From Siphonodentalium dalli (lineage: Eukaryota; Mollusca; Scaphopoda; Gadilida; Siphonodentaliidae), in the NCBI GenBank assembly GCA_032622095.1, contig CP136069.1, positions 30,260,342 through 30,324,341 of the forward strand: a stretch of 64,000 nt of DNA, written 5' to 3'. Below, piece by piece: positions 1 through 64,000 of this stretch (the stretch's first letter is position 1; every line of letters starts with the position of its first letter). The notes beneath the pieces are model-generated. The model was given only the letters and a program-made list of their open reading frames with translations, did no database searches and was not told where the DNA came from. A program made the position numbers and the translations under genes.

Positions 1-317
1 TCCTAGAAAATAAATATCTGACCACTTATATGTAGTTACCTGACAACTATGAATGTATATCGTGGAGAAGAACAAATTAAATATATTCAGCCATGCAGCG
101 TGTAGATCAACAATTAGCAGTGATCTGTAATTAACTAAGGGACGAAGTACAACATGGATAGCTAGAGACAGAGTCAGTAAATCTATGTTTCTCGTTCAAT
201 GTTGAACATGTTTTCATTTTTTTGTTCAACTGGAATAGATTTGGGTAAGATAGATAAAATAAAGATCCACATTAGGAAACAACAAGAGCATCGCTAGGGT
301 ATGGCAAAATATAATGT

Positions 318-640
318 ACGCCTGTGGTAATTTCAACAATGGGCCATAACTCAGGTCAAAATTGGCAGGCGGAACCCAAATTCGAACTTGACTTGTATTT
401 TGGGCTAGTAAGCTCACATACCAAATTTCATTCCATTCATTTCAGACTTACTAAAGTTATCATCCGGAAACAGAAAATTAAGTGCAAATTCCAACAAAAA
501 GAGCCGTAACTCTGGTGAAAATTTGCGGGCGGAACTTACTAAAGTTATCATCCGGAAATGAAAAAAGTGAACGGATGGACAGACGTACCGATGGACAGAC
601 AGACGGACCAATAACATAATATGTTTTTACAAAATGGCAT
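318..640. repeat. dispersed core-repeat element fragment
   Basis: Two internal near-repeats contain (g/c)cgtaactc-aaatt-gcggaac and aaagttatcatccggaaa, then a run of gacagacggac motifs and a tail ttacaaaatggcatataaaa. The same motifs recur at 1840-2060 and 62505-62640. Probably a Helentron/pearl-like non-autonomous element. Confidence 0.5.
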
Positions 641-939
641 ATAAAAAAGATAAGAAAATTAATATAAAGATCCAAATTTTGAAGAAAAAAAAGTACAATA
701 CACAACATGCAAGAATATGGAACAAAAGATGACAGATGGAGACCTCCGTGTTTAAAAAACAACAAATTGAAAGGCTGAGAGGAAGGGGATAACAATTATA
801 ATCCATGCGAAAAACTAGATTTGTAGCCGGGTAGTCCTAGCTATAATGTATGTCAGACTGTCTTGTTTATATCATAGACTTACATCAGTGTGTTCAGCAC
901 AAACAAGTTATATCACAAATGAGACAAGTAATAATTATC

Positions 940-1090
940 ATCCAAACGGATGCCGGTTCATTATGGAAAGAGTGCAAACCTCCCCTCCCCACCCAAATTT
1001 GAACTTGACCTGTATTTTGTGGTAGTACCGTAGTAAACCAACATACACCACATTTCATTAAATGTGGGCCAGTAAATCTCAAGTTAATAT
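940..1090. repeat. fragment of the same core-repeat family
   Basis: Contains caaatttgaacttgacctg and attttgtggtagta segments shared with 318-640. Confidence 0.4.
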
Positions 1091-1127
1091 AAGACATACA
1101 GAAACAAACAAGAGGTGTGCACTCGAG

Positions 1128-1700
1128 TGCTAGCATACCCCCACCGTGGCAAATTCAACCCGCATTATCCGTAAACTCAACCAAAAAGATTTTTAAAACT
1201 TTAAAGAAAAATTCGGACTAATAATATCGATATGGTGTCACAAGAAGCTTGTACAGAAATTTGTTTTCAAATCGGTTAATATTTGTTAAAGTTATTAAGT
1301 CAGACAGAATTTTCTAAGTCAAAATAAGTCGAAAATGAGGTGTAATATTACGAAAAACAATCTGAGCCAATCCCTAGCCGCATCATGTAGAGAGGGTATT
1401 GTGAGAAGCATGTATACCAAAAATTATTGAAATCGGTTCATATTTGTTAAAGTTATTAAGTCGGACAGAATTTTCTAAGTCAAAATAAGTCGAAAAAGAG
1501 GCGTAACTTGAAAAAGAAATTAGCATCAGGCGGAGAGACCGTCATAAGGAGATTGCATACAAAAAATTATTGAAATCGGTTCATAGTTGTTCGAGTTATG
1601 AGGTCGGACGGACAAACGGAAGGAGAAAACGTGACGGACGGACAGACGCAGTCAATCCAGTATACCCCCCCATTTTCTTCGAAAGTGGGGGTATAAAAAA
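1128..1700. mobile_element. element with GGGGGTATA terminal repeats and three tandem core copies
   Basis: The left end has catacccccac, the right end a hairpin ctttcgaa-like loop closing in gtgggggtataa. Inside are three copies of a roughly 170-bp core marked by gttattaagtc(a/g)gacag(a) and aagtcgaaaa. The right end has gacggacggacagacg before the hairpin. A second, shorter member is at 24190-24602. Confidence 0.6.
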
Positions 1701-1839
1701 TAAAACAAGTGAACAATTAAATAAAATACTACGTTTAAAAAATATGGGGATACAAAAAAGAAACAATAGCATTGCTGGGGTATGGCTAAATATGCCTGTT
1801 AGTTTATTTATAAAAATTGGATAAATTATCAGTCTAAAA

Positions 1840-2060
1840 ACGGCGTTAACTCATGCGTAAATAATTGGACGGAACCGGTATTTGAACTCGACTTGTATTT
1901 TTAGCTGGGAAACACACATACCAACTTTGGTACAGATCAAATAAACCAATCTAGAGTTATCGGTTGGATACCAAAAATGTTTATGGACAGACAGCCAGAT
2001 GGACAGACTGATATATACATAATTCAATTTTTTTTTTTTTTTTTTTACAAACTGGCATAT
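1840..2060. repeat. core-repeat element fragment ending in poly-T and tggcatataaaa
   Basis: Shares ggaacc-gtatttgaactcgacttgtattt and the gacagacagccagatgg run with 318-640; an 18-19 bp T tract (2028-2046) precedes the tail. Confidence 0.5.
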
Positions 2061-2174
2061 AAAAAGTGAATGGCAGATTATAAAATAGCAATTAAATTTA
2101 TTAAACTGAATAGATAATTTGCTTGAAAGTTGAAATAGAAGATATAAACAGTATGCGGTAGTTCAAACATTTCT

Positions 2175-2400
2175 TTAACCCTTTCATGATTGGAGCTTCC
2201 TGAATTTTTGCGAAAACCCTGTGCCAATGCATTCTCTTATAGAAAATACATTGGCCTAACAATATTGACTTTTTTGTAAGCCAGTGAATTTTCATATATA
2301 TGCGAGGCTCCCTATGGGAGACTCACATATATAAGTGAATACATTGGCCTAACTATATTGACCTCGACCTTGTAAGCCAGTAAATATTTGTATATATGCT
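2175..2400. mobile_element. TTAA element, CATGA class, right end lost
   Basis: Starts TTAACCCTTTCATGATTGG, contains two diverged hairpin modules with CTCCC:GGGAG tips. The right terminus is replaced by the next element at 2409. Confidence 0.65.
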
Positions 2401-2408
2401 GTTATCCC

Positions 2409-2808
2409 TTAACCCTTTACCCAACAGAAGGGCCCTGTGCCAATGCATTCTCTTATATATGCGAGTCGACCATAGGTCGCCTCGCATATATAAGAGAATG
2501 CATTGGTTTAACACATTAAAAATTATAAAATTGTTAAAGAATGTAAGAAAAAATGGTAGAAAGTGTTAAAAAAAGATTTTTTTTAGGCCAATGCATTCTC
2601 TTATATATGCGAGGCGACCTATGGTCGACTCGCATATATAAGAGAATGCATTGGCACAGGGCATAACTGTAACCATCACAATGTGGTTAATGAGCCGGTT
2701 CCAATGATATCCATATTTGTATGGTTTTATTGAGACAGACCCAAGATAATTTAGGCTGTTGCAGCTTTATTTGGCCGTTTTTGGCCGGTTTGTTGGGTAA
2801 AGGGTTAA
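2409..2808. mobile_element. TTAA element, CCCAACA class (about 400 bp)
   Basis: Termini TTAACCCTTTACCCAACA and TGTTGGGTAAAGGGTTAA are perfect inverted repeats, with TTAA at both ends as in piggyBac-type insertions. Two 67-bp palindromic hairpins with CGACC:GGTCG tips lie in opposite orientation around an A-rich spacer. A unique 130-bp arm with ggccggttttggccggt lies on the right. This is the reference copy for the class. Confidence 0.88.
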
Positions 2809-2861
2809 GAAATGTTCATATAATAAGTTCAACAAACGACCATGTTGAACTTACTATCTGA

Positions 2862-3020
2862 ACATTTCCCTCTAATAAATGGGACTCCTTCTATAGTTGT
2901 ATTATTTGTCGTCTGCTTATATTACTTGTACATCCCTCCAAATAAAAAATAGACCAGTCCAATGTACAATTTTGTTAACTTGGTGGTAGAATCCATTTAG
3001 TATAGAAAGATTTAAAGTAC
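2862..3020. mobile_element. TTAA-type element, CTATACTAAAT class
   Basis: Contains atttagtatagaaag at the right end and the catccctccaaat, gtcgtctgctt internal words shared with 26602-26853, 29815-29942 and 59745-59990. Confidence 0.5.
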
Positions 3021-3036
3021 AGGAGACCCATGATAT

Positions 3037-3428
3037 TTAACCCTTTACCCAACAGAACAGCCCTGTGCCAATGCATTCTCTTATATATGCGAGTCGACCA
3101 TAGGTCGCATCGCATATATAAGAGAATGCATTGGCTTAACACATTAAAAATTCTAAAATTGTTAAAGAATGTAAGAAAAAATGGTAAAAAGTGTTAAAAA
3201 AAGATTTTTTTTAGGCCAATGTATTCTCTTATATATGCGAGGCAACCTATGGTCGACTCGCATATATAAGAGAATACATTGGCACAGGGTATAACTGTAA
3301 CCATCACAATGTGGTCAATGAGCCGGTTCCAATGATATCCATATTTGTATGGTTTTATTGAGACAGACCGAAGATATTTTAGGCTGTTGAAGCTTTATTT
3401 GGCCGGTTTTGGCCGGTTTGTTGGGTAA
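3037..3428. mobile_element. TTAA element, CCCAACA class, between long direct repeats
   Basis: Full structure with both hairpins, but the right terminal ggttaa is replaced by a copy of left-flank sequence (atttaaagtacaggagaccc and following), so the element sits between about 30-bp direct repeats. Confidence 0.85.
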
Positions 3429-3587
3429 AGATTTAAAGTACAGGAGACCCATGATATTTGGAGATGTGAGAAAACTTGATGAGGTCTTAGTAAAATCCCT
3501 TGTCAGACAGATCGAGAGTAATATACTATAATATAACCCCAAATAATTATGCTGTGAATTGACTATATCCATAGCAAGCCTCTCATT

Positions 3588-3885
3588 GATTGGGGTTTAA
3601 TGTTGCTTTCAGCAACTAACCCCATATCACGACAATGCCAGTTTTAGTGGTGGAGGAAATGCGCACACTTAAGACTGATGTAACAGTGATTTCAATGGTT
3701 GATAAACTCGTCGACCTTGTGCGGCAAATCACTGGAGAGTAATTGCTATACTCCACCAGTTAACAATTTCGAGTTACAAAGTCCATAATGGAAACATGTG
3801 GATTTGAACACTTATCGCCAGCGCTGGAGGGCGAGACGGCTTGGAGTTGTACCCCTTACCGACTGAGCCACCGAGGCCCTCAATT
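3588..3885 (-). mobile_element. tRNA-derived SINE with 12-bp target duplication
   Basis: On the minus strand the element starts with a tRNA-like head: A box TGGCTCAGTCGG (3859-3870) and B box GTTCAAATCC (3800-3809), about 50 bp apart. It ends GCAACATTAAACCCCAATC, a tail type common in invertebrate SINEs. Direct repeats AAGCCTYTCATT at 3576-3587 and 3886-3897 flank it, which shows retroposition. The head is no intact tRNA gene: the cloverleaf is too diverged. Confidence 0.85.
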
Positions 3886-4053
3886 AAGCCTTTCATTCCT
3901 ACAAGGACAGCTGCAGACATGGCATATATCGACCAGAATAAAACAACCATATCAAAATTTCCTCACTGGACCAGCTGACTGGACCCTCAAAATACAGTAA
4001 GGCCAGAAAAAGTTCCAATAATAAAATGTCAAACACACACTTGCATGATATTA

Positions 4054-4307
4054 TTAACCCTTCCAAGACTGGAGCTTACTGAAATTTTGCGAAAACCCTG
4101 TGCCAATGCATTCTCTTATATATGTAAGTCACCCATAGGGCACCTCGCATATATAAGAGAATGCATTGGCCTAATGTTATTACCTTTTCCTTGTAAGCGA
4201 GTGCCTTCTCCGATATATGCGAGGCTCCCTATGGGAGACTCGCATATATAAGAAAATGCATTGGCACAGGATTTTTAATGCTGCAGCTCCCATCATGAAA
4301 GGGTTAA
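4054..4307. mobile_element. TTAA element, CATGA class (254 bp)
   Basis: TTAACCCTTCCAAGACTGGA left, cccatcATGAAAGGGTTAA right. Two hairpin modules with CACCC/GGGCA and CTCCC/GGGAG tips. Confidence 0.8.
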
Positions 4308-4625
4308 TCAGATGTTGTTGAAAATGAGAAACAGAACTCAAGTTGGAAAAATATGTAACACTCTATAAAATAATATAAAGGAAAAATGACATGCACACTG
4401 AACAAACAAAACAGAACAAAACATATTTACACTCCAACAAATTAAATTGTTCGACATAGAAAACTGAATTTAAACACATCCTTTGGACTTTAATTCTCGT
4501 AAAATAACTTGATCAGCAGATCAAACCTCAATGTTGCTTCATGTTTTCCCTGGTGCTCAATGTCTGAGTTTTTTATTTGAAATTTGACGGTAGCAATGAA
4601 ATAAATAGATTGCACTCTATTCAAA

Positions 4626-4842
4626 TACAGTATTGCTCTAATTAATCGACTCCTTAACTACAGCAGAATTATGGGTAACTTTTCAGGATTTAGTCGGAAA
4701 TATGGCTTGTTGCCATTCATCGGAAAGCTCTCGGCGAGAGCTTTCCGATGAATGGCAACAAGCCATATTTCCGACTAAATCCTGAAAAGTTACCCACAAT
4801 TCTGCTGTAGTTAAGGAGTCGATTAATTAGAGCATTACTGTA
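4626..4842. mobile_element. TA-flanked foldback MITE (Tc1/mariner-like), reference copy
   Basis: TACAGTATTGCTCTAATTAA at left and ttagagcATTACTGTA at right. The arms are inverted over about 105 bp each with a tiny loop at ctcggcgag, so the whole element is one near-perfect palindrome. CAGT termini with TA duplication fit the Tc1/mariner superfamily. It contains no open frame of note. Confidence 0.9.
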
Positions 4843-5133
4843 CCTGTTGGCTCTGATCACCGCCAAATAATATTTAATTCGAAGAAATATTGTGGGTATT
4901 TTTTAAATTTAGTCTTTATTAGATGCAAACCGCTAATGAGACGGTGGTACAGCGGTATCAACATCAAGTTGCACACATATTTATAATGCTCAGATACTCT
5001 TCTCTTTTATCGTGTTGTAATCTTAGAGAGCGATCAGTGCTATTGATCACATGAATCTAGTATAGATGGTCATCAAGTTACCTGTCTGATGGGAATATTA
5101 TCAGAATAAAACATAATCATTTTATAAGTGTTG

Positions 5134-5215
5134 GTTATAACCCGCTTGGGTATCTGTGCAAGAAATATTGACCAAGGCGTGTTATTTCTTTTACAGATAC
5201 CCAAGTGGGTTATAA
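5134..5215. repeat. short foldback
   Basis: Arms gttataacccgcttgggtat and its inverse (5192-5215) with one mismatch around a 34-bp loop. Confidence 0.8.
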
Positions 5216-6116
5216 CATATTTATAAACCAATTCACACCCAGAGGAAAAGGGAATTGAGTCACATTAAACATGATGATTACCTATCAATTACCATTCAAT
5301 CAATAGTTAATTTGAATGGTTTGTGGCCAGGTGTTACATATTCCTGTTGAACAATTAGTCAAATGCTCGTTAGTCAGCATTGATTTACCATTTTGTCTCC
5401 GAATTTGAAAACCTTTTTATACTGATGACGTGTTTCTTGATAAAGCAGATTCTTAATTTCTGTGTGATATTTAGTCTATATTGTAGTCCCGTCTAAATAC
5501 AGATTCATACAAGAAATATTGTTCATGAATTGGAGCAATTTGATTGGCCGAGGGGTGTGTACCAATTTATAAATAAATTCTTGAGTGTCTGAATCAAAAC
5601 CCAAAGACGAAAGGTTTCATAGATCAAGAATAAAGATTCTAAAGATTTCAAGACTACTGTCAGGACAATATATATATTAAAGTAACGAGATATAAAAGGG
5701 GTTTATATATATAGTCTGACCCCCACCTCCCTTACTACAGCACGTTGGTCACACATGGAAATAAACATATTTGTTGATATTTGTGATGTTGGGGAATTCC
5801 ACTTTGACCCGGGCATCACCATATATGGAAGTTGTAAATCACACTTGCGCATAGTAAAAACTGCCAATAAAAAAATTGTTATAGGACTTTTTTCTGACAG
5901 AAAAATATGATATTGTGCTTGGTATTGTTGTGAGTATTTATTGGTAATAAACTAAATCGGCTTTTGGTGAAATTCCATGGTTGTTGTAACTGGATGACAC
6001 GGGGACCATTTAATTAGATTGTGCATCTTCAGAGAGGTTTTGTGCTTTACTTCATGCAACACTTGCATGAGAGGCCAAATTTCTATTTGTTAGTCAAGTT
6101 TACTTGAGTAATATGT
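5216..6116. other. unique intron-like sequence
   Basis: AT-rich, no coding signal, no recognised repeat. Confidence 0.6.
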
Positions 6117-6333
6117 TACAGTAATGCTCTAATTAATTGACTCCTTAACCACAGCAGAATTATGGGTAACTTTTCAGGATTTAATCGGAAATATGGCTTG
6201 TTGCCATTCATCGGAAAGCTCTCACTGAGAGCTTTCTGATGAATGGCAACAAGCCATATTTCCGACTAAATCCTGAAAAGTTACCCATAATTCTGCTGTG
6301 GTTAAGGAGTCGATTAATTAGAGCATCACTGTA
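6117..6333. mobile_element. TA-flanked foldback MITE
   Basis: Complete copy, both CAGT/ACTG ends and central ctcactgag. Confidence 0.9.
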
Positions 6334-7250
6334 TGTTTGAGAAATATGGACTATAATTAAGTCTAATTATTGTACTAAATCACAATGCTAAATCATGCTG
6401 AAATTACACTTAAGCATAAATAAAATACTTGATAAAAATTTATTTTCATATGTATTTCACAAATAAATGTTAATTTGGCCTCGCATATCTTTTACTGTTT
6501 CACAAACGAAAACACAACTTATACAAGAAAATCATAATACAGACAGGAACAAAACTGTTTGCATCAGCATTAAAAGTGCCATGCAGAAAAAATATAAACG
6601 AAAAAAATGGAACAGAAACTAAAACAAAAAATAGAATTTTACAGTACATTAAAAACAGTATCAAATGAAAATTTCAACAACAGAAACTGCCATAAACGAT
6701 GAAGAATGAGGCTTGAAATCAAACACACCCTAGACACTCTAAAACACGGACATCGAGCATGCGTTCTGACCTGATTTTGTCATAGTATTCCCTCGTCTGC
6801 CACTAATCCCAGCTAGCCGTACTATTAATGCTAACTCTCAATTTCTGCAAAACCATAAAGTTCGCTCAAATTTTTGCCCCTTTATACAAAGTCTTTTTGA
6901 TAGGGTGCAAGACTTCGGTATGGGTGGAACATCATGGTGGCTATGTTGTATGAGTAGCAACGTTATCGTCTATCTGATCAGACAGGGAATTAACTGTACA
7001 CTCTACAGAGGAATTCTAACAATTGAATATGATCATACAAAATTGGTCTATCATATTCACTGTCAAATTTGGGATATTTTGTTCAGGACCTTGTTCGCCA
7101 TGTGATATGGTAGGGTACAAGTCTACTAGTGTGTGGGCATCACTATCCTCTTGGGTAAAAAGTATTGATAATTTGCTGCAACCGAATTCACTGTTTCGGC
7201 TTTGAAAGCACTGATATTTTGAAGAGAGTAAATTTAAATTCTACACCCCA
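6334..7250. other. unique sequence without a supported gene
   Basis: A-rich at 6500-6700; short overlapping open frames near 6905-7205 show no recognisable protein or splice logic. Confidence 0.5.
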
Positions 7251-7252
7251 GC

Positions 7253-7708
7253 CATGCCTGAGATTAGCGTGCCTGTCATTTGCAGAATGAGGTCCCCAGA
7301 GTGTCAATTTAGTGATGCTATCCTGCATAGCAGGCTAGCATCACCAAATTAACCCTCTGGGGACCTCATTCTGCATGGCCTCATCTGCTATAGGAGACAT
7401 AAACTCAGATTGAAGTCCCCAAATGGTGAATATTGTGATGTCCACCCATTGGGAACCTCAATTATGCAATATGTCTTTTACCAATTTGGGGATATAGAGA
7501 AACGAAACTAAAAAAGAAATAGAATCTATGCGAAGAAATTTCTATAGTGATAATAAGAAACTTTCCAGAGAAGATGAGACCTAAGCAGAATGACGTCTCC
7601 AGAGGATGAGTTTAGAGACGCTATCCCGCATAGCAGACTAGCATCAATAAATTCACCCTCTAGCGACCTCATTATGTAAATGACAGGCACTTTATTCTGA
7701 GTGTCTTG
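7253..7708. mobile_element. CAAG-family composite element (long form)
   Basis: Two gaggtccccagag-type hairpins bracket a 250-bp middle with cccattgggaacctc and gggatatagagaaac. Ends are the ctgagattag variant. Confidence 0.75.
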
Positions 7709-7729
7709 TTCTTATGTCTAGAAATATGA

Positions 7730-8150
7730 TGCCAGACATTTGCAGAATGAGGTCCCCAGAAGGTAGATTTAATGATGCTACCACACACAGCAGGCTATCA
7801 TCACTAAATTCACGTTATCAGGACCTCATTCTGCTTAATAAGGCCTTATCATCTCTGGAAAAAAAGTTTTTTTAGTTTCTTCAGAATTATTATTATTTTT
7901 TTTAGTTTGGTTTCTCTATACCCCCAAATTTGCAGATGACCCAATGCATAAATGAGGTGCCCAATAGTGCACATCCCCATCTTCACCATCAAGGAACTCA
8001 ATCTGAGTCTAGGCCTTCCATAGCAGATGAGGCCATGCAGAATGAGGTCCCCAGAGGATGAATTTCGTGAGACTAGCCCGCTTTGAGAGGTAGCGTAACT
8101 ATATTCACACACTGAGGACCTTATTCTGCAAATGTCCCGCACCATATTTG
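7730..8150. mobile_element. CAAG-family composite element, inverted and diverged
   Basis: Same middle segment as 7253-7708 in the opposite order (gtttctctatacccccaaat), hairpins degenerate. Confidence 0.65.
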
Positions 8151-8262
8151 AACGACTGGCTACGATGCCAGATCGTTCAATCTTGTACGACTTCACTTCA
8201 TCAGTGATTGATTCAGTTGCCTCCATTTTAATAACATCACTAGTACAAAAACAAGTCCTAAA

Positions 8263-8515
8263 CAAGCCTTGAAACAGGGTAGACTCATTTACAGAATGAG
8301 GTCCCCAGAGGGCGAATTTAGTGATGCTACCCCGCCTACCGGGCTAGCATCACCAAATTCACCCTCTGGGGACCTCATTCTGCTTACACCTCAGCAGAAT
8401 GAGGTTCCCAGAGAGTGAATTTGGTGATGCTAGCCCGATATGTGGGGTAGCATCACTAAATTCACCCTCTGGGGACCTCATTCTGCAAATGACAGACACA
8501 GTATTTCAAGGCTTG
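8263..8515. mobile_element. CAAG-family dimer (253 bp) with 8-bp target duplication
   Basis: CAAGCCTTGAAA to TTTCAAGGCTTG, holding two tandem hairpins that meet at ctgcttacacctcagcag. The target gtcctaaa is at 8255-8262 and 8516-8523, exact. An 8-bp duplication is what hAT-type transposases make. Confidence 0.9.
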
Positions 8516-8602
8516 GTCCTAAAGCAGTTCAGAAAGAGAATAGAATCGTACGTTCCTAGAAAGAGTCCAAGACAATATCATAGGAGGAGGTTTATATCTT
8601 AC

Positions 8603-8855
8603 CAAGCCTTGAAATAGTGTGTCTGTCATTTGCAGAATGAGGTCCCCAGAGGGTGAATTTAGTGATGCTACCCCACATAGCGGGCTAGCATCACCAAAGT
8701 CACCCTCTGGGTACCTCATTCTGCTTACACCTCAGCAGAATGAGGTTCCCAGAGGATGAATTTGGTGATGCTAGCCCGCTATGCGGGGTAGCATCACTAA
8801 ATTCACCCTCTGGGGACCTCATTCTGCAAATGACAGACACCCTTTTCAAGGCTTG
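8603..8855. mobile_element. CAAG-family dimer (253 bp) with 8-bp target duplication
   Basis: Same architecture 88 bp downstream of the previous dimer. Target tatcttac at 8595-8602 and 8856-8863, exact. Confidence 0.9.
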
Positions 8856-8914
8856 TATCTTACACTTCAGTTAACAATGAACAATACCAGAGATTCGGTA
8901 GTTCAAAAACAATA

Positions 8915-9358
8915 TAAAATGAAAGTGTCAATGACACTGAAGCTCAACTTGGAGAGGGGCTAATATAAAATGTTACAGTTAATGGAGTGATAAGGAATGT
9001 GGAAATTTGGTATTGTCTATGGAATACTAAATGTCAGCATGCCAACGGCTATGTTTTTCATCGAAAATAATTCAAATTCAATAGCTCCAATCTAGAGATG
9101 ATCCCATATATGCCTGCAAATTTAAAAACATTTCGCCAATAATTGTTGGCTGCATGGTGTGCCGATTGAATCAAATGTGAAATCAAATATGGCTACTGGT
9201 AAAAAAAATGGTCAGCTGCCATCTAGAGGTCACTCCGAAGATCCATATGAAGATGAGAGCTGTGACCTGTTGGTGCGCTAAAGGAAATTGTTGACGAACG
9301 CACGACGACGACCAACCCATGGCAATAGCTCAAACTTGACTCTGTCAATTTGAGCTAA
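8915..9358. mobile_element. Helentron/pearl-like element, short form without core array
   Basis: Starts gaaagtgtcaatgacactg, tagctcaactt-like subterminal repeat; ends with a hairpin and GAGCTAA. The 35685-37585 element has the same ends but a tandem core array. Confidence 0.65.
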
Positions 9359-9359
9359 T

Positions 9360-10165
9360 AAGTGATGACCAAGAAATCTCAGATGTTATTTCATGATGCC
9401 TGATTTTTTAAAGATAGAGTTGCAATCTTTTGTTTGGCCCAGTAATTATATAATAAGCCAATTCCCCACTCGAATGTTGTGATATGAGTGTGATTAGATC
9501 AATAATTCCAGTTTTTGGCTTTAGCTACCTATTTTGAATAAAAGTATACTTCAAATGCTTAAACCATTTAATATAATGTACCACTATATGCCCCCGTTAT
9601 CCTTCACTGTTAATGATTGCACAGTTTGAGCTGACGTATCTGAACATGAGACTCACTTTTCCCAGGTCAGAAATTCTGCAATAGTTGAATTTGACGAATC
9701 TAACTCACTCTAAATATCACTAAAATGTGAATGAATGGGAATCCATTGTGTAATTCTCTGGCTGTTGTCAGTTTATAATATTAGAACATCCCTACAAATA
9801 AGGAATAAAATAATCCCAATATATACCACTAGAACTGAGTTATCATTATGATTCAATTTGTATTCTGTATTTATTCCACACCCCTTGTGCCAGATAAGTT
9901 TAATCCATGACTGTCACCATCATTGATGCTAAACTACCTTTACTGTGATTTAAGTCTATCGAAAAAATGGTAATTTTCTGTGCATCACCCAGAGCGGATT
10001 ATTGACGCCATCGCTTTTGGCAACAACATCAAGGAGAAGTAATTAAAATGTATTCCCCTTGTGGTATACAACAGTATGTATTCCATGGCATGGATTATGT
10101 TGAATACATGTGCCTCACGTCAACTGTTAGAACTGAAAATCTGAGAATCCATTCAGAAGTGGGTT
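9360..10165. other. unique intron-like sequence
   Basis: No coding signal. A weak match to the CTATACTAAAT class (catccctacaaat) at about 9775-9840. Confidence 0.5.
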
Positions 10166-10168
10166 TCA

Positions 10169-10413
10169 TTAACCCTTCCATGACTGGAGCTTCGTGACAT
10201 TTTGTGAAAACCCTGTGCCAATGCATTCTCTTATATATGCGAGTCTCCCATAGGGAGCCTCGCATATATTAAGATTATACATTGGCCTAACAAAATTTAA
10301 CTTAACCTTGTAAGCCATTGCATTCTGTTATATATACAAGCATATATAAGAGAATGCACCAGCACATGATCTTTAGTGCTGCGCCAGCACAGCTCCCATC
10401 ATGAAAGTTTTAA
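10169..10413. mobile_element. TTAA element, CATGA class
   Basis: TTAACCCTTCCATGACTGGA left, cccatcatgaaagttTTAA right; first hairpin tip CTCCC:GGGAG, second hairpin partly deleted. Confidence 0.75.
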
Positions 10414-10501
10414 GTGACTTCCCCTTTAGTGAGATGTTAGTATTGTTAAGTTTGTTACATCGAAAGCTAGGTGTATAAAGGAAGAATATCTAATGAGTGC
10501 T

Positions 10502-11234
10502 CAAGTCTGGAAATAGTATGTCTGACATTTGCAGAATGAGGTCCCCAGAGGGTGAATATAGTAATGCTAGCCCGCTGTGTCAAATTCACCCTCTATGGAC
10601 ATCATTCTGCTTAGACTTCATCTTCTGGGAAGTATATATAGTCTCAAATTGACATTATTTTAAGTTACTTTTTCCCTTCTTTTCAGTTTCTATATCCCCT
10701 AATTTGCTGAAGATAAAATGCATAATCGAAGTGATTAACCCTTTACCCAACAAACCGGCCAAAACCGGCCAAATAAAGCTTCAACAGCCTGTCTCAATAG
10801 AACCATACAAATATGGATATCATTGGAACCGGCTCCTTGACCACATTGTGATAGTTACAGTTATGCCCTGTGCCAATGCATTCTCTTATATATGCGAGTC
10901 GACCATAGGTCGCCTCGCATATATAAGAGAATGCATTGGCCTAAAAAAAATCTTTTTTTAACACTTTTTACCATTTTTTCTTACATTCTTTAACAATTTT
11001 ATAATTTTTAATGTGTTAAACCAATGCATTCTCTTATATATGCGAGGCGACCTATGGTCGACTCGCATATATAAGAGAATGCATTGGCACAGGGCCGTTC
11101 TGTTGGGTAAAGGGTTAATGGGTGAACATCACCAACTTCAACTGGGGAACTTCAATCCATGCGGGATAGCGTCACTAAATTCACCCTCTGGTAACCTAAT
11201 TCTGCAAGTGTCAGACACACTATTTCCAGACTTG
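10502..11234. mobile_element. CAAG-family element (CAAGTCTGG variant) interrupted by a TTAA element
   Basis: Ends CAAGTCTGGAAATAG and its inverse. Flanks tgagtgct / atagtgct agree at 6 of 8. The middle holds the element at 10735-11118. Confidence 0.75.
10735..11118. mobile_element. TTAA element, CCCAACA class, minus orientation, nested
   Basis: Complete with both CGACC:GGTCG hairpins; inserted in the CAAG-family composite, so it is the younger insertion. Confidence 0.88.
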
Positions 11235-11515
11235 ATAGTGCTAGGTGAGAATGAACGGGAATGAGGAAAGCTTGTGCTGAACCAAACACGAGTAACAGCA
11301 AGAATTACATGAACTGCCACGATTTTGTTGCACTCATAACAACAAAAGCCCCATGACGCCTAATTATGACACTACACTAAACTGATCATTAATAATGATT
11401 AGATGAGACTTTATTTTTTAATTTGTTATCTGCTTATCCCTTCAATTGAATGAATGGGAATCTTAGCTTATCATCTGTTGTTAAAACATTGCTAGAAATC
11501 AACGTGAGCTGCAAA

Positions 11516-11736
11516 TATAGTAATGCCCGAAGTATATGACCCTTTAACCACAGCAGAATTATGGGAAATTTTTCAGGATTTAGTCAGAAATATGGCTTGT
11601 TGCCATTCATCGGAAAGCTCTCATCGAGAGCTTTCCGAAGAATGGCAGCAAGCCATATTTCTGACTATATCCTGAAAAGTTACCTATTATTCTGCTGTGG
11701 TTTATTTAGGGGTCGATTATTTAGGACATTACTGTA
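11516..11736. mobile_element. TA-flanked foldback MITE
   Basis: Complete length; ends mutated (tatagtaatgcccgaag; cattactgta). Confidence 0.85.
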
Positions 11737-12448
11737 GATGATTGGATGAGAATCAGAGTTTAAACAATGGGTTTAAACATTAAATGCAGTTTTTGTGACT
11801 ATAACATGAGATTGAATGCAATTTTGTGGACATATTAAGCGGGAACACAATGATGAATGAGCGATGATCTATCACAGACAGTGCATAAAGGGTTCGGAAT
11901 GACGAGACAGACGGCTAGAAGGGTTAGTAGCTTTTTGATTGTGGTAGACCTGAAACGAGTAACAGAATAAATGAGGGGTTAGTATAATGGTGCAGAGCAG
12001 GAATTTAGTGTGAAGATTAATCAAGACTACACCACACAGCCAGGGATATCACGACTGGACTAGGGATAAAGTAGTGTTCAGACGAAGCCGTTGCGTTGAA
12101 ATTGGATTGTAGACAATAACACTTAAGGCATTCAGACGTCTGTGTTGTGTCCGTTACTTTGTTTACATTTATGCACACAAGTGATAGATTCTATTTCAAT
12201 GCAACGCAAGATGTAGTGCACACCATATATGGTAATTAAGCAAATGCGTAATGACGTTTCTTGTTTTCAATCAATAAAAGACAGTGGCTGACTTCGAAGG
12301 GATGTAAAATTGACTTGTATTTATGTCAATAAAGTGTTATTTGTTGGGATTTGACATAATCGTGGAATAAATTTTTTATGTAACATTTATTCCAATATCA
12401 AACTTATAAGCTGCATGTATTGTGATAAAACGCAACCATGTAAATGGT
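11737..12448. other. unique intron-like sequence
   Basis: No coding signal or repeat recognised. Confidence 0.5.
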
Positions 12449-12835
12449 TTAACCCTTTACCCAACAGAACGGCCCTGTGCCAATGCATTCTCTTATATAT
12501 GCGAGTCGACCATAGGTCGCCTCGCATATATAAGAGAATGCATTGGCTTAACACATTAAAAATTATAAAATTGTTAAAGAATGTAAGAAAAAATGGTAAA
12601 AAAAGATTTTTTTTAGGCCAATGCATTCTCTTATATATGCGAGGCGACCTATGGTCGACTCACATATATAAGAGAATGCATTGGCACAGGGCATAACTGT
12701 CATCACAATGTGGTCAAGGAGCCGGTTCCAATGATATCCATATTTGTATGGTTTTATTGAGACAGACCCAAGATAATTTAGGCTGTTGAAGCTTTATTTG
12801 GCCGGTTTTGGCCGGTTTGTTGGGTAAAGGGTTAA
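12449..12835. mobile_element. TTAA element, CCCAACA class
   Basis: Complete, with a slightly shortened A-rich spacer. Confidence 0.88.
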
Positions 12836-13304
12836 TGCAGACAACAGATCTATATTTAGTCATGGCTACGTACGGACCAACGCATCAGATTCATCTGAAT
12901 GCTACTTGCGCTATTTGATTAAAAAAGTGATACAAAATTCAACCAGGTATACACAATTCAACCAATGTGTTGAAGGGGAATTATAGGTTACTCCAATGCT
13001 TATGAACAGTGAACAGTGGTTTGTAGTCTTGATTCATCTTGATCTTGACAGAGAAATAATAATGGTGTGCGTGACGAAACATCCAACAAGGAATGAGATG
13101 AATGCTCTTCATTTAGCAACATCAGGAATTTCTGTCATATTCTGTAGATCAAAGTCACACTTTGTAATCATTTGAAAGTGGTTCGGTGGAAATAAGCGTT
13201 AATATGGTAGCGTTGAAAAAATGCGCATCGAGAACAGGACGTATGAGAACTGAGAATGAGACGTGACACCAAATCACATTTAAATGAATACAGAGTGTGA
13301 GGAA
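12836..13304. other. unique intron-like sequence
   Basis: No coding signal or repeat recognised. Confidence 0.5.
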
Positions 13305-13830
13305 CAAGCCTTGAAATAGTGTGTCTGTCATTTGTAGAATGAGGTCCCCAGAGGGTGATCCTACAAAGAAGGCTAGCATCACCACATTTACCCTCTGGGG
13401 ACCCCATTCTGCTTAGGTCTCATGTTCTGAGAAGTATCTATAGTCTCAAATTAACCATCGTTTTTAATTACTTTTTCCCTTCTGTTCAGTTTCTATATCC
13501 CCCAATTTTCAGAAGATAAAATGCATAACCAAGGTGACTTGATTATTAATGGGTGAATATCACCAACTTCAACTGGGAAACTTCAATCTGGTCCGAGGTC
13601 TCTCATAGCAGTTGAGGCCTAAGCAGAATGAGGCTTCCAGACAGTGTATTTGGTGATACTAGCCCACCGTGCAGGATAGCATCACTAAATTCACCATCTT
13701 GGGATCTCATTCTGCATGGGCCTCATTTTTTTGGAAGTATCTTTAGTCTCAAATAAACATTGTTTTCAGTTACTTTTTCCCTTCTGTTCAGTTTCTATAT
13801 CGTCTAATTTGCACACCATTTCAGGGCTTG
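13305..13830. mobile_element. CAAG-family composite element (long form)
   Basis: CAAGCCTTGAAATAG to tttcagGGCTTG, two hairpins and a middle repeated twice (tctatatc-cc-aatttgca). Flanks gtgaggaa / ttgaggaa agree at 7 of 8. Confidence 0.8.
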
Positions 13831-13919
13831 TTGAGGAAGTTCTACAGGATTCGCCATATAAAAGTAGGATGAGAAATAATTTGGTGTTAAGTTGACATCT
13901 TTTCTTTGCTGGAGTTTCG

Positions 13920-14035
13920 TTTACGATGATTGAATTAGCTCAGTTACATACATGTGTGGCGTGCGTTGCTTTGTTACAAACACGTGTGGTGGGCATTGCT
14001 ATGTTACAGACATGTGTGGCGGAGATTGCAATTGC
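13920..14035. repeat. imperfect tandem repeat
   Basis: Three copies of a roughly 33-bp unit with acatgtgtggcg(t/g)(g)cgttgc words at 13950-14030. Confidence 0.6.
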
Positions 14036-14161
14036 AAACACAAGTCAAAAGAGTCACATGATTTTTTTAGGTGAAAAATAAAAGTTGTTTGGTTAACAAG
14101 CTTTGTGTCACAAATGAAATGTACCATAATTTGTAGCATGCTTTCTGTCTTTTGAATTTCA

Positions 14162-14259
14162 TACAGTAATGCTCTAAGTAATCGACTCCTTAACCACAGA
14201 AGAATTATGGGTAACTTTTCAGGATTTAGTCGGAAATATGGCTTGTTGCCATTCATCTA
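14162..14259. mobile_element. TA-flanked foldback MITE, left arm only
   Basis: One arm ending at ttgccattcatc; the palindrome is broken at its centre. Confidence 0.8.
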
Positions 14260-14394
14260 GATGATTCTCCATAGCAATACCATAGCAACACATAATACAT
14301 GTAAATGTAACTGAACCTTGCTTTATAGTATTAGAATAAGTGAAGAAACAATAGTATTTACAACGTTAATAGAACTGTGCTCGTTAAAATTATA

Positions 14395-14608
14395 TACAGT
14401 AATGCCCTAAGTAATCGACTCCTTAACCACAGCAGAATTATGGGTAACTTTTCAGGATTTAGTTGCAAATATGGCTTGTTGCCATTCATCGGAAAGCTCT
14501 CGGCGAGAGCTTTCCGATGAATGGCAACAAGCCTGTTTCCGACTAAATCCTGAAGTTACCCATAATTCTGCTGTGGTTAAAGGGTCGATTACTTAGAGCA
14601 TTACTGTA
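14395..14608. mobile_element. TA-flanked foldback MITE
   Basis: Complete copy with small deletions in the right arm (gcctgtttcc, ctgaagttacc). Confidence 0.88.
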
Positions 14609-14659
14609 GGTTAGGTAACATCAATATAATCGTCTGGTCCTGAATGTTCATAAAACAGG

Positions 14660-16205
14660 CTATAATATGGGTCAGTCTCTTTGAAAAGCTGATGAAACTC
14701 CTATCGGATGTACGTCTCTAGATATCTCTATTAAACTCCTATCAGATGTACATCTCTAGATGTCTCTATTAAACTCCTATCGGATATACGTCTCTAGATG
14801 TCTCTATTAAACTCCTATCGGATGTACGTCTCTAGATGTCTCTATTAAACTCCTATCGGATGTACATCTCTAGATGTCTCTATTAAACTCCTATCGGATG
14901 TACGTCTCTAGATGTCTCTATTAAACTCTTATCGGATGTACGTCTGTAGATATCTCTATTAAACTCCTATCGGATGTACGTCTCTAGATGTCTCTATTAA
15001 ACTCCTATCGGATGTACGTCTCTAGATGTCTCTATTAAACTCCTATCGGATGTACGTCTCTATTAAACTCCTATCGGATGTACGTCTCTAGATGTCTCTA
15101 TTAAACTCCTATCGGATGTACGTCTCTAGATGTCTCTATTAAACTCCTATCGGATGTACGTCTCTAGATGTCTCTATTAAACTCCTATCGGATGTACGTC
15201 TCTAGATGTCTCTATTAAACTCCTATCGGATGTACGTCTCTAGATGTCTCTATTAAACTCCTATCGGATGTACGTCTCTAGATGTCTCTATTAAACTCCT
15301 ATCGGATGTACGTCTCTAGATGTCTCTATTAAACTCCTATCGGATGTACGTCTCTAGATGTCTCTATTAAACTCCTATCGGATGTACGTCTCTAGATGTC
15401 TCTATTAAACTCCTATCGGATGTACGTCTCTAGATGTCTCTATTAAACTCCTATCGGATGTACGTCTCTAGATGTCTCTATTAAACTCCTATCGGATGTA
15501 CGTCTCTAGATGTCTCTATTAAACTCCTATCGGATGTACGTCTCTAGATGTCTCTATTAAACTCCTATCGGATGTACGTCTCTATTAAACTCCTATCGGA
15601 TGTACGTCTCTAGATGTCTCTATTAAACTCCTATCAGATGTACGTCTCTAGATGTCTCTATTAAACTCCTATCGGATGTATGTCTCTAGATGTCTCTATT
15701 AAACTCCTATCGGATGTACGTCTCTAGATGTCTCTATTAAACTCCTATCGGATGTACGTCTCTAGATATCTCTATTAAAATTAGTTTCATTGGAGAGTGG
15801 CACAGACTATGCACGATATTGCATTGGTTTATGGCATAACAGATCATTTCACAGATAACTTCACAGATCAGAGGTCAATGGCGTGTTGACAATTTTCCCA
15901 TGCATTATCAAACTCAACTATTGTTGGAAAACTGAATACAGGCGATATATCCATAATTCATTTTACTCATCGCAATATAGGAGACATCATCTTCAAATTT
16001 TTATCAGTTAATGAAATTCATGACTGAATATTCCTTGGCATCTTGTTGTATTTGTAACTACGAATTCACTCCATATTTGGAAACGTTTTTTTACATCATG
16101 TTGGGAATGCAGCATTGTCACAGAAATGAAATATTACGGACACATCTAGAGACGTACATCTGATAGGATTTTCGTTGGCTTTTCAAAGAGACTAAATATT
16201 GGTAT
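14660..16205. mobile_element. inverted-repeat element containing the 38-bp satellite
   Basis: Left gtctctttgaaaagc (14672-14690) followed by cctatcggatgtac is matched in reverse at 16145-16193 (gcttttcaaagagac, tctagagacgtacatctgat). The satellite unit is the sequence next to the left inverted repeat. Confidence 0.65.
14697..15779. repeat. 38-bp minisatellite, about 29 units
   Basis: Unit begins actcctatcggatgtacgtc and continues tctagatgtctctattaa. Units are very uniform; two copies (near 15060 and 15580) share the same internal deletion of tagatgtctcta-type sequence, which suggests copying in blocks. Confidence 0.97.
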
Positions 16206-16261
16206 GACCTTATAAATATCTATGATTTTTTTTTGAACAGTTACTTATTCCCTTCTGTTCA

Positions 16262-16474
16262 TATTAAATCGAGATGACTAACAGGTGAACATCACAACTT
16301 CAACAGGGGAACTTCAATCTGATCCTAGGTCTCCCATAGCAATTGAGGCCTAAGCATAATGAGGATCCCAGAGGGTGAAATTGGTGATACTATCCCGCCG
16401 TGCGGGATAATGTCAATAAGTTCACCCTCTCGAGACCTCATTCTGCAAATATCTAAACATACTATTTCCAGGCA
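16262..16474. mobile_element. CAAG-family element, partial
   Basis: Hairpin with agggtgaaattggtgatact and its inverse, degenerate ends (ctatttccaggcatc). Confidence 0.6.
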
Positions 16475-16580
16475 TCTCTGAATATGCTGCCTTGGATTTC
16501 TTTGCTCTTTTAAAATTCATGAACGTATCCCAATAACTTCATTTGTAATATATATGAGCTAACATTGAACATATAGAACA

Positions 16581-16797
16581 TAATGTAATGCCCTAAATAA
16601 TCGACTCCTTAACCACAGCAGAATTATTGGTAATTTTTTAGAATTAAGTTGGAAATATGGCTTGTTGCCATTCATCGGAAAGTTCTCACTGAGAGCTTTC
16701 CAAAGAATGGCAACAAGCCATATTTCCGATTAAATCCAGAAAAATTACCCATAATTCTGCTGTGGTTAAGGAGTCGATTATTTAGGGCATGACTGTA
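16581..16797. mobile_element. TA-flanked foldback MITE
   Basis: Complete; left end taatgtaatgccc mutated from CAGTAATGCCC. Confidence 0.85.
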
Positions 16798-17017
16798 TCC
16801 CAATAACTTCATGTGAAATAGTTAATAAAGGAATAAGAAAAGGGAATAGTTTTAAGCTAAAATAAAGATTGGCAAGAAACAGGATTTCCTGAGCTAAATG
16901 CATTGTGTCTGTTATCGGAAATGTGGACACTTGTAGGTGAATTTTGCATGGGAAATTCTGTATTCATGCAACAAACTGTCAACATTAACAGTATACCTAG
17001 TAAATCATAACATTTAA

Positions 17018-17298
17018 TAACGTCAGTCATTTATAAGTTGTGGATATTCACTTAATGTTAATGTCAGTCATTTATCTGTTGTGGATATTCACATAACGTT
17101 AACGCCAGTCGTTTATAAGTTGTGAATATTCATATAACGTTAATGTCAGTCGTTTATGTGTTGTGGATATTCACATAACGTTAACGACAGTCGCACATCT
17201 GTTGTGGATATTCACATAAAGTTAATGTCAGTCGTTTATCTGTTGTGGATATTCACATAACATTAACATCAGTCGTTTATCTATTGCGGATATTCACA
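17018..17298. repeat. 41-bp minisatellite, 7 units
   Basis: Unit gttaatgtcagtcrtttatc then tgttgtggatattcacataac; units differ at several positions. Confidence 0.93.
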
Positions 17299-17458
17299 AT
17301 GTGTGCATAGAAATAAAAAAGAGAATGTGGTGTACGGAAATAAAGAAACAATTACACCTGGGTTATATAAAGAAGCCGTTATAGAATATAAGTACATGTT
17401 ATGGCATATAGAAAAGAACACATTTATTAGAGTCTATTTTACCCTAGCTATAAAGCTC

Positions 17459-17630
17459 ATATGTGACCCGCCATATCAAATCCAGTCTGAAGTCGGGATT
17501 TTTTACCCTGGTCGCCTCGCATATATAAGAGAATGCATTGGCTTAACAATATATAAGAGAATGCATTAGCACAGGGTAAAAAAATCCCGACTTCCGACTG
17601 GATTTGATATGGCGGGTCACATATGAATAA
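17459..17630. mobile_element. foldback with a TTAA-family hairpin as its loop
   Basis: Outer arms catatgtgacccgccatatc and inverse, about 48 bp each, ending in tttttaccctg. The loop is a rearranged copy of the ATATATAAGAGAATGCATTG hairpin module. No TTAACCCTTT end is present. Confidence 0.75.
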
Positions 17631-17631
17631 A

Positions 17632-18139
17632 ATATAGAGAGTATCAGTACCGCTATACTAGATCTTGGTGAATGATCAGCATACTGCATAATTTTCGTGA
17701 AGATTGTAGACACGATAGACTGTATATATATGATGAAGCGAGGGGGGGGAGTAAAGATCAATATAATAAGGAGACCAGAGACCCCCTCCACTCCTGGAAT
17801 CTGGCATCCAGGTTAAACAGACCCTGGCATCCGGAATACTCCATAACACGGAGCCAGCGTTTGTAATACTGTTAGCTAAGGTTATTAAAAAATAAACTGC
17901 GGATTCAATGCAAAGAAGAATTTTATGAACATGAAGCACAGATTAAAATGCCATATTTGGCAAGATTTTGATCATCAAACACATCTAGGATCTGGATAAT
18001 CTTGTGAGTTTGAGACCTAATTTCCAGGGACCAGACAAGATGTTTCAAATTGGGAGAAGTCACTTCTCCCTGTTTGGTTATGAGGGAAAATTAAATAATG
18101 AAAAAGGAGGAGAAAGCAAATAAGAAACTCTGCCATTAA
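17632..18139. other. unique intron-like sequence
   Basis: Overlapping open frames on both strands near 17672-17939, but no recognisable protein or splice context. The word gggagaagtcacttctccc at 18051-18069 is a short palindrome. Confidence 0.5.
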
Positions 18140-18289
18140 CAAGCCTTGAAATAGTGTGTCTGTCATTTGCAGAATGAGGTTCCCAGAAGGTGAATTTGGT
18201 GATGCTAGCCCGCTATGCGGGGGTAGCATCACTAAATTCACCCTCTGGGGACCTCATTCTGCAAATGACAGACACTATTTCAAGGCTTG
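18140..18289. mobile_element. CAAG-family monomer (150 bp)
   Basis: One complete palindrome CAAGCCTTG...CAAGGCTTG. Immediate flanks do not match. Confidence 0.88.
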
Positions 18290-18567
18290 CTGGCATCCAA
18301 AAAATATGATCTCAATGCCATATGGCGTACGCCTAACAGACCCCTAATCGGCCGTTCAAAAATGTGGGTTTGCTGGTCTCAATAATCAGATAGGCTGCCC
18401 AACTACCCGCAGTGTAAGAAAGGCACAAACAACATTTACAGAGAAGCAACACTGGGAAGTGACATGCTTTCCCATTCTTCATGGATATCCATAATTCTTA
18501 TAGACTAGACGCTGGCTTCCATGATGCTCTGACGCTCTGCTATGTTTGCCGTCATGAGAGACTAGTA

Positions 18568-18669
18568 CAAGCCTGAGTTTAGTGTGCCAGTCATTTGCAG
18601 AATGAGGTCCTCAGAGGGTGAATTTGGTATGCTATCCCGCATAGCGGGCTAACATCACCAAATTCACCG
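18568..18669. mobile_element. CAAG-family element, right end lost
   Basis: caagcctgagttt start and one hairpin, truncated inside aattcacc. Confidence 0.7.
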
Positions 18670-20187
18670 AATTTTTCGGGTTACTTCAGTAGTGTTTCAT
18701 TTCCATCGACGGCAGAAGTGATCGATGGCAGCCCAAGATATTGGATAGCAACCACAATGCTCTTTTCTGGTAGGTTGTGGAATTTCTCCTGCGATGTCAT
18801 TTTCAAAATGGCAGATAGATTGTACTGGTCTATCATGACGGCAAACATAACGGAACATTGGAGCATCATAGAGTCTATCATTTATAGTGTTCAGATTCCA
18901 TGGTGGGGAATCTAGTGGTTTCGAGTTGATGAGTATCGCACATTCAAAATGTCCGAGGTGATCGCAAACGCGATGAGAAAAGAGGAAAAAAGGTAATATA
19001 CTAGGATAATGTATTTTGGCAGCTACGAGCATATGCTATACTTTTTTTCAAACAAGCTGATTCCTCATTTGTGTCCAAACTCACAGTTGTTTGCTCCAAC
19101 ATTCTGACTAAAGTTGTCAGACGAGGATTTTTTTTTGCTGTATGGTCTGGTGTATTCTACAATCATCCGACTGGCAACTTTGGTCAGAATGTTATAGAAA
19201 ACTACTGAGTATTTATGCACAAATAAGGTATCACTTGATTTAAAAATAAATTAGGATATGCTCGTAACAGTAAAAATTCTATGTTTTGTGTCAGTTCCTC
19301 AAATATTATGTTTTTGTGCATTTGCGCTTGCCTCGGCCATTTTGAATGCATGGTACTCACCAATCTCGAAACCACGTGATTCCCCTCTGTGAGTTTCATG
19401 CTAAATGAAAATAAAAGTGACTGTTGTCCAGTTCTTCATAAATCAGAGATGTTTTACAAAGTTATGATTACAGTTAATAGTCAGCAATATTGTAGGCTTC
19501 AGGGCTGCAACATTCAAGGAATGTCAAAGAGACGTTCAATTATAAGGAAGGAGCATGCAGGGTTTCCGCTAGGGTTTTGGGGTATGGGACCCCTATAGCC
19601 GATTGGGGAAGATTTCAGTCAATGCAATCAACTGTAGATATCTAATATTAGCAAATCAGCCCATATCTTAACCAAAATTCTGAACATTGACAGTAATATA
19701 AAGAAATAAATTCAAGGGATTGCAACTGTGATTTTCGTACAAAATGGGGTAGCATCATAGAAATATGCTTTATTGGAAAGGTAATGATGACATAACTAGG
19801 CATAATCAAACACCACTTTTAGTATACTCACTTCAAAATTTTCAGAATAAGGCAATAACTATTGATGTATATCCTTGATAAAAAGTATTATTTTTCCATA
19901 AAATGGTTTCCATAAGTTATAGAAACAATGCTTCCTCATGATTGAAACAAATCTGGAATTCTCGTCAATCCTGGAACCTTTGAAGTCCAACATATCTCAA
20001 ACCGTTAACTGTATTCATGATTTTGCAAATGCTCTCTATTGCCACAAAGACACAATAAGCTGAGCATGACGAACATACCATTTAATAGATGAATGGTATA
20101 TAAAGAAGAGACTGAATATCAATGACGAGGTCCACCTGACCATGTCAAGGTGAGAAGGTAATTCCCTTCACAACGAAGTTCACATAC
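18670..20187. other. intron-like sequence; coding-like patch and one foldback
   Basis: Open frames of 111 and 66 codons overlap on the minus strand at 18681-19032 but I recognise no protein. A foldback lies at 19098-19193 (aacattctgac...gtcagaatgtt). The rest shows nothing. Confidence 0.4.
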
Positions 20188-20329
20188 CTTTGGAATGCTT
20201 TCCTTTCGGTTTATTGCTAACGTTTGATTCCGACTTTTTGAGACCACCAGATGCTGCATTGAATCGGGAAGATGATCTTGAGCCAGCTTTTAACCTCCCT
20301 ATTGTTAATGAGACTTTACCCATAAGGGT
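20188..20329 (-). CDS. MPDZ: MPDZ exon: PDZ11 last strand and basic Ser-rich linker
   Basis: The exon begins [17 protein letters not shown], closing PDZ11, then continues with a Ser/Lys/Asn-rich linker ending KGKHSK in phase 1 (donor AAAG/gtatgtg). This is the most 3' exon recognised. PDZ12 should follow at lower coordinates but none was found. Acceptor tttttttccag. Confidence 0.92.
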
Positions 20330-23300
20330 CTGGAAAAAAACAAGAAATTGTAACCAAAAGCAGGTGTCGGACATTTGCAGAATGAGGTCCCCAGAGGGTG
20401 AATTTAGTGATGCTATCCTGAACAGCAGGCTAACATCACTAAACTCGCCCTCCGGGGACCTCATTCTGCTTAGGCACCATCGGCTATGGGAGACCTAGAC
20501 TCAGATTTAAGTTCCCAGATGGTGAACATTGTGATGTGCACCCATTTGGGAACCTCGATTATGCAATGTGTCGTCTGCCAATTTGGGGATATAGAGAAAC
20601 TAAACTAATAAAGAAAAAGAAATGTTCTCAAGAAACTAAAAAACTTTCTCATTTAATAATAAAGATATGTTCCAGAAAAGATGAGGTCTAAGCAGAATGA
20701 GGTCCCCAGAGGGTGTATTCAGTGATGCTAGCCTACTGTGCGGGGTAGCATAACTAAATTCACCCTCTGGGAATCTCATAACTGCACAATTAGAGTTATT
20801 CCCTTTTGAACAGGTTCCATGATTTCACATTCCCAATATGATTGACTATGATGACTGATTTTTTATTCATAATTTATTCATATATTATACTATCGGGGAC
20901 AGCATAATGAAGACGGTTTTGTCTACTTGCCATTCCTGTTGATTATCGACTGGTTGATAAGTTAAAACCTTTCCCTGACCCCCATTTGATCAAGTTTCCT
21001 TGTTTCCTGACAGAGAAATTTGCAGGAGAGCCACAAACGCCCTCCTTAAATTACCCCATAACGGCTCTCCTTAACTCAATTCAGGAAAGCTGTTTCGCCA
21101 AATAACCCAATATCTTGATGTTCCCCAGTATTTCACCAGAAAGTAACATATTTTGTCCCCAAACTGACTTTGAAACACCTTCAAAATTTCACTCTGTTTA
21201 GGCATTAACCACCATTTATCAAAGGTTTTTCAGCAATTGTAGCATATCAGACATCGACAAACATGTATATCTGTGGCAATTTTTAACAGAATGATGTGCT
21301 TGTTATCATAGATAGGTGTCTGGTGCTGCAGAATTTAAAACCTACATTTTTCCTGTGTGGGGTTCGACTATGTTGTAAGGACTCAAGATTGTGTGTTCCA
21401 GGACTAAAGAAGTTAACAATACCATATTACAGAGATATGTAATGCTGCATTCTGATATTACTTTCTTTTTAGCAACGCTTGCTGACCTCTTGGTATCGGA
21501 GTGCAGCGATTGCATACAGTAATGCTCTAAGTAATCGACTCCTTAACCACAGCAGAATTATGGGTAACTTTTCAGGATTTTGTCGGAAATATGGCTTGTT
21601 GCCATTCATCGGAAAGGCATATTTCCGACTAAATCCTGAAAAGTTACCCATAATTCTGCTGTGGTTATGGAGTCGATTAATTAGGGCATTACTGTATAAC
21701 CTAGTTTAAATCTTACTTTGAGCACAGCTGCTGCATGTTCCTGCGTTGCATTGCGTAAATCTTCGTTATTTACAACAAGTATCTGATCGCCTTGCATCAG
21801 TCGGGCATCACTCTCGGCCACTCCACCTTTAACCTGGTGAAAGCAATATTAATAAATGGTCAATAAAATAAAGGCGAAGCTAGTTGATGGCCGGGCAGGA
21901 TAGTCAGACTGCATTTTGCAAGAATCTTCACCCTTTTTTTTTTTTAAATATGTTTATTGAGATAATAAGATAATTTTACATAAACAGAACATTTACTTTT
22001 ACACCCAAGAGTAATAACAAAGGATGATATAATAATATAATAATTCCCTCACATACACTACCATACTTTTGACCATCACTCATTTATACTTTCATAAAAA
22101 TGCAGTTTAAGTATTTTAAATGCTGAAAAGAGAATATCAACCGGTTTCACATTTATGTTATATTTTAATAATTTTTAGTTCCATTGCTTGTGTCCCTTTT
22201 TTGTTTTTTATGGACCTTCACCCTTTCTTGATGTGACCACCACACCCACCATTTGACTTCGACCAGGACCTAAAGGCCATACATTTAGTCATTTAATAAA
22301 GGAAAAAACTAAAATCAATGGTTATAAACTCTCCACCACGTCATAGGGTTCGAGCTGTCATGTGCCATTTGTGCAATTTGCACAAAACAAATAAGAATGT
22401 CACAAACTATTTCGCCGTTGGCACAAATAATTGGCACACATGTGTTCTCTCTATCGACAACATAACTGTGACCATATTCCATTGAATGGTCTCCATGGTG
22501 TAACATTAAAGCAGACAGGCAATTAGCAGTATAATTAACTCACAGCTCATGTCAGAGCCATAAGTATGCCCATATAAGGATATATACACACCATTTGAGT
22601 ACAACCAATTAATAATCTCTAAAAAAATAAACTGACATATATTCAATTATTTTATTTAGTTTTGACCAGAATGGATTCGGAAGTCGCGATAATGCAAGCT
22701 GGAAAAGTAAACACAGTAATTTCATCGTGTATAATAAATCCCCTCGACAAAAGCCTATTCGGGTATAGACAATAGAACACCCGGTATAGCGAGAATTTAC
22801 GCATGAGACATGGCTATTTACTTCCAGGTTATGGGCATCAAATTTCTTAAATATATATTTTTTTATTACATGTATTTCCTCAAATCGTGAGATTATATGA
22901 AAAATGATGGCGAAAATTATATCTCATCTCGTCTTCGGTGTTTTTTTGTTAACCCATTTTACGACATGTCGAAAACAGACTTCATGCCCGATATTCATTT
23001 CGATTTCATGTATTGAGATTTTCACTGATTTACTCAGAGTCAATTATTTTGTTGGGTTTTTATTTCATGGTTGGGTCGAACCACGATATCAACGAATAAA
23101 GGACCCCCATGGATAAAAAGGATTTTACACTACCCGATTGAGAGTGGGGGTTTTAATAAAACTTACAATATCTGATATGAATACACCAACATCATTCCTT
23201 TTTCCTACTATACTCAGTCCAAGTCCCTTTCCAACTTTTTTCATCAACTCCACGTTGAATATGTCGTATATATCCTCCTCCCTAACCTGCTGGTTGTCAT

Positions 23301-26300
23301 CACGAAAGACGATAATCGTCACCACGGCCGGAGTTTGTCGTAGAACTTGTATTGCATAATCGTGTGTAGCATCACGTAAATTCTCTCCATTTACCTAAAA
23401 TGTAAGAAAGGTAGGAAATAAGTGAATGTTCAAATGTCCACAATTCATCGCAAGTGGAAAGATTTCGGTTGTTGGTAGTACTGGTAGTTGGACTGCACAT
23501 GCTCACAACAAGATTGCAAGTAAAGAAATAATATCAAGCACTCTTTGATTTTAGATGCAAAATCGTGGTGTATCCTCCACTTGCAATGGAATCGCTGTCA
23601 TGTTCGTAAAAATCATAGATGAAATATCATAGGGTAGTCAATCACGTGGTTAACCATGGGTTACGAGCAACCCATGATATCTTCATCTGCGACAACATTG
23701 TACTCGTGTGAACAAACTATCCATGATTTTGTCGTGGCCAATTTCTCCACTTACGATTAAATTGTGGTCGTCTGAACTTTCACTAAGTGAATGAAGAGGA
23801 ACATGATGAAATATGTTCAGTAACAGGCATCAAAATATGGTCCTGGTCATTTGCAGAGGTTCCCATAGGGCAAATTTAGTGGTGCTACCCCACCCAGCCT
23901 CATCCTCTGGGGACTTCATTCTACATGGCCCAGTCTGCTTTGGGAGACCTGGACATAGATTTAAGTTCCCAGATGGTGAATATGTTGATGTGCATCAAAT
24001 GGGCAACTCATTATGCATTGTGTCATCTGCTGTTTTGGGGAAACAGAGAAATTAAACTAAAAAAGAAAATGAGACTTTCTACAGAAGTTTCTAGAGAAAC
24101 TAAAAAAACTTGTTAACTTGTAATAAAGTTAAATTCCAGAGAAGATGATGCCTAAGCAGAACTAGAGGTGTGACTGTCCCAATGGGACTAAGGATACCAC
24201 CCATGTTTTTAAAACACTAAGATGTTTCACATGTCAGTAAACATTAAAATAAAATAATAAAATAAGATTCCAATTGCAGGTGCAGAACCCTAACACTAAT
24301 CTTAAACCTATTGACCGAAAAATGTAGGAATAAAAGCTCGGATAAAATTATGCATGTTACAACAAATTTTCTAAGTCGAAAAAGGGGGATAACTCCACCA
24401 ACAAAAGTCCGACAGACATCATAATCACAGGTGCACAGGTTCCCATGGTGGTTGATGTCTGTGGCAAGTTTCACAGAAAATGATTGAAAAACAACTAAGA
24501 AATACTCCGGACATATTTGTGTCCCTGAACGGACGACGGATGGATGGACAAGCTGATTTCAGTATACCCCCCCCCACAACTTCGTTGCAGGGGGGTTATA
24601 ATAAGGTCCCCAGAGGGTGAATTTGGTGATGCCAGCCCACTGTGCACATTCATTTGAGTCCCCCTGGCTACAATAGCAAGTCAGCAGCAATGCCGGTCAG
24701 TCAGCAATGCCGGTCAGTCAGCAATGCCGGTCAGTCATCAATCACATGTCAACTCATGTACACATGTTTGATAATTGTTTTTTATTTTATCATAATATAT
24801 ATTTAGACATAGTGCCATTTACGGGCCATTCTTTTGTGTTTTTGATGATGTAATGCCCCACAATTTTCTAAAGAATGCCCCACAATTTCGAACAAAAGAA
24901 ATTTCCCTTATAGGAAATGTTCTGATAATACGTTTAAATAACACTACGCATGACTGCTACTTTCATTTTACTGACTTCCGCGTTATTTCGTAATTATATC
25001 ACTTTACGAAATAACGGGAATCTTCGAAATGCCCCGTAAATAGCATGATTTCTATATATACCCACACAAAAAATACTAATTTAATTATCCCTGGTTAATA
25101 TTTTGACATTATTCTTTTTTCATAACTAATTGGAACATTTTACCATCATGCTGATCAGTATTAAACACTTTGCCCAACAAAACGGCCAAAACCGGCCAAA
25201 TAAAGCTTCAACAGCCTAAAATATCTTCGGTCTGTCTCAATAGAACCATACAAATATGGATATCATTGGAACCGGCTCCTTGACCACATTGTGATAGTTA
25301 CAGTTATACCCTGTGCCAATGCATTCTCTTATATATGCGAGTCGACCATATGTGGCCTCGCATATATAAGAGAATGCATTGGCCTAAAAAAAATCTTTTT
25401 TTACCATTTTTTCTTACATTCTTTAACAATTTTATAATTTTTAATGTGTTAAGCCAATGCATTCTCTTATATATGCGAGGCGACCTATGGTCGACTCGCA
25501 TATATAAGAGAATGCATTGGCACAGGGCCCTTATGTTGGGTAAAGGGTTAAACACTTTGCACTGCCCATTTTAGCGGATTCAAAATTTTAGCATCATTGA
25601 TTTTTTTTCCTTTTAAATATAATAACCTGTTATTGCAATTTATATTAGTATTAGCTCATGTGCCCAACTTTGTCCGGGCTATTTAGGGATTTCTTTGTGA
25701 TCGCCTCGGTCTGGGCAGAATAAAACTATTGTTCGATCGATCCAGAAACATGCCTATATGAGCGAGGTCAAGGTCAAGGACACAGTCGCACATGAAATTG
25801 GACCCGCCCATATTTTTCCCGGGATCAAGGTAGGCCGGCCTAAATACCAAATTTGAGTCGGATTGGTCGAGGTCCAGAAACATGCCTATATGAGTGTATA
25901 TGATCGACGTCAAGGTCAAGGTCAAGAACATGGTCGCATGTGAAATTGGACAGGCCCATATTGTTCCCGGGATCAAAGTAGGGGCCTACATATCAAATTT
26001 GAGTTGAATCAGTCGAGCAGTTTTTGAGTCTATAACACACACACCCATACATAGACGCATACAGTCAGAAGTTCCAAAATATATATAAATAGATTTTATT
26101 GTTTCTCGTCCTCCATTTTTTACCCTTTCACAGTTATTATTATTTTTAGCATAGCCTGTTATCACTACTAAATTAATTGTGATTTTTTAAATAATGTTCT
26201 GTTATTCTAAATCTGTGTACTCTATTTTATAAGGTGCATATAGTGTTTCTATTTAATTGTTGTTTATATTTCTTATGTCTGCAATTGTATTTTATGTTCA

Positions 26301-29300
26301 ACCTGTCAAGCATTTTAGAGCACTTCAGTGGATTTTACGCTATACAAAACTGTTATTTATTTATTTATTATTTAGTTTCGCAACTTTGGTGATCTGATGA
26401 ACAACATGTTAATCTGTACTCTCTATTATAAAATATATCACTTACATCTAATATCTGATCACCCGCAAGTAGCCGACTGTCCTTTGCTGCAGCACCATCT
26501 TCATATACTTCATGAATAATGATTGCTCCCTGAAAAATTGAGAAATTTGTGATTATTATGTCATAAAAGATAAATGGATCAATACTCTGTGGCTGCCTGA
26601 CCCCTTTCTATACTAAATGGATTCTCCCAATCACTATATAAGTATAAATTGGAACAGTTTATTATTCATTTGGAGGGGTGTGCATGTAATAAAAGCAGAT
26701 GGCAGGCAGAAAAAACAAGATAGTACAAGAGCAGAATGATTCATATTCATTGGTAGGAAATATTCCGATCTATGATCGTTTGTTGAACTTATTATCTGAA
26801 CATTTCCTAAGGGATAACTACTCATCAATGAGTATTTAGTATAGAAAGGGTTAAACGTATTATCAGAACATTTCTTATGGGATAACTACTCATCAATGAG
26901 TATTTAGTATAGAAAGGGTTAAACGTATTATCAGAACATTTCTTATGGGATAACTAATCATCAGTGAGTATTTAGTATAGAAAGGGTTAAACATATTATC
27001 AGAACATTTCTTATGGGATAACTACTCATCAATGAGTATTTAGTATAGAAAGGGTTAAACGTATTATCAGAACATTTCTTATGGGATAACTACTCATCAA
27101 TGAGTATTTAGTATAGAAAGGGTTAAACGTATTATCTGAACATTTCCTATGGGATAACTACTCATCAGTGAGTATTTAGTATAGAAAGGGTTAAACTTAT
27201 TATCTGAATATTTCCTAAGGGATAACTACTCATCAATGAGTATTTAGTATAGAAAGGGTTAAACGTATTATCAGAACATTTCCTATGGGATAACTACTCA
27301 TCAATGAGTATTTAGCATAGAAAGGGTTAAACATATTATCTGAACATTTCCTATGGGATAACTACTCATCAATGAGTATTTAGTATAGAAAGGGTTAAAC
27401 GTATTATCAGAACATTTCTTATGGGATAACTACTCATCAATGAGTATTTAGTATAGAATGGGTTAAACGTATTATCAGAACATTTCTTATGGGATAACTA
27501 CTCATCAATGAGTATTTAGTATAGAAAGGGTTAAACATATTATCTGAACATTTCCTATGGGATAACTACTCATCAATGAGTATTTAGTATAGAAAGGGTT
27601 AAACATATTATCTGAACATTTCCTAAGGGATATCTACTCGTCAATGAGTATTTAGTATAGAAAGGGTTAAACATATTATCTGAACATTTCCTACGGGATA
27701 ACTACTCGTCAATGAGTATTTACTATAGAAAGGGTTAAATGTATTATCTGAACATTTCCTACGGGATAACTACTCATCAGTGAGTATTTACTATAGAAAG
27801 GGTTAAAAGAGGTATGAAGTTTGTTAAAGGTACTCAGTCTGATTTGATAGTCCCCATACCATCAGATTCCAACAGCAACATTTTTTTGAAATGCCGCTTC
27901 GGTTATCAGAATCGATTAATTGCCCAAAAATAATGCTAACCAGTCAAATATAGTATAAAATTGCCTGAAACATGTTATTTATCAACATTTTGTTCAACAA
28001 AATATGGCCGAATTGTCAAATATATACACAAAAAAAAAGCCACTGGATTTTAGAGTTATCTATCTTTATCTGCAATTTGGTCAGAGACCTTCAGCTTGAA
28101 ATTTTTTTTCCCAGGTGGAAAAAGTACATATCTCGAGATATAACAAATTAAATTTTTTTATATCTGATAACTCTGAGCTTTGATGGGTGGGTTCCTTGAC
28201 TCAAATCAGATATTTTTTACCCCTGAAACAAAAGAAATAATAATTTGGGAGCGTTTATTCAGATTATGCATCTTTAATTGAAATTGGGGTTTGCAGCCAA
28301 ATAAGAGTTATCGCTTTGCCCAACATACAGTAATGCTCGAAGTAATCGATCCCTTAACCACACCAGAATTATGGGTAACTTTTCAGGATTTAGTCGGAAA
28401 TATGGCTTGTTGCCATTCATCGGAAAGCTCTCGGGGAGAGCTTTCCGATGAATGACAACAAGCCATATTTTCGACTAAATCCTGCTACAGTAATTCCCTA
28501 ACTAATCGACTCCTTAAACACAGCAGAATTATGGGTAACTTTTAAGGATTTAGTCGGAAATATGAATGGCAACAAGCCATATTTCCGACTAAATCCTGAA
28601 AAATTACCCATAATTCTGCTGTGTTTAAGGAGTCGATTAATTAGAGCATTACTGTAGCAATTCAGCTGAACCCACCAGCATTATAGAAAATTAGCAGGAC
28701 TCACCAGCATCACAGCAAATTAGCAGGACCACTTAACCAGGGCTGGGTTAATACGAATCCAATCATAGCCTTGATACCCTCATTGATTTCATAATGACTC
28801 GATCCACTGGGAGTGTTAATTTATCATTAGTTTCTGTGAGAATCAGCCTCAACAATTATAATCTCGCTATAATCCGAAATGATCATCACACCTGGACGAG
28901 TGTAATCCTGATATGATTACAGGTGATAAGGCATTCCAATCAGCACACCTAATGACAGGTGTACTCCACACAGGTACTGTATACACAGCTCTCATCTACT
29001 GACCTCCATCATTAACCATCATTAACAGTTATTGACTCCTTAACCACAGCAGAATTATGGGTAATTTTTCAGGATTTAGTCGGAAATATGTCTTGTTGCC
29101 ATTCATCGGAAAGCTCTCACTTAGAGCTTTCCGATGAATGGCAACAAGACATATTTCTGAATAAATCCTGAAAAATTACCCATAATTCTGCTGTGGTTAA
29201 GGAGTCGATTATTTAGGGCATAATAGTAGCAAGAATTTCACTAAATTTATACTCAAGCCTGCAAATAGTGTGTCTGTCATTTGCAGAATGAGGTCCCCAG

Positions 29301-32300
29301 AGGGTGAAATTAGTGATGCTATCCCGCATAGTGGGCTAGCATCACCAAATTCACCCTCTGGGGACCTCATTCTGCATAGGCCTCAACTGCTATGAGAGAG
29401 TTAGGATCGGATTGAATTTCGCCAGTTTAATTTGCTGATGTTCACCTATTAGTCACCTCGATTATGCATTTTATCTTCTGCAAATTAGGAGATATAGAAA
29501 CTTCCCAGAAGGGAAAAAAAGTAACAAAAAACAATGTTAATTTGAGACTATAGATACTATCCAGAAGATGAGGTATAAGCAGAATGAGGTCCCCAGAGGG
29601 TAAATTTAGTGATGCTAGCCCTCTGGGGACCTCATTCTGCAATGTATACTTCTTGACCAAGCCTGGATTTAGAGTGTCATGACAATGGGATCCCCAGAGG
29701 GTGAATTTAGTGATGCTATCCAACATGGCAGCGTGCAGAACTTGAATACGATCTTGACCTGTATTTTGTGCAAGCTAGTAATGACTATTTTCTACCAATT
29801 ACTAGAAATCCCCCTGTATTTTATTTTCCTCTATCTGTTGTCTGCTTTTATTACGTGAGCATCCCTCCAAATGAATAATGGACCATTCCAATCAATACTT
29901 CTATAGCTGAATGGGAGAATCCATTCAGTATAGAAAGGGTTAACAAAAGTATTTTAATTGAGGGACACACAGCTTCAACAAGCCTGAGTTTAGTGTGCCT
30001 GTCACTTGCATAATGAGGTCCCCAGAGGGTGAATTTAGTGATGCTATCCTGCACAGCACACATGGACGACGGACGCAAACCCATGGCAATAGCTCAAACT
30101 TTACATTGTAAAGTTGAGCTAATAAAGAAAATAAGAATCAAGCCTTGAAATAGTGTGTCTGTCATTTGCAGAATGAGGTCCCCAGAGGGTGAATTTGGTG
30201 ATGCTAGCCCGCTATGCGGGGTAGCATCACTAAATTCACCCTCTGGAGACCTCATTCTGCAAATGACAGACACACTATTTCAAGGCTTGATAAGAACAAA
30301 GTCACTCAGTTTTTTCATGTTGATGATAGTTGTTTTACAGACTTTTATGTTATTTCATAGGAATGTACAGTAATGCCCTAAATAATCGACTCACTGTCAC
30401 CTATCGTGACTTTAATTTCAACAGACCATTTGCATTTCATTGGTTAAATAAAACATAATATATTTTAAAACCAGTAGTTTGTGATGGTAGGAAGCGTATG
30501 GGTGTGTTGCGGTCTCTCATATGGCCTGAATCCATTGGGGACCATAATGGAAATAAATGATCTTAGGACTGTTTTCTTATGCTATCCCCGATGGTTTTTG
30601 GTCACCTGTTAGTGCCGGACAACTCCTTTATGGTCTCATACCCAATATAATCGCCATACTCATGCTGGGCATTGGTCAACTGCGGTAGTGGTTATGTACC
30701 ACTTGGTACATCACATCCTTCCGCAGTTGTCCATTGTTCAGTAATAAATCAAATAATTTGATATTTCTATATCTTTACAATTCGTATTAATCTGTTACTT
30801 GTTACATGTATATCACATATATACCATGTATTCCTGTTTATTTTTATCTATACATGTAGGTTGCCCTACACCAATATGTGTCTTAAAGACCATTAAAACA
30901 TATCTTATCTTATCTTATCTCCTTAACCACAGCAGAATTATGGGTAACTTTTCAGGATTTATTCGGAAATATGGCTTGTTGCCATTCATCGGAAAGCTCT
31001 AACTGAGAGCTTTCCGATGAATGGCAACAAGCCATATTTCCGACTAAATCCTGCAAAGTTACCCATAATTATGCTGTGGTTCAGGGGTCAATTACTTAGA
31101 GCATTACTGTACTTCAAAGGCCTTGAGTCCCTTTAATAACGCCCTGCCTTACAGAGGAAGATTTTATCTAAGACTACCACACCCAAGAAAATACCGATAA
31201 AATAACCAATATCTCTTGTGTCGCATTGATCACAATTAGCAGTGCGTAACCCAACCATGCCTTTTACATCATCACCGTATTGATTTATATTCTGATCACA
31301 TTGTTCCGTAATCAGTTCATCGGTTATCTCGTCCCGTAGTAAACGCCTCAGATAACAGTTCATCGGTTATCTCGTCCCATAGTAAACGCCTCAGATAACA
31401 GTTCACCCAATAATCAGATCAGCTAAATCACGATGCATAAAATAATTTCACACAACGCTGCCTTCCTGCATATTCTCATCAACTGTGCCCTTTACAGATT
31501 AGCAAAATCTTCAAATGATAAAGATACACCCAACTGGCTATAAAATAATATAGCATGAAAATAGTGTGCCTGTCATTTGCAGATTGAGGTCCCTAGATGG
31601 TGAATTTAGTGATGCTATCATGCACAGCAGGCTAGCATCACCAAATTCTCCCCTCAGGGGACCTCATTCTGCCTAGGTGTCATCTTCTGGGAATCACTCC
31701 CATCAATTCAGTAACTGATTATGAATGAGATTTTCGTCAGGTTTTTAAAGAGACCTCTCTTTCGTATACTAGTGTCGATTTTATAAATGGGATCTTGTAT
31801 TGCACAATACTTATTGAATCATATAAGGGTGATTTATTATCCATCCCTTAACTAACACCATTTCCGATTGGGCAAAAGCCGCCACGTGATAGTCCTGGAA
31901 AAAGTCATATTGGACTCCCGAAAGTCATATTGGACTCCCGACTGTACAATATCACTTTTTATTGGGACTCTGTGACATCACGAATTAACTCTATTGCGAA
32001 ATGAATTGGTGAAATTGTGATGCGCGCGCAACATTGATGGATTTTAGCAGACGTTTCACTTCCGCATTGAGTTTTTTTTTCTCACTTCCGTGTTTACTTT
32101 TCCAAATCATGCTTTTTGATGATTAATATACAGGCTTTTATAGAGAATTAAGTGCCGACAAATACCAAAATAACCACAAAAGTTTTATTCCCAAAATTTG
32201 GATAAACATACAGATGGATAATAAAAATAACATTATACAATGTTGTGTACAGTATGTGTTTTACTTGTACTCATCCAGGTTGTGGTGAAAAGTCATATTG

Positions 32301-35300
32301 GACTCGACACTGGCGTGTCTCGTCCAATATGACTTTTCACCACAATCTGGACTCGTACAAGAAAAACACATACTGTACACAACATTGTATAATAACTTTA
32401 TAATATATAGGGTGTAAATTTATCTTCAGCCACCATTGTACTTCTCACTAATATTTAAATAGCGAGAAGTGACTTCTCCCAATTTGAAACCTCGAGGCCA
32501 AACCTGATTATAGCGTGTCTGTCATTTGCAGAATGAGGTCTGCAGAGGGTGAATTTAGTGACGCTATCCCGCATAGCGGGCTAGCATCACTAAATTCACC
32601 TTCTGGGGATCTCATTCTACTTAGTCGCCTCATCTCCTCTGGAAAGTTTCTTTATTATCAATTTTTTTATTATCAAATTTCTATAGAAACTTCTTCACAT
32701 AGATTCTATTTCTTTTTTAGTTTAGTTTCTCTATATCCCCCAATTGGCAGACAACACATTCCATAATCGAGGTTCCCAATGGGTGTACATCACAATATTC
32801 ACCATTTGGGAACATTCAATCTGAGTCTATGTCTCCCATAGTAGATGAGGCCATGCAGAATGAGGTCCCCAGTGGGTGAATTTGGTTATGCTAGCCCGCT
32901 ATGCAGGATAGCATCACTAAATTCACCCTCTGGGGACCTCATTCAGCAAATGAAAGACACAATAAACTCAGGCTTGCTCTAGGCTGGTCTCTGAGCCATT
33001 ATCTATGTATACAGTAATGCCCTGAGTAATCGACTCTTTAACTACAGCAGAATTATGGGTAACTTTTCAGGATTTAGTCGGAAATATGGCTTGTTGCCAA
33101 TCATCGGAAAGCTCTCCCCGAGAGCTTTCCAATGAATGGCAACAAGCCATATTTCCGACAAAATCCTGAAAAGTTACCCATAATTCTGCTGTAGTTAAAG
33201 AGTCGATTACTTAGGGCATTACTGTACCTAAATTCTTTGACAACCCTGACTGTAAAGTTAGTAAATGATTTCTATTAATTACCAGAAGTGTATCAGCTCC
33301 TCCCACAATGCTCAAACCGAGGCCGGTTCGTCCTTTTTCAATTACTATCGACGTCTCTTCACCGGGGACAATATCGCAGGTTTTGGGGTCTGCGGGAGGT
33401 GGTGGGGGCTTTGGGGCCTTCTTTGGAGGTTCATCCACCTCGTCTTCTGCTACAATGAGATTAAATAGATATCTGTATAATCAACAGATAAATGAGTCAC
33501 ATTGATCATTACTGGAAAATAAAGTGACTTTGTTCTATACATAATTCTCCCATAACGTTATTTCTCATGTTGAAACCATTGTTAACCCTTTACCCAACAG
33601 AAGGGCCCTGTGCCAATGCATTCTCTTATATATGCGAGTCGACCATAGGTCGCCTCGCATATATAAGAGAATGCATTGGCTTAACACATTCAAAATTATA
33701 AAATTGTTAAAGAATGTAAGAAAAAATGGTAAAAAGTGTTAAAAAAAGATTTTTTTTAGGCCAATGCATTCTCTTATATATGCGAGGCGACCTATGGTCG
33801 ACTCGCATATATAAGAGAATGCATTGGCACAGGGCATAACTGTAACTATCACAATGTGGTCAAGGAGCCGGTTCCAATGATATCCATATTTGTATGGTTC
33901 TATTGAGACAGACCGAAGATATTTTAGGCTGTTGAAGCTTTATTTGGCCGGTTTTGGCCGGTTTGTTGGGTAAAGGGTTAAGGAGGAGGTCAAGTGACCC
34001 ATTATGAATGGACATTTCCATGCAAATCTCCGCAGCGAAAGTTACAGAGTTGAAAATATTTCTGGGGGTGACTTTGTGTGGGATTGAAAACAATACACAT
34101 TTACCTGGCCAAGCCTTGAAATAGTGTGTCTGCCATTTGCAGAATGAGGTCCCCAGAGGGTGAATTTAGTGATGCTACCCCGCATAGCGGGCTAGCATCA
34201 CCAAATTCACCCTCTGGGAACCTCATTCTGCTGAGATGTAAGCAGATTGAGGTCCCCAGAGGGTGAATTTGGTAATGCTAGCCCACTATGCGGGGTAGCA
34301 TCACTAAATTCACCCTCTGGGGACCTCATTCTGCAAATGACTGGCACACTATTTCAAGGCTTGTACCTGGCGGGTCGGCTTGGAATTTGTTCCATTAGAA
34401 AGATGATGTATTTATTTTTGAATTTTTTATTGAATTTACAAAACTAGTCCAAGTGTTGTAATACCAGAAAAAAGTTCTCAAAAATAAATTTATAGCAAAA
34501 ATTTCCTATTTACCAAGCCGAGCCACCATTTAAATGTTATGTCTGTTTAATAATATGGCTGCTTTAGTTCCCATACAACTGCTTCATATGTAATTTTGCT
34601 GGGGAGATTTGCATGGAAGTCCCCATTTAATTGGCCACTTGACCCACCCTTAAGTAAACATTACTGCTGCAGCCATGTGTAAACAAACATCACTGATCGT
34701 GCAGGTATAATTCAAATATTTAAGTCTAAATCTGTTTTTCAAAAATAGTTTTCAATGCTTTGACATATTCCAAAGTTCACATTTACGTTCTTATTTGATT
34801 TTCGTATTTTATCTGACTAATTTAAATTCGAACGGTAATATTGCTGTTAACATAACAATGGCTTTGATATGCGAAATACCATTATCTGAAGAATTGTTGA
34901 TAGTAACAAATGTTTGCTATATAATGTTGATTATATTGGTTTTACATATGTTCTTGGTGATTCATATGTGCCAATTCGAAGACCCTGGTTCACTTTAATA
35001 TGCCACACTAACGACTTATGCAAGTCATATCCCTGGATAAATCTTTAATTAAATGCATATGTATTAAGGTTCAAGTCCCCAGTTAAACTTTGGTTACAAT
35101 TTTCAATTTCATGCCTGACAAAATATATTCCCTGGTAGAGTAATGCCCTAATTAATCGACTGCTTAACCACAGCAGAATTATGGGCAACTTTTCAGGATT
35201 TAGTCGTAAATATGGCTTGTTGCCATTCATCGGAAAGCTCTCGGGGAGAGCTTTCCGATGAATGGCAACAAGCCATATTTCCGTGGTTAAGCAGTCGATT

Positions 35301-38300
35301 AATTAGGGCATTACTGTACACACTGTATAGCCGGGGTTCCACTAGAGAGGCAGTTGGTCCATTTTAGGATCCCTTTCCCCATGCCAACATTTCCCCTCTG
35401 ACACGTTCCATGAAACAAATTGATGCCTACATCAACTGTGTAACTCCTACTATATAATAAAACCAACAGGAAATGATAAACAAAAATAATTTCATATATA
35501 AGAGAATGCACTGGCTTACAAGGTCAAGGTAAATATGGTTAGGCCAATATATTCTCTTATATATGCAAGGCTCCCTATGGGAGACTCGCATATATAAGAG
35601 AATGCATTGGCAGAGGGTTTTCGCAAAATTTCAGGAAGCTCCAGTCATGGAAGGGTCAAGGTGTAAAACTTAAGCTATATAAATATGAAAGTGTCAATGA
35701 CACTGTAGCTCAACTTGGAAAGGGAATAATTTAATGTATTACAGTCAATGGAGCGATTAGGAATGTGGAAAGTTGAATGTCTAATACTAGTTTATAGACA
35801 TGAAGAGAAAAGTAAAATCCAAGATGGCTGCTGGCGGCCATGTTTTCGGCCGAATGACCCCAAAATGATTGTATCCCATCTACATGTCATCGTTAACATC
35901 CATGACAAATTTTATGACGATCAGACTAAAGGTACGACCTGTAGCCTATGCTAAAGAATTTAGTCATACAAAGAGTAAAATCCAAGATGGCTGCTGGCGG
36001 CCATGTTTTTTGGCCGAATGACACCAAAATGACTCGTTCCCATCTACATGTCATTATTAACATCTATGACAAATTTTATGACGATCAGACTAAAGGTACG
36101 ACCTGTAGCCCATGCTAAAGAATTTAGTCATACAAAGAGTAAAATCCAATATTAACAACCATGACAAATTTCATGATGATCAGACGAACAGTACGACCTG
36201 TGGCCCATGCTAATGGATTAAATTTTGAAATCCAAGATGGCCACTGGCGGCCATGTTTTTTGTCCGAATGACCCCAAAATGACTCGTTCCCATTTACATT
36301 CCAATTTCAACAGCCATGACAAATTTTATGATGATCAGACTAAATGTACGACCTGTAGCCCGTGCTAAAGGATTTAGTCATACAAAGAGTAAAATCAAAG
36401 ATGGCTGCTGGCGGCCATGTTTTTCTGCCGAATGACCCCAAAATTACTCGTTCCCATTTACATTCCAATTTCAACAGCCATGACAAATTTTATGATGATC
36501 CGACTAAAGGTACGACCTGTAGCCCGTGCTAAAGGATTTAGTCATACAAAGAGTAAAATCCAAGATGGCTGCTGGCGACCATGTTTTTTGGCCGAATGAC
36601 CCCAAAATTACTCGTTCCCATCTACATGTCATTGTTAACATCCATGACAAATTTTATGATGATCAGACGAACAGTACGACCTGTGGCCCGTGCTAATGGA
36701 TTAAATTTTGAAATCCAAGATGGCCACTGGTGGCCATGTTTATTGGCCGAATGACCCCAAAATTACTCGTTCCCATCTACATTCCAATTTCAACAGCCAT
36801 GACAAATTTTATGATGATCAGACTAAAGGTACGGCCTGTAGCCCGTGCTAAAGGATTTAGTCATACAAAGAGTAAAATCCAAGATGGCTGCTGGCGGCCA
36901 TGTTTTTTGGCCGATTGACCCCAAAATGACTCGTTCCCATCTACATGTCATTATTAACATTCTTGACAAATTTTATGATGATCAGACTAAAAGTAGGACC
37001 TGTAGCCCGTGCTAAAGGATTTAGTCATACAAAGAGTAAAATCCAAGATGGCTGCTGGCGGCCATGTTTTTTGGCCGAATGACCCCAAAATTACTCGTTC
37101 CCATCTACATGTCAATATTAACATCCATGCCAAATTTGATGATGATCAGACTAAAGGTACGACCTGTAGCCCGTGCTAAAGAATTTAGTCATACAAAGAG
37201 TAAAATCCAAGAAGGCTGCTGGCCGCCATGTTTTTTGGCCGAATGACCCCAAAATTACTCGTTCCCATCTACATGTCAATATTAACATCCATGACAAATT
37301 TCATGATGATCAGACGAACAGTACGACCTGTGGTCCGTGCTAATGGATTGAATTTTGAAATCCAAGATGGCCGCTGGCGGCCATGTTTTTTGTCCGAATG
37401 ACCCCAAAATTAATCATTGTGGTCTAAATGTTGATGTCAACAGCTATGACAAATTTCATAATGATCCGACCAAAGGTACGACCTGTAGACTGCATTGTTG
37501 ACGCCTTACGTACACACGTACACACGGACGACGGACGACAAAGCCATGGCAATAGCTCAAACTTTACAAAGTAAAGTTGAGCTAACAAGTTACATGTACA
37601 TGAGGTGGACAACTGGAGCTATTATTATAATACGTGTTACATGTACTTATGAGGTGGACAACTGGAGATACCATTATAATACGTGTTACATGTACTTACG
37701 AGTTGGAGAACTTGAGCTATTATTATAATACGTGTTACATGTACTTACGAGGTGGAGAACTGGAGATACCATTATAATACGTGTTACATGTACATACGAA
37801 GTGGGTAAATGGATCTATTATTATAATACGTGTTACATGTACTTACGAGGTGGAGAACTTGAGCTATTATTATAATACATGTTACATGTACTTATGAGGT
37901 GGACAACTGGAGATACCATTATAATACGTGTTACATGTACTTATGAGGTGGACAACTGGAGATACAATTATAATACGTGTTACATGTACTTATGAGGTGG
38001 ACAACTTGAGCTATTATTATAATACGTGTTACATGTACTTACGAGGTGGAGAACTTGAGCTATTAGCACCAGTTTCCTGAGGTGGATGAGAGCAAACTCG
38101 AACTTTTAGTTTGACATTGCCCTGACTACTCCGTAAAATTTCTATTGCCTGAATAAAAGAAAATTTCAGCTTCAAACTAGATAAAAATGACATTTAATTC
38201 CACTCCATATTAACCCTATCATGACGCGAGCTGCGCTGGAGCAGCAGTAAAGACCCTGTGCCAGTGCACTCTCTTATATATGTGAGTCTCCCATAGGGAG

Positions 38301-41300
38301 TCTTTCATATGTAAGAGAATGTACTGGCTTACAAGGTCAAGATCAATACTGTCAGGCCAATGTATTCTCTGATATATGTGAGGATCCCTAAGGGAGACTC
38401 ACATATATAAGAGAATGCATTGGCACAGGATTTTTCGCCAAATTTCAGGACGTTCGAGTCATGGAAGGGTTAAGCATGATACATTTCGAGAATGTTCCAA
38501 AGAAGGAATTATCAATATATTAAATTTAGTGTAAACATATTTTTATTTCCAAATCCAAACATAATACACATAATACACAAATGACATAAATATACAACAT
38601 ATAAGAGATAATGTATGGAAATGAGGATCAGACAACAAGCCCGAGGGCTTATATGAAGTCTTTCTCCTCTTTAATATATTAAATTTCTTTTTCAAATGAT
38701 CGCATGCACATCAAAAGCTTTGTGTGATGCCAACAGTGAAAGCTTGGATTGCATACTATAGTAAGTTTTTTTTTTTAAATCCAGAATTATTTTAATTTAT
38801 AGTATGGACAAATTTAATGGAATTATTACAAAATAATTATTGAATAATGAATTACACTTACTTTTTCGTACTCAACATCAACAAACTGAGTATCATCAAC
38901 TTGTAGAATGTGATCCCCAATACACAGCGTACCTTCCTGTGAAGATAATTAAAAGAAATAAGTATGGTCCAGAAAAGTTAAACTGGAGGTGGAACTGTTC
39001 CAATAGCAGTAAGTAACCCCCCCCCCCCCCCCCCCAGCCAATCACCGCTCAGTGTTAGAATCAAGGTCCTCATTTTAATATTCATTATGACCTGACCTCG
39101 ATTCTAACACTGAGCGGTGATTGGCTGTTTCTACTCTGTCAGTCATGGAAAGGTCAGGTCACAATGAATATTAAACTTAGGAACTGTGTCACTTGACAAA
39201 TTTCTTTTTTAAAGTTGGAATTATCGACAGATTTCTCCTCTATTAGAATTGTTTACTGACAATGTGTTGATTTGTATGAGTAAATAAATTATTAGCCGAC
39301 AATAAATCACTAAGTTCCAGATATTTAGTTGATCGTTTGAACGATTTTTAATGATAGTAAACTGCATGGGTGGTGAATTTCGATACACATGCGTCCATTG
39401 CTGTCTGAGCCGGATCAAATCGAAAAAATACGCTCTCCGGAGACAATATTCGGTGGTTAAAATTTAATCAAATGCAACATGTATGAATGTTTCTGATGGA
39501 AGTTTGTGGTATTTATTGAAAGATGAATTCTTTGCCGATCCATCCGTGTATATATCGTTATCATTACTGGGGTGAATGGGCTAAATTTGTGCGACTCCCG
39601 AGCGATGGTGAAACGTTGAATTTCTACAGAGCCCCTTGTCTATATAATGTTCCATTAACGCGAAGAAGACGCGTATATAGAGCGGCGTATATGGGCAGTG
39701 CAAAAGGGGGGCGGACAGCGGAGCGCATTACAGGCCCCTGTGACTGGGACAAAATTTTGCATGTCGAAAAAAGTGAATTTGGTGATGCTAGCCTGCTGTG
39801 CGAAGTAGCGTCACTAAATTCACCCTCTTGGGAGCTCATTCTGCAAATAACAGGCACACTAAACTCAGGCTTGTACACAAGTTGACGTGCACTGTTATTT
39901 TATTCCTACATCGTATCACTATTATGTTTTTATTTTAATTGTAAGTGATCCTATATTACTTATTTAAGTTAAACATTTCTTATACGGAATATATTATTTC
40001 CAATTTACAAATTACCGGGTATACATGATATGATTAACTCAATTATGTTTACCATATGAGTATACTACGACGGAATAAGCCAAGTTCAATTCGCGAGGTC
40101 AACATTTGTTTAATTCTGTAAATATTGCAATCAAATGTATTTTCCACATCGGATTACCACTTTCAATTGGCAACTGTTGTGGAGTGCAGAACAAATTTCA
40201 TGTTTTCTTTGGAATAAACCTATTTATTGTCACAATTGTGATATTTGATTACATTTAATGGTGGTTTTAGGTGAGCGGTCAAAAATGCTCAAAGTCCGTC
40301 ATAAGAGACTATACTGATGGAACTCAGAAGTAAACCACAATTTCGCTCTACAGATGTAACTAGCTGGTAGGAGAAACTTGGACTAGAAAATGGAATTAAC
40401 TACAGTAATGCTCTAATTAATCGACCTCTTAACCAAAGCAGAATTATGGGTAACTTTTCAGGATTTAGTCGAAAATATGGCTTGTTGCCATTCATCGGAA
40501 AGCTCTCCCCGAGAGCTTTCCGATGAATGGCAACAAGCCATATTTTCGACTAAATCCTGAAAAGTTACCCATAATTCTGCTTTGGTTAAGAGGTCGATTA
40601 ATTAGAGCATTACTGTATAAGATTTGAGACGCAATATATATATAGAAATTGGAATTATATATAAGATTTGAGACGCAATATATTTTACAGTGTAATCTAC
40701 AGGAAACTCAGATTATGTTTACCTTGGCTGCGACTCCACCAGGAGTGATGCTGCGGACAAATATCCCCTTCACGTCTTCCCGAGTGTCCTCCAGAATTGC
40801 AAACCCCAGCCCGGAGTTACCCTGTAAGATAAGATAAATTTTAGTTATGTTTTTTAACCCTTTACCCAACAAACCGGCCAAAACCGGCCAAATAAAGCTT
40901 CAACAGCCTAAAATATCTTCGGCCTGTCTCAATAGAACCATACAAATATGGATATCATTGGAACCGGCTCCTTGACCACATTGTGATAGTTACAGTTATG
41001 CCCTGTGCCAATGCATTCTCTTATATATGCGAGTCGACCATAGGTCGCCTCGCATATATAAGAGAATGCATTGGCACAGGGCCGTTCTGTTGGGTAAAGG
41101 GTTAACTCGTTTCACTCGAACAAACATAAATTATTTATAGAATAACAACGTAAGTTACGTAAACAAAATTTTAATCTAGAAATTCAGGTTAACGATTTGC
41201 TTCACATGAACTGTGCACACCATATTGTTATCATTAAATCATCACAAAAGACCTGTCATACTATAAACATGTATCATGCAATGAAACGAACTTTTGCAGT

Positions 41301-44300
41301 CTATAGTATCGTATGTATTGATGATCAACTTTTTCAAAAGCCAATATAAGCGAATAATTATCTACGTTACGAAATTTGGGTGGGAGGGTGGGCCCAACCA
41401 TGCACATAAGAAGCTAAACGTAGAATGAATGCTAAATTCTTGTTTGCGTTCAAGCACACTTTAGAACAATCGAGAAATTTGTGCTGAATCAAGTAAATAT
41501 CAATCAACGCTTATCATGCGTGAACTATAATCACCAATCACCCAGATATGGCCCATCAATTTAACCCCCGTCGATCTAATATTTTTCATTAACACCCTGC
41601 TCTCCAAATAATTCTTCGTTGAACTTCAATAAAGTAATTTAATTTTGGTTATACAAAACATAACATAAAATATATATTATATTGAAGCTCTGTAGCAAAT
41701 AAAAGATAGTGTTTCTTGCCAAGCCTGAGTTTAGTGTGCCTGTCATTTGCAGAATGAGGTCCCCAGAGGGTCAATTTAGTGACGCTATCCTGCATAGCAG
41801 GCTAGCATCACCAAATTCACCCTCTGGGGACCTAATTCTGCAAGGCCTTATATGCCATGGGAAACATAGACTCAGATTTGAAGTTCCCAAATAGTGAATA
41901 TTGTGATGCACACCCATTGGGAACCTCGATTATTCAATGTGTCGTCTGCCAATTTGGGGATATAGGGAAACTGAACTAAAAAAGAAATAGAATCTATGTG
42001 AAGAAGTTTCTATAGAAATTTGATAATAAAGAAACTTTCCAGAGAAGACGAGGCCTAAGCAGAATGAGGTCCCCAGAGGGTGCATTTTGTGATGCTAGCC
42101 CGCTATGCGGGATAGCGTCACTAAATTCACCCTCGGGGGACCTCATTCTGCAAATGACAGACACACTAAACTCAGACTTGTTTCTTGATGGAGGCGGAGC
42201 ATACCTTTATCAGTGTGAGGGTCTGTATTTGATCTTTCTGTGGACTGGATGGAGTATGGTCTGGGATATCACCTTTATGAGAAGTCGTCGGTGATTTTGG
42301 TGACTTGGGTGATCTGGGTGCTGGTGAAGATGGCTCAATCCTTCTGTCCTGTAAGGTAAAAATCAAACAACATTAACTCCCAGATTGATAAATGGCCGAT
42401 CCCATTCAATTCCAAATATATACATTGGAATAGTGCATTCTTCATCAGTATGGATATTTGTAGAGGAGATAAACCGACGACCGGCAGGAAAACACTGAAG
42501 ATATATGTATAGTAATGCTTATTATATTTACATAGTCTGTTTGTGTTACACTAAATAAAGTCTATTGGTTGGTCAATTGCTAATTGGGTCGTGCATGTTA
42601 TACCCCAATGAAACACACCATAACGAAAACTGATGTCACAACTTGTTGATTCAAAGCTGCAGATATCTTAACCCTTCCATGGCTGGAGCTTCCTGAAATT
42701 TTGCGAAAAACCCTCTGCTAAATGCATTCTCTTATATATGCAAGTCTCCCATAGGGATCCTCGCATATATAAGAGAATACATTCACCTAACAATATTTAC
42801 CTTGACCTTGTAAGTCAGTGCATTATCTTTTAATATGTGAGGCTTCCTGTGGGAGACTCGCATATATAAGAGAATGTACTGGCACAGGATCTTTAATGCT
42901 GCACCAGTACAGCTACCATCATGAAAGGGTTAATTAGGCGGGTTTTTAAGTGGGTGGCCATAAACTAATCAATTGATATTTCACAAGTAGAATAGTGGGC
43001 TAACTTATAGAGCAGCAAGGCATAATACCCAAACTGCAGACATATTTACCTGAGTTTATAGAAATTATTATGGAAAAAGCTGTATAAGTATAAGAAATGA
43101 ATTTAGATTGAGTGTGTTCTATTGAGGGGTAATGCACTGTGGCCGTTAGAGCACCCATAGGGAGCCTCACATTTATAAGAATATGCACTGGCTTACAAGG
43201 TCAATGTAAATATTGTTAGGCCAATGCATTCTCTTATATATGCGAGGCTCCACATGGGAGACTCGTATATATAAGAGAATGCATTGGCACAGAGTTTTCG
43301 CAAAATTTCAGAAAGCTCCAGTCATGGAAGGGTTAAACTTCTTCTATTGAAAAGGGGGAATTCTAGCATATAGATTGGAATTCTAGCATATAGATTTGCG
43401 CACGCTCACTAGTTGTTTTCAACTTTCCGCTCAGAAGTGAGTCAAACACTCTGTACTGTTGCCACATTGGGTACCCAAATAGCAAGGAATGCCTTTATTG
43501 TTTAATTAATTTTTGAGTAATAGGTCATAGGTTGCCTCGCATATATAAGAGAATGCATTGGCCTAACAAATTTGCTATCATTTTTTATAATTGTTAAAGA
43601 ATGTAAGAAATAATGATAAAAAATGATAAAAATTGTTAAAGAATGTAAGAAATAATGATAAAAAATAATAAAAAATAATAAAAATTGTTAAAGAATGTAA
43701 GATAAAATTAAAAAAATTGATAAAGAATGTAAGAAAAAGTGATAAAAAATGATTAAATTGTTAAAGAATATAAGAAAAAAAAAGAAAATATTGTTATAAA
43801 ATGTAAGAAAAAATGAATGTAAGAAATAATGATAAAAAATAATAAAAAATTTAAAAAATTGTTAAAGAATGTAAGAAATTGATAAAAAAAAAAGATAAAA
43901 TATTGTAAGGCCAATGCATTCTCTTATATATGCGAGGCAACCTATGGTTGACTTGCATATATAAGAGAATGCATTGGCACAGGGTATTTAAAGTTATGCC
44001 AGCACAGCTCCCATCATCAAAGGGTTAAACAGCACAGGGTGTCGTTAAGCTTTTGAGAACTTGAATTTCCCACTATTTTGACCAACTCGATTTCAAAATG
44101 ACCTTCCCAATCATAATTTCATAGGTTATTTTGAAGTTTTCAGAAAACTGTACTGATACTTCGAACATCAAATCATAGAAAAAGAGCCACCACTATTCCC
44201 AGAAATAACAGCTAGCTTGCTCAAGAAATGAGTAAAATTGACATGGAAAATTGATGTGTCTCAATCTGAAGGTCGAGGTCATCATTCTCGATAAATGACT

Positions 44301-47300
44301 GCGAGTAATTTGTGGCAAATACCAATAAGACGAAAGGTTTTATTTATGAGTGTAAGCGGTTCTTGTGTAGCGCTGAGAGTGGTTTTCCTAAATTGTTTCG
44401 ACATTGATGAAACTACGGTACATAAAGAGCCTTTATTAAAGAATCAATAAACTTTCCATTTGACGGCTGTTGAACAACTGGGTTAAGAATTCGATAGATA
44501 GGACCGAGTGATTGAAATTGCCGGTCTATTGACGGATTGGAATTGGTTGGAATGTGGATTGGATAAGGAAATTAAACGTTTTTTTCTCAGTTTAGGCAAA
44601 CTGAGGTAGTGCATGAATGGAAATATTAACGTTTCCTAGACACTACAATTTATGGAAATATTTATGGTGGGGTTTTAAGGTGGGGACAAAAGACAGATTC
44701 AAGACAGTCCCTACAATTACAATGTCATGATGCAAGTCTATGCTCCTTCATGAATATTCATGTATATTGAAGCTGTAAAGTTGCTAAAACCATATAAGCT
44801 GCTAAAACCATGTAAGCTGTTAAATCCGTGTTAGCTGCTAAATACATGTAAAACCATGTAAGCTGCTAAAACCATGTAAAACCATGTAATCTGCTAAAAC
44901 CATGTAAAACCATGTAAGCTGCTAAATACATGTAAAACCATGTAAGCTGCTAAAACCATGTAAAACCATGTAATCTGCTAAAACCATGTAAAACCATGTA
45001 AGCTGCTAAATCCATGTAAGCTGTTAAAACCATGTAAGCTGCTAAAACCATGTAAAACCATGTAATCTGCTAAAACCATGTAAAACCGTGTAAGCTGCTA
45101 AAACCATATAAGCTGCTAAATCCATGTTAGCTGTTAAAACCATGTAAGCTGTTAAAACCATGTAAAACCATGTAAGCTGCTAAAACCACGTAAGCTGCTA
45201 AAACCATGTAAAACCATGTAAGCTGCTAAACCACGTAAAACCATGTTAGCTGCTAAAACCATGTAAGCTGCTAAATCCATGTAAAACCATGTAAGCTGCT
45301 AAAACCATATAAAACCGTGTAAGCTGCTAAAACCATGTAAGCTGCTAAAACCATGTAAAACCATGTAAGCTGCTAAATCCATGTAAAACCATGTAAGCTG
45401 CTAAATCCATGTAAAACCATGTAAGCTGCTAAAACCATGCAAAACTATGTAACCTGCTAAATCCATGTAAGCTGCTAAAACCATGTAAAACCACGTAAGC
45501 TTCTAAAACCATGCAAAACAATGTAAGCTGGTAAAACCACGTAAGCTATTAAAACCATGTAAGCTGCTAAAACCCATGTAAGCTGCTAAAACCATGCAAA
45601 ACCATGTAAGCTGGTAAAACCATGTAAGCTGGTAAAACCATGTAAGCTGGTAAAACCATGCAAAACCATGTAAGCTGCTAAAACCATGCAAAACCATGTA
45701 AGCTGGTAAAACCATGTAAGCTGGTAAAACCATGTAAGCTGCTAAAACCATGCAAAACCATGTAAGCTGCTAAAACCATGCAAAACCATGTAAGCTGGTA
45801 AAACCATGTAAGCTGGTAAAACCATGTAAGCTGCTAAAACCATGCAAAACCATGTAAGTTGCTAAAACCATGCAAAACCATGTAAGCTGGTAAAACCATG
45901 TAAGCTGGTAAAACCATGTAAGCTGCTAAAACCATGCAAAAACATGTTAGCTGCTAAAACTACGTAAAACCATGTAAGCTGCTGAAACCATGTAAAAAAT
46001 CAAAGTCAAAAGTTTTGACATCTTTATTGTTATATGCATGATGTGGTCTTCAGATAGCATAGATTCCTTCAGGTACTGTATTTGCTTAAGGGACAGGTGG
46101 GCTTCGTTGTAGGTTATAATTTAGAAATAACATTTATCAAATAGAGTCACTAAATATACCCTCTGGGGACCTCTTTCTGCAAATGTCAGACACACTAAAT
46201 TCAGACTTGAATGGGACATTGGGTGAAGATGAATTGTATCTCAGACATAACATGACATGAGAGATACAGTAATGCCCTAAGTAATCGACTCCTTAACCAC
46301 AGCAGAATTATGGGTAACTTTTCAGGATTTAGTCGGAAATATGGCATGTTGCCATTCATCGGAAAGCTCTCTCCGACAGCTTTCCGATGAATGGCAACAA
46401 GCCATATTTCCGACTAAATCCTGAAAAGTTACACATAATTCTGCTGTGGTTAAGGAGTCGATTATTTAGGGCATTACTGTATAAGATGGAGCAGATAAAG
46501 CTTCAATGGTTTTCATTGTGAAAGCTGATCAATTATCTGGTTTCCTCCATGAAGCTGATAGCAGGAACCAGTCTAGAGGGAGGGTTATCTCCCATGTTGT
46601 TACACCCCTGCATGCAATAGATAATTTAGATTAACTTTGAGCATGGAGACATACAGTAATGCCCTAAATAATCGACTCCGTAACCACAGCAGATTTATGG
46701 GTAACTTTTCAGGATTTTGTCGGAAATATGGCTTGTTGCCATTCATCAGAAAGCTCTCACTGAGAGCTTTCCGACGAATGGCAACAAGCCATATTTTCGA
46801 CTAAATCCTGAAAAGTTACCCATAATTCTGCTGTGGTTAAGGAGTCGATTATTTAGAGCATTACTGTAGATCATTAGATTAACTTTGAGCATGGAGACAT
46901 AAAACAAATATAATGATAAAACGATGTCAGCTGGTAATTTTAATGTGGTTGTATTTATCTACATCTTCACATGATATCTTGAGGGCCAATGGGCAATTGG
47001 GAAAGATGAATAATTATAGGTTTCCTGGATATAGAAAATAGCAGGAACCAGCCTAAAGGGAGAATGGCGAAATATGTCCAACTCCTCCCTGAAATTAGTC
47101 ATTTCTTATTTTTTTTTCACGAGAGAGAAGTTCAAATTCCTCCAAATGGATTCAAATTAACCTTAAATATGTATAATTCGAGCAGAAATGTGTAAAATAC
47201 TGTAATTTGCCACAATTGCGCCCTGAAGTACCATTCAATTTTCCCAAAAATTATGCGAATTTGACAGAAAGTATCTCCCAATTTGTATGAAAAGTCCCAA

Positions 47301-50300
47301 ATTTTGAGCTTTCAAAACATTTGGGGGGGGGGGGGGGTCTGCAGCCCTCACAGCCATCCCTGGCCCGTACCGCCTATGGATATCATTCGGATATGTTGAG
47401 GAGAGAGAACCAGTCACATTCAGTTACGATGTGGAGGAGGAACAAGTCACATGGGTACGTTTCCTACTGTAGATATCATTCGGATATGAAGCAGTGATAG
47501 ACAAAAATGTAAATCTGTCCATTACGTTGAGTGAAACATGCAAATGATAGCAGATTTGATCGAGCAGACAACGGTGACAAATTGCGTGGGGAAACAGGGA
47601 ATTAATTGTTGGTGCTATGGGAATTACAATGAAGGAAATAATATCTTAACGAAAACAACTGATGTTTGTCCAATTTCCGTGATACATCTGATAAGTACTG
47701 TTACGATATAACCCTTTTTCACCATGAATTTCTAATTTTGTATGGTGCTAATATCACTCAGGTTGCTAAGAAGAAATTTGTTTCAAGAAGTTTAGTATGG
47801 GAGAAATGCATCACCATGGTTACTACAGGGCAGACCTAATCAAATTCAATGTCATTCAAAGCCATTTCACGAAAAATTGCAAGGTTTTCAAGGCCTGTTA
47901 TTAACCCTTTCAGTGCCAAGTCCGATTTTTGTATCAATCCATATTTCCTTGATCATTTTTCAAATTTATTAATTATAATAATGTGATACATTGATGGAAA
48001 GAGTTAACACAATCTATACTAAATAGTCATTGACGAATAGTTCCATTTGGAAATGTTCAGATTATAAATTCAACAAAACAAAACTATTGTTGATCTTATT
48101 AGCTGAACATTTCCCATTCATTTTAAAGGTACGCAATCCGATTTGATGGTCCCCATATAATCAGATTCCAACAACAACAACATTTTGTGAAATGCTGCTT
48201 CAGTTATCAGAATTGATTAATTGCCCATAAATAAAGTTAACAACAGTCAACTATAGTATAAAATTGCCCAAAACATGTTATTCATCAACATTGTTGATAT
48301 TAGAGTTATCCATCTTCATTCACAATTTTGTCCTGGACCGTTGCCTTGACAATTTTTTCCAGGCCACAAATAAGTACATATATCGAGAAATAACAAATTT
48401 CAAAAATTGATATCTGATTACTCTGAGCTTTGATGGGTGAGTTTCTCGACTCGATTCAAATATTTTTTACCCCAATGCCAAAGATATGGTCATTTGGGAG
48501 CGTTAATTTGGATTATGCATCTTTAAATTGAACAGTTACAAAATTGAGTTTTCAAAATTTCAAAATTTTCTGGATCTAAATAAGACCAGCGCTTGAATGG
48601 TGAGTATACGATGCCAGGAGGGTGTGTAATAAATACTGTACTCACTGACGGTGTAGGTGTGGCAGGTTGTAGTTTGAGTGGTCCCACAGCGATACTGTTC
48701 AGGTTACTTTCCGACCTGCAAGAGATCATTGTTTGAGTGTCAATGAGAAAAATATGTCAACTGAACCGCTAACATCTCGTCAAAAATCAACTTATAACGA
48801 CTATCAGAAAAATGTCAACATAATTGCTATCTAGTATGTACATGTGATTGGAAACGAGCAATTATCTCGGTTTGCAGCAAGGTCAACAAATTAATTTTTC
48901 AAGTGCATCATACATGTGTATTGCTTGCTGATTAAAAGACGATAAATATGACCTTGTAATAGTAAATTGAGTGTTGATTTATCAATATTCATCTCATTAT
49001 CGCCGAGCAGCCAATTGGTCTTCTTTAAATTCAAATGAATCACTGATGAATGCATGAGTATATAATTTAACTGCTCCATGTTTGTAAATTATAGGGTTCA
49101 GCCTGGTTAAAGTACACTGTATTTTAACCCTTTCATGACTGGAGCTTCCATAAATTTTGCGAAAATCCAGTGCCAATGCATTCTCTTATTTATATATAAG
49201 AGAATGCATTGGCCTAACAATATTTACTTTGAACTTGTAAGACAGTGCATTCTCTTATATATTATATAATATTATATTGTTAGGCCAATGCATTCTCGTA
49301 TATATGTGAGGCGCCCTATGGGCGACTCGCATATATAAGAGAATGCATTGGCACGGGGTTTTTCGCAAAATTTCATAAAGCTCCAGTCATGAAAGGGTTA
49401 ACTCCAGAAGAAATGAATGGACATATTTGACTCCAATCCTATGTATTGACACCTGCCAACAAGAAATTTGGGTTGTAGCGTGATCAAATTTGTTTTGAAT
49501 TTAGATTCTTCATTGGCTTGTGACAATAAATGGTGATCAATTTAACATGATACAATCCTCTCTTATTTCTCTGTGACATATCTTATCCTGATGTTAATGG
49601 TAAGTTTATCTACGTCTTTTCAACTACTACCTGCACTCCCTTTCCCTTTCTCTTTCCTATCCCTTCATCTATAAACTTTATTATTCGGACCATACAGAAC
49701 CAAACCCGTCTGCTATACCCCAATGGTATCTATTGGGGTAACATTTATTTACTGAGGATAGGACTTAACAAAAGCCCCCAAGCTTGTTGCCCAATCCTCT
49801 TTTGAACAATTTAAGATTATATGTTATGTATTTATTGTTTGTAATTCTGTTCTGTTTAGTTCAAATAAAATATTGTTTAAACCAACAAGAAATTTGATTT
49901 GATTTTAAATTTTCCATGGTTCGTAAATAGTATATGTTATAAATACCAAAGTTGTGTAACTAAAAATATATACGGTACTTCGTTTCACTACCCTCTTTCA
50001 TTTTGACTGATGTAAGGTATACAATACCAATTAACTTGACTTCCTGCACTCTATCCCTCTACCCCCTCCTAGAACAATATTTTTTCGGATCTAACATGTT
50101 ATCCCCATCTGCTAAATTTACCCATTATGGTATCTATTCTGATACCAAGGGTAACTTTCTTATTCCGAGGAAAAGACTTGATAAAAGCCTTTCAGGCTTG
50201 CTGTCTTATCCCCGTTTTTGAACATGTGTTGTAAAAATTATGCCAATTTGTTTGTATGTATTGAATGTTGCGTTCGAAAATTAAATATTGTTTACACTGA

Positions 50301-53300
50301 CAGGAAATTGCAGGGAACAAGCCTATGTATGGGTGTGATATTTCACTCTGATAAACCGAACAAGTGTATGCAACTATGCGTGGATGATTGATATGTGGAA
50401 CTTACCTGCATATGACGAATTTGAGCGGATCACCGGTGATTCCCTTTATCATAGCAGAAGCATTCAAGTGACTCCTTCCGTACAACACCTGACCATTTAT
50501 CTGCAAACAATGAAAGAAACTTGTAGTAATATATATATCTATTTTTTTTCAAGTCTATATAGTATAAGCCTCAGGGTCCAGCCTAGAGGGCGACTAGGGA
50601 GACAATTTCTCCTTAAAAGCCGACTTAAGTTTTTAGTCACTGATTATTTTTTTTATAGTGGCTTGATATACGGTTTTAATAACAATCTATGCCATAAAAT
50701 ATGATTAAAATACTATAATTCATCACCATTTGGAACGTCTGTGTCTCAGAAGGTGCCCATAGAGTAATAGAAAATAGCTGAAATCATAGAAAGATTTCCC
50801 CTGTTATGGCTCCCAGAATGCAACAAAATTCAAACTAAAAATGTATTTTCAATGGAAGGGGAATAACTCTTGTCTTTAAGATATAGAGTTATTACCCCTC
50901 CATTGAAAATAATGCATTTTTGCACTACAATCCAGATGAAACTTAAGCACAAAAACACGGCGGTAACTCAACAAAAACAACATGTTCACTGTTTATTACG
51001 CTGGTTAATTTTGATAACACTATGTTTTGGAGTTTCCTCTTTCAAATGGTATATAATATGGCATATATTTTATATAATGTGATCTGGGAGATCAAAAATT
51101 AAGTGGGCCTTTACAAGCCTTGAAATAGTGTGTCTGTCATTTGCAGAATGAGGTCCCCAGAGGGTGAATTTGGTGATGCTAGCCCGCTATGCGGGGTAGC
51201 ATCACTAAATTCACCCTCTGGGGACCTCATTCTGCAAATGACAGACACACTATTTCAAGGCTTGCTGATAACTGAAGCGCATTTCTAAAAACGTTGTTGT
51301 TGTTGGAATCTGATGATATGGGGACCATCGAATCGGATTGAGTACCTTTAAATCTGTCTACGTCTCAGTCTTAAGGGTAAAATCATAATCTTTCTGTTCA
51401 AATCTCTATACTGTACAAACCTCAAGTAACTCGTCTCCTATCTGTATCCGGCCGTCCTTGGCGGCGAGACTCTCTGGTTGTATGCCGACGACAAACACGC
51501 TCATCGTATTACGGTCCTTATTTCCGGCCAAACTCAGACCAAGGTTGTTTCCATCTCGGTTCAATTCCAAAACCATCACTTCACCAGTCAAGTCATTATA
51601 CTTTCGTTGTAATTTTTCTGCAATAAAGAAAAAAATGTCTACATAGAATTGCGATATGACCTTGCCAAAAGCTGGTTACCGGTACAAGACTCATCCTGAT
51701 TGGTCAGTAGCCTGTGTTCCTGGACCGTTGATATCTGATGTTTAGATTTCTCTGAGTGTTGCTATGTGTCTGTCAATAGGGACCTGTGATGTGACCTCTT
51801 ATAGATGCTCAATAGGATGCACAAAGTTTTACTCACGATCAAGTGATGCTGATGAATCTTCAAATTTGGAATTCCAAATAAAGTATTTTTGAATATTAAA
51901 GATATGTTGAGATATTTTGCACAAATCCGTGGAAAAAGTTAGAAAAAAAAGGAGAAATATTTTTTGAAAACATTGAATCAAATTCAATATAAAATGTGAA
52001 TAAATTCCTCAAAATTTTAGAATATAAATATCAAATTCAGAAAGCAGAAATTTAATGGTCCTACCTTCCTCCGTTTCATAACTATGAAGATTCATCACCA
52101 TCGTGTAATCCGGAATGAGGCGGAATAACATCTGCTAATCAAAGAGATGCCTTACGTAAGCTGGCGTTAAGTGCAAATTAAATAAATCTATAGTGGTAAG
52201 TGTCCCAGAAAATCAGAGAAATCCTTCAGTGAGAAGGAAAAAAAATGTCTCTCAGTGGTCTTGTTAATTAATTAGTGTCGGCTATAGATGGAGTCTTGAA
52301 ATAGTGTCATTTGTGGAATGAGGTCCCCAGATGGTGAATTTAGTGACGTTATCCCTCTGGGAACCTCATTGCCGAGACCTCAGCTGCAATGGGAGTTCCC
52401 CAGTTGAAGTTGGTGATGTTCACCCATCAGTCACCTCGATTATGCATTTTATCTTCTACAAATTAGGGGATATAGAAACTTCCCAGAAGGGAAAAAGTAA
52501 CTAAAAATAATGTTAACTTGAGACTATATAGATACTTCCCAGAATATGAGGCTTAAGCAGAATATTATAAAGGTCCCCAGAGTATGAAGTAGTGATGCTA
52601 GCTCACTGTGCGGAATATCATCAATAAATTCGCCCTCTGGGGGTCCTCATTTTGCAAATGACAGACAGACTATTTCAAGGCTGGTATATTGGGCGAGATG
52701 ATGCAAATGCCAAGCAAAATAAATTTTGTCGGCTACAGTAATGCTCTAAGTAATCGACTTCATGGGTAACTTTTCAGGATTTAGTCGGAAATATGGCTTG
52801 TTGCCATTCATCGGAAAGCTCTCCCCCGAGAGCTTTCCGATGAATGGCAACAAGCCATATTTCCGACTAAATCCTGAAAAGTTACCCATAATTCTGCTGT
52901 GGTTAAGAAGTCGATTATTTAGAGAATTTCTGTATCTTTCAAGGCCAGGAACATTTCAAAGCCTGACAATAATTTGTATAAAATTGAAACAAATTGCTGC
53001 TGACATTGTCTGAGTTAGTGTGCCTGTCATTTGCAGAATGAGGTCCCCAGAGGGTGAATTTAGCGATGCTATCCCGCATAGTGGGCTAGCATCACTAAAT
53101 TCACCCTCTGGGGACCTCATTCTGCTTAGGCCTCATCTTCTCTGGAAAGTTCCTTTATTATCAAATATCTATAGAAACTTCTTCGCATAGATTCTATTTC
53201 TTTTTTAGTTTAGTTTCTCTATATCCCTGAATTGGCAGACGACACATTGCATAATCAAGGTTCCCAATGGGTGTACATCACAATATTCACCATTTGGGAA

Positions 53301-54462
53301 CTGCAATCTGAGTCAATGTCTTCCATAGCTAATGAGGCCATGCAGAATGATGCTCCCGGAGGGTGAATTTAGTGATGATAGCCTGCTATGTGGGATAGCG
53401 TCAATAAATTCACTCTCTGGGGACCTCATTCTGCAAATGATAGGCACGCTATACTCAGCCGCCAGACACAACCACAGTCTGCCATGAAAATGGACCAAGT
53501 TCCAATTGTAAAATCGAGTTATATGTGTAACTCTGTGGATCCTAGGCATTTTAGATGAGGAAAATTTCTTACCTAGGCAATATACTAGCCTAGGAAAATT
53601 TCTTGCCTAGGAAATATAATTATTAGCCTTGGAAATTTCCGTGCCTAGGTAATATATTAGCCTAGGAAAAATTCTGCTAATTAACAGGACTGTATATACT
53701 GAGAGTTTTCCGATGAATGGCAACAAGCCATATTTCCAACTAAATCCTGAAAAGTTACCCATAATTCTGCTGTGGTTAAGGAGTTGAATATTTAGGGCAT
53801 TTCTGTAAGTCTTGTTCTATGCAAATATGGATTATTCTATGATAGGCTTATAACAGGATATGATCTCTTATTAACCCTTTGAGTGCCAGGTCGATTTTTT
53901 TATCAACCCATATACCCTGTGCCAATGCATTCTCTTATATATGAGAGTCGACCATAGGTCGCCTCGCATATATAAGAGAATGCATTGGCCTAAAAAATTT
54001 TTTTTTATTTATTTTTATTTTTTATTTTTTACAATTTTAATAATTTATTCTTATATTCTTTAACAAACTTATTTTGTAGGTTTAGGCCGATGAGATCGGC
54101 CCCTGGCACTCAAAGGGTTAATACACATAAAGATAAAGTAGCTACCTAGCTGCAATATATTCTGTGACCAGCTGATTCAATTATGTTAAAGATTGGAAAA
54201 ACATTGGGCTTTACCTGCTCATAAACTTTAAATCTGAAACTACGAATTGAGTATTTTGAAATAATAAAGATAAAAAAAAATCTAAGAAATATTCTTAAGA
54301 ACTTTGAATCGTAGTCAAAGTTGAATATAAAATCATTCTATCAAATTCTAAATATAAGAGCATTAATTCAGAAAGCATAAATTTGATGGTCCTACCTTCT
54401 TCGGTTTCATAACTATGAAGATTCATCACCATCGTGTAATCCGGAATGACGCGGAATAACAA
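20188..54462 (-). CDS. MPDZ: MPDZ/MUPP1-like multi-PDZ scaffold gene, partial (span of all exons found)
   Basis: Thirteen exons plus one duplicate exon on the minus strand join in frame with GT donors and AG acceptors at every boundary. In order they encode a linker, PDZ8 ([11 protein letters not shown] core), a Ser/Pro-rich linker, PDZ9 (GLGFAILED), a proline-rich linker, PDZ10 ([12 protein letters not shown]), PDZ11 ([14 protein letters not shown]) and a basic Ser-rich linker. Domain order and linker peptides match vertebrate MUPP1 PDZ8-11 from family knowledge; PATJ lacks the PDZ9 equivalent, so MPDZ is the better name. PDZ domains bind C-terminal peptides; His at the start of helix B in PDZ8 and PDZ10 predicts class I ligands, whereas PDZ9 and PDZ11 lack it. 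About 1.6 kb of coding sequence lies in 34 kb, so introns make up about 95%. The 5' part (L27, PDZ1-7) and 3' part (PDZ12-13) were not found here. Confidence 0.9.
20362..20786. mobile_element. CAAG-family composite element
   Basis: Two hairpins with middle cccatttgggaacctcgatt; starts 32 bp upstream of the acceptor of exon 20188-20329. Confidence 0.75.
20790..21512. other. unique intron sequence
   Basis: No coding signal recognised. Confidence 0.5.
21515..21696. mobile_element. TA-flanked foldback MITE, loop-deleted
   Basis: Both ends present; about 35 bp missing around the centre. Lies 20 bp from the splice donor at 21716. Confidence 0.88.
21717..21833 (-). CDS. MPDZ: MPDZ exon: PDZ11 middle to helix B
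   Basis: The 39 codons read [20 protein letters not shown] then [19 protein letters not shown]. Helix B begins with Gln rather than His, as in other MUPP1 PDZ11 domains. A TA-flanked foldback element ends 20 bp downstream of the donor (gtaag). Confidence 0.95.
21936..22215 (-). mobile_element. poly-A retrocopy (processed transcript 3' end or LINE tail)
   Basis: On the minus strand the insert ends in AATAAA (21953-21958) followed after a few bases by about 12 A (21934-21945). Direct repeats of cttcaccctt lie at 21926 and 22216. That is the signature of L1-type retroposition. No protein is recognisable, so it is probably a truncated 3' UTR. Confidence 0.75.
22216..23160. other. unique intron sequence
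   Basis: No coding signal. An open frame at 22904-23116 (+) has no family match or splice context. Confidence 0.5.
23167..23394 (-). CDS. MPDZ: MPDZ exon: end of PDZ10 and start of PDZ11
   Basis: The largest exon seen (228 nt, 76 codons). It runs [20 protein letters not shown] to [10 protein letters not shown] (end of PDZ10, class I His in THDYA), a short acidic linker [10 protein letters not shown], then [30 protein letters not shown]. The KRND loop marks PDZ11. Phase 0 both ends. Confidence 0.95.
23400..23840. other. unique intron sequence
   Basis: Nothing recognised. Confidence 0.5.
23843..24150. mobile_element. CAAG-family composite element, degenerate
   Basis: Middle segment (agttcccagatggtgaatat, ggggaaacagagaaa) with one decayed hairpin. 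Confidence 0.6.
24190..24602. mobile_element. GGGGGTATA-ended element, second copy
   Basis: Ends with tatacccccccccac-acttcgt-gcaggggggttata hairpin after gacggatggatggac; contains ttttctaagtcgaaaaaggg as in 1128-1700. Confidence 0.55.
24684..24740. repeat. 17-bp tandem repeat, 3 units
   Basis: Unit agcaatgccggtcagtc, between a CAAG-family scrap and unique sequence. Confidence 0.9.
25161..25551. mobile_element. TTAA element, CCCAACA class, minus orientation
   Basis: Complete, but the left terminus reads ttaaacactttgcccaac, and the same ttaaacactttgc word follows the right terminus, so the left end was overwritten by flank sequence. Confidence 0.85.
25736..26010. repeat. dispersed element with two 125-130 bp core copies
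   Basis: ccagaaacatgcctatatga, caaggtcaaggacac, gtgaaattgga and cccgggatcaa recur in order in both copies; a short (CA)n tail follows. Confidence 0.7.
26446..26529 (-). CDS. MPDZ: MPDZ exon: PDZ10 middle
   Basis: The 28 codons read [20 protein letters not shown] then LAGDQILD, nearly identical to the family consensus. Acceptor tttttcag, donor GAT/gtaag. The intron after GDQILD is in the same place and phase as the one in PDZ8. Confidence 0.95.
26602..27806. mobile_element. CTATACTAAAT-class TTAA element with its 3' end amplified
   Basis: The left end CCCTTTCTATACTAAATGG inverts to the right end tttagtatagaaagggttaa. The right terminal 68 bp, including the terminal repeat and TTAA, is tandemly repeated 15 times. 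Confidence 0.75.
26786..27806. repeat. 68-bp minisatellite, 15 units
   Basis: Unit: acgtattatcagaacatttc, ttatgggataactactcatc, aatgagtatttagtatagaa, agggttaa. Each unit ends in the element terminus. Confidence 0.97.
27834..28277. mobile_element. TTAA element, AAAGGTAC class
   Basis: TTAAAGGTACTCAGTCTGAT left, atgcatcTTTAA right. Aligns along its length with 48123-48536. Confidence 0.7.
28326..28485. mobile_element. TA-flanked foldback MITE, right end lost
   Basis: Right arm stops at ctaaatcctgc where the next copy begins. Confidence 0.88.
28486..28656. mobile_element. TA-flanked foldback MITE, head-to-tail neighbour, loop deleted
   Basis: Complete ends; the central roughly 45 bp is missing. 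It directly abuts the previous copy. Confidence 0.88.
28660..29020. other. unique intron sequence
   Basis: A short dup at 28670-28730 (agcattataG/cacagaaaattagcagga). Nothing else recognised. Confidence 0.5.
29023..29227. mobile_element. TA-flanked foldback MITE, eroded ends
   Basis: Arms clear from gactccttaaccacag inward; outer ends mutated. Confidence 0.82.
29254..29730. mobile_element. CAAG-family composite plus a second truncated copy
   Basis: CAAGCCTGCAAATAG start, two hairpins around the gatatagaaacttcccag middle; a new caagcctggattt start at about 29660 is cut after one half-hairpin. Confidence 0.7.
29815..29942. mobile_element. CTATACTAAAT-class TTAA element, right part
   Basis: Ends cattcagtatagaaagGGTTAA; shares gtctgctt and catccctccaaat words with 2862-3020. 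Confidence 0.6.
29979..30059. mobile_element. CAAG-family fragment
   Basis: caagcctgagtttagtgtgc to the hairpin top, then cut. Confidence 0.7.
30061..30124. mobile_element. Helentron/pearl-like 3' end
   Basis: gacgacggacgcaaa, ccatggcaatagctcaaact and the terminal hairpin closing in gagctaa, as at 37510-37585. Confidence 0.65.
30139..30289. mobile_element. CAAG-family monomer (151 bp) with target duplication
   Basis: Near-perfect palindrome. Flanks ataagaat / ataagaac agree at 7 of 8. Confidence 0.9.
30364..30395. mobile_element. TA-flanked foldback MITE, terminal scrap
   Basis: tacagtaatgccctaaataa then tcgactc. Confidence 0.75.
30396..30920. other. intron sequence, possible LINE-like tail at its end
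   Basis: 30860-30920 has cttaaagaccattaaaaca followed by four (atctt) units, which resembles a retroposon tail. The rest shows nothing. Confidence 0.4.
30921..31111. mobile_element. TA-flanked foldback MITE, left end replaced by microsatellite
   Basis: Begins at ccttaaccacagcag directly after (atctt)n; right end complete. Confidence 0.85.
31318..31408. repeat. 45-bp tandem duplication
   Basis: gttcatcggttatctcgtcc and following to cctcagataaca occurs twice in tandem. Confidence 0.9.
31558..31690. mobile_element. CAAG-family element, single hairpin
   Basis: aaatagtgtgcctgtc start, both hairpin arms present, right end lost. Confidence 0.7.
31845..32405. mobile_element. GTCATATTGGACTC element, copy 1
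   Basis: Aligned along its length with 59988-60556. Ends in a 165-bp palindrome (about 32230-32393) with arms attatacaatgttgtgtaca. The word aaaagtcatattggactc recurs. A decayed frame in the middle gives ENQLSAD-like and TKITTK-like peptides in different frames. Confidence 0.7.
32499..32976. mobile_element. CAAG-family composite element
   Basis: Two hairpins and the tatatcccccaattggcaga middle. Flanks ctcgaggc / ctctaggc agree at 7 of 8. Confidence 0.8.
33010..33226. mobile_element. TA-flanked foldback MITE
   Basis: Complete; 56 bp from the donor of exon 33283-33446. Confidence 0.9.
33283..33446 (-). CDS. MPDZ: MPDZ exon: proline-rich linker and start of PDZ10
   Basis: Phase 1 entry completes Gln, then [17 protein letters not shown], a polyproline run, [12 protein letters not shown] and the PDZ10 start [24 protein letters not shown]. 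The peptide TCDIVPG before the domain is typical for this position in MUPP1/PATJ. Acceptor attgtagcag, donor CTG/gtaatt. Confidence 0.94.
33582..33981. mobile_element. TTAA element, CCCAACA class
   Basis: Complete 400-bp copy with exact TTAA at both ends; in the intron 135 bp upstream of the acceptor at 33446. Confidence 0.9.
34110..34363. mobile_element. CAAG-family dimer (254 bp) with exact 8-bp target duplication
   Basis: Target tacctggc at 34102-34109 and 34364-34371. Two hairpins joined at ctgctgagatgtaagcag. Confidence 0.92.
34372..35135. other. unique AT-rich intron sequence
   Basis: No coding signal supported; a hydrophobic 66-codon frame at 34795-34998 (+) looks like AT-rich chance. 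Confidence 0.5.
35136..35318. mobile_element. TA-flanked foldback MITE, right arm shortened
   Basis: Both ends present; the right arm lacks the actaaatcctgaaaagttac segment. Confidence 0.88.
35492..35657. mobile_element. TTAA element, CATGA class, left end lost
   Basis: One and a half hairpins (CTCCC:GGGAG tip), right end cagtcatggaagggtcaa. Confidence 0.7.
35685..37585 (+). mobile_element. Helentron/pearl-like element with tandem core array
   Basis: Left end gaaagtgtcaatgacactg then tagctcaacttgg; right end gacgacggacgacaaagc, ccatggcaatagctcaaac and a hairpin closing in GTTGAGCTAA (CTRR-like). Inverted subterminal repeats, a 3' hairpin and a central array of about 160 bp are the layout of Helentron-associated elements and the oyster pearl family. 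No Rep/helicase coding sequence is present. Confidence 0.7.
35804..37480 (+). repeat. 164/155-bp core satellite, about 11 units in two types
   Basis: Each unit starts near aaatccaagatggc(t/c). Start-to-start distances are 163, then a truncated unit, 164, 164, 155, 164, 164, 164 and 155. The 155-bp type carries gacgaacagtacgacctgtg and taatggatt(a/g)aattttg; the 164-bp type carries tttagtcatacaaagagtaa. Confidence 0.92.
37588..38065 (-). repeat. 49-bp minisatellite, 10 units, first unit spans a splice donor
   Basis: On the minus strand each unit reads about ctcaagttctccacctc, gtaagtacatgtaacacg, tattataatag. The unit at 38037 is the real exon/intron junction. Units near 37695, 37742 and 37842 keep gtaagt, one near 37793 has gtatgt; the others read ataagt or equivalent. 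Confidence 0.92.
38043..38148 (-). CDS. MPDZ: MPDZ exon: end of PDZ9 and linker; donor embedded in a minisatellite
   Basis: This 106-nt exon encodes [19 protein letters not shown] (helix B and strand F of PDZ9) then a Ser/Pro tail ending SSSSPP in phase 1. The donor CCACCTC/gtaagt and the last roughly 19 exon bases are the first unit of a 49-bp tandem array that fills the next 450 bp of intron. Several array units still carry a GT donor. Confidence 0.88.
38210..38473. mobile_element. TTAA element, CATGA class
   Basis: TTAACCCTATCATGACGCGA to gagtcatggaaggGTTAA, two hairpins; 61 bp upstream of the acceptor at 38148. Confidence 0.8.
38528..38672 (-). mobile_element. LINE-like 3' end with 14-bp target duplication
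   Basis: Target aatatattaaattt at 38514-38527 and 38673-38686. On the minus strand it holds the stem-loop aagccctcgggcttgttgtc followed by AT-rich sequence and ggaaataaaaat, as in non-LTR 3' UTRs. Confidence 0.75.
38862..38936 (-). CDS. MPDZ: MPDZ exon: PDZ9 strands D-E
   Basis: The 25 codons read [15 protein letters not shown] then [10 protein letters not shown], the GD-x-IL segment and start of helix B. The helix lacks the class I His, as is usual for this domain. Phase 0 both ends, acceptor cttcacag, donor AAA/gtaagt. Confidence 0.92.
39009..39033. repeat. poly-C tract
   Basis: About 24 consecutive C. Confidence 0.95.
39034..39178. repeat. two interlocked inverted repeats
   Basis: Arms agccaatcaccgctcagtgt and continuing (39034-39061) pair with 39099-39126. 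A second pair, aatattcattatgacctgac (about 39076-39097) and ggtcaggtcacaatgaatat (about 39150-39171), overlaps it, so the two hairpins exclude each other. Confidence 0.85.
39180..39769. other. intron sequence with a GC-richer patch
   Basis: 39520-39770 is GC-richer with CpGs (acgcgaagaagacgcg) and open on the plus strand from 39523, running into a repeat. No family match; not called a gene. Confidence 0.4.
39770..39873. mobile_element. CAAG-family element, right part
   Basis: Hairpin and aaactcaggcttg end. Confidence 0.7.
39880..40400. other. unique AT-rich intron sequence
   Basis: Nothing recognised. Confidence 0.5.
40401..40617. mobile_element. TA-flanked foldback MITE
   Basis: Complete; paired changes in both arms (gacctcttaaccaaagcag / ctgctttggttaagaggtc). 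Confidence 0.92.
40618..40680. repeat. tandem duplication of taagatttgagacgcaatat
   Basis: The word occurs at about 40617 and 40660. Confidence 0.85.
40723..40821 (-). CDS. MPDZ: MPDZ exon: PDZ9 core
   Basis: The 33 codons read [12 protein letters not shown], then [19 protein letters not shown]. The GLGF loop and the strand-C/alpha-A residues place this as PDZ9. Phase 0 at both ends, acceptor cttacag, donor AAG/gtaaac. A TTAA element begins only 32 bp upstream of the acceptor, leaving a possible branch site (taactaa) between them. Confidence 0.92.
40854..41105. mobile_element. TTAA element, CCCAACA class, single-hairpin form (252 bp)
   Basis: Both termini intact, but only one hairpin module; the spacer and second hairpin are absent. 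Confidence 0.9.
41106..41711. other. unique intron sequence
   Basis: Nothing recognised. Confidence 0.5.
41720..42180. mobile_element. CAAG-family composite element (461 bp)
   Basis: CAAGCCTGAGTTTAG to ctaaactcaGACTTG with the full middle segment. Flanks tttcttgc / tttcttga agree at 7 of 8. Confidence 0.85.
42205..42348 (-). CDS. MPDZ: MPDZ exon: Ser/Pro linker and first strand of PDZ9
   Basis: This 144-nt exon is flanked by acceptor ccttacag and donor AAG/gtatgc. It encodes a Ser-Pro-rich stretch with SPKSPKSP (possible proline-directed phosphosites) and ends QTLTLIK, the first beta strand of PDZ9. A CAAG-family element ends 24 bp downstream of the donor. Confidence 0.9.
42349..42667. other. 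unique intron sequence
   Basis: Nothing recognised apart from exon-proximal intron. Confidence 0.5.
42668..42933. mobile_element. TTAA element, CATGA class
   Basis: TTAACCCTTCCATGGCTGGA to catcatgaaagggTTAA; two diverged hairpins. Confidence 0.78.
43145..43336. mobile_element. TTAA element, CATGA class, left end lost
   Basis: Two hairpins, right end cagtcatggaaggGTTAA. Confidence 0.72.
43527..44028. mobile_element. TTAA element with expanded A-rich spacer, left end lost
   Basis: The spacer word attgttaaagaatgtaagaa is repeated irregularly about eight times over 340 bp, against one in normal copies. Right end catcatcaaaggGTTAA. Confidence 0.75.
44030..44780. other. unique intron sequence
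   Basis: Nothing recognised. Confidence 0.5.
44782..45995. repeat. two-block minisatellite (aaaaccatgtaagctgct / aaaaccatgtaa)
   Basis: About 1.2 kb built from an 18-19 bp block and a 10 bp block in changing order. Variants shift along the array: ctgcta early, ctggta and accatgc after 45580. Open minus-strand frames here are repeat translation, not genes. Confidence 0.95.
46145..46209. mobile_element. CAAG-family fragment
   Basis: One half hairpin with attcagacttg end. Confidence 0.65.
46265..46481. mobile_element. TA-flanked foldback MITE
   Basis: Complete copy. Confidence 0.92.
46652..46868. mobile_element. TA-flanked foldback MITE between 27-bp direct repeats
   Basis: Complete; ttagattaactttgagcatg and gagacata occurs on both sides (ending 46653 and starting near 46874). 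Confidence 0.92.
46905..47900. other. unique intron sequence with a poly-G tract
   Basis: About 14 G at 47323-47337. No coding signal. Confidence 0.5.
47901..48007. mobile_element. TTAA element, CAGTGCCAAGTC class, one arm
   Basis: Matches the left arm of 62643-62853 as far as the tip, then gttaac. Confidence 0.75.
48008..48122. mobile_element. CTATACTAAAT-class fragment
   Basis: ctatactaaatagtcattga and gaacatttcccattc, minus orientation relative to 26602. Confidence 0.5.
48123..48536. mobile_element. TTAA element, AAAGGTAC class
   Basis: TTAAAGGTACGCAATCCGAT to ttatgcatcTTTAA; a long diverged copy of 27834-28277. Confidence 0.7.
48646..48715 (-). CDS. MPDZ: MPDZ exon: linker after PDZ8
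   Basis: A 70-nt exon (acceptor cttgcag, donor TCA/gtgag) completes an Arg codon and encodes [20 protein letters not shown]. This is a low-complexity linker that continues the PDZ8 C-terminal strand. It is supported by phase continuity on both sides rather than by a domain. Confidence 0.85.
48716..49120. other. unique intron sequence
   Basis: Nothing recognised. Confidence 0.5.
49124..49401. mobile_element. TTAA element, CATGA class
   Basis: TTAACCCTTTCATGACTGGA to cagtcatgaaaggGTTAA, near-perfect ends. Second hairpin tip is CGCCC:GGGCG. Confidence 0.85.
49471..49881 (+). mobile_element. LINE-like 3' end with 15-bp target duplication
   Basis: Target ccaacaagaaatttg at 49456-49470 and 49882-49896. 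Contains aaaagcccccaagcttgttg stem-loop and a terminal tcaaataaaatattg. Confidence 0.78.
49980..50305 (+). mobile_element. LINE-like 3' end, second copy
   Basis: Same order of landmarks as 49471-49881 (ctgcactctatccct, gacttgataaaagcctttca, ttaaatattgtttaca), diverged; no target duplication seen. Confidence 0.65.
50406..50500 (-). CDS. MPDZ: MPDZ exon: PDZ8 helix B and strand F
   Basis: The exon reads [20 protein letters not shown] then [11 protein letters not shown], completing PDZ8. The His of GRSHLNA is the helix-B residue that reads a Ser/Thr at ligand position -2, so a class I ligand is predicted. Acceptor gtttgcag and donor CAG/gtaag bound 95 nt; phase 2 exit. Confidence 0.93.
50838..50922. 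repeat. short foldback
   Basis: Arms atgtattttcaatggaaggg and inverse around cttgtctttaagatata. Confidence 0.85.
51114..51264. mobile_element. CAAG-family monomer (151 bp)
   Basis: Perfect-looking palindrome, both CAAGCCTTGAAATAG ends intact. It sits at the edge of an AAAGGTAC-class remnant. Confidence 0.92.
51274..51351. mobile_element. AAAGGTAC-class TTAA element, end fragment, inverted
   Basis: tggggaccatcgaatcggat then tgagtaccTTTAA; 69 bp from the donor of the PDZ8 exon. Confidence 0.65.
51421..51617 (-). CDS. MPDZ: MPDZ exon: PDZ8, strands A to helix B approach
   Basis: This 197-nt exon begins [18 protein letters not shown], then the carboxylate-binding loop [23 protein letters not shown] and [13 protein letters not shown]. 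The LAGNKDR signature is diagnostic of the MUPP1 PDZ8 / PATJ PDZ6 class. It ends in phase 0 after the Glu of GDELLE (donor gtttgt), a classic PDZ intron position. The acceptor is ctttattgcag. Confidence 0.93.
51870..52240 (-). repeat. segmental duplication block a (with alternative exon copy a)
   Basis: About 370 bp around the exon at 52065 is alignable by eye to 54225-54580, with matching landmarks on both exon flanks (e.g. ttcagaaagca, ccttacgtaagctgg). Flanks carry many substitutions and indels; the offset is 2331 bp. Confidence 0.8.
52065..52131 (-). CDS. MPDZ: MPDZ alternative exon, copy a (downstream duplicate)
   Basis: The exon encodes MLFRLIPDY then [13 protein letters not shown]. 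It runs from an acceptor (tttgattagcag) to donor GAAG/gtagg and leaves phase 1, completing a Glu codon with the AA that opens the PDZ8 exon. An in-frame TAG sits just upstream of the acceptor, so if this were a first exon translation could start at one of its ATGs. The shared acceptor position with copy b argues that it is an internal exon. Confidence 0.7.
52292..52683. mobile_element. CAAG-family composite element, degenerate
   Basis: Two decayed hairpins and the ggggatatagaaacttccca middle. Confidence 0.7.
52734..52934. mobile_element. TA-flanked foldback MITE
   Basis: Both ends present; left arm lacks ccttaaccacagcagaatt. Confidence 0.88.
53012..53460. mobile_element. CAAG-family composite element
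   Basis: Two hairpins with middle in the orientation agtttctctatatccctgaa. Confidence 0.75.
53560..53672. repeat. 34-38 bp tandem repeat with CCTAGG palindromes
   Basis: Three units of ggaaaatttcttgcctagg, caatatattagccta. Confidence 0.85.
53699..53807. mobile_element. TA-flanked foldback MITE, right arm only
   Basis: From gagagttttccgatg to tttctgta. Confidence 0.82.
53871..54121. mobile_element. TTAA element, GAGTGCCAGG class
   Basis: TTAACCCTTTGAGTGCCAGG and its exact inverse at the right; contains one CGACC:GGTCG hairpin module and an AT-rich spacer. Confidence 0.88.
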
Positions 54463-54580
54463 CTCTAACTACTTATCAACGAGATGCCTTACGTAAGCTG
54501 GTGTTAAGTTTAAATTAAATAAATCCATCGATGAAAGTGTTGTAGAAAATCCGAGGAAATCCCTTCGACTAGGAAAAAAA
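54225..54580 (-). repeat. segmental duplication block b (with alternative exon copy b)
   Basis: Counterpart of the block at 51870-52240 in the same orientation. The 2 kb between the blocks is mainly later MITE insertions. Confidence 0.8.
54396..54462 (-). CDS. MPDZ: MPDZ alternative exon, copy b (upstream duplicate)
   Basis: This 67-nt exon encodes LLFRVIPDY followed by [13 protein letters not shown] and ends in phase 1 at a donor reading GAAG/gtagg. The acceptor AG lies directly before the TTG Leu codon. It is a near copy of the exon at 52065-52131: 4 of 67 bases differ and 2 of 22 residues, while the flanking intron is visibly more diverged. Joined to the PDZ8 exon it gives an uninterrupted frame. 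Either duplicate could be used, so mutually exclusive splicing is the likely reading. Confidence 0.65.
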
Positions 54581-54584
54581 ACTC

Positions 54585-55200
54585 CTTATTGTCACACACG
54601 AGTCTGTGGTTTATGCGACTCGGTCTGGTTTATACAAATGACGATATCTTTAATCAAAGTCAGCAGACACACTGAAGGAGTTAGAATAACCCGGATTTAA
54701 TAGACAAAAAACTCATCAATATCGTATTAATTTACTCAATGGTCCTGCTACGCTCAAGTTTTCTCTGGAGAAGGTCGTAGACATATATTAAATGGTTTCC
54801 GATCTCCATCGGACAAAACTCTTGTTGACGAATAAGAGCAAATAAATCTATATTGGAATAATTTGTGAAAGCTTGGATAAATCGTTTCGTCAATAATTTT
54901 GAGTACCCACACGGTAGATTAAGTGCGGGGAGGAATCGGGGGAGGAAATCTTGGAATATTAACAGCTTGTTTTCACGCTTGTTATGTTAAGGAATAGGGT
55001 CTATAAACATCGTTTATATAGAAGAGTACTCTCATTCGTCGTCCTTAATATAACATTATTGGTTCAAATCAAAGAAGTGGGATGTGTTTACACTCATTCT
55101 ATATTAACTCTGTCAAGTCTGGGTAAATTGGCTTAGAAACACTTTCCCAAGTTTTGTCCTAGGGAGAAGCGACTTCTCTCCCATATGGCAGTATGCATAT
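54585..55200. other. unique sequence upstream of the duplicated exon
   Basis: No PDZ coding or promoter recognised. If the duplicated exon were a first exon, its promoter would be expected here. Confidence 0.45.
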
Positions 55201-55211
55201 TTCAAAACAGT

Positions 55212-55292
55212 GTATACCCTGTGCCAATGCATTCTCTTATATATGCGAGTCGACCATAGGTCGCCTCGCATATATAAGAGAATGCATTGGCC
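55212..55292. mobile_element. solo hairpin module of the TTAA families
   Basis: Complete ccctgtgccaatgcattctc hairpin with CGACC:GGTCG tip, then a short T/A spacer, without TTAACCCTTT ends. Confidence 0.8.
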
Positions 55293-55495
55293 TAATAATT
55301 TTTTACAATTTTAATAATTTGTTCTTGTATTCTTTAACAATTTTATAATTTCACCCATACAGAGCCCCAGACAAACATGAGCAGACGACACTCTTCTATG
55401 TGCTTCTATATATGTGTGGGGCTCCCTGCAGGGTAATATATAACGGTGTTCTTATTCATTATAATGGTTTTATAAATGAGCTCGTGTTGCAAAAT

Positions 55496-55960
55496 ACAGT
55501 AATGCTCGAATTAATCGACTCCTTAACCCTTTACCCAACAAAACGGCCAAAACCGGCCAAATGAAGCTTCAACAGCCTAAATTATCTTGGGTCTGTCTCA
55601 ATAAAACCATACAAATATGGATATCATTGGAACCGGCTCATTGACCACATTGTGATGGTTACAGTTATGCCCTGTGCCAATGCATTCTCTTATATATGCG
55701 AGTCGACCATAGGTCGCCTCGCATATATAAGAGAATGCATTGGCCTACCGGTAACAATATAATTGTAAGCCAGTGCATTCTCTTATATATGCGAGGCTCT
55801 TTTTTTAACACTTTTTACCTATGGTCGACTCGCATATATAAGAGAATGCATTGGCACAGGGCCGTTCTGTTGGGTAAAAGGTTAACCACAGCAGAATTAT
55901 GGGTAACTTTTCAGGATTTAGTCGGAAATATGGCTTGTTGCCATTCATAGGAAAGCTCTT
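55496..55960. mobile_element. TA-flanked foldback MITE split by a TTAA element
   Basis: tacagtaatgctcgaattaa, tcgactccTTAA then the insert at 55523-55885, then TTAAccacagcagaattatg. Only the left arm remains. Confidence 0.9.
55523..55885. mobile_element. TTAA element, CCCAACA class, inserted at TTAA of a foldback MITE
   Basis: The intact family has ctccTTAAccacag at this place, so the duplicated TTAA is directly shown. The inner region is rearranged. Confidence 0.93.
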
Positions 55961-56094
55961 ATTGGATCATATAATGTTGACGTTGGGGTGTAAATTGAAC
56001 TTCAGCCTTTATGAATTTCTCCCATAAAATCTAATCAGGAAAAGTGACTAAAATCTCACAAGTTATTTTCTCTAGACTGGTCCCAAGCCTGTCA

Positions 56095-56318
56095 TTTTCA
56101 GAATGAGGCCCCCAGAGGGTGAATTTAGTGATGCTATACATCACAATATTCACCATTTGGGAACCTCAATCTGAGTCTATGTCTCCCATATCAGATGAGG
56201 CCTAAAGCAGAATGAGGTTCCCAGAGGGTGAATTTGGTGATGCTAGCCCACTATGTGGGATAGCATCCCTAAATTCATCCCGGGCCTCCGGGGACATTGT
56301 TCTGCAAAAACAGGCACA
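56095..56318. mobile_element. CAAG-family element, disrupted
   Basis: caagcctgtcattttcagaa start, second hairpin decayed, cut by the insertion at 56319. Confidence 0.7.
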
Positions 56319-56718
56319 TTAACCCTTTACCCAACAGAAGGGCCCTGTGCCAATGCATTCTCTTATATATGCGAGTCGACCATAGGTCGCCTCGCATATA
56401 TAAGAGAATGCATTGGCTTAACACATTAAAAATTATAAAATTGTTAAAGAATCTAAGAAAAAATGGCAAAAAGTGTTAAAAAAAGATTTTTTTTAGGCCA
56501 ATGCATTCTCTTATATATGCGAGGCGACCTATGGTTGACTCGCATATATAAGAGAATGCATTGGCACAGGGCATAACTGTAACTATCACAATGTGGTCAA
56601 GGAGCCGGTTCCAATGATATCCATATGTGTATGGTTCTATTGATACATACCCAAGATATTTTAGGCTGTTGAAGCTTTATTTGGGCGTTTTTGGGCGGTT
56701 TGTTGGGTAAAGGGTTAA
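56319..56718. mobile_element. TTAA element, CCCAACA class
   Basis: Complete 400 bp. Confidence 0.9.
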
Positions 56719-56876
56719 ACTCAGACTTTGACTGGTCCCTGTGTCATGACAGCATGCCTTAACATATGGTGCTGGACATTTTCAGTATGAGGCTAAATGG
56801 GCTCTTGTGTTGCATAATAGTTATTGGATCACAGAAAGGTGATGTTAGAGAGCTTATATATAATTGAACTTCAGCC

Positions 56877-57262
56877 TTAACCCTTTACCCAACAGAAGGG
56901 CCCTGTGCCAATGCATTCTCTTATATATGCGAGTCGACCATATATAAGAGAATGCATTGGCTTAATGCATTAAAAATTATAAAATTGTTAAAGAATGTAA
57001 GAAAAAATGGTAAAAAGTGTCAAAAAAAGTTTTTTTTTAGGCCAATGCATTCTCTTATATATGCGAGGCGACCTATGGTCGACTCGCATATATAAGAGAA
57101 TGCATTGGCACAGGGCATAACTGTAACTATCACAATGTGGTCAAGGAGCCGGTTCCAATGATATCCATATTTGTATGGTGTTATTGAGACAGACCGAAGA
57201 TATTTTAGGCTGTTGAAGCTTTATTTGGGCGTTTTTGGCCGTTTTGTTGGGTAAAGGGTTAA
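56877..57262. mobile_element. TTAA element, CCCAACA class, between about 80-bp direct repeats
   Basis: Complete except for a shortened first hairpin. The left flank from taaatgggctcttgtgttgc to cttcagccttaa is repeated after the right end. Confidence 0.9.
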
Positions 57263-57434
57263 ATGGGCTCTTGTGTTGCATAATAGTTATTGGATCACAG
57301 AAAGGTGATGTTAGAGAGCTTAATTGAACTTCAGCCTTAATGAATTCTCCCTGATAACAGTCCATATCTCCCATATAATCTAATCAGGAGAAGTGACTGT
57401 CACTTCTCCCAGTTTCAATTCTCTGGGCTGGTCC

Positions 57435-57865
57435 CAAGTCTGGGTTAAGTGTGCCTGTCATTTGCAGAATGAGGTCCCCAGAGAATTAATTTAGTGGGCT
57501 AGCATCACCAAATACACCCTCTGGGAACCTCATCCTGCATGACTTCATCTGCTATGGGAGACATAGACTAAGATTGAAGTTCCCAAATGGTGAATATTGT
57601 GATGTACACCCATTAGGAATCTCGATTATGAAATGTGTCGTCCGCCAATTTGGGGAATTAGAGAAAATAAACTAAAAAAGAAATAGAATCTATGTGAAGA
57701 AGTTTCTATAGAAATTTGATAATAAAGAAACTTTCCAGAGAAGATGAGGCCTATATAAAGCAGAATGAGGTCCCCAGATGGTGAATTTAGTGATGGGTAA
57801 TGTAAGTAAATTCACCCTCTGTGGACCTCATTCTGCAAATGACAAGCACACTAAACTCAGACTTG
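57435..57865. mobile_element. CAAG-family composite element
   Basis: CAAGTCTGGGTTAAG to ctaaactcaGACTTG; both hairpins shortened. Confidence 0.75.
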
Positions 57866-57938
57866 TCAGCAGCAATTTGTTTCAAATTTATACAAATATT
57901 ATACAAAATTTATTTTGCATCATCTCAGCCGATAGCGA

Positions 57939-58330
57939 AGCCTTGAAATAGTGTGTCTGTCATTTGCAGAATGAGGTCCCCTGAGGGCGAATTTAGTGAT
58001 GCTACCACTCACAGGGGCTAGCATCACTAAGTTCATCCTCTGGGGACCTCATTCTGCTGTATAATAGCTAGGCCTCATCTTCCGAAAGTATCTGGTCTCA
58101 AATTAACATTGTTTTTTGTTACTGGCTATGTGGGGTAGCATCAGAATGAGACCCCATAGGATAAATTTAATAACGGGGTCTCGGAGATGAGTTTGAAATT
58201 CCCCAGCTGAATTTGGTGATGTTCACCCATTAGTCAGCTTGATTATGCATTACATCTTCTGCAAATTAGGCGATATTGAAACTTTAAAAAAGGGAAAAAG
58301 TAACTTAAATTTTCTTAATTTAACACTAGA
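57939..58330. mobile_element. CAAG-family composite element, right end lost
   Basis: aagccttgaaatagtgtgtc start, two hairpins, middle up to gcgatattgaaac. Confidence 0.65.
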
Positions 58331-58552
58331 TACAGTAATGCTCTAAATAATCGACTCCTTAAATTAACCATAGCAGAATTATGGGTAATTTTTCAGGATT
58401 TAGTCGGAAATATGGCTTGTTACCATTCATCGGAAAGCTCTCACTGAGAGCGCTCCGATTAATGGCAACAAGCCATATTTCCGACTAAATCCTGAAAAAT
58501 TACCCATAATTCTGCTATGGTTAAGGAGTCGATTATTTAGAGCATTACTGTA
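58331..58552. mobile_element. TA-flanked foldback MITE
   Basis: Complete; nested next to CAAG-family pieces. Confidence 0.9.
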
Positions 58553-58921
58553 CTTCCCAGAAGCAGAATGACCTCATTCTGCTTTATATAGGCTTCATCT
58601 TCTCTGGAATGTATCTTTATTATCAAATTAACAAATATTTTAGTTTCTTTAGAAACTTATATAGAAAGTTTCTTTTACTTTTTAGTTCAGATTCTCTCTA
58701 TATCCCCAAATTGGCAGATGATACAATGCATAATCGAGGTGGCCAATGGGTGCACATCACCATCTGGGACTTAAATCTGTGTCTAGGTCTCCCATAGCAG
58801 ATGAGGCCATGCAGAAATCCCCAGAGGATTAATTTGGTGATGCTAGCCTGCAGGTTAGCATCACTAAATTCACCCTCTGGGGACATCATTCTGCAAATGT
58901 CTGGAACCATCTTTTCAGGCC
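58553..58921. mobile_element. CAAG-family composite element, partial
   Basis: cagaatgacctcattctgct then the middle and one hairpin. Confidence 0.65.
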
Positions 58922-58924
58922 CGC

Positions 58925-59275
58925 ACATTAGAGCTACCTTAAAGTTATATGAAACACTCCAGTAGGGTGCTCAAATAATAATAATATATATTTTCGAAAT
59001 CTTTCACCCATTCATGACATTCGCTTACAGATAATCATGTGTTAATTCTCACATGGAGCAGAACAAAAGCTAACTCAGCACATAACAATTGACATATAAC
59101 CATAATGAAATAATTTCTGATGCTGAAGTAACACACTGAGGAAATGACTTTAAAAAAAGCAACTTGCTTGTTGTCAGATCCTCCATAATTCACAATTGAA
59201 AAACTCACTCACCAAAAAAAAAAAAAAAAAAATTGTAATTATAAAGATTCTCATAATGTAATTATATTCATGCAT
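58925..59275. other. unique sequence with a poly-A tract
   Basis: About 18 A at 59214-59231. Nothing else. Confidence 0.5.
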
Positions 59276-59279
59276 ATGT

Positions 59280-59386
59280 GAGAGCTTTCCGATGAATGGC
59301 TACAAGCCATATTTCCGACTAAATCCTGAAAAATTCCCCATAATTCTGCTGCGATTAAGGAGTCGATTATTTATGGCATTACTGTA
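59280..59386. mobile_element. TA-flanked foldback MITE, right arm only
   Basis: gagagctttccgatgaatgg to cattactgta. Confidence 0.82.
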
Positions 59387-59389
59387 GTT

Positions 59390-59744
59390 ATTGATTTTGA
59401 ATCAATTCGGTGCAAGAGTACCGCTACAAAGATTACAAGGATCTCTTTACGTTATTACGTTTTCCGATATAATTCTCATGCTGCCAAGAAAATCCATCTA
59501 AAGTTCAAATGTTGCAGTTTTTATTGGATGTTACATGGTTTTAAATAGACTCGAGAACAAACTGAGTGCAAAATAATAACGAGGAAGTTACGAGTGATGT
59601 TCATTGCTGAACTTTGACAAATTTTCTTGGAATCCGATAACTTCCGCTTCAGAGTACAATTGTACTGACACAGTACGCCCGTTGGCTTGTTTAAAATTGC
59701 ATCTCAGACAGATTCCATAGTAAAAAAAACAAATAAAATAGATT
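59390..59744. other. unique sequence
   Basis: Nothing recognised. Confidence 0.5.
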
Positions 59745-59987
59745 ACCCCTTCAATACCATATGGATTCTCACACCCAGCTATAAAATGTAAATATTAGTC
59801 TATTATTCATTTTGAGGGGTGTTCAAGAAAAATGAGCAGACGACAGTATGATTAAAAGATAATACAAGTGCAGAAGTACTCATATTTTTTGGTGGGAAAT
59901 GTTCAGATAATAAGTTGGAAGTTTGTTGAATTTATTATCAGAACAATTCCTAAGGGAACTACTCGTCAATGAGTATTTATTATTATC
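59745..59987. mobile_element. CTATACTAAAT-class TTAA element, diverged
   Basis: ccccttcaataccatatgga start, gagcagacgacag middle, gtcaatgagtatttatt end, one copy of the 68-bp unit. Confidence 0.6.
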
Positions 59988-60556
59988 CATTCGTTAACTA
60001 ACACTATTTCTGATTTGGCAGAAGCCATCACATGATAATTCTGGAAAAAGTCATATTGGACTCCCGAAAGTCCAATTGCACATGCATCACAATTGAGTCC
60101 AATATGACTTTTTTTTATCGGGACCCCATGACGTCACGAAGTAACTCTATTGCCAAATGAATCGGTGAAATTGTGATGCATGTGCAGTACTCTGGTGGAT
60201 TTAGCAGGCTTTTCACTTCAGCATTGAGTTTTTTTTCACTTGCGTGTTTACTGTTCCAAATCATGCTTTCTGATGATCAAATACAGGCTTTTTTAGAGAA
60301 TCAATTAAGTGCCGACAAATACCCAAAAATAACCACAAATGCTCTTATTCCCAAAATTTAGATAAACATACAGATGGATAATAAAGATGTCATTATACAA
60401 TGTTGTGTACAGTATGTGTTTTTCTTGTACTCATCCAGGTTGTGGTGAAAAGTCATATTGGACTCGACACTGCATGTCTCATCCAATATGACCTTTCACC
60501 ACAACCTGGACTCGTACAAGAAAAAGACATATTGTACACAACATTGTATAATAACT
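59988..60556. mobile_element. GTCATATTGGACTC element, copy 2
   Basis: Aligned with 31845-32405; final palindrome at about 60388-60550. The better-preserved middle frame reads LSDDQIQAFLENQLSAD. Confidence 0.7.
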
Positions 60557-60780
60557 TTACACAATAGAAAAGGGTTAAGTCTGTTGAAATTCATTGGACA
60601 AATCATGGTTTAAGTACAGCTTGTATTTTGAGCCAATTCAGCCGTAAGTTTAGTGATAATCAACCAAACCTAACCAGGTCAGGCACAATTCCAAATGAGC
60701 TAAATAGCTCATTTGAGCTCATGTAGCTAAATCGGGCTAAATTTTTAATGTGATTTCAGTCCATTTCCTCAGTTCAACAC

Positions 60781-61208
60781 ATGCCGCAAATTATCACGAT
60801 GCGAACTGAATTTCATCAGTTCGACCCCACGCCAAGCTTCACAGACACACCCTCGATACAACTAATTAAAACTGCCATGGTGCGATCAAAGGCGATTTGA
60901 TTAACACTTTTAGGAGATTGATTAAACTTCTTATCGAACTTATGGATTGTGTACATAAAAATGACGCTTCTGCATATGAATTTAGCTGGAATGTATTTCT
61001 GAAGATTAAGGACACAAGGTTACAACGTCCTGTCCGATTGGATAAACTGCTGGCATCCATTTACAATACGAGAAATATATTTTCCAAAGTGACTGAACTC
61101 CCATCAGGAGAGGAAGAATTATGGAAACATATGAGCAGTCAATACGTCCGTATTCTATTGTATAATTTTACGCGTCGCTTTACTGTGTTTTCTATTTTGT
61201 CGATATGA
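60781..61208 (+). pseudogene. unrecognised coding-like segment, frame-shifted
   Basis: A first frame starts at ATG 60781 (MPQIITMRTEFHQFDPTPSF onward) and stops at 60900. A second frame is open from 60870 to 61208 and reads GDLINTFRRLIKLLIELMD, later LQRPVRLDKLL and GEEELWKHMSSQYVRILLY. Composition looks coding (charged/hydrophobic balance, few rare repeats) and the two frames would join with one shift near 60890. I recognise no family. It may be a decayed transposase or captured host exon. Confidence 0.4.
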
Positions 61209-61329
61209 TTAAGCACATGGTTTTTCATAAGTTCTAACCAGTGAAATGGAATTAAAATCATACTTATAAACACATGGAGGGAGCCTGTTTTGAGCAGCCA
61301 ATCAGAATGTTTGTTTTATTTTATCTTAG

Positions 61330-61437
61330 GATAAGCTTAAAGATGGCGATGCGAAGTTGACACAGCAAGATTTACAGACTGAAAAGTCAATTAAACACTA
61401 TTTTCTCTTAAGAATTTTAATGAAAACATATGGATAA
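61330..61437 (+). pseudogene. possible last exon of the same segment
   Basis: After a pyrimidine-rich acceptor (ttttattttatcttag) the frame reads DKLKDGDAKLTQQDLQTEKS then IKHYFLLRILMKTYG and stop. Location 120 bp after the previous open frame suggests a spliced gene, but no convincing donor was found. Confidence 0.35.
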
Positions 61438-61589
61438 ATCGTTAAGCAAATGTCACGTAAAAGATATCATGACTGTTGTGAGTAGATGAGCAAATAATAT
61501 TTTGGTGAAGTTCATTATTATGTTGGTACACTAAGTAGTTGTTTCCCTTCGTGATATTGCGATGCATGTGTTGAAATGTGGAAATTGAC

Positions 61590-61990
61590 TTAACTCTTTA
61601 CCCAACAAAACGGCCAAAAACGCCCAAATAAAGCTTCAACAGCCTAAAATATCTTCGGTCTGTCTCAATAAAACCATACAAATATGGATATCATTGGAAC
61701 CGGCTCATTGACCACATTGTGATGGTTACAGTTATGCCCTGTGCCAATGCATTCTCTTATATATGCGAGTCGACCATAGGTCGCCTCGCATATATAAGAG
61801 AATGCATTGGCCTAAAAAAATATCTTTTTTTAACACTTTTTACCATTTTTTCTTACATTCTTTAACAATTTTATAATTTTTAATGTGTTAAGCCAATGCA
61901 TTCTCTTATATATGCGAGGCGACCTATGGTCGACTCGCATATATAAGAGAATGCATTGGCACAGGGCCCTTCTGTTGGGTAAAGGGTTAA
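61590..61990. mobile_element. TTAA element, CCCAACA class, minus orientation, nested
   Basis: Complete; left end ttaactctttacccaaca. Confidence 0.9.
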
Positions 61991-62111
61991 GTTAAATGAC
62001 ATTGAAAATTTAGCTCGATTTAGCTATGTGAGCTCAAATGAGCTGTTTTGTTCATTGGGCAACTGTGCCCGACCTGTTAACTGCAGTTATCAATAAGATA
62101 AATCAAGAAAA

Positions 62112-62328
62112 ACCATAGGTCGCCTCACATATATAAGAGAATGCATTGGCCTAAAAAAAATCTTTTTTTAACACTTTTTACCATTTTTTCTTACATTCTT
62201 TAACAATTTTATAATTTTTAATGTGTTAAGCCAATGCATTCTCTTATATATGCGAGGCGACCTATGGTCGACTCGCATATATAAGAGAATGCATTGGCAC
62301 AGGGCCCTTCTGTTGGGTAAAGGGTTAA
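62112..62328. mobile_element. TTAA element, CCCAACA class, left half lost
   Basis: Starts within the first hairpin at accataggtcgcctc; right end complete. Confidence 0.85.
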
Positions 62329-62504
62329 TTAAATGTAGCGACTCTCGATGGTGAAAACGTTTTCATTAGTTTATGGCTGGTAGTTTCTAATGGAATGTTA
62401 CGGTCGATTTGCTTGATATTTTCGGAGTTGTTAGTAGAATGCTACATTCCACCAGTTAGCATAGCGCCTGAATTCTAACTTATCAGTTTCACGCACCCGA
62501 ATAA

Positions 62505-62640
62505 GTCCATAATATGTCTTTAAAGTCAACATTAACTGAAGTTATCATCTGGAAACCAAAAGAACCCAAGTTGAAAAATGGGCAGACGGAACCCAAAATT
62601 TACTTGACCCATATTTTATGGTTGTAAACCTGCATACTAA
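62505..62640. repeat. core-repeat fragment
   Basis: aactgaagttatcatctgga and ggcagacggaacccaaaatt as in 318-640. Confidence 0.5.
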
Positions 62641-62642
62641 AT

Positions 62643-62853
62643 TTAACCCTTTCAGTGCCAAGTCCGATTTTTGTATCAACCCATAATTCCTTGATCATTT
62701 TTCAAATTTATTGATTATAATAATGTGATAAATGGAAAGAGCTCTTAGAGCTCTTTCCATCAATGTATCACATTATTATAATCAATAAATTTGAAAAATG
62801 ATAAAGGAAATATGGGTTGATACAAAAATCGGACTTGGCACTGAAAGGGTTAG
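62643..62853. mobile_element. TTAA element, CAGTGCCAAGTC class: a 211-bp palindrome
   Basis: Arms of about 104 bp meet at gagctcttagagctc. Left end TTAACCCTTTCAGTGCCAAG; right end ggcactgaaagggtta. Confidence 0.92.
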
Positions 62854-62966
62854 TGCCGTTCTGTTATCATTAACTAAAGTTATCATCTGGAAACGTGAGA
62901 GAAAAAAATGATATCCATAAACAGAAAAAATGTTGGCGATTATAAATTCTAGATTGAAATTTTTAT

Positions 62967-63133
62967 TTAACCCTTTGATGACTGGTGATTCCTCATTTTT
63001 TGCGAAAACCCTGTGCCAATGCATTCTCTTAAATATGCGAGTCGCCTATAGGGCGCCCTGCATAAATAAGAGAATGCACTGGCACAGGGACTTTAATGCT
63101 GCACCAGCGCAGCTCCCGTCATGAAAGGGTTAA
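62967..63133. mobile_element. TTAA element, CATGA class, single-hairpin form
   Basis: TTAACCCTTTGATGACTGGT to cgtcatgaaaggGTTAA with one hairpin. Confidence 0.82.
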
Positions 63134-63540
63134 ATGATGGAGACGGTATAAAAAGTGTTGGAGCCCTAAATACATGTAGAAAAAAAAAGGGCATAGCCGT
63201 AAAGCCTCCCCCAGAAGATTTTTAAGGCTAAAACTTTGGGCAAATTGGAGATATTTTCGGTCAAATTTGGATTTTTCACATTTCTGCCCAAATTATACAT
63301 ATTTAAATTAATTTAATGTGAATTTGAATCTATTCTGTTATATTTCTGTGTATATACAAGGTATATTCTACAAAATCTGTGTAGCAACCATGAATACATC
63401 TTGCAAACAAAATTGTGCAAAAGTCTCAGCCCCGGTTAAAATTTGGGCACACGTACGGCTATGAAGAAGAGGCTCTAGAAAGATGAAGAGGGTGTTGAAC
63501 TAAACTTGACTTATTGAACGCTGGAGACCAGTTATTTAAT
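63134..63540. other. unique sequence
   Basis: Nothing recognised. Confidence 0.5.
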
Positions 63541-63548
63541 ATAAGAAA

Positions 63549-63802
63549 CAAGCCTTGAAATAGTGTGTCTGTCATTTGCAGAATGAGGTCCCCAGAGGGT
63601 GAATTTAGTGATGCTACCCCGCATAGCGGGCTAGCATCACCAAATTCACCCTCTGGGAACCTCATTCTGCTGAGGTGTAAGCAGAATGAGGTCCCCAGAG
63701 GGTGAATTTGGTGATGCTAGCCCGCTATGCGGGGTGGCATCACTAAATTCACCCTCTGGGGACCTCATTCTGCAAATGACAGACACCCTATTTCAAGGCT
63801 TG
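63549..63802. mobile_element. CAAG-family dimer (254 bp) with exact 8-bp target duplication
   Basis: Target ataagaaa at 63541-63548 and 63803-63810. Hairpins meet at ctgctgaggtgtaagcag. Confidence 0.93.
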
Positions 63803-64000
63803 ATAAGAAACCTATACAACGCCATCGATCAGGAAACCCAGTAGGAGTAGCATATGTTTGTGGGAAACTCCGAACAACTAATGGGATGTAGAATGTAATT
63901 AAAGGGCTATAACTCTAATACAAACTAATTTGATGTTCGTAGATAAAGAGATAAGGTCGCCTGACTCTGGCTGCAGTAAGGGATATATGGATTTATGGGT

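Follow-up and report, generated by a model that had tools for sequence, protein, structure and literature searches.

Among 629 human clusters of mutually exclusive exons, 377 have been described with lengths not divisible by three (PMC5740500). The conserved alternative exons described in PMC1543662 have low dS and, in a subset, conserved flanking introns. Multiple starts have been predicted for a multi-PDZ scaffold gene, mpz-1, the PATJ candidate of C. elegans, to which seven promoter regions are ascribed (PMC9006659).

The locus described here lies in a window of 64,000 nucleotides, the whole stretch of DNA analysed, from the scaphopod Siphonodentalium dalli (contig CP136069.1 of assembly GCA_032622095.1). 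Two similar 67-nt segments, copies A and B, precede the PDZ8 exon of a predicted MPDZ/PATJ-type gene on the minus strand. In common with the tandem-duplication exons described in PMC5740500, the segments are adjoining and homologous, continue in frame into the next exon and have a length not divisible by three; unlike those exons, the acceptor of copy B is weak, the conservation extends beyond the exon, and the pair is known from sequence alone. Duplication of this kind is already known, and the pair is a further instance. The host gene is likewise of the same kind as mpz-1, in which alternative starts would shorten the isoforms (PMC9006659), but the available text of that report states no duplication among the promoters and the likeness is one of gene kind, not of exon homology. 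The PDZ8-type domains of PATJ (2daz) and MPDZ (5dth) match the receiving exons but not the duplicated segment, the alignments beginning at residues 22 and 23 of the query, where the segment has its final residue or meets the exon. Among the literature matches listed, no title or abstract concerned duplicated exons or promoters before PDZ8 of MPDZ/PATJ.

Results

The window, whose intron-exon structure and PDZ exons point to an animal, carries on its minus strand what is, by its predicted domains, part of a PATJ/MPDZ-type multi-PDZ scaffold gene: of the solved structures, those of PATJ and MPDZ are closest to its PDZ8-type domain, and there is a row of several PDZ-like exons. The name PDZ8 follows the label of the first-pass annotation and the domain numbering that we take to apply. 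The exons are as follows (a slash marks a splice boundary here and below).

51421 to 51617, minus strand: PDZ8 exon, first part, with the receiving acceptor TTGCAG
50406 to 50500, minus strand: second part of the PDZ8 exon, its 3' end set by visual inspection at GCAG/GTAAGT
around 40821, 38936 (weak), 33369, 26529, 23283 and 21833, minus strand: further PDZ-like exons, downstream

The best PDB matches of the exon 51617-51421 were InaD-like protein 2daz (2.3e-22) and MPDZ 5dth (3.8e-19). With segment B and both PDZ8 exons joined as the query the values were 4.9e-34 and 1.3e-30 respectively, and the translation of B joined to PDZ8 matched Pfam PDZ at 1.7e-14. A PDZ search of 54463-64000 revealed no PDZ domain and no exon upstream of the duplicated segments. 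This silence is weak evidence, since the same Pfam method, which can miss split PDZ exons, returned no PDZ from three frames of 39000-48999 though the PDZ9 exon is present there.

Sequence that resembles some other stretch of the window makes up approximately 52% of it. A short palindromic repeat with arms CCAATGCATTCTCTTATATATG, apparently a MITE-like foldback element present in very high numbers, gave 75 arm matches within 2 mismatches against 0 expected from shuffles (examples at 53922-53988, 55224-55290 and 61744-61810). A second foldback family with arms CAGAATGAGGTCCCCAGAGGGTGAATTT gave 66 arm matches within 3 mismatches (examples at 51144-51234, 53034-53124 and 63579-63772), some of them repeated tandemly every 103 nt. 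Long tandem arrays at 44778-45997, 26782-27807, 14695-15779 and 35811-37488, with units of ~28, 68, 38 and 164 nt respectively, lie mostly between PDZ-like exons of the gene, and 34-nt units rich in CCTAGG form a short array at 53558-53675, between copies A and B.

The duplicated features are listed below.

52065 to 52131, minus strand: copy A, 67-nt exon-like segment, 22 residues, donor GTAGGACC
54396 to 54462, minus strand: copy B, 67-nt exon-like segment, 22 residues, same donor as A, weak GAG acceptor
51847 to 52245, minus strand: full extent of duplicated block A, with weak similarity beyond the core
54216 to 54581, minus strand: full extent of duplicated block B
52034 to 52188, minus strand: conserved core of copy A, 143 of 155 aligned positions identical to B
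54365 to 54525, minus strand: conserved core of copy B, positions transferred through the alignment
52144 to 52164, minus strand: 21-nt element CCAGCTTACGTAAGGCATCTC of copy A, with the palindrome TTACGTAA at 52152-52159
54481 to 54501, minus strand: identical 21-nt element of copy B, palindrome at 54489-54496

Copies A and B are identical at 63 of 67 nucleotides, lie 2331 nt apart and are both 5' of the PDZ8 exon, bearing out the first-pass annotation, which had reported the pair with four base and two residue differences; the amino-acid changes are M/L and L/V, and the other two changes are synonymous. No third copy of the segment was found in the window by blastn or tblastn. Alignment of the two blocks by blastn gave 322 columns at 79% and a colinear patch of 58 columns at 76%. 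Outside the core, the local alignment scores of the flanks were reached by 0 of 500 dinucleotide shuffles in each of four overlapping tests (two sides, two extents each). A block of ~400 nt is truly duplicated on the minus strand and, judging by its flanks, was probably duplicated long ago. An assembly or haplotype artefact is very improbable; two alleles would be unlikely to differ at 65 of 149 aligned positions outside the core, and the 2-kb spacer holds other repeats.

Segmentation of the ungapped alignment from 51935 to 52245 gave one conserved stretch with sharp edges, 52188 to 52034, identical at 143 of 155 positions compared with 84 of 149 (56%) outside it, with a log-likelihood gain of 27.8; no gain above 9.3 arose in 60 permutations. 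The outer flanks differed from the exon (p=5e-9) and from the rest of the core (p=1e-8), whereas within the core the exon (63/67) did not differ from the remainder (79/87, p=0.55). The conserved segment includes non-exon sequence, so the argument from the exon edges fails and the earlier statement that conservation is confined to the exon is wrong. The view that something in both copies has been constrained or homogenised stands. The donor-side 31 nt of the core are identical at 29 positions; the acceptor side is the least conserved part, with 18 of 27 columns matching, and holds the sole indel of the core, 6 nt in length.

Identity of ~92% over exon and intron with abrupt edges resembles a conversion tract. 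An old duplication with a core homogenised by gene conversion, or with only one working copy and a functionless second, is nonetheless unlikely, though with a single genome gene conversion stays conceivable: the acceptor of B looks degraded, as expected with one working copy, but B retains its donor, its open reading frame and its 21-nt element, and no core mismatch falls on codon position 2.

The reading frame was examined for each combination of exons. A+PDZ8 and B+PDZ8 are both open, confirming that both copies join the PDZ8 exon in frame, while B+A+PDZ8 reaches a stop at codon 39 and PDZ8 alone at codon 10; both copies together, or neither, lead to a premature stop. Three does not divide 67, so that a splicing model calls for inclusion of one copy and one only. 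These results are those expected of mutually exclusive exons internal to the linker between PDZ7 and PDZ8, with one copy per transcript, and the copies are tandem homologous segments in one gene and one orientation. In any gene a frameshift tends to meet a stop soon, which weakens the frame argument, and the open frame alone says little, since a simple codon estimate gives an open frame for about a fifth to a third of random 22-codon stretches.

An ATG common to both copies at residue 11, ACACGATGG, has A at -3 and G at +4, a good context, and in each copy the frame meets a TAG shortly before the segment. The ten codons before the common ATG are open in A and B and carry conservative changes only. 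The exon differences comprise two nonsynonymous (54 sites) and two synonymous changes (12 sites), too few for a claim on dN/dS. Third codon positions of the exon are identical at 20 of 22, compared with 85 of 150 in the outer flanks (p=0.002), which indicates that constraint or conversion works at the nucleotide level and not solely on the protein; greater conservation than in the outer flanks is also consistent with mutually exclusive exons. The 12 mismatches of the core fall 7, 0 and 5 times on codon positions 1, 2 and 3 of the exon frame. The chance of none on position 2 is ~0.8% by simple arithmetic, but the pattern is no clean evidence for an exon since 8 of the 12 lie outside it and the TAG breaks the frame upstream in both copies.

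A conserved non-exonic element (an enhancer, a non-coding RNA or the remnant of an older coding segment), in which the 67-nt exon would be an accident of AG and GT, could explain why the non-exon core is conserved as well as the exon. The frequency of open random stretches is compatible with it, and the mismatch pattern extends outside the exon as if a longer open reading frame once ran through. It is improbable nevertheless, given the good donor feeding PDZ8 in frame and the lack of matches to the cores. Rfam returned 0 matches at gathering level over the whole window, and a relaxed search of 51800-54700 returned 11, none on either core. Folds of six stretches were near those of their shuffles (z -0.63 to 1.13), and the non-coding RNA reading was dropped on these results. 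A C/D-box reading, based on GTGATGA and CTGA motifs recognised by eye in the core, was also dropped; visual inspection showed no closing stem, and Rfam was silent. The core translations of both copies, and the two 22-residue segments alone, had no match in Pfam, nor had the core translation of copy A in PDB, and a coding remnant or domain was rejected on that basis. A search of genome contigs for relatives returned one locus, in a bacterial record (L001), at 48% over query residues 21-49; a search of viral contigs returned none, with 0 matches there to two repeat patterns.

The donor AAG/GTAGGACC is identical in A and B, in accord with the common donor of the first-pass annotation, and scored 4.8 with a consensus matrix, compared with 0.97 for the PDZ8 exon's own donor. 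Acceptors were scored with a matrix built from only seven other acceptors of the gene and compared with all minus-strand AGs. The proportion of AGs scoring as well as the A acceptor was 19.9%, against 18.8% for the weakest reference acceptor when left out. The proportion was 81% for the 67-nt form of B and 72%, 93% and 76% for its 69-, 73- and 76-nt forms respectively. The AG of A roughly equals the poorest reference acceptor, and the adjacent options of B, unlike the seven, rank among ordinary AGs. The reported sharing of one acceptor position is doubtful: A reads TTAGCAG/ATG, and B (TAGTTAGAG/TTG) ends in GAG, with the 6-nt indel there. Alternative frame-keeping TAG ends lie 3 nt further upstream in A and 6 nt in B. 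The AG within the 21-nt element (CCAG/CTTACG) did better in B, at 15.3%, with a middling 33.2% in A; its use as acceptor would bring an in-frame TAG inside the exon, making a spliced non-coding-start exon possible.

Scanning of 51640-64000 for exons able to feed PDZ8 left 26 candidates after a donor and frame filter, with A ranked 4, the 70-nt form of A ranked 18 and the 67-nt form of B ranked 22. The candidates above A were 53606-53573, 60998-60851 and 62548-62497. The very weak acceptor of B, in the least conserved part of the core, and the failure to find an upstream exon argue against mutually exclusive internal exons. Regulated internal exons often have weak acceptors.

The strongest upstream conservation is the 21-nt identical element with TTACGTAA, and not a pyrimidine tract. 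The palindrome is separated from the 67-nt segment by 20 nt in copy A and by 26 nt in copy B. No match to CCAGCTTACGTAAGGCATCTC within 3 mismatches was found in the window beyond the A/B pair, and TTACGTAA occurs 3 times in the window against 0.73 expected, two being that pair. NFIL3 and C/EBP alpha/beta are described as preferring the sequence TTACGTAA (PMC10941009), which is here a candidate bZIP-type site, a single bZIP-like 8-mer being no evidence of binding. No RNA pairing partner for the element was found in 51618-60000, where 36 of 40 shuffled elements paired equally or more strongly; docking/selector pairing is unsupported within that region, a further point against mutually exclusive exons.

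Discussion

The best explanation, put forward tentatively, is that A and B are tandem-duplicated alternative first exons in a long intron ahead of PDZ8, each with its own promoter-proximal element. It is favoured by the good donor, the poor acceptor of B, the conserved upstream element without a pyrimidine tract, the common ATG and the upstream in-frame stop. Further support comes from the donor being identical in A and B whereas the acceptor region carries the core's only indel, and weakly from the lack of a PDZ domain in 54463-64000 by a method that missed the PDZ9 exon. As expected of a first exon, the donor is in frame with the shared downstream exon and the start codon is in good context. 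Against it, the AG of A is acceptable by a matrix resting on seven sites, the CCAG of the 21-nt element scores fairly as an acceptor in B, and the ten codons before the ATG are open with conservative changes, which a 5' untranslated region would not need.

Alternative first exons fit slightly better than mutually exclusive internal exons, which we consider unlikely on balance. From the first-pass proposal of a mutually exclusive exon, the duplication and the length forcing one-at-a-time use are retained, and internal use is weakened by the poor acceptors. The acceptable AG of A and the open frame before the ATG keep internal exons nearly as likely as first exons, as does the fact that many mutually exclusive exons have lengths not divisible by three (PMC5740500). 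The suggestion of alternative promoter use, made in the same annotation, appears to fit as well as or slightly better than internal exons.

With A and B as alternative first exons, transcription would start in or near the conserved core of either copy, each having promoter activity, and translation would begin at the common ATG. The transcript would leave through the donor GTAGGACC and be spliced to the PDZ8 exon, yielding a short isoform from PDZ8 onward. Each transcript would carry one copy or the other, the choice perhaps differing between tissues. The duplication, conserved core, donor and frame are the observed part of this model. It is doubtful, though conceivable, that a whole alternative promoter was duplicated in tandem together with its first exon, a candidate bZIP-type palindrome accompanying each copy, which would let almost the same short isoform, from PDZ8 onward, be started at two sites under separate control.

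Unless both copies are used, the locus shows how a conserved AG...GT segment beside an exon can mimic a duplicated exon, and calls for caution. If both are used, selection would have kept two near-identical leader segments while their surroundings drifted to 56% identity, which would point to control of where and when PDZ8 onward is made and not to a change of the protein.
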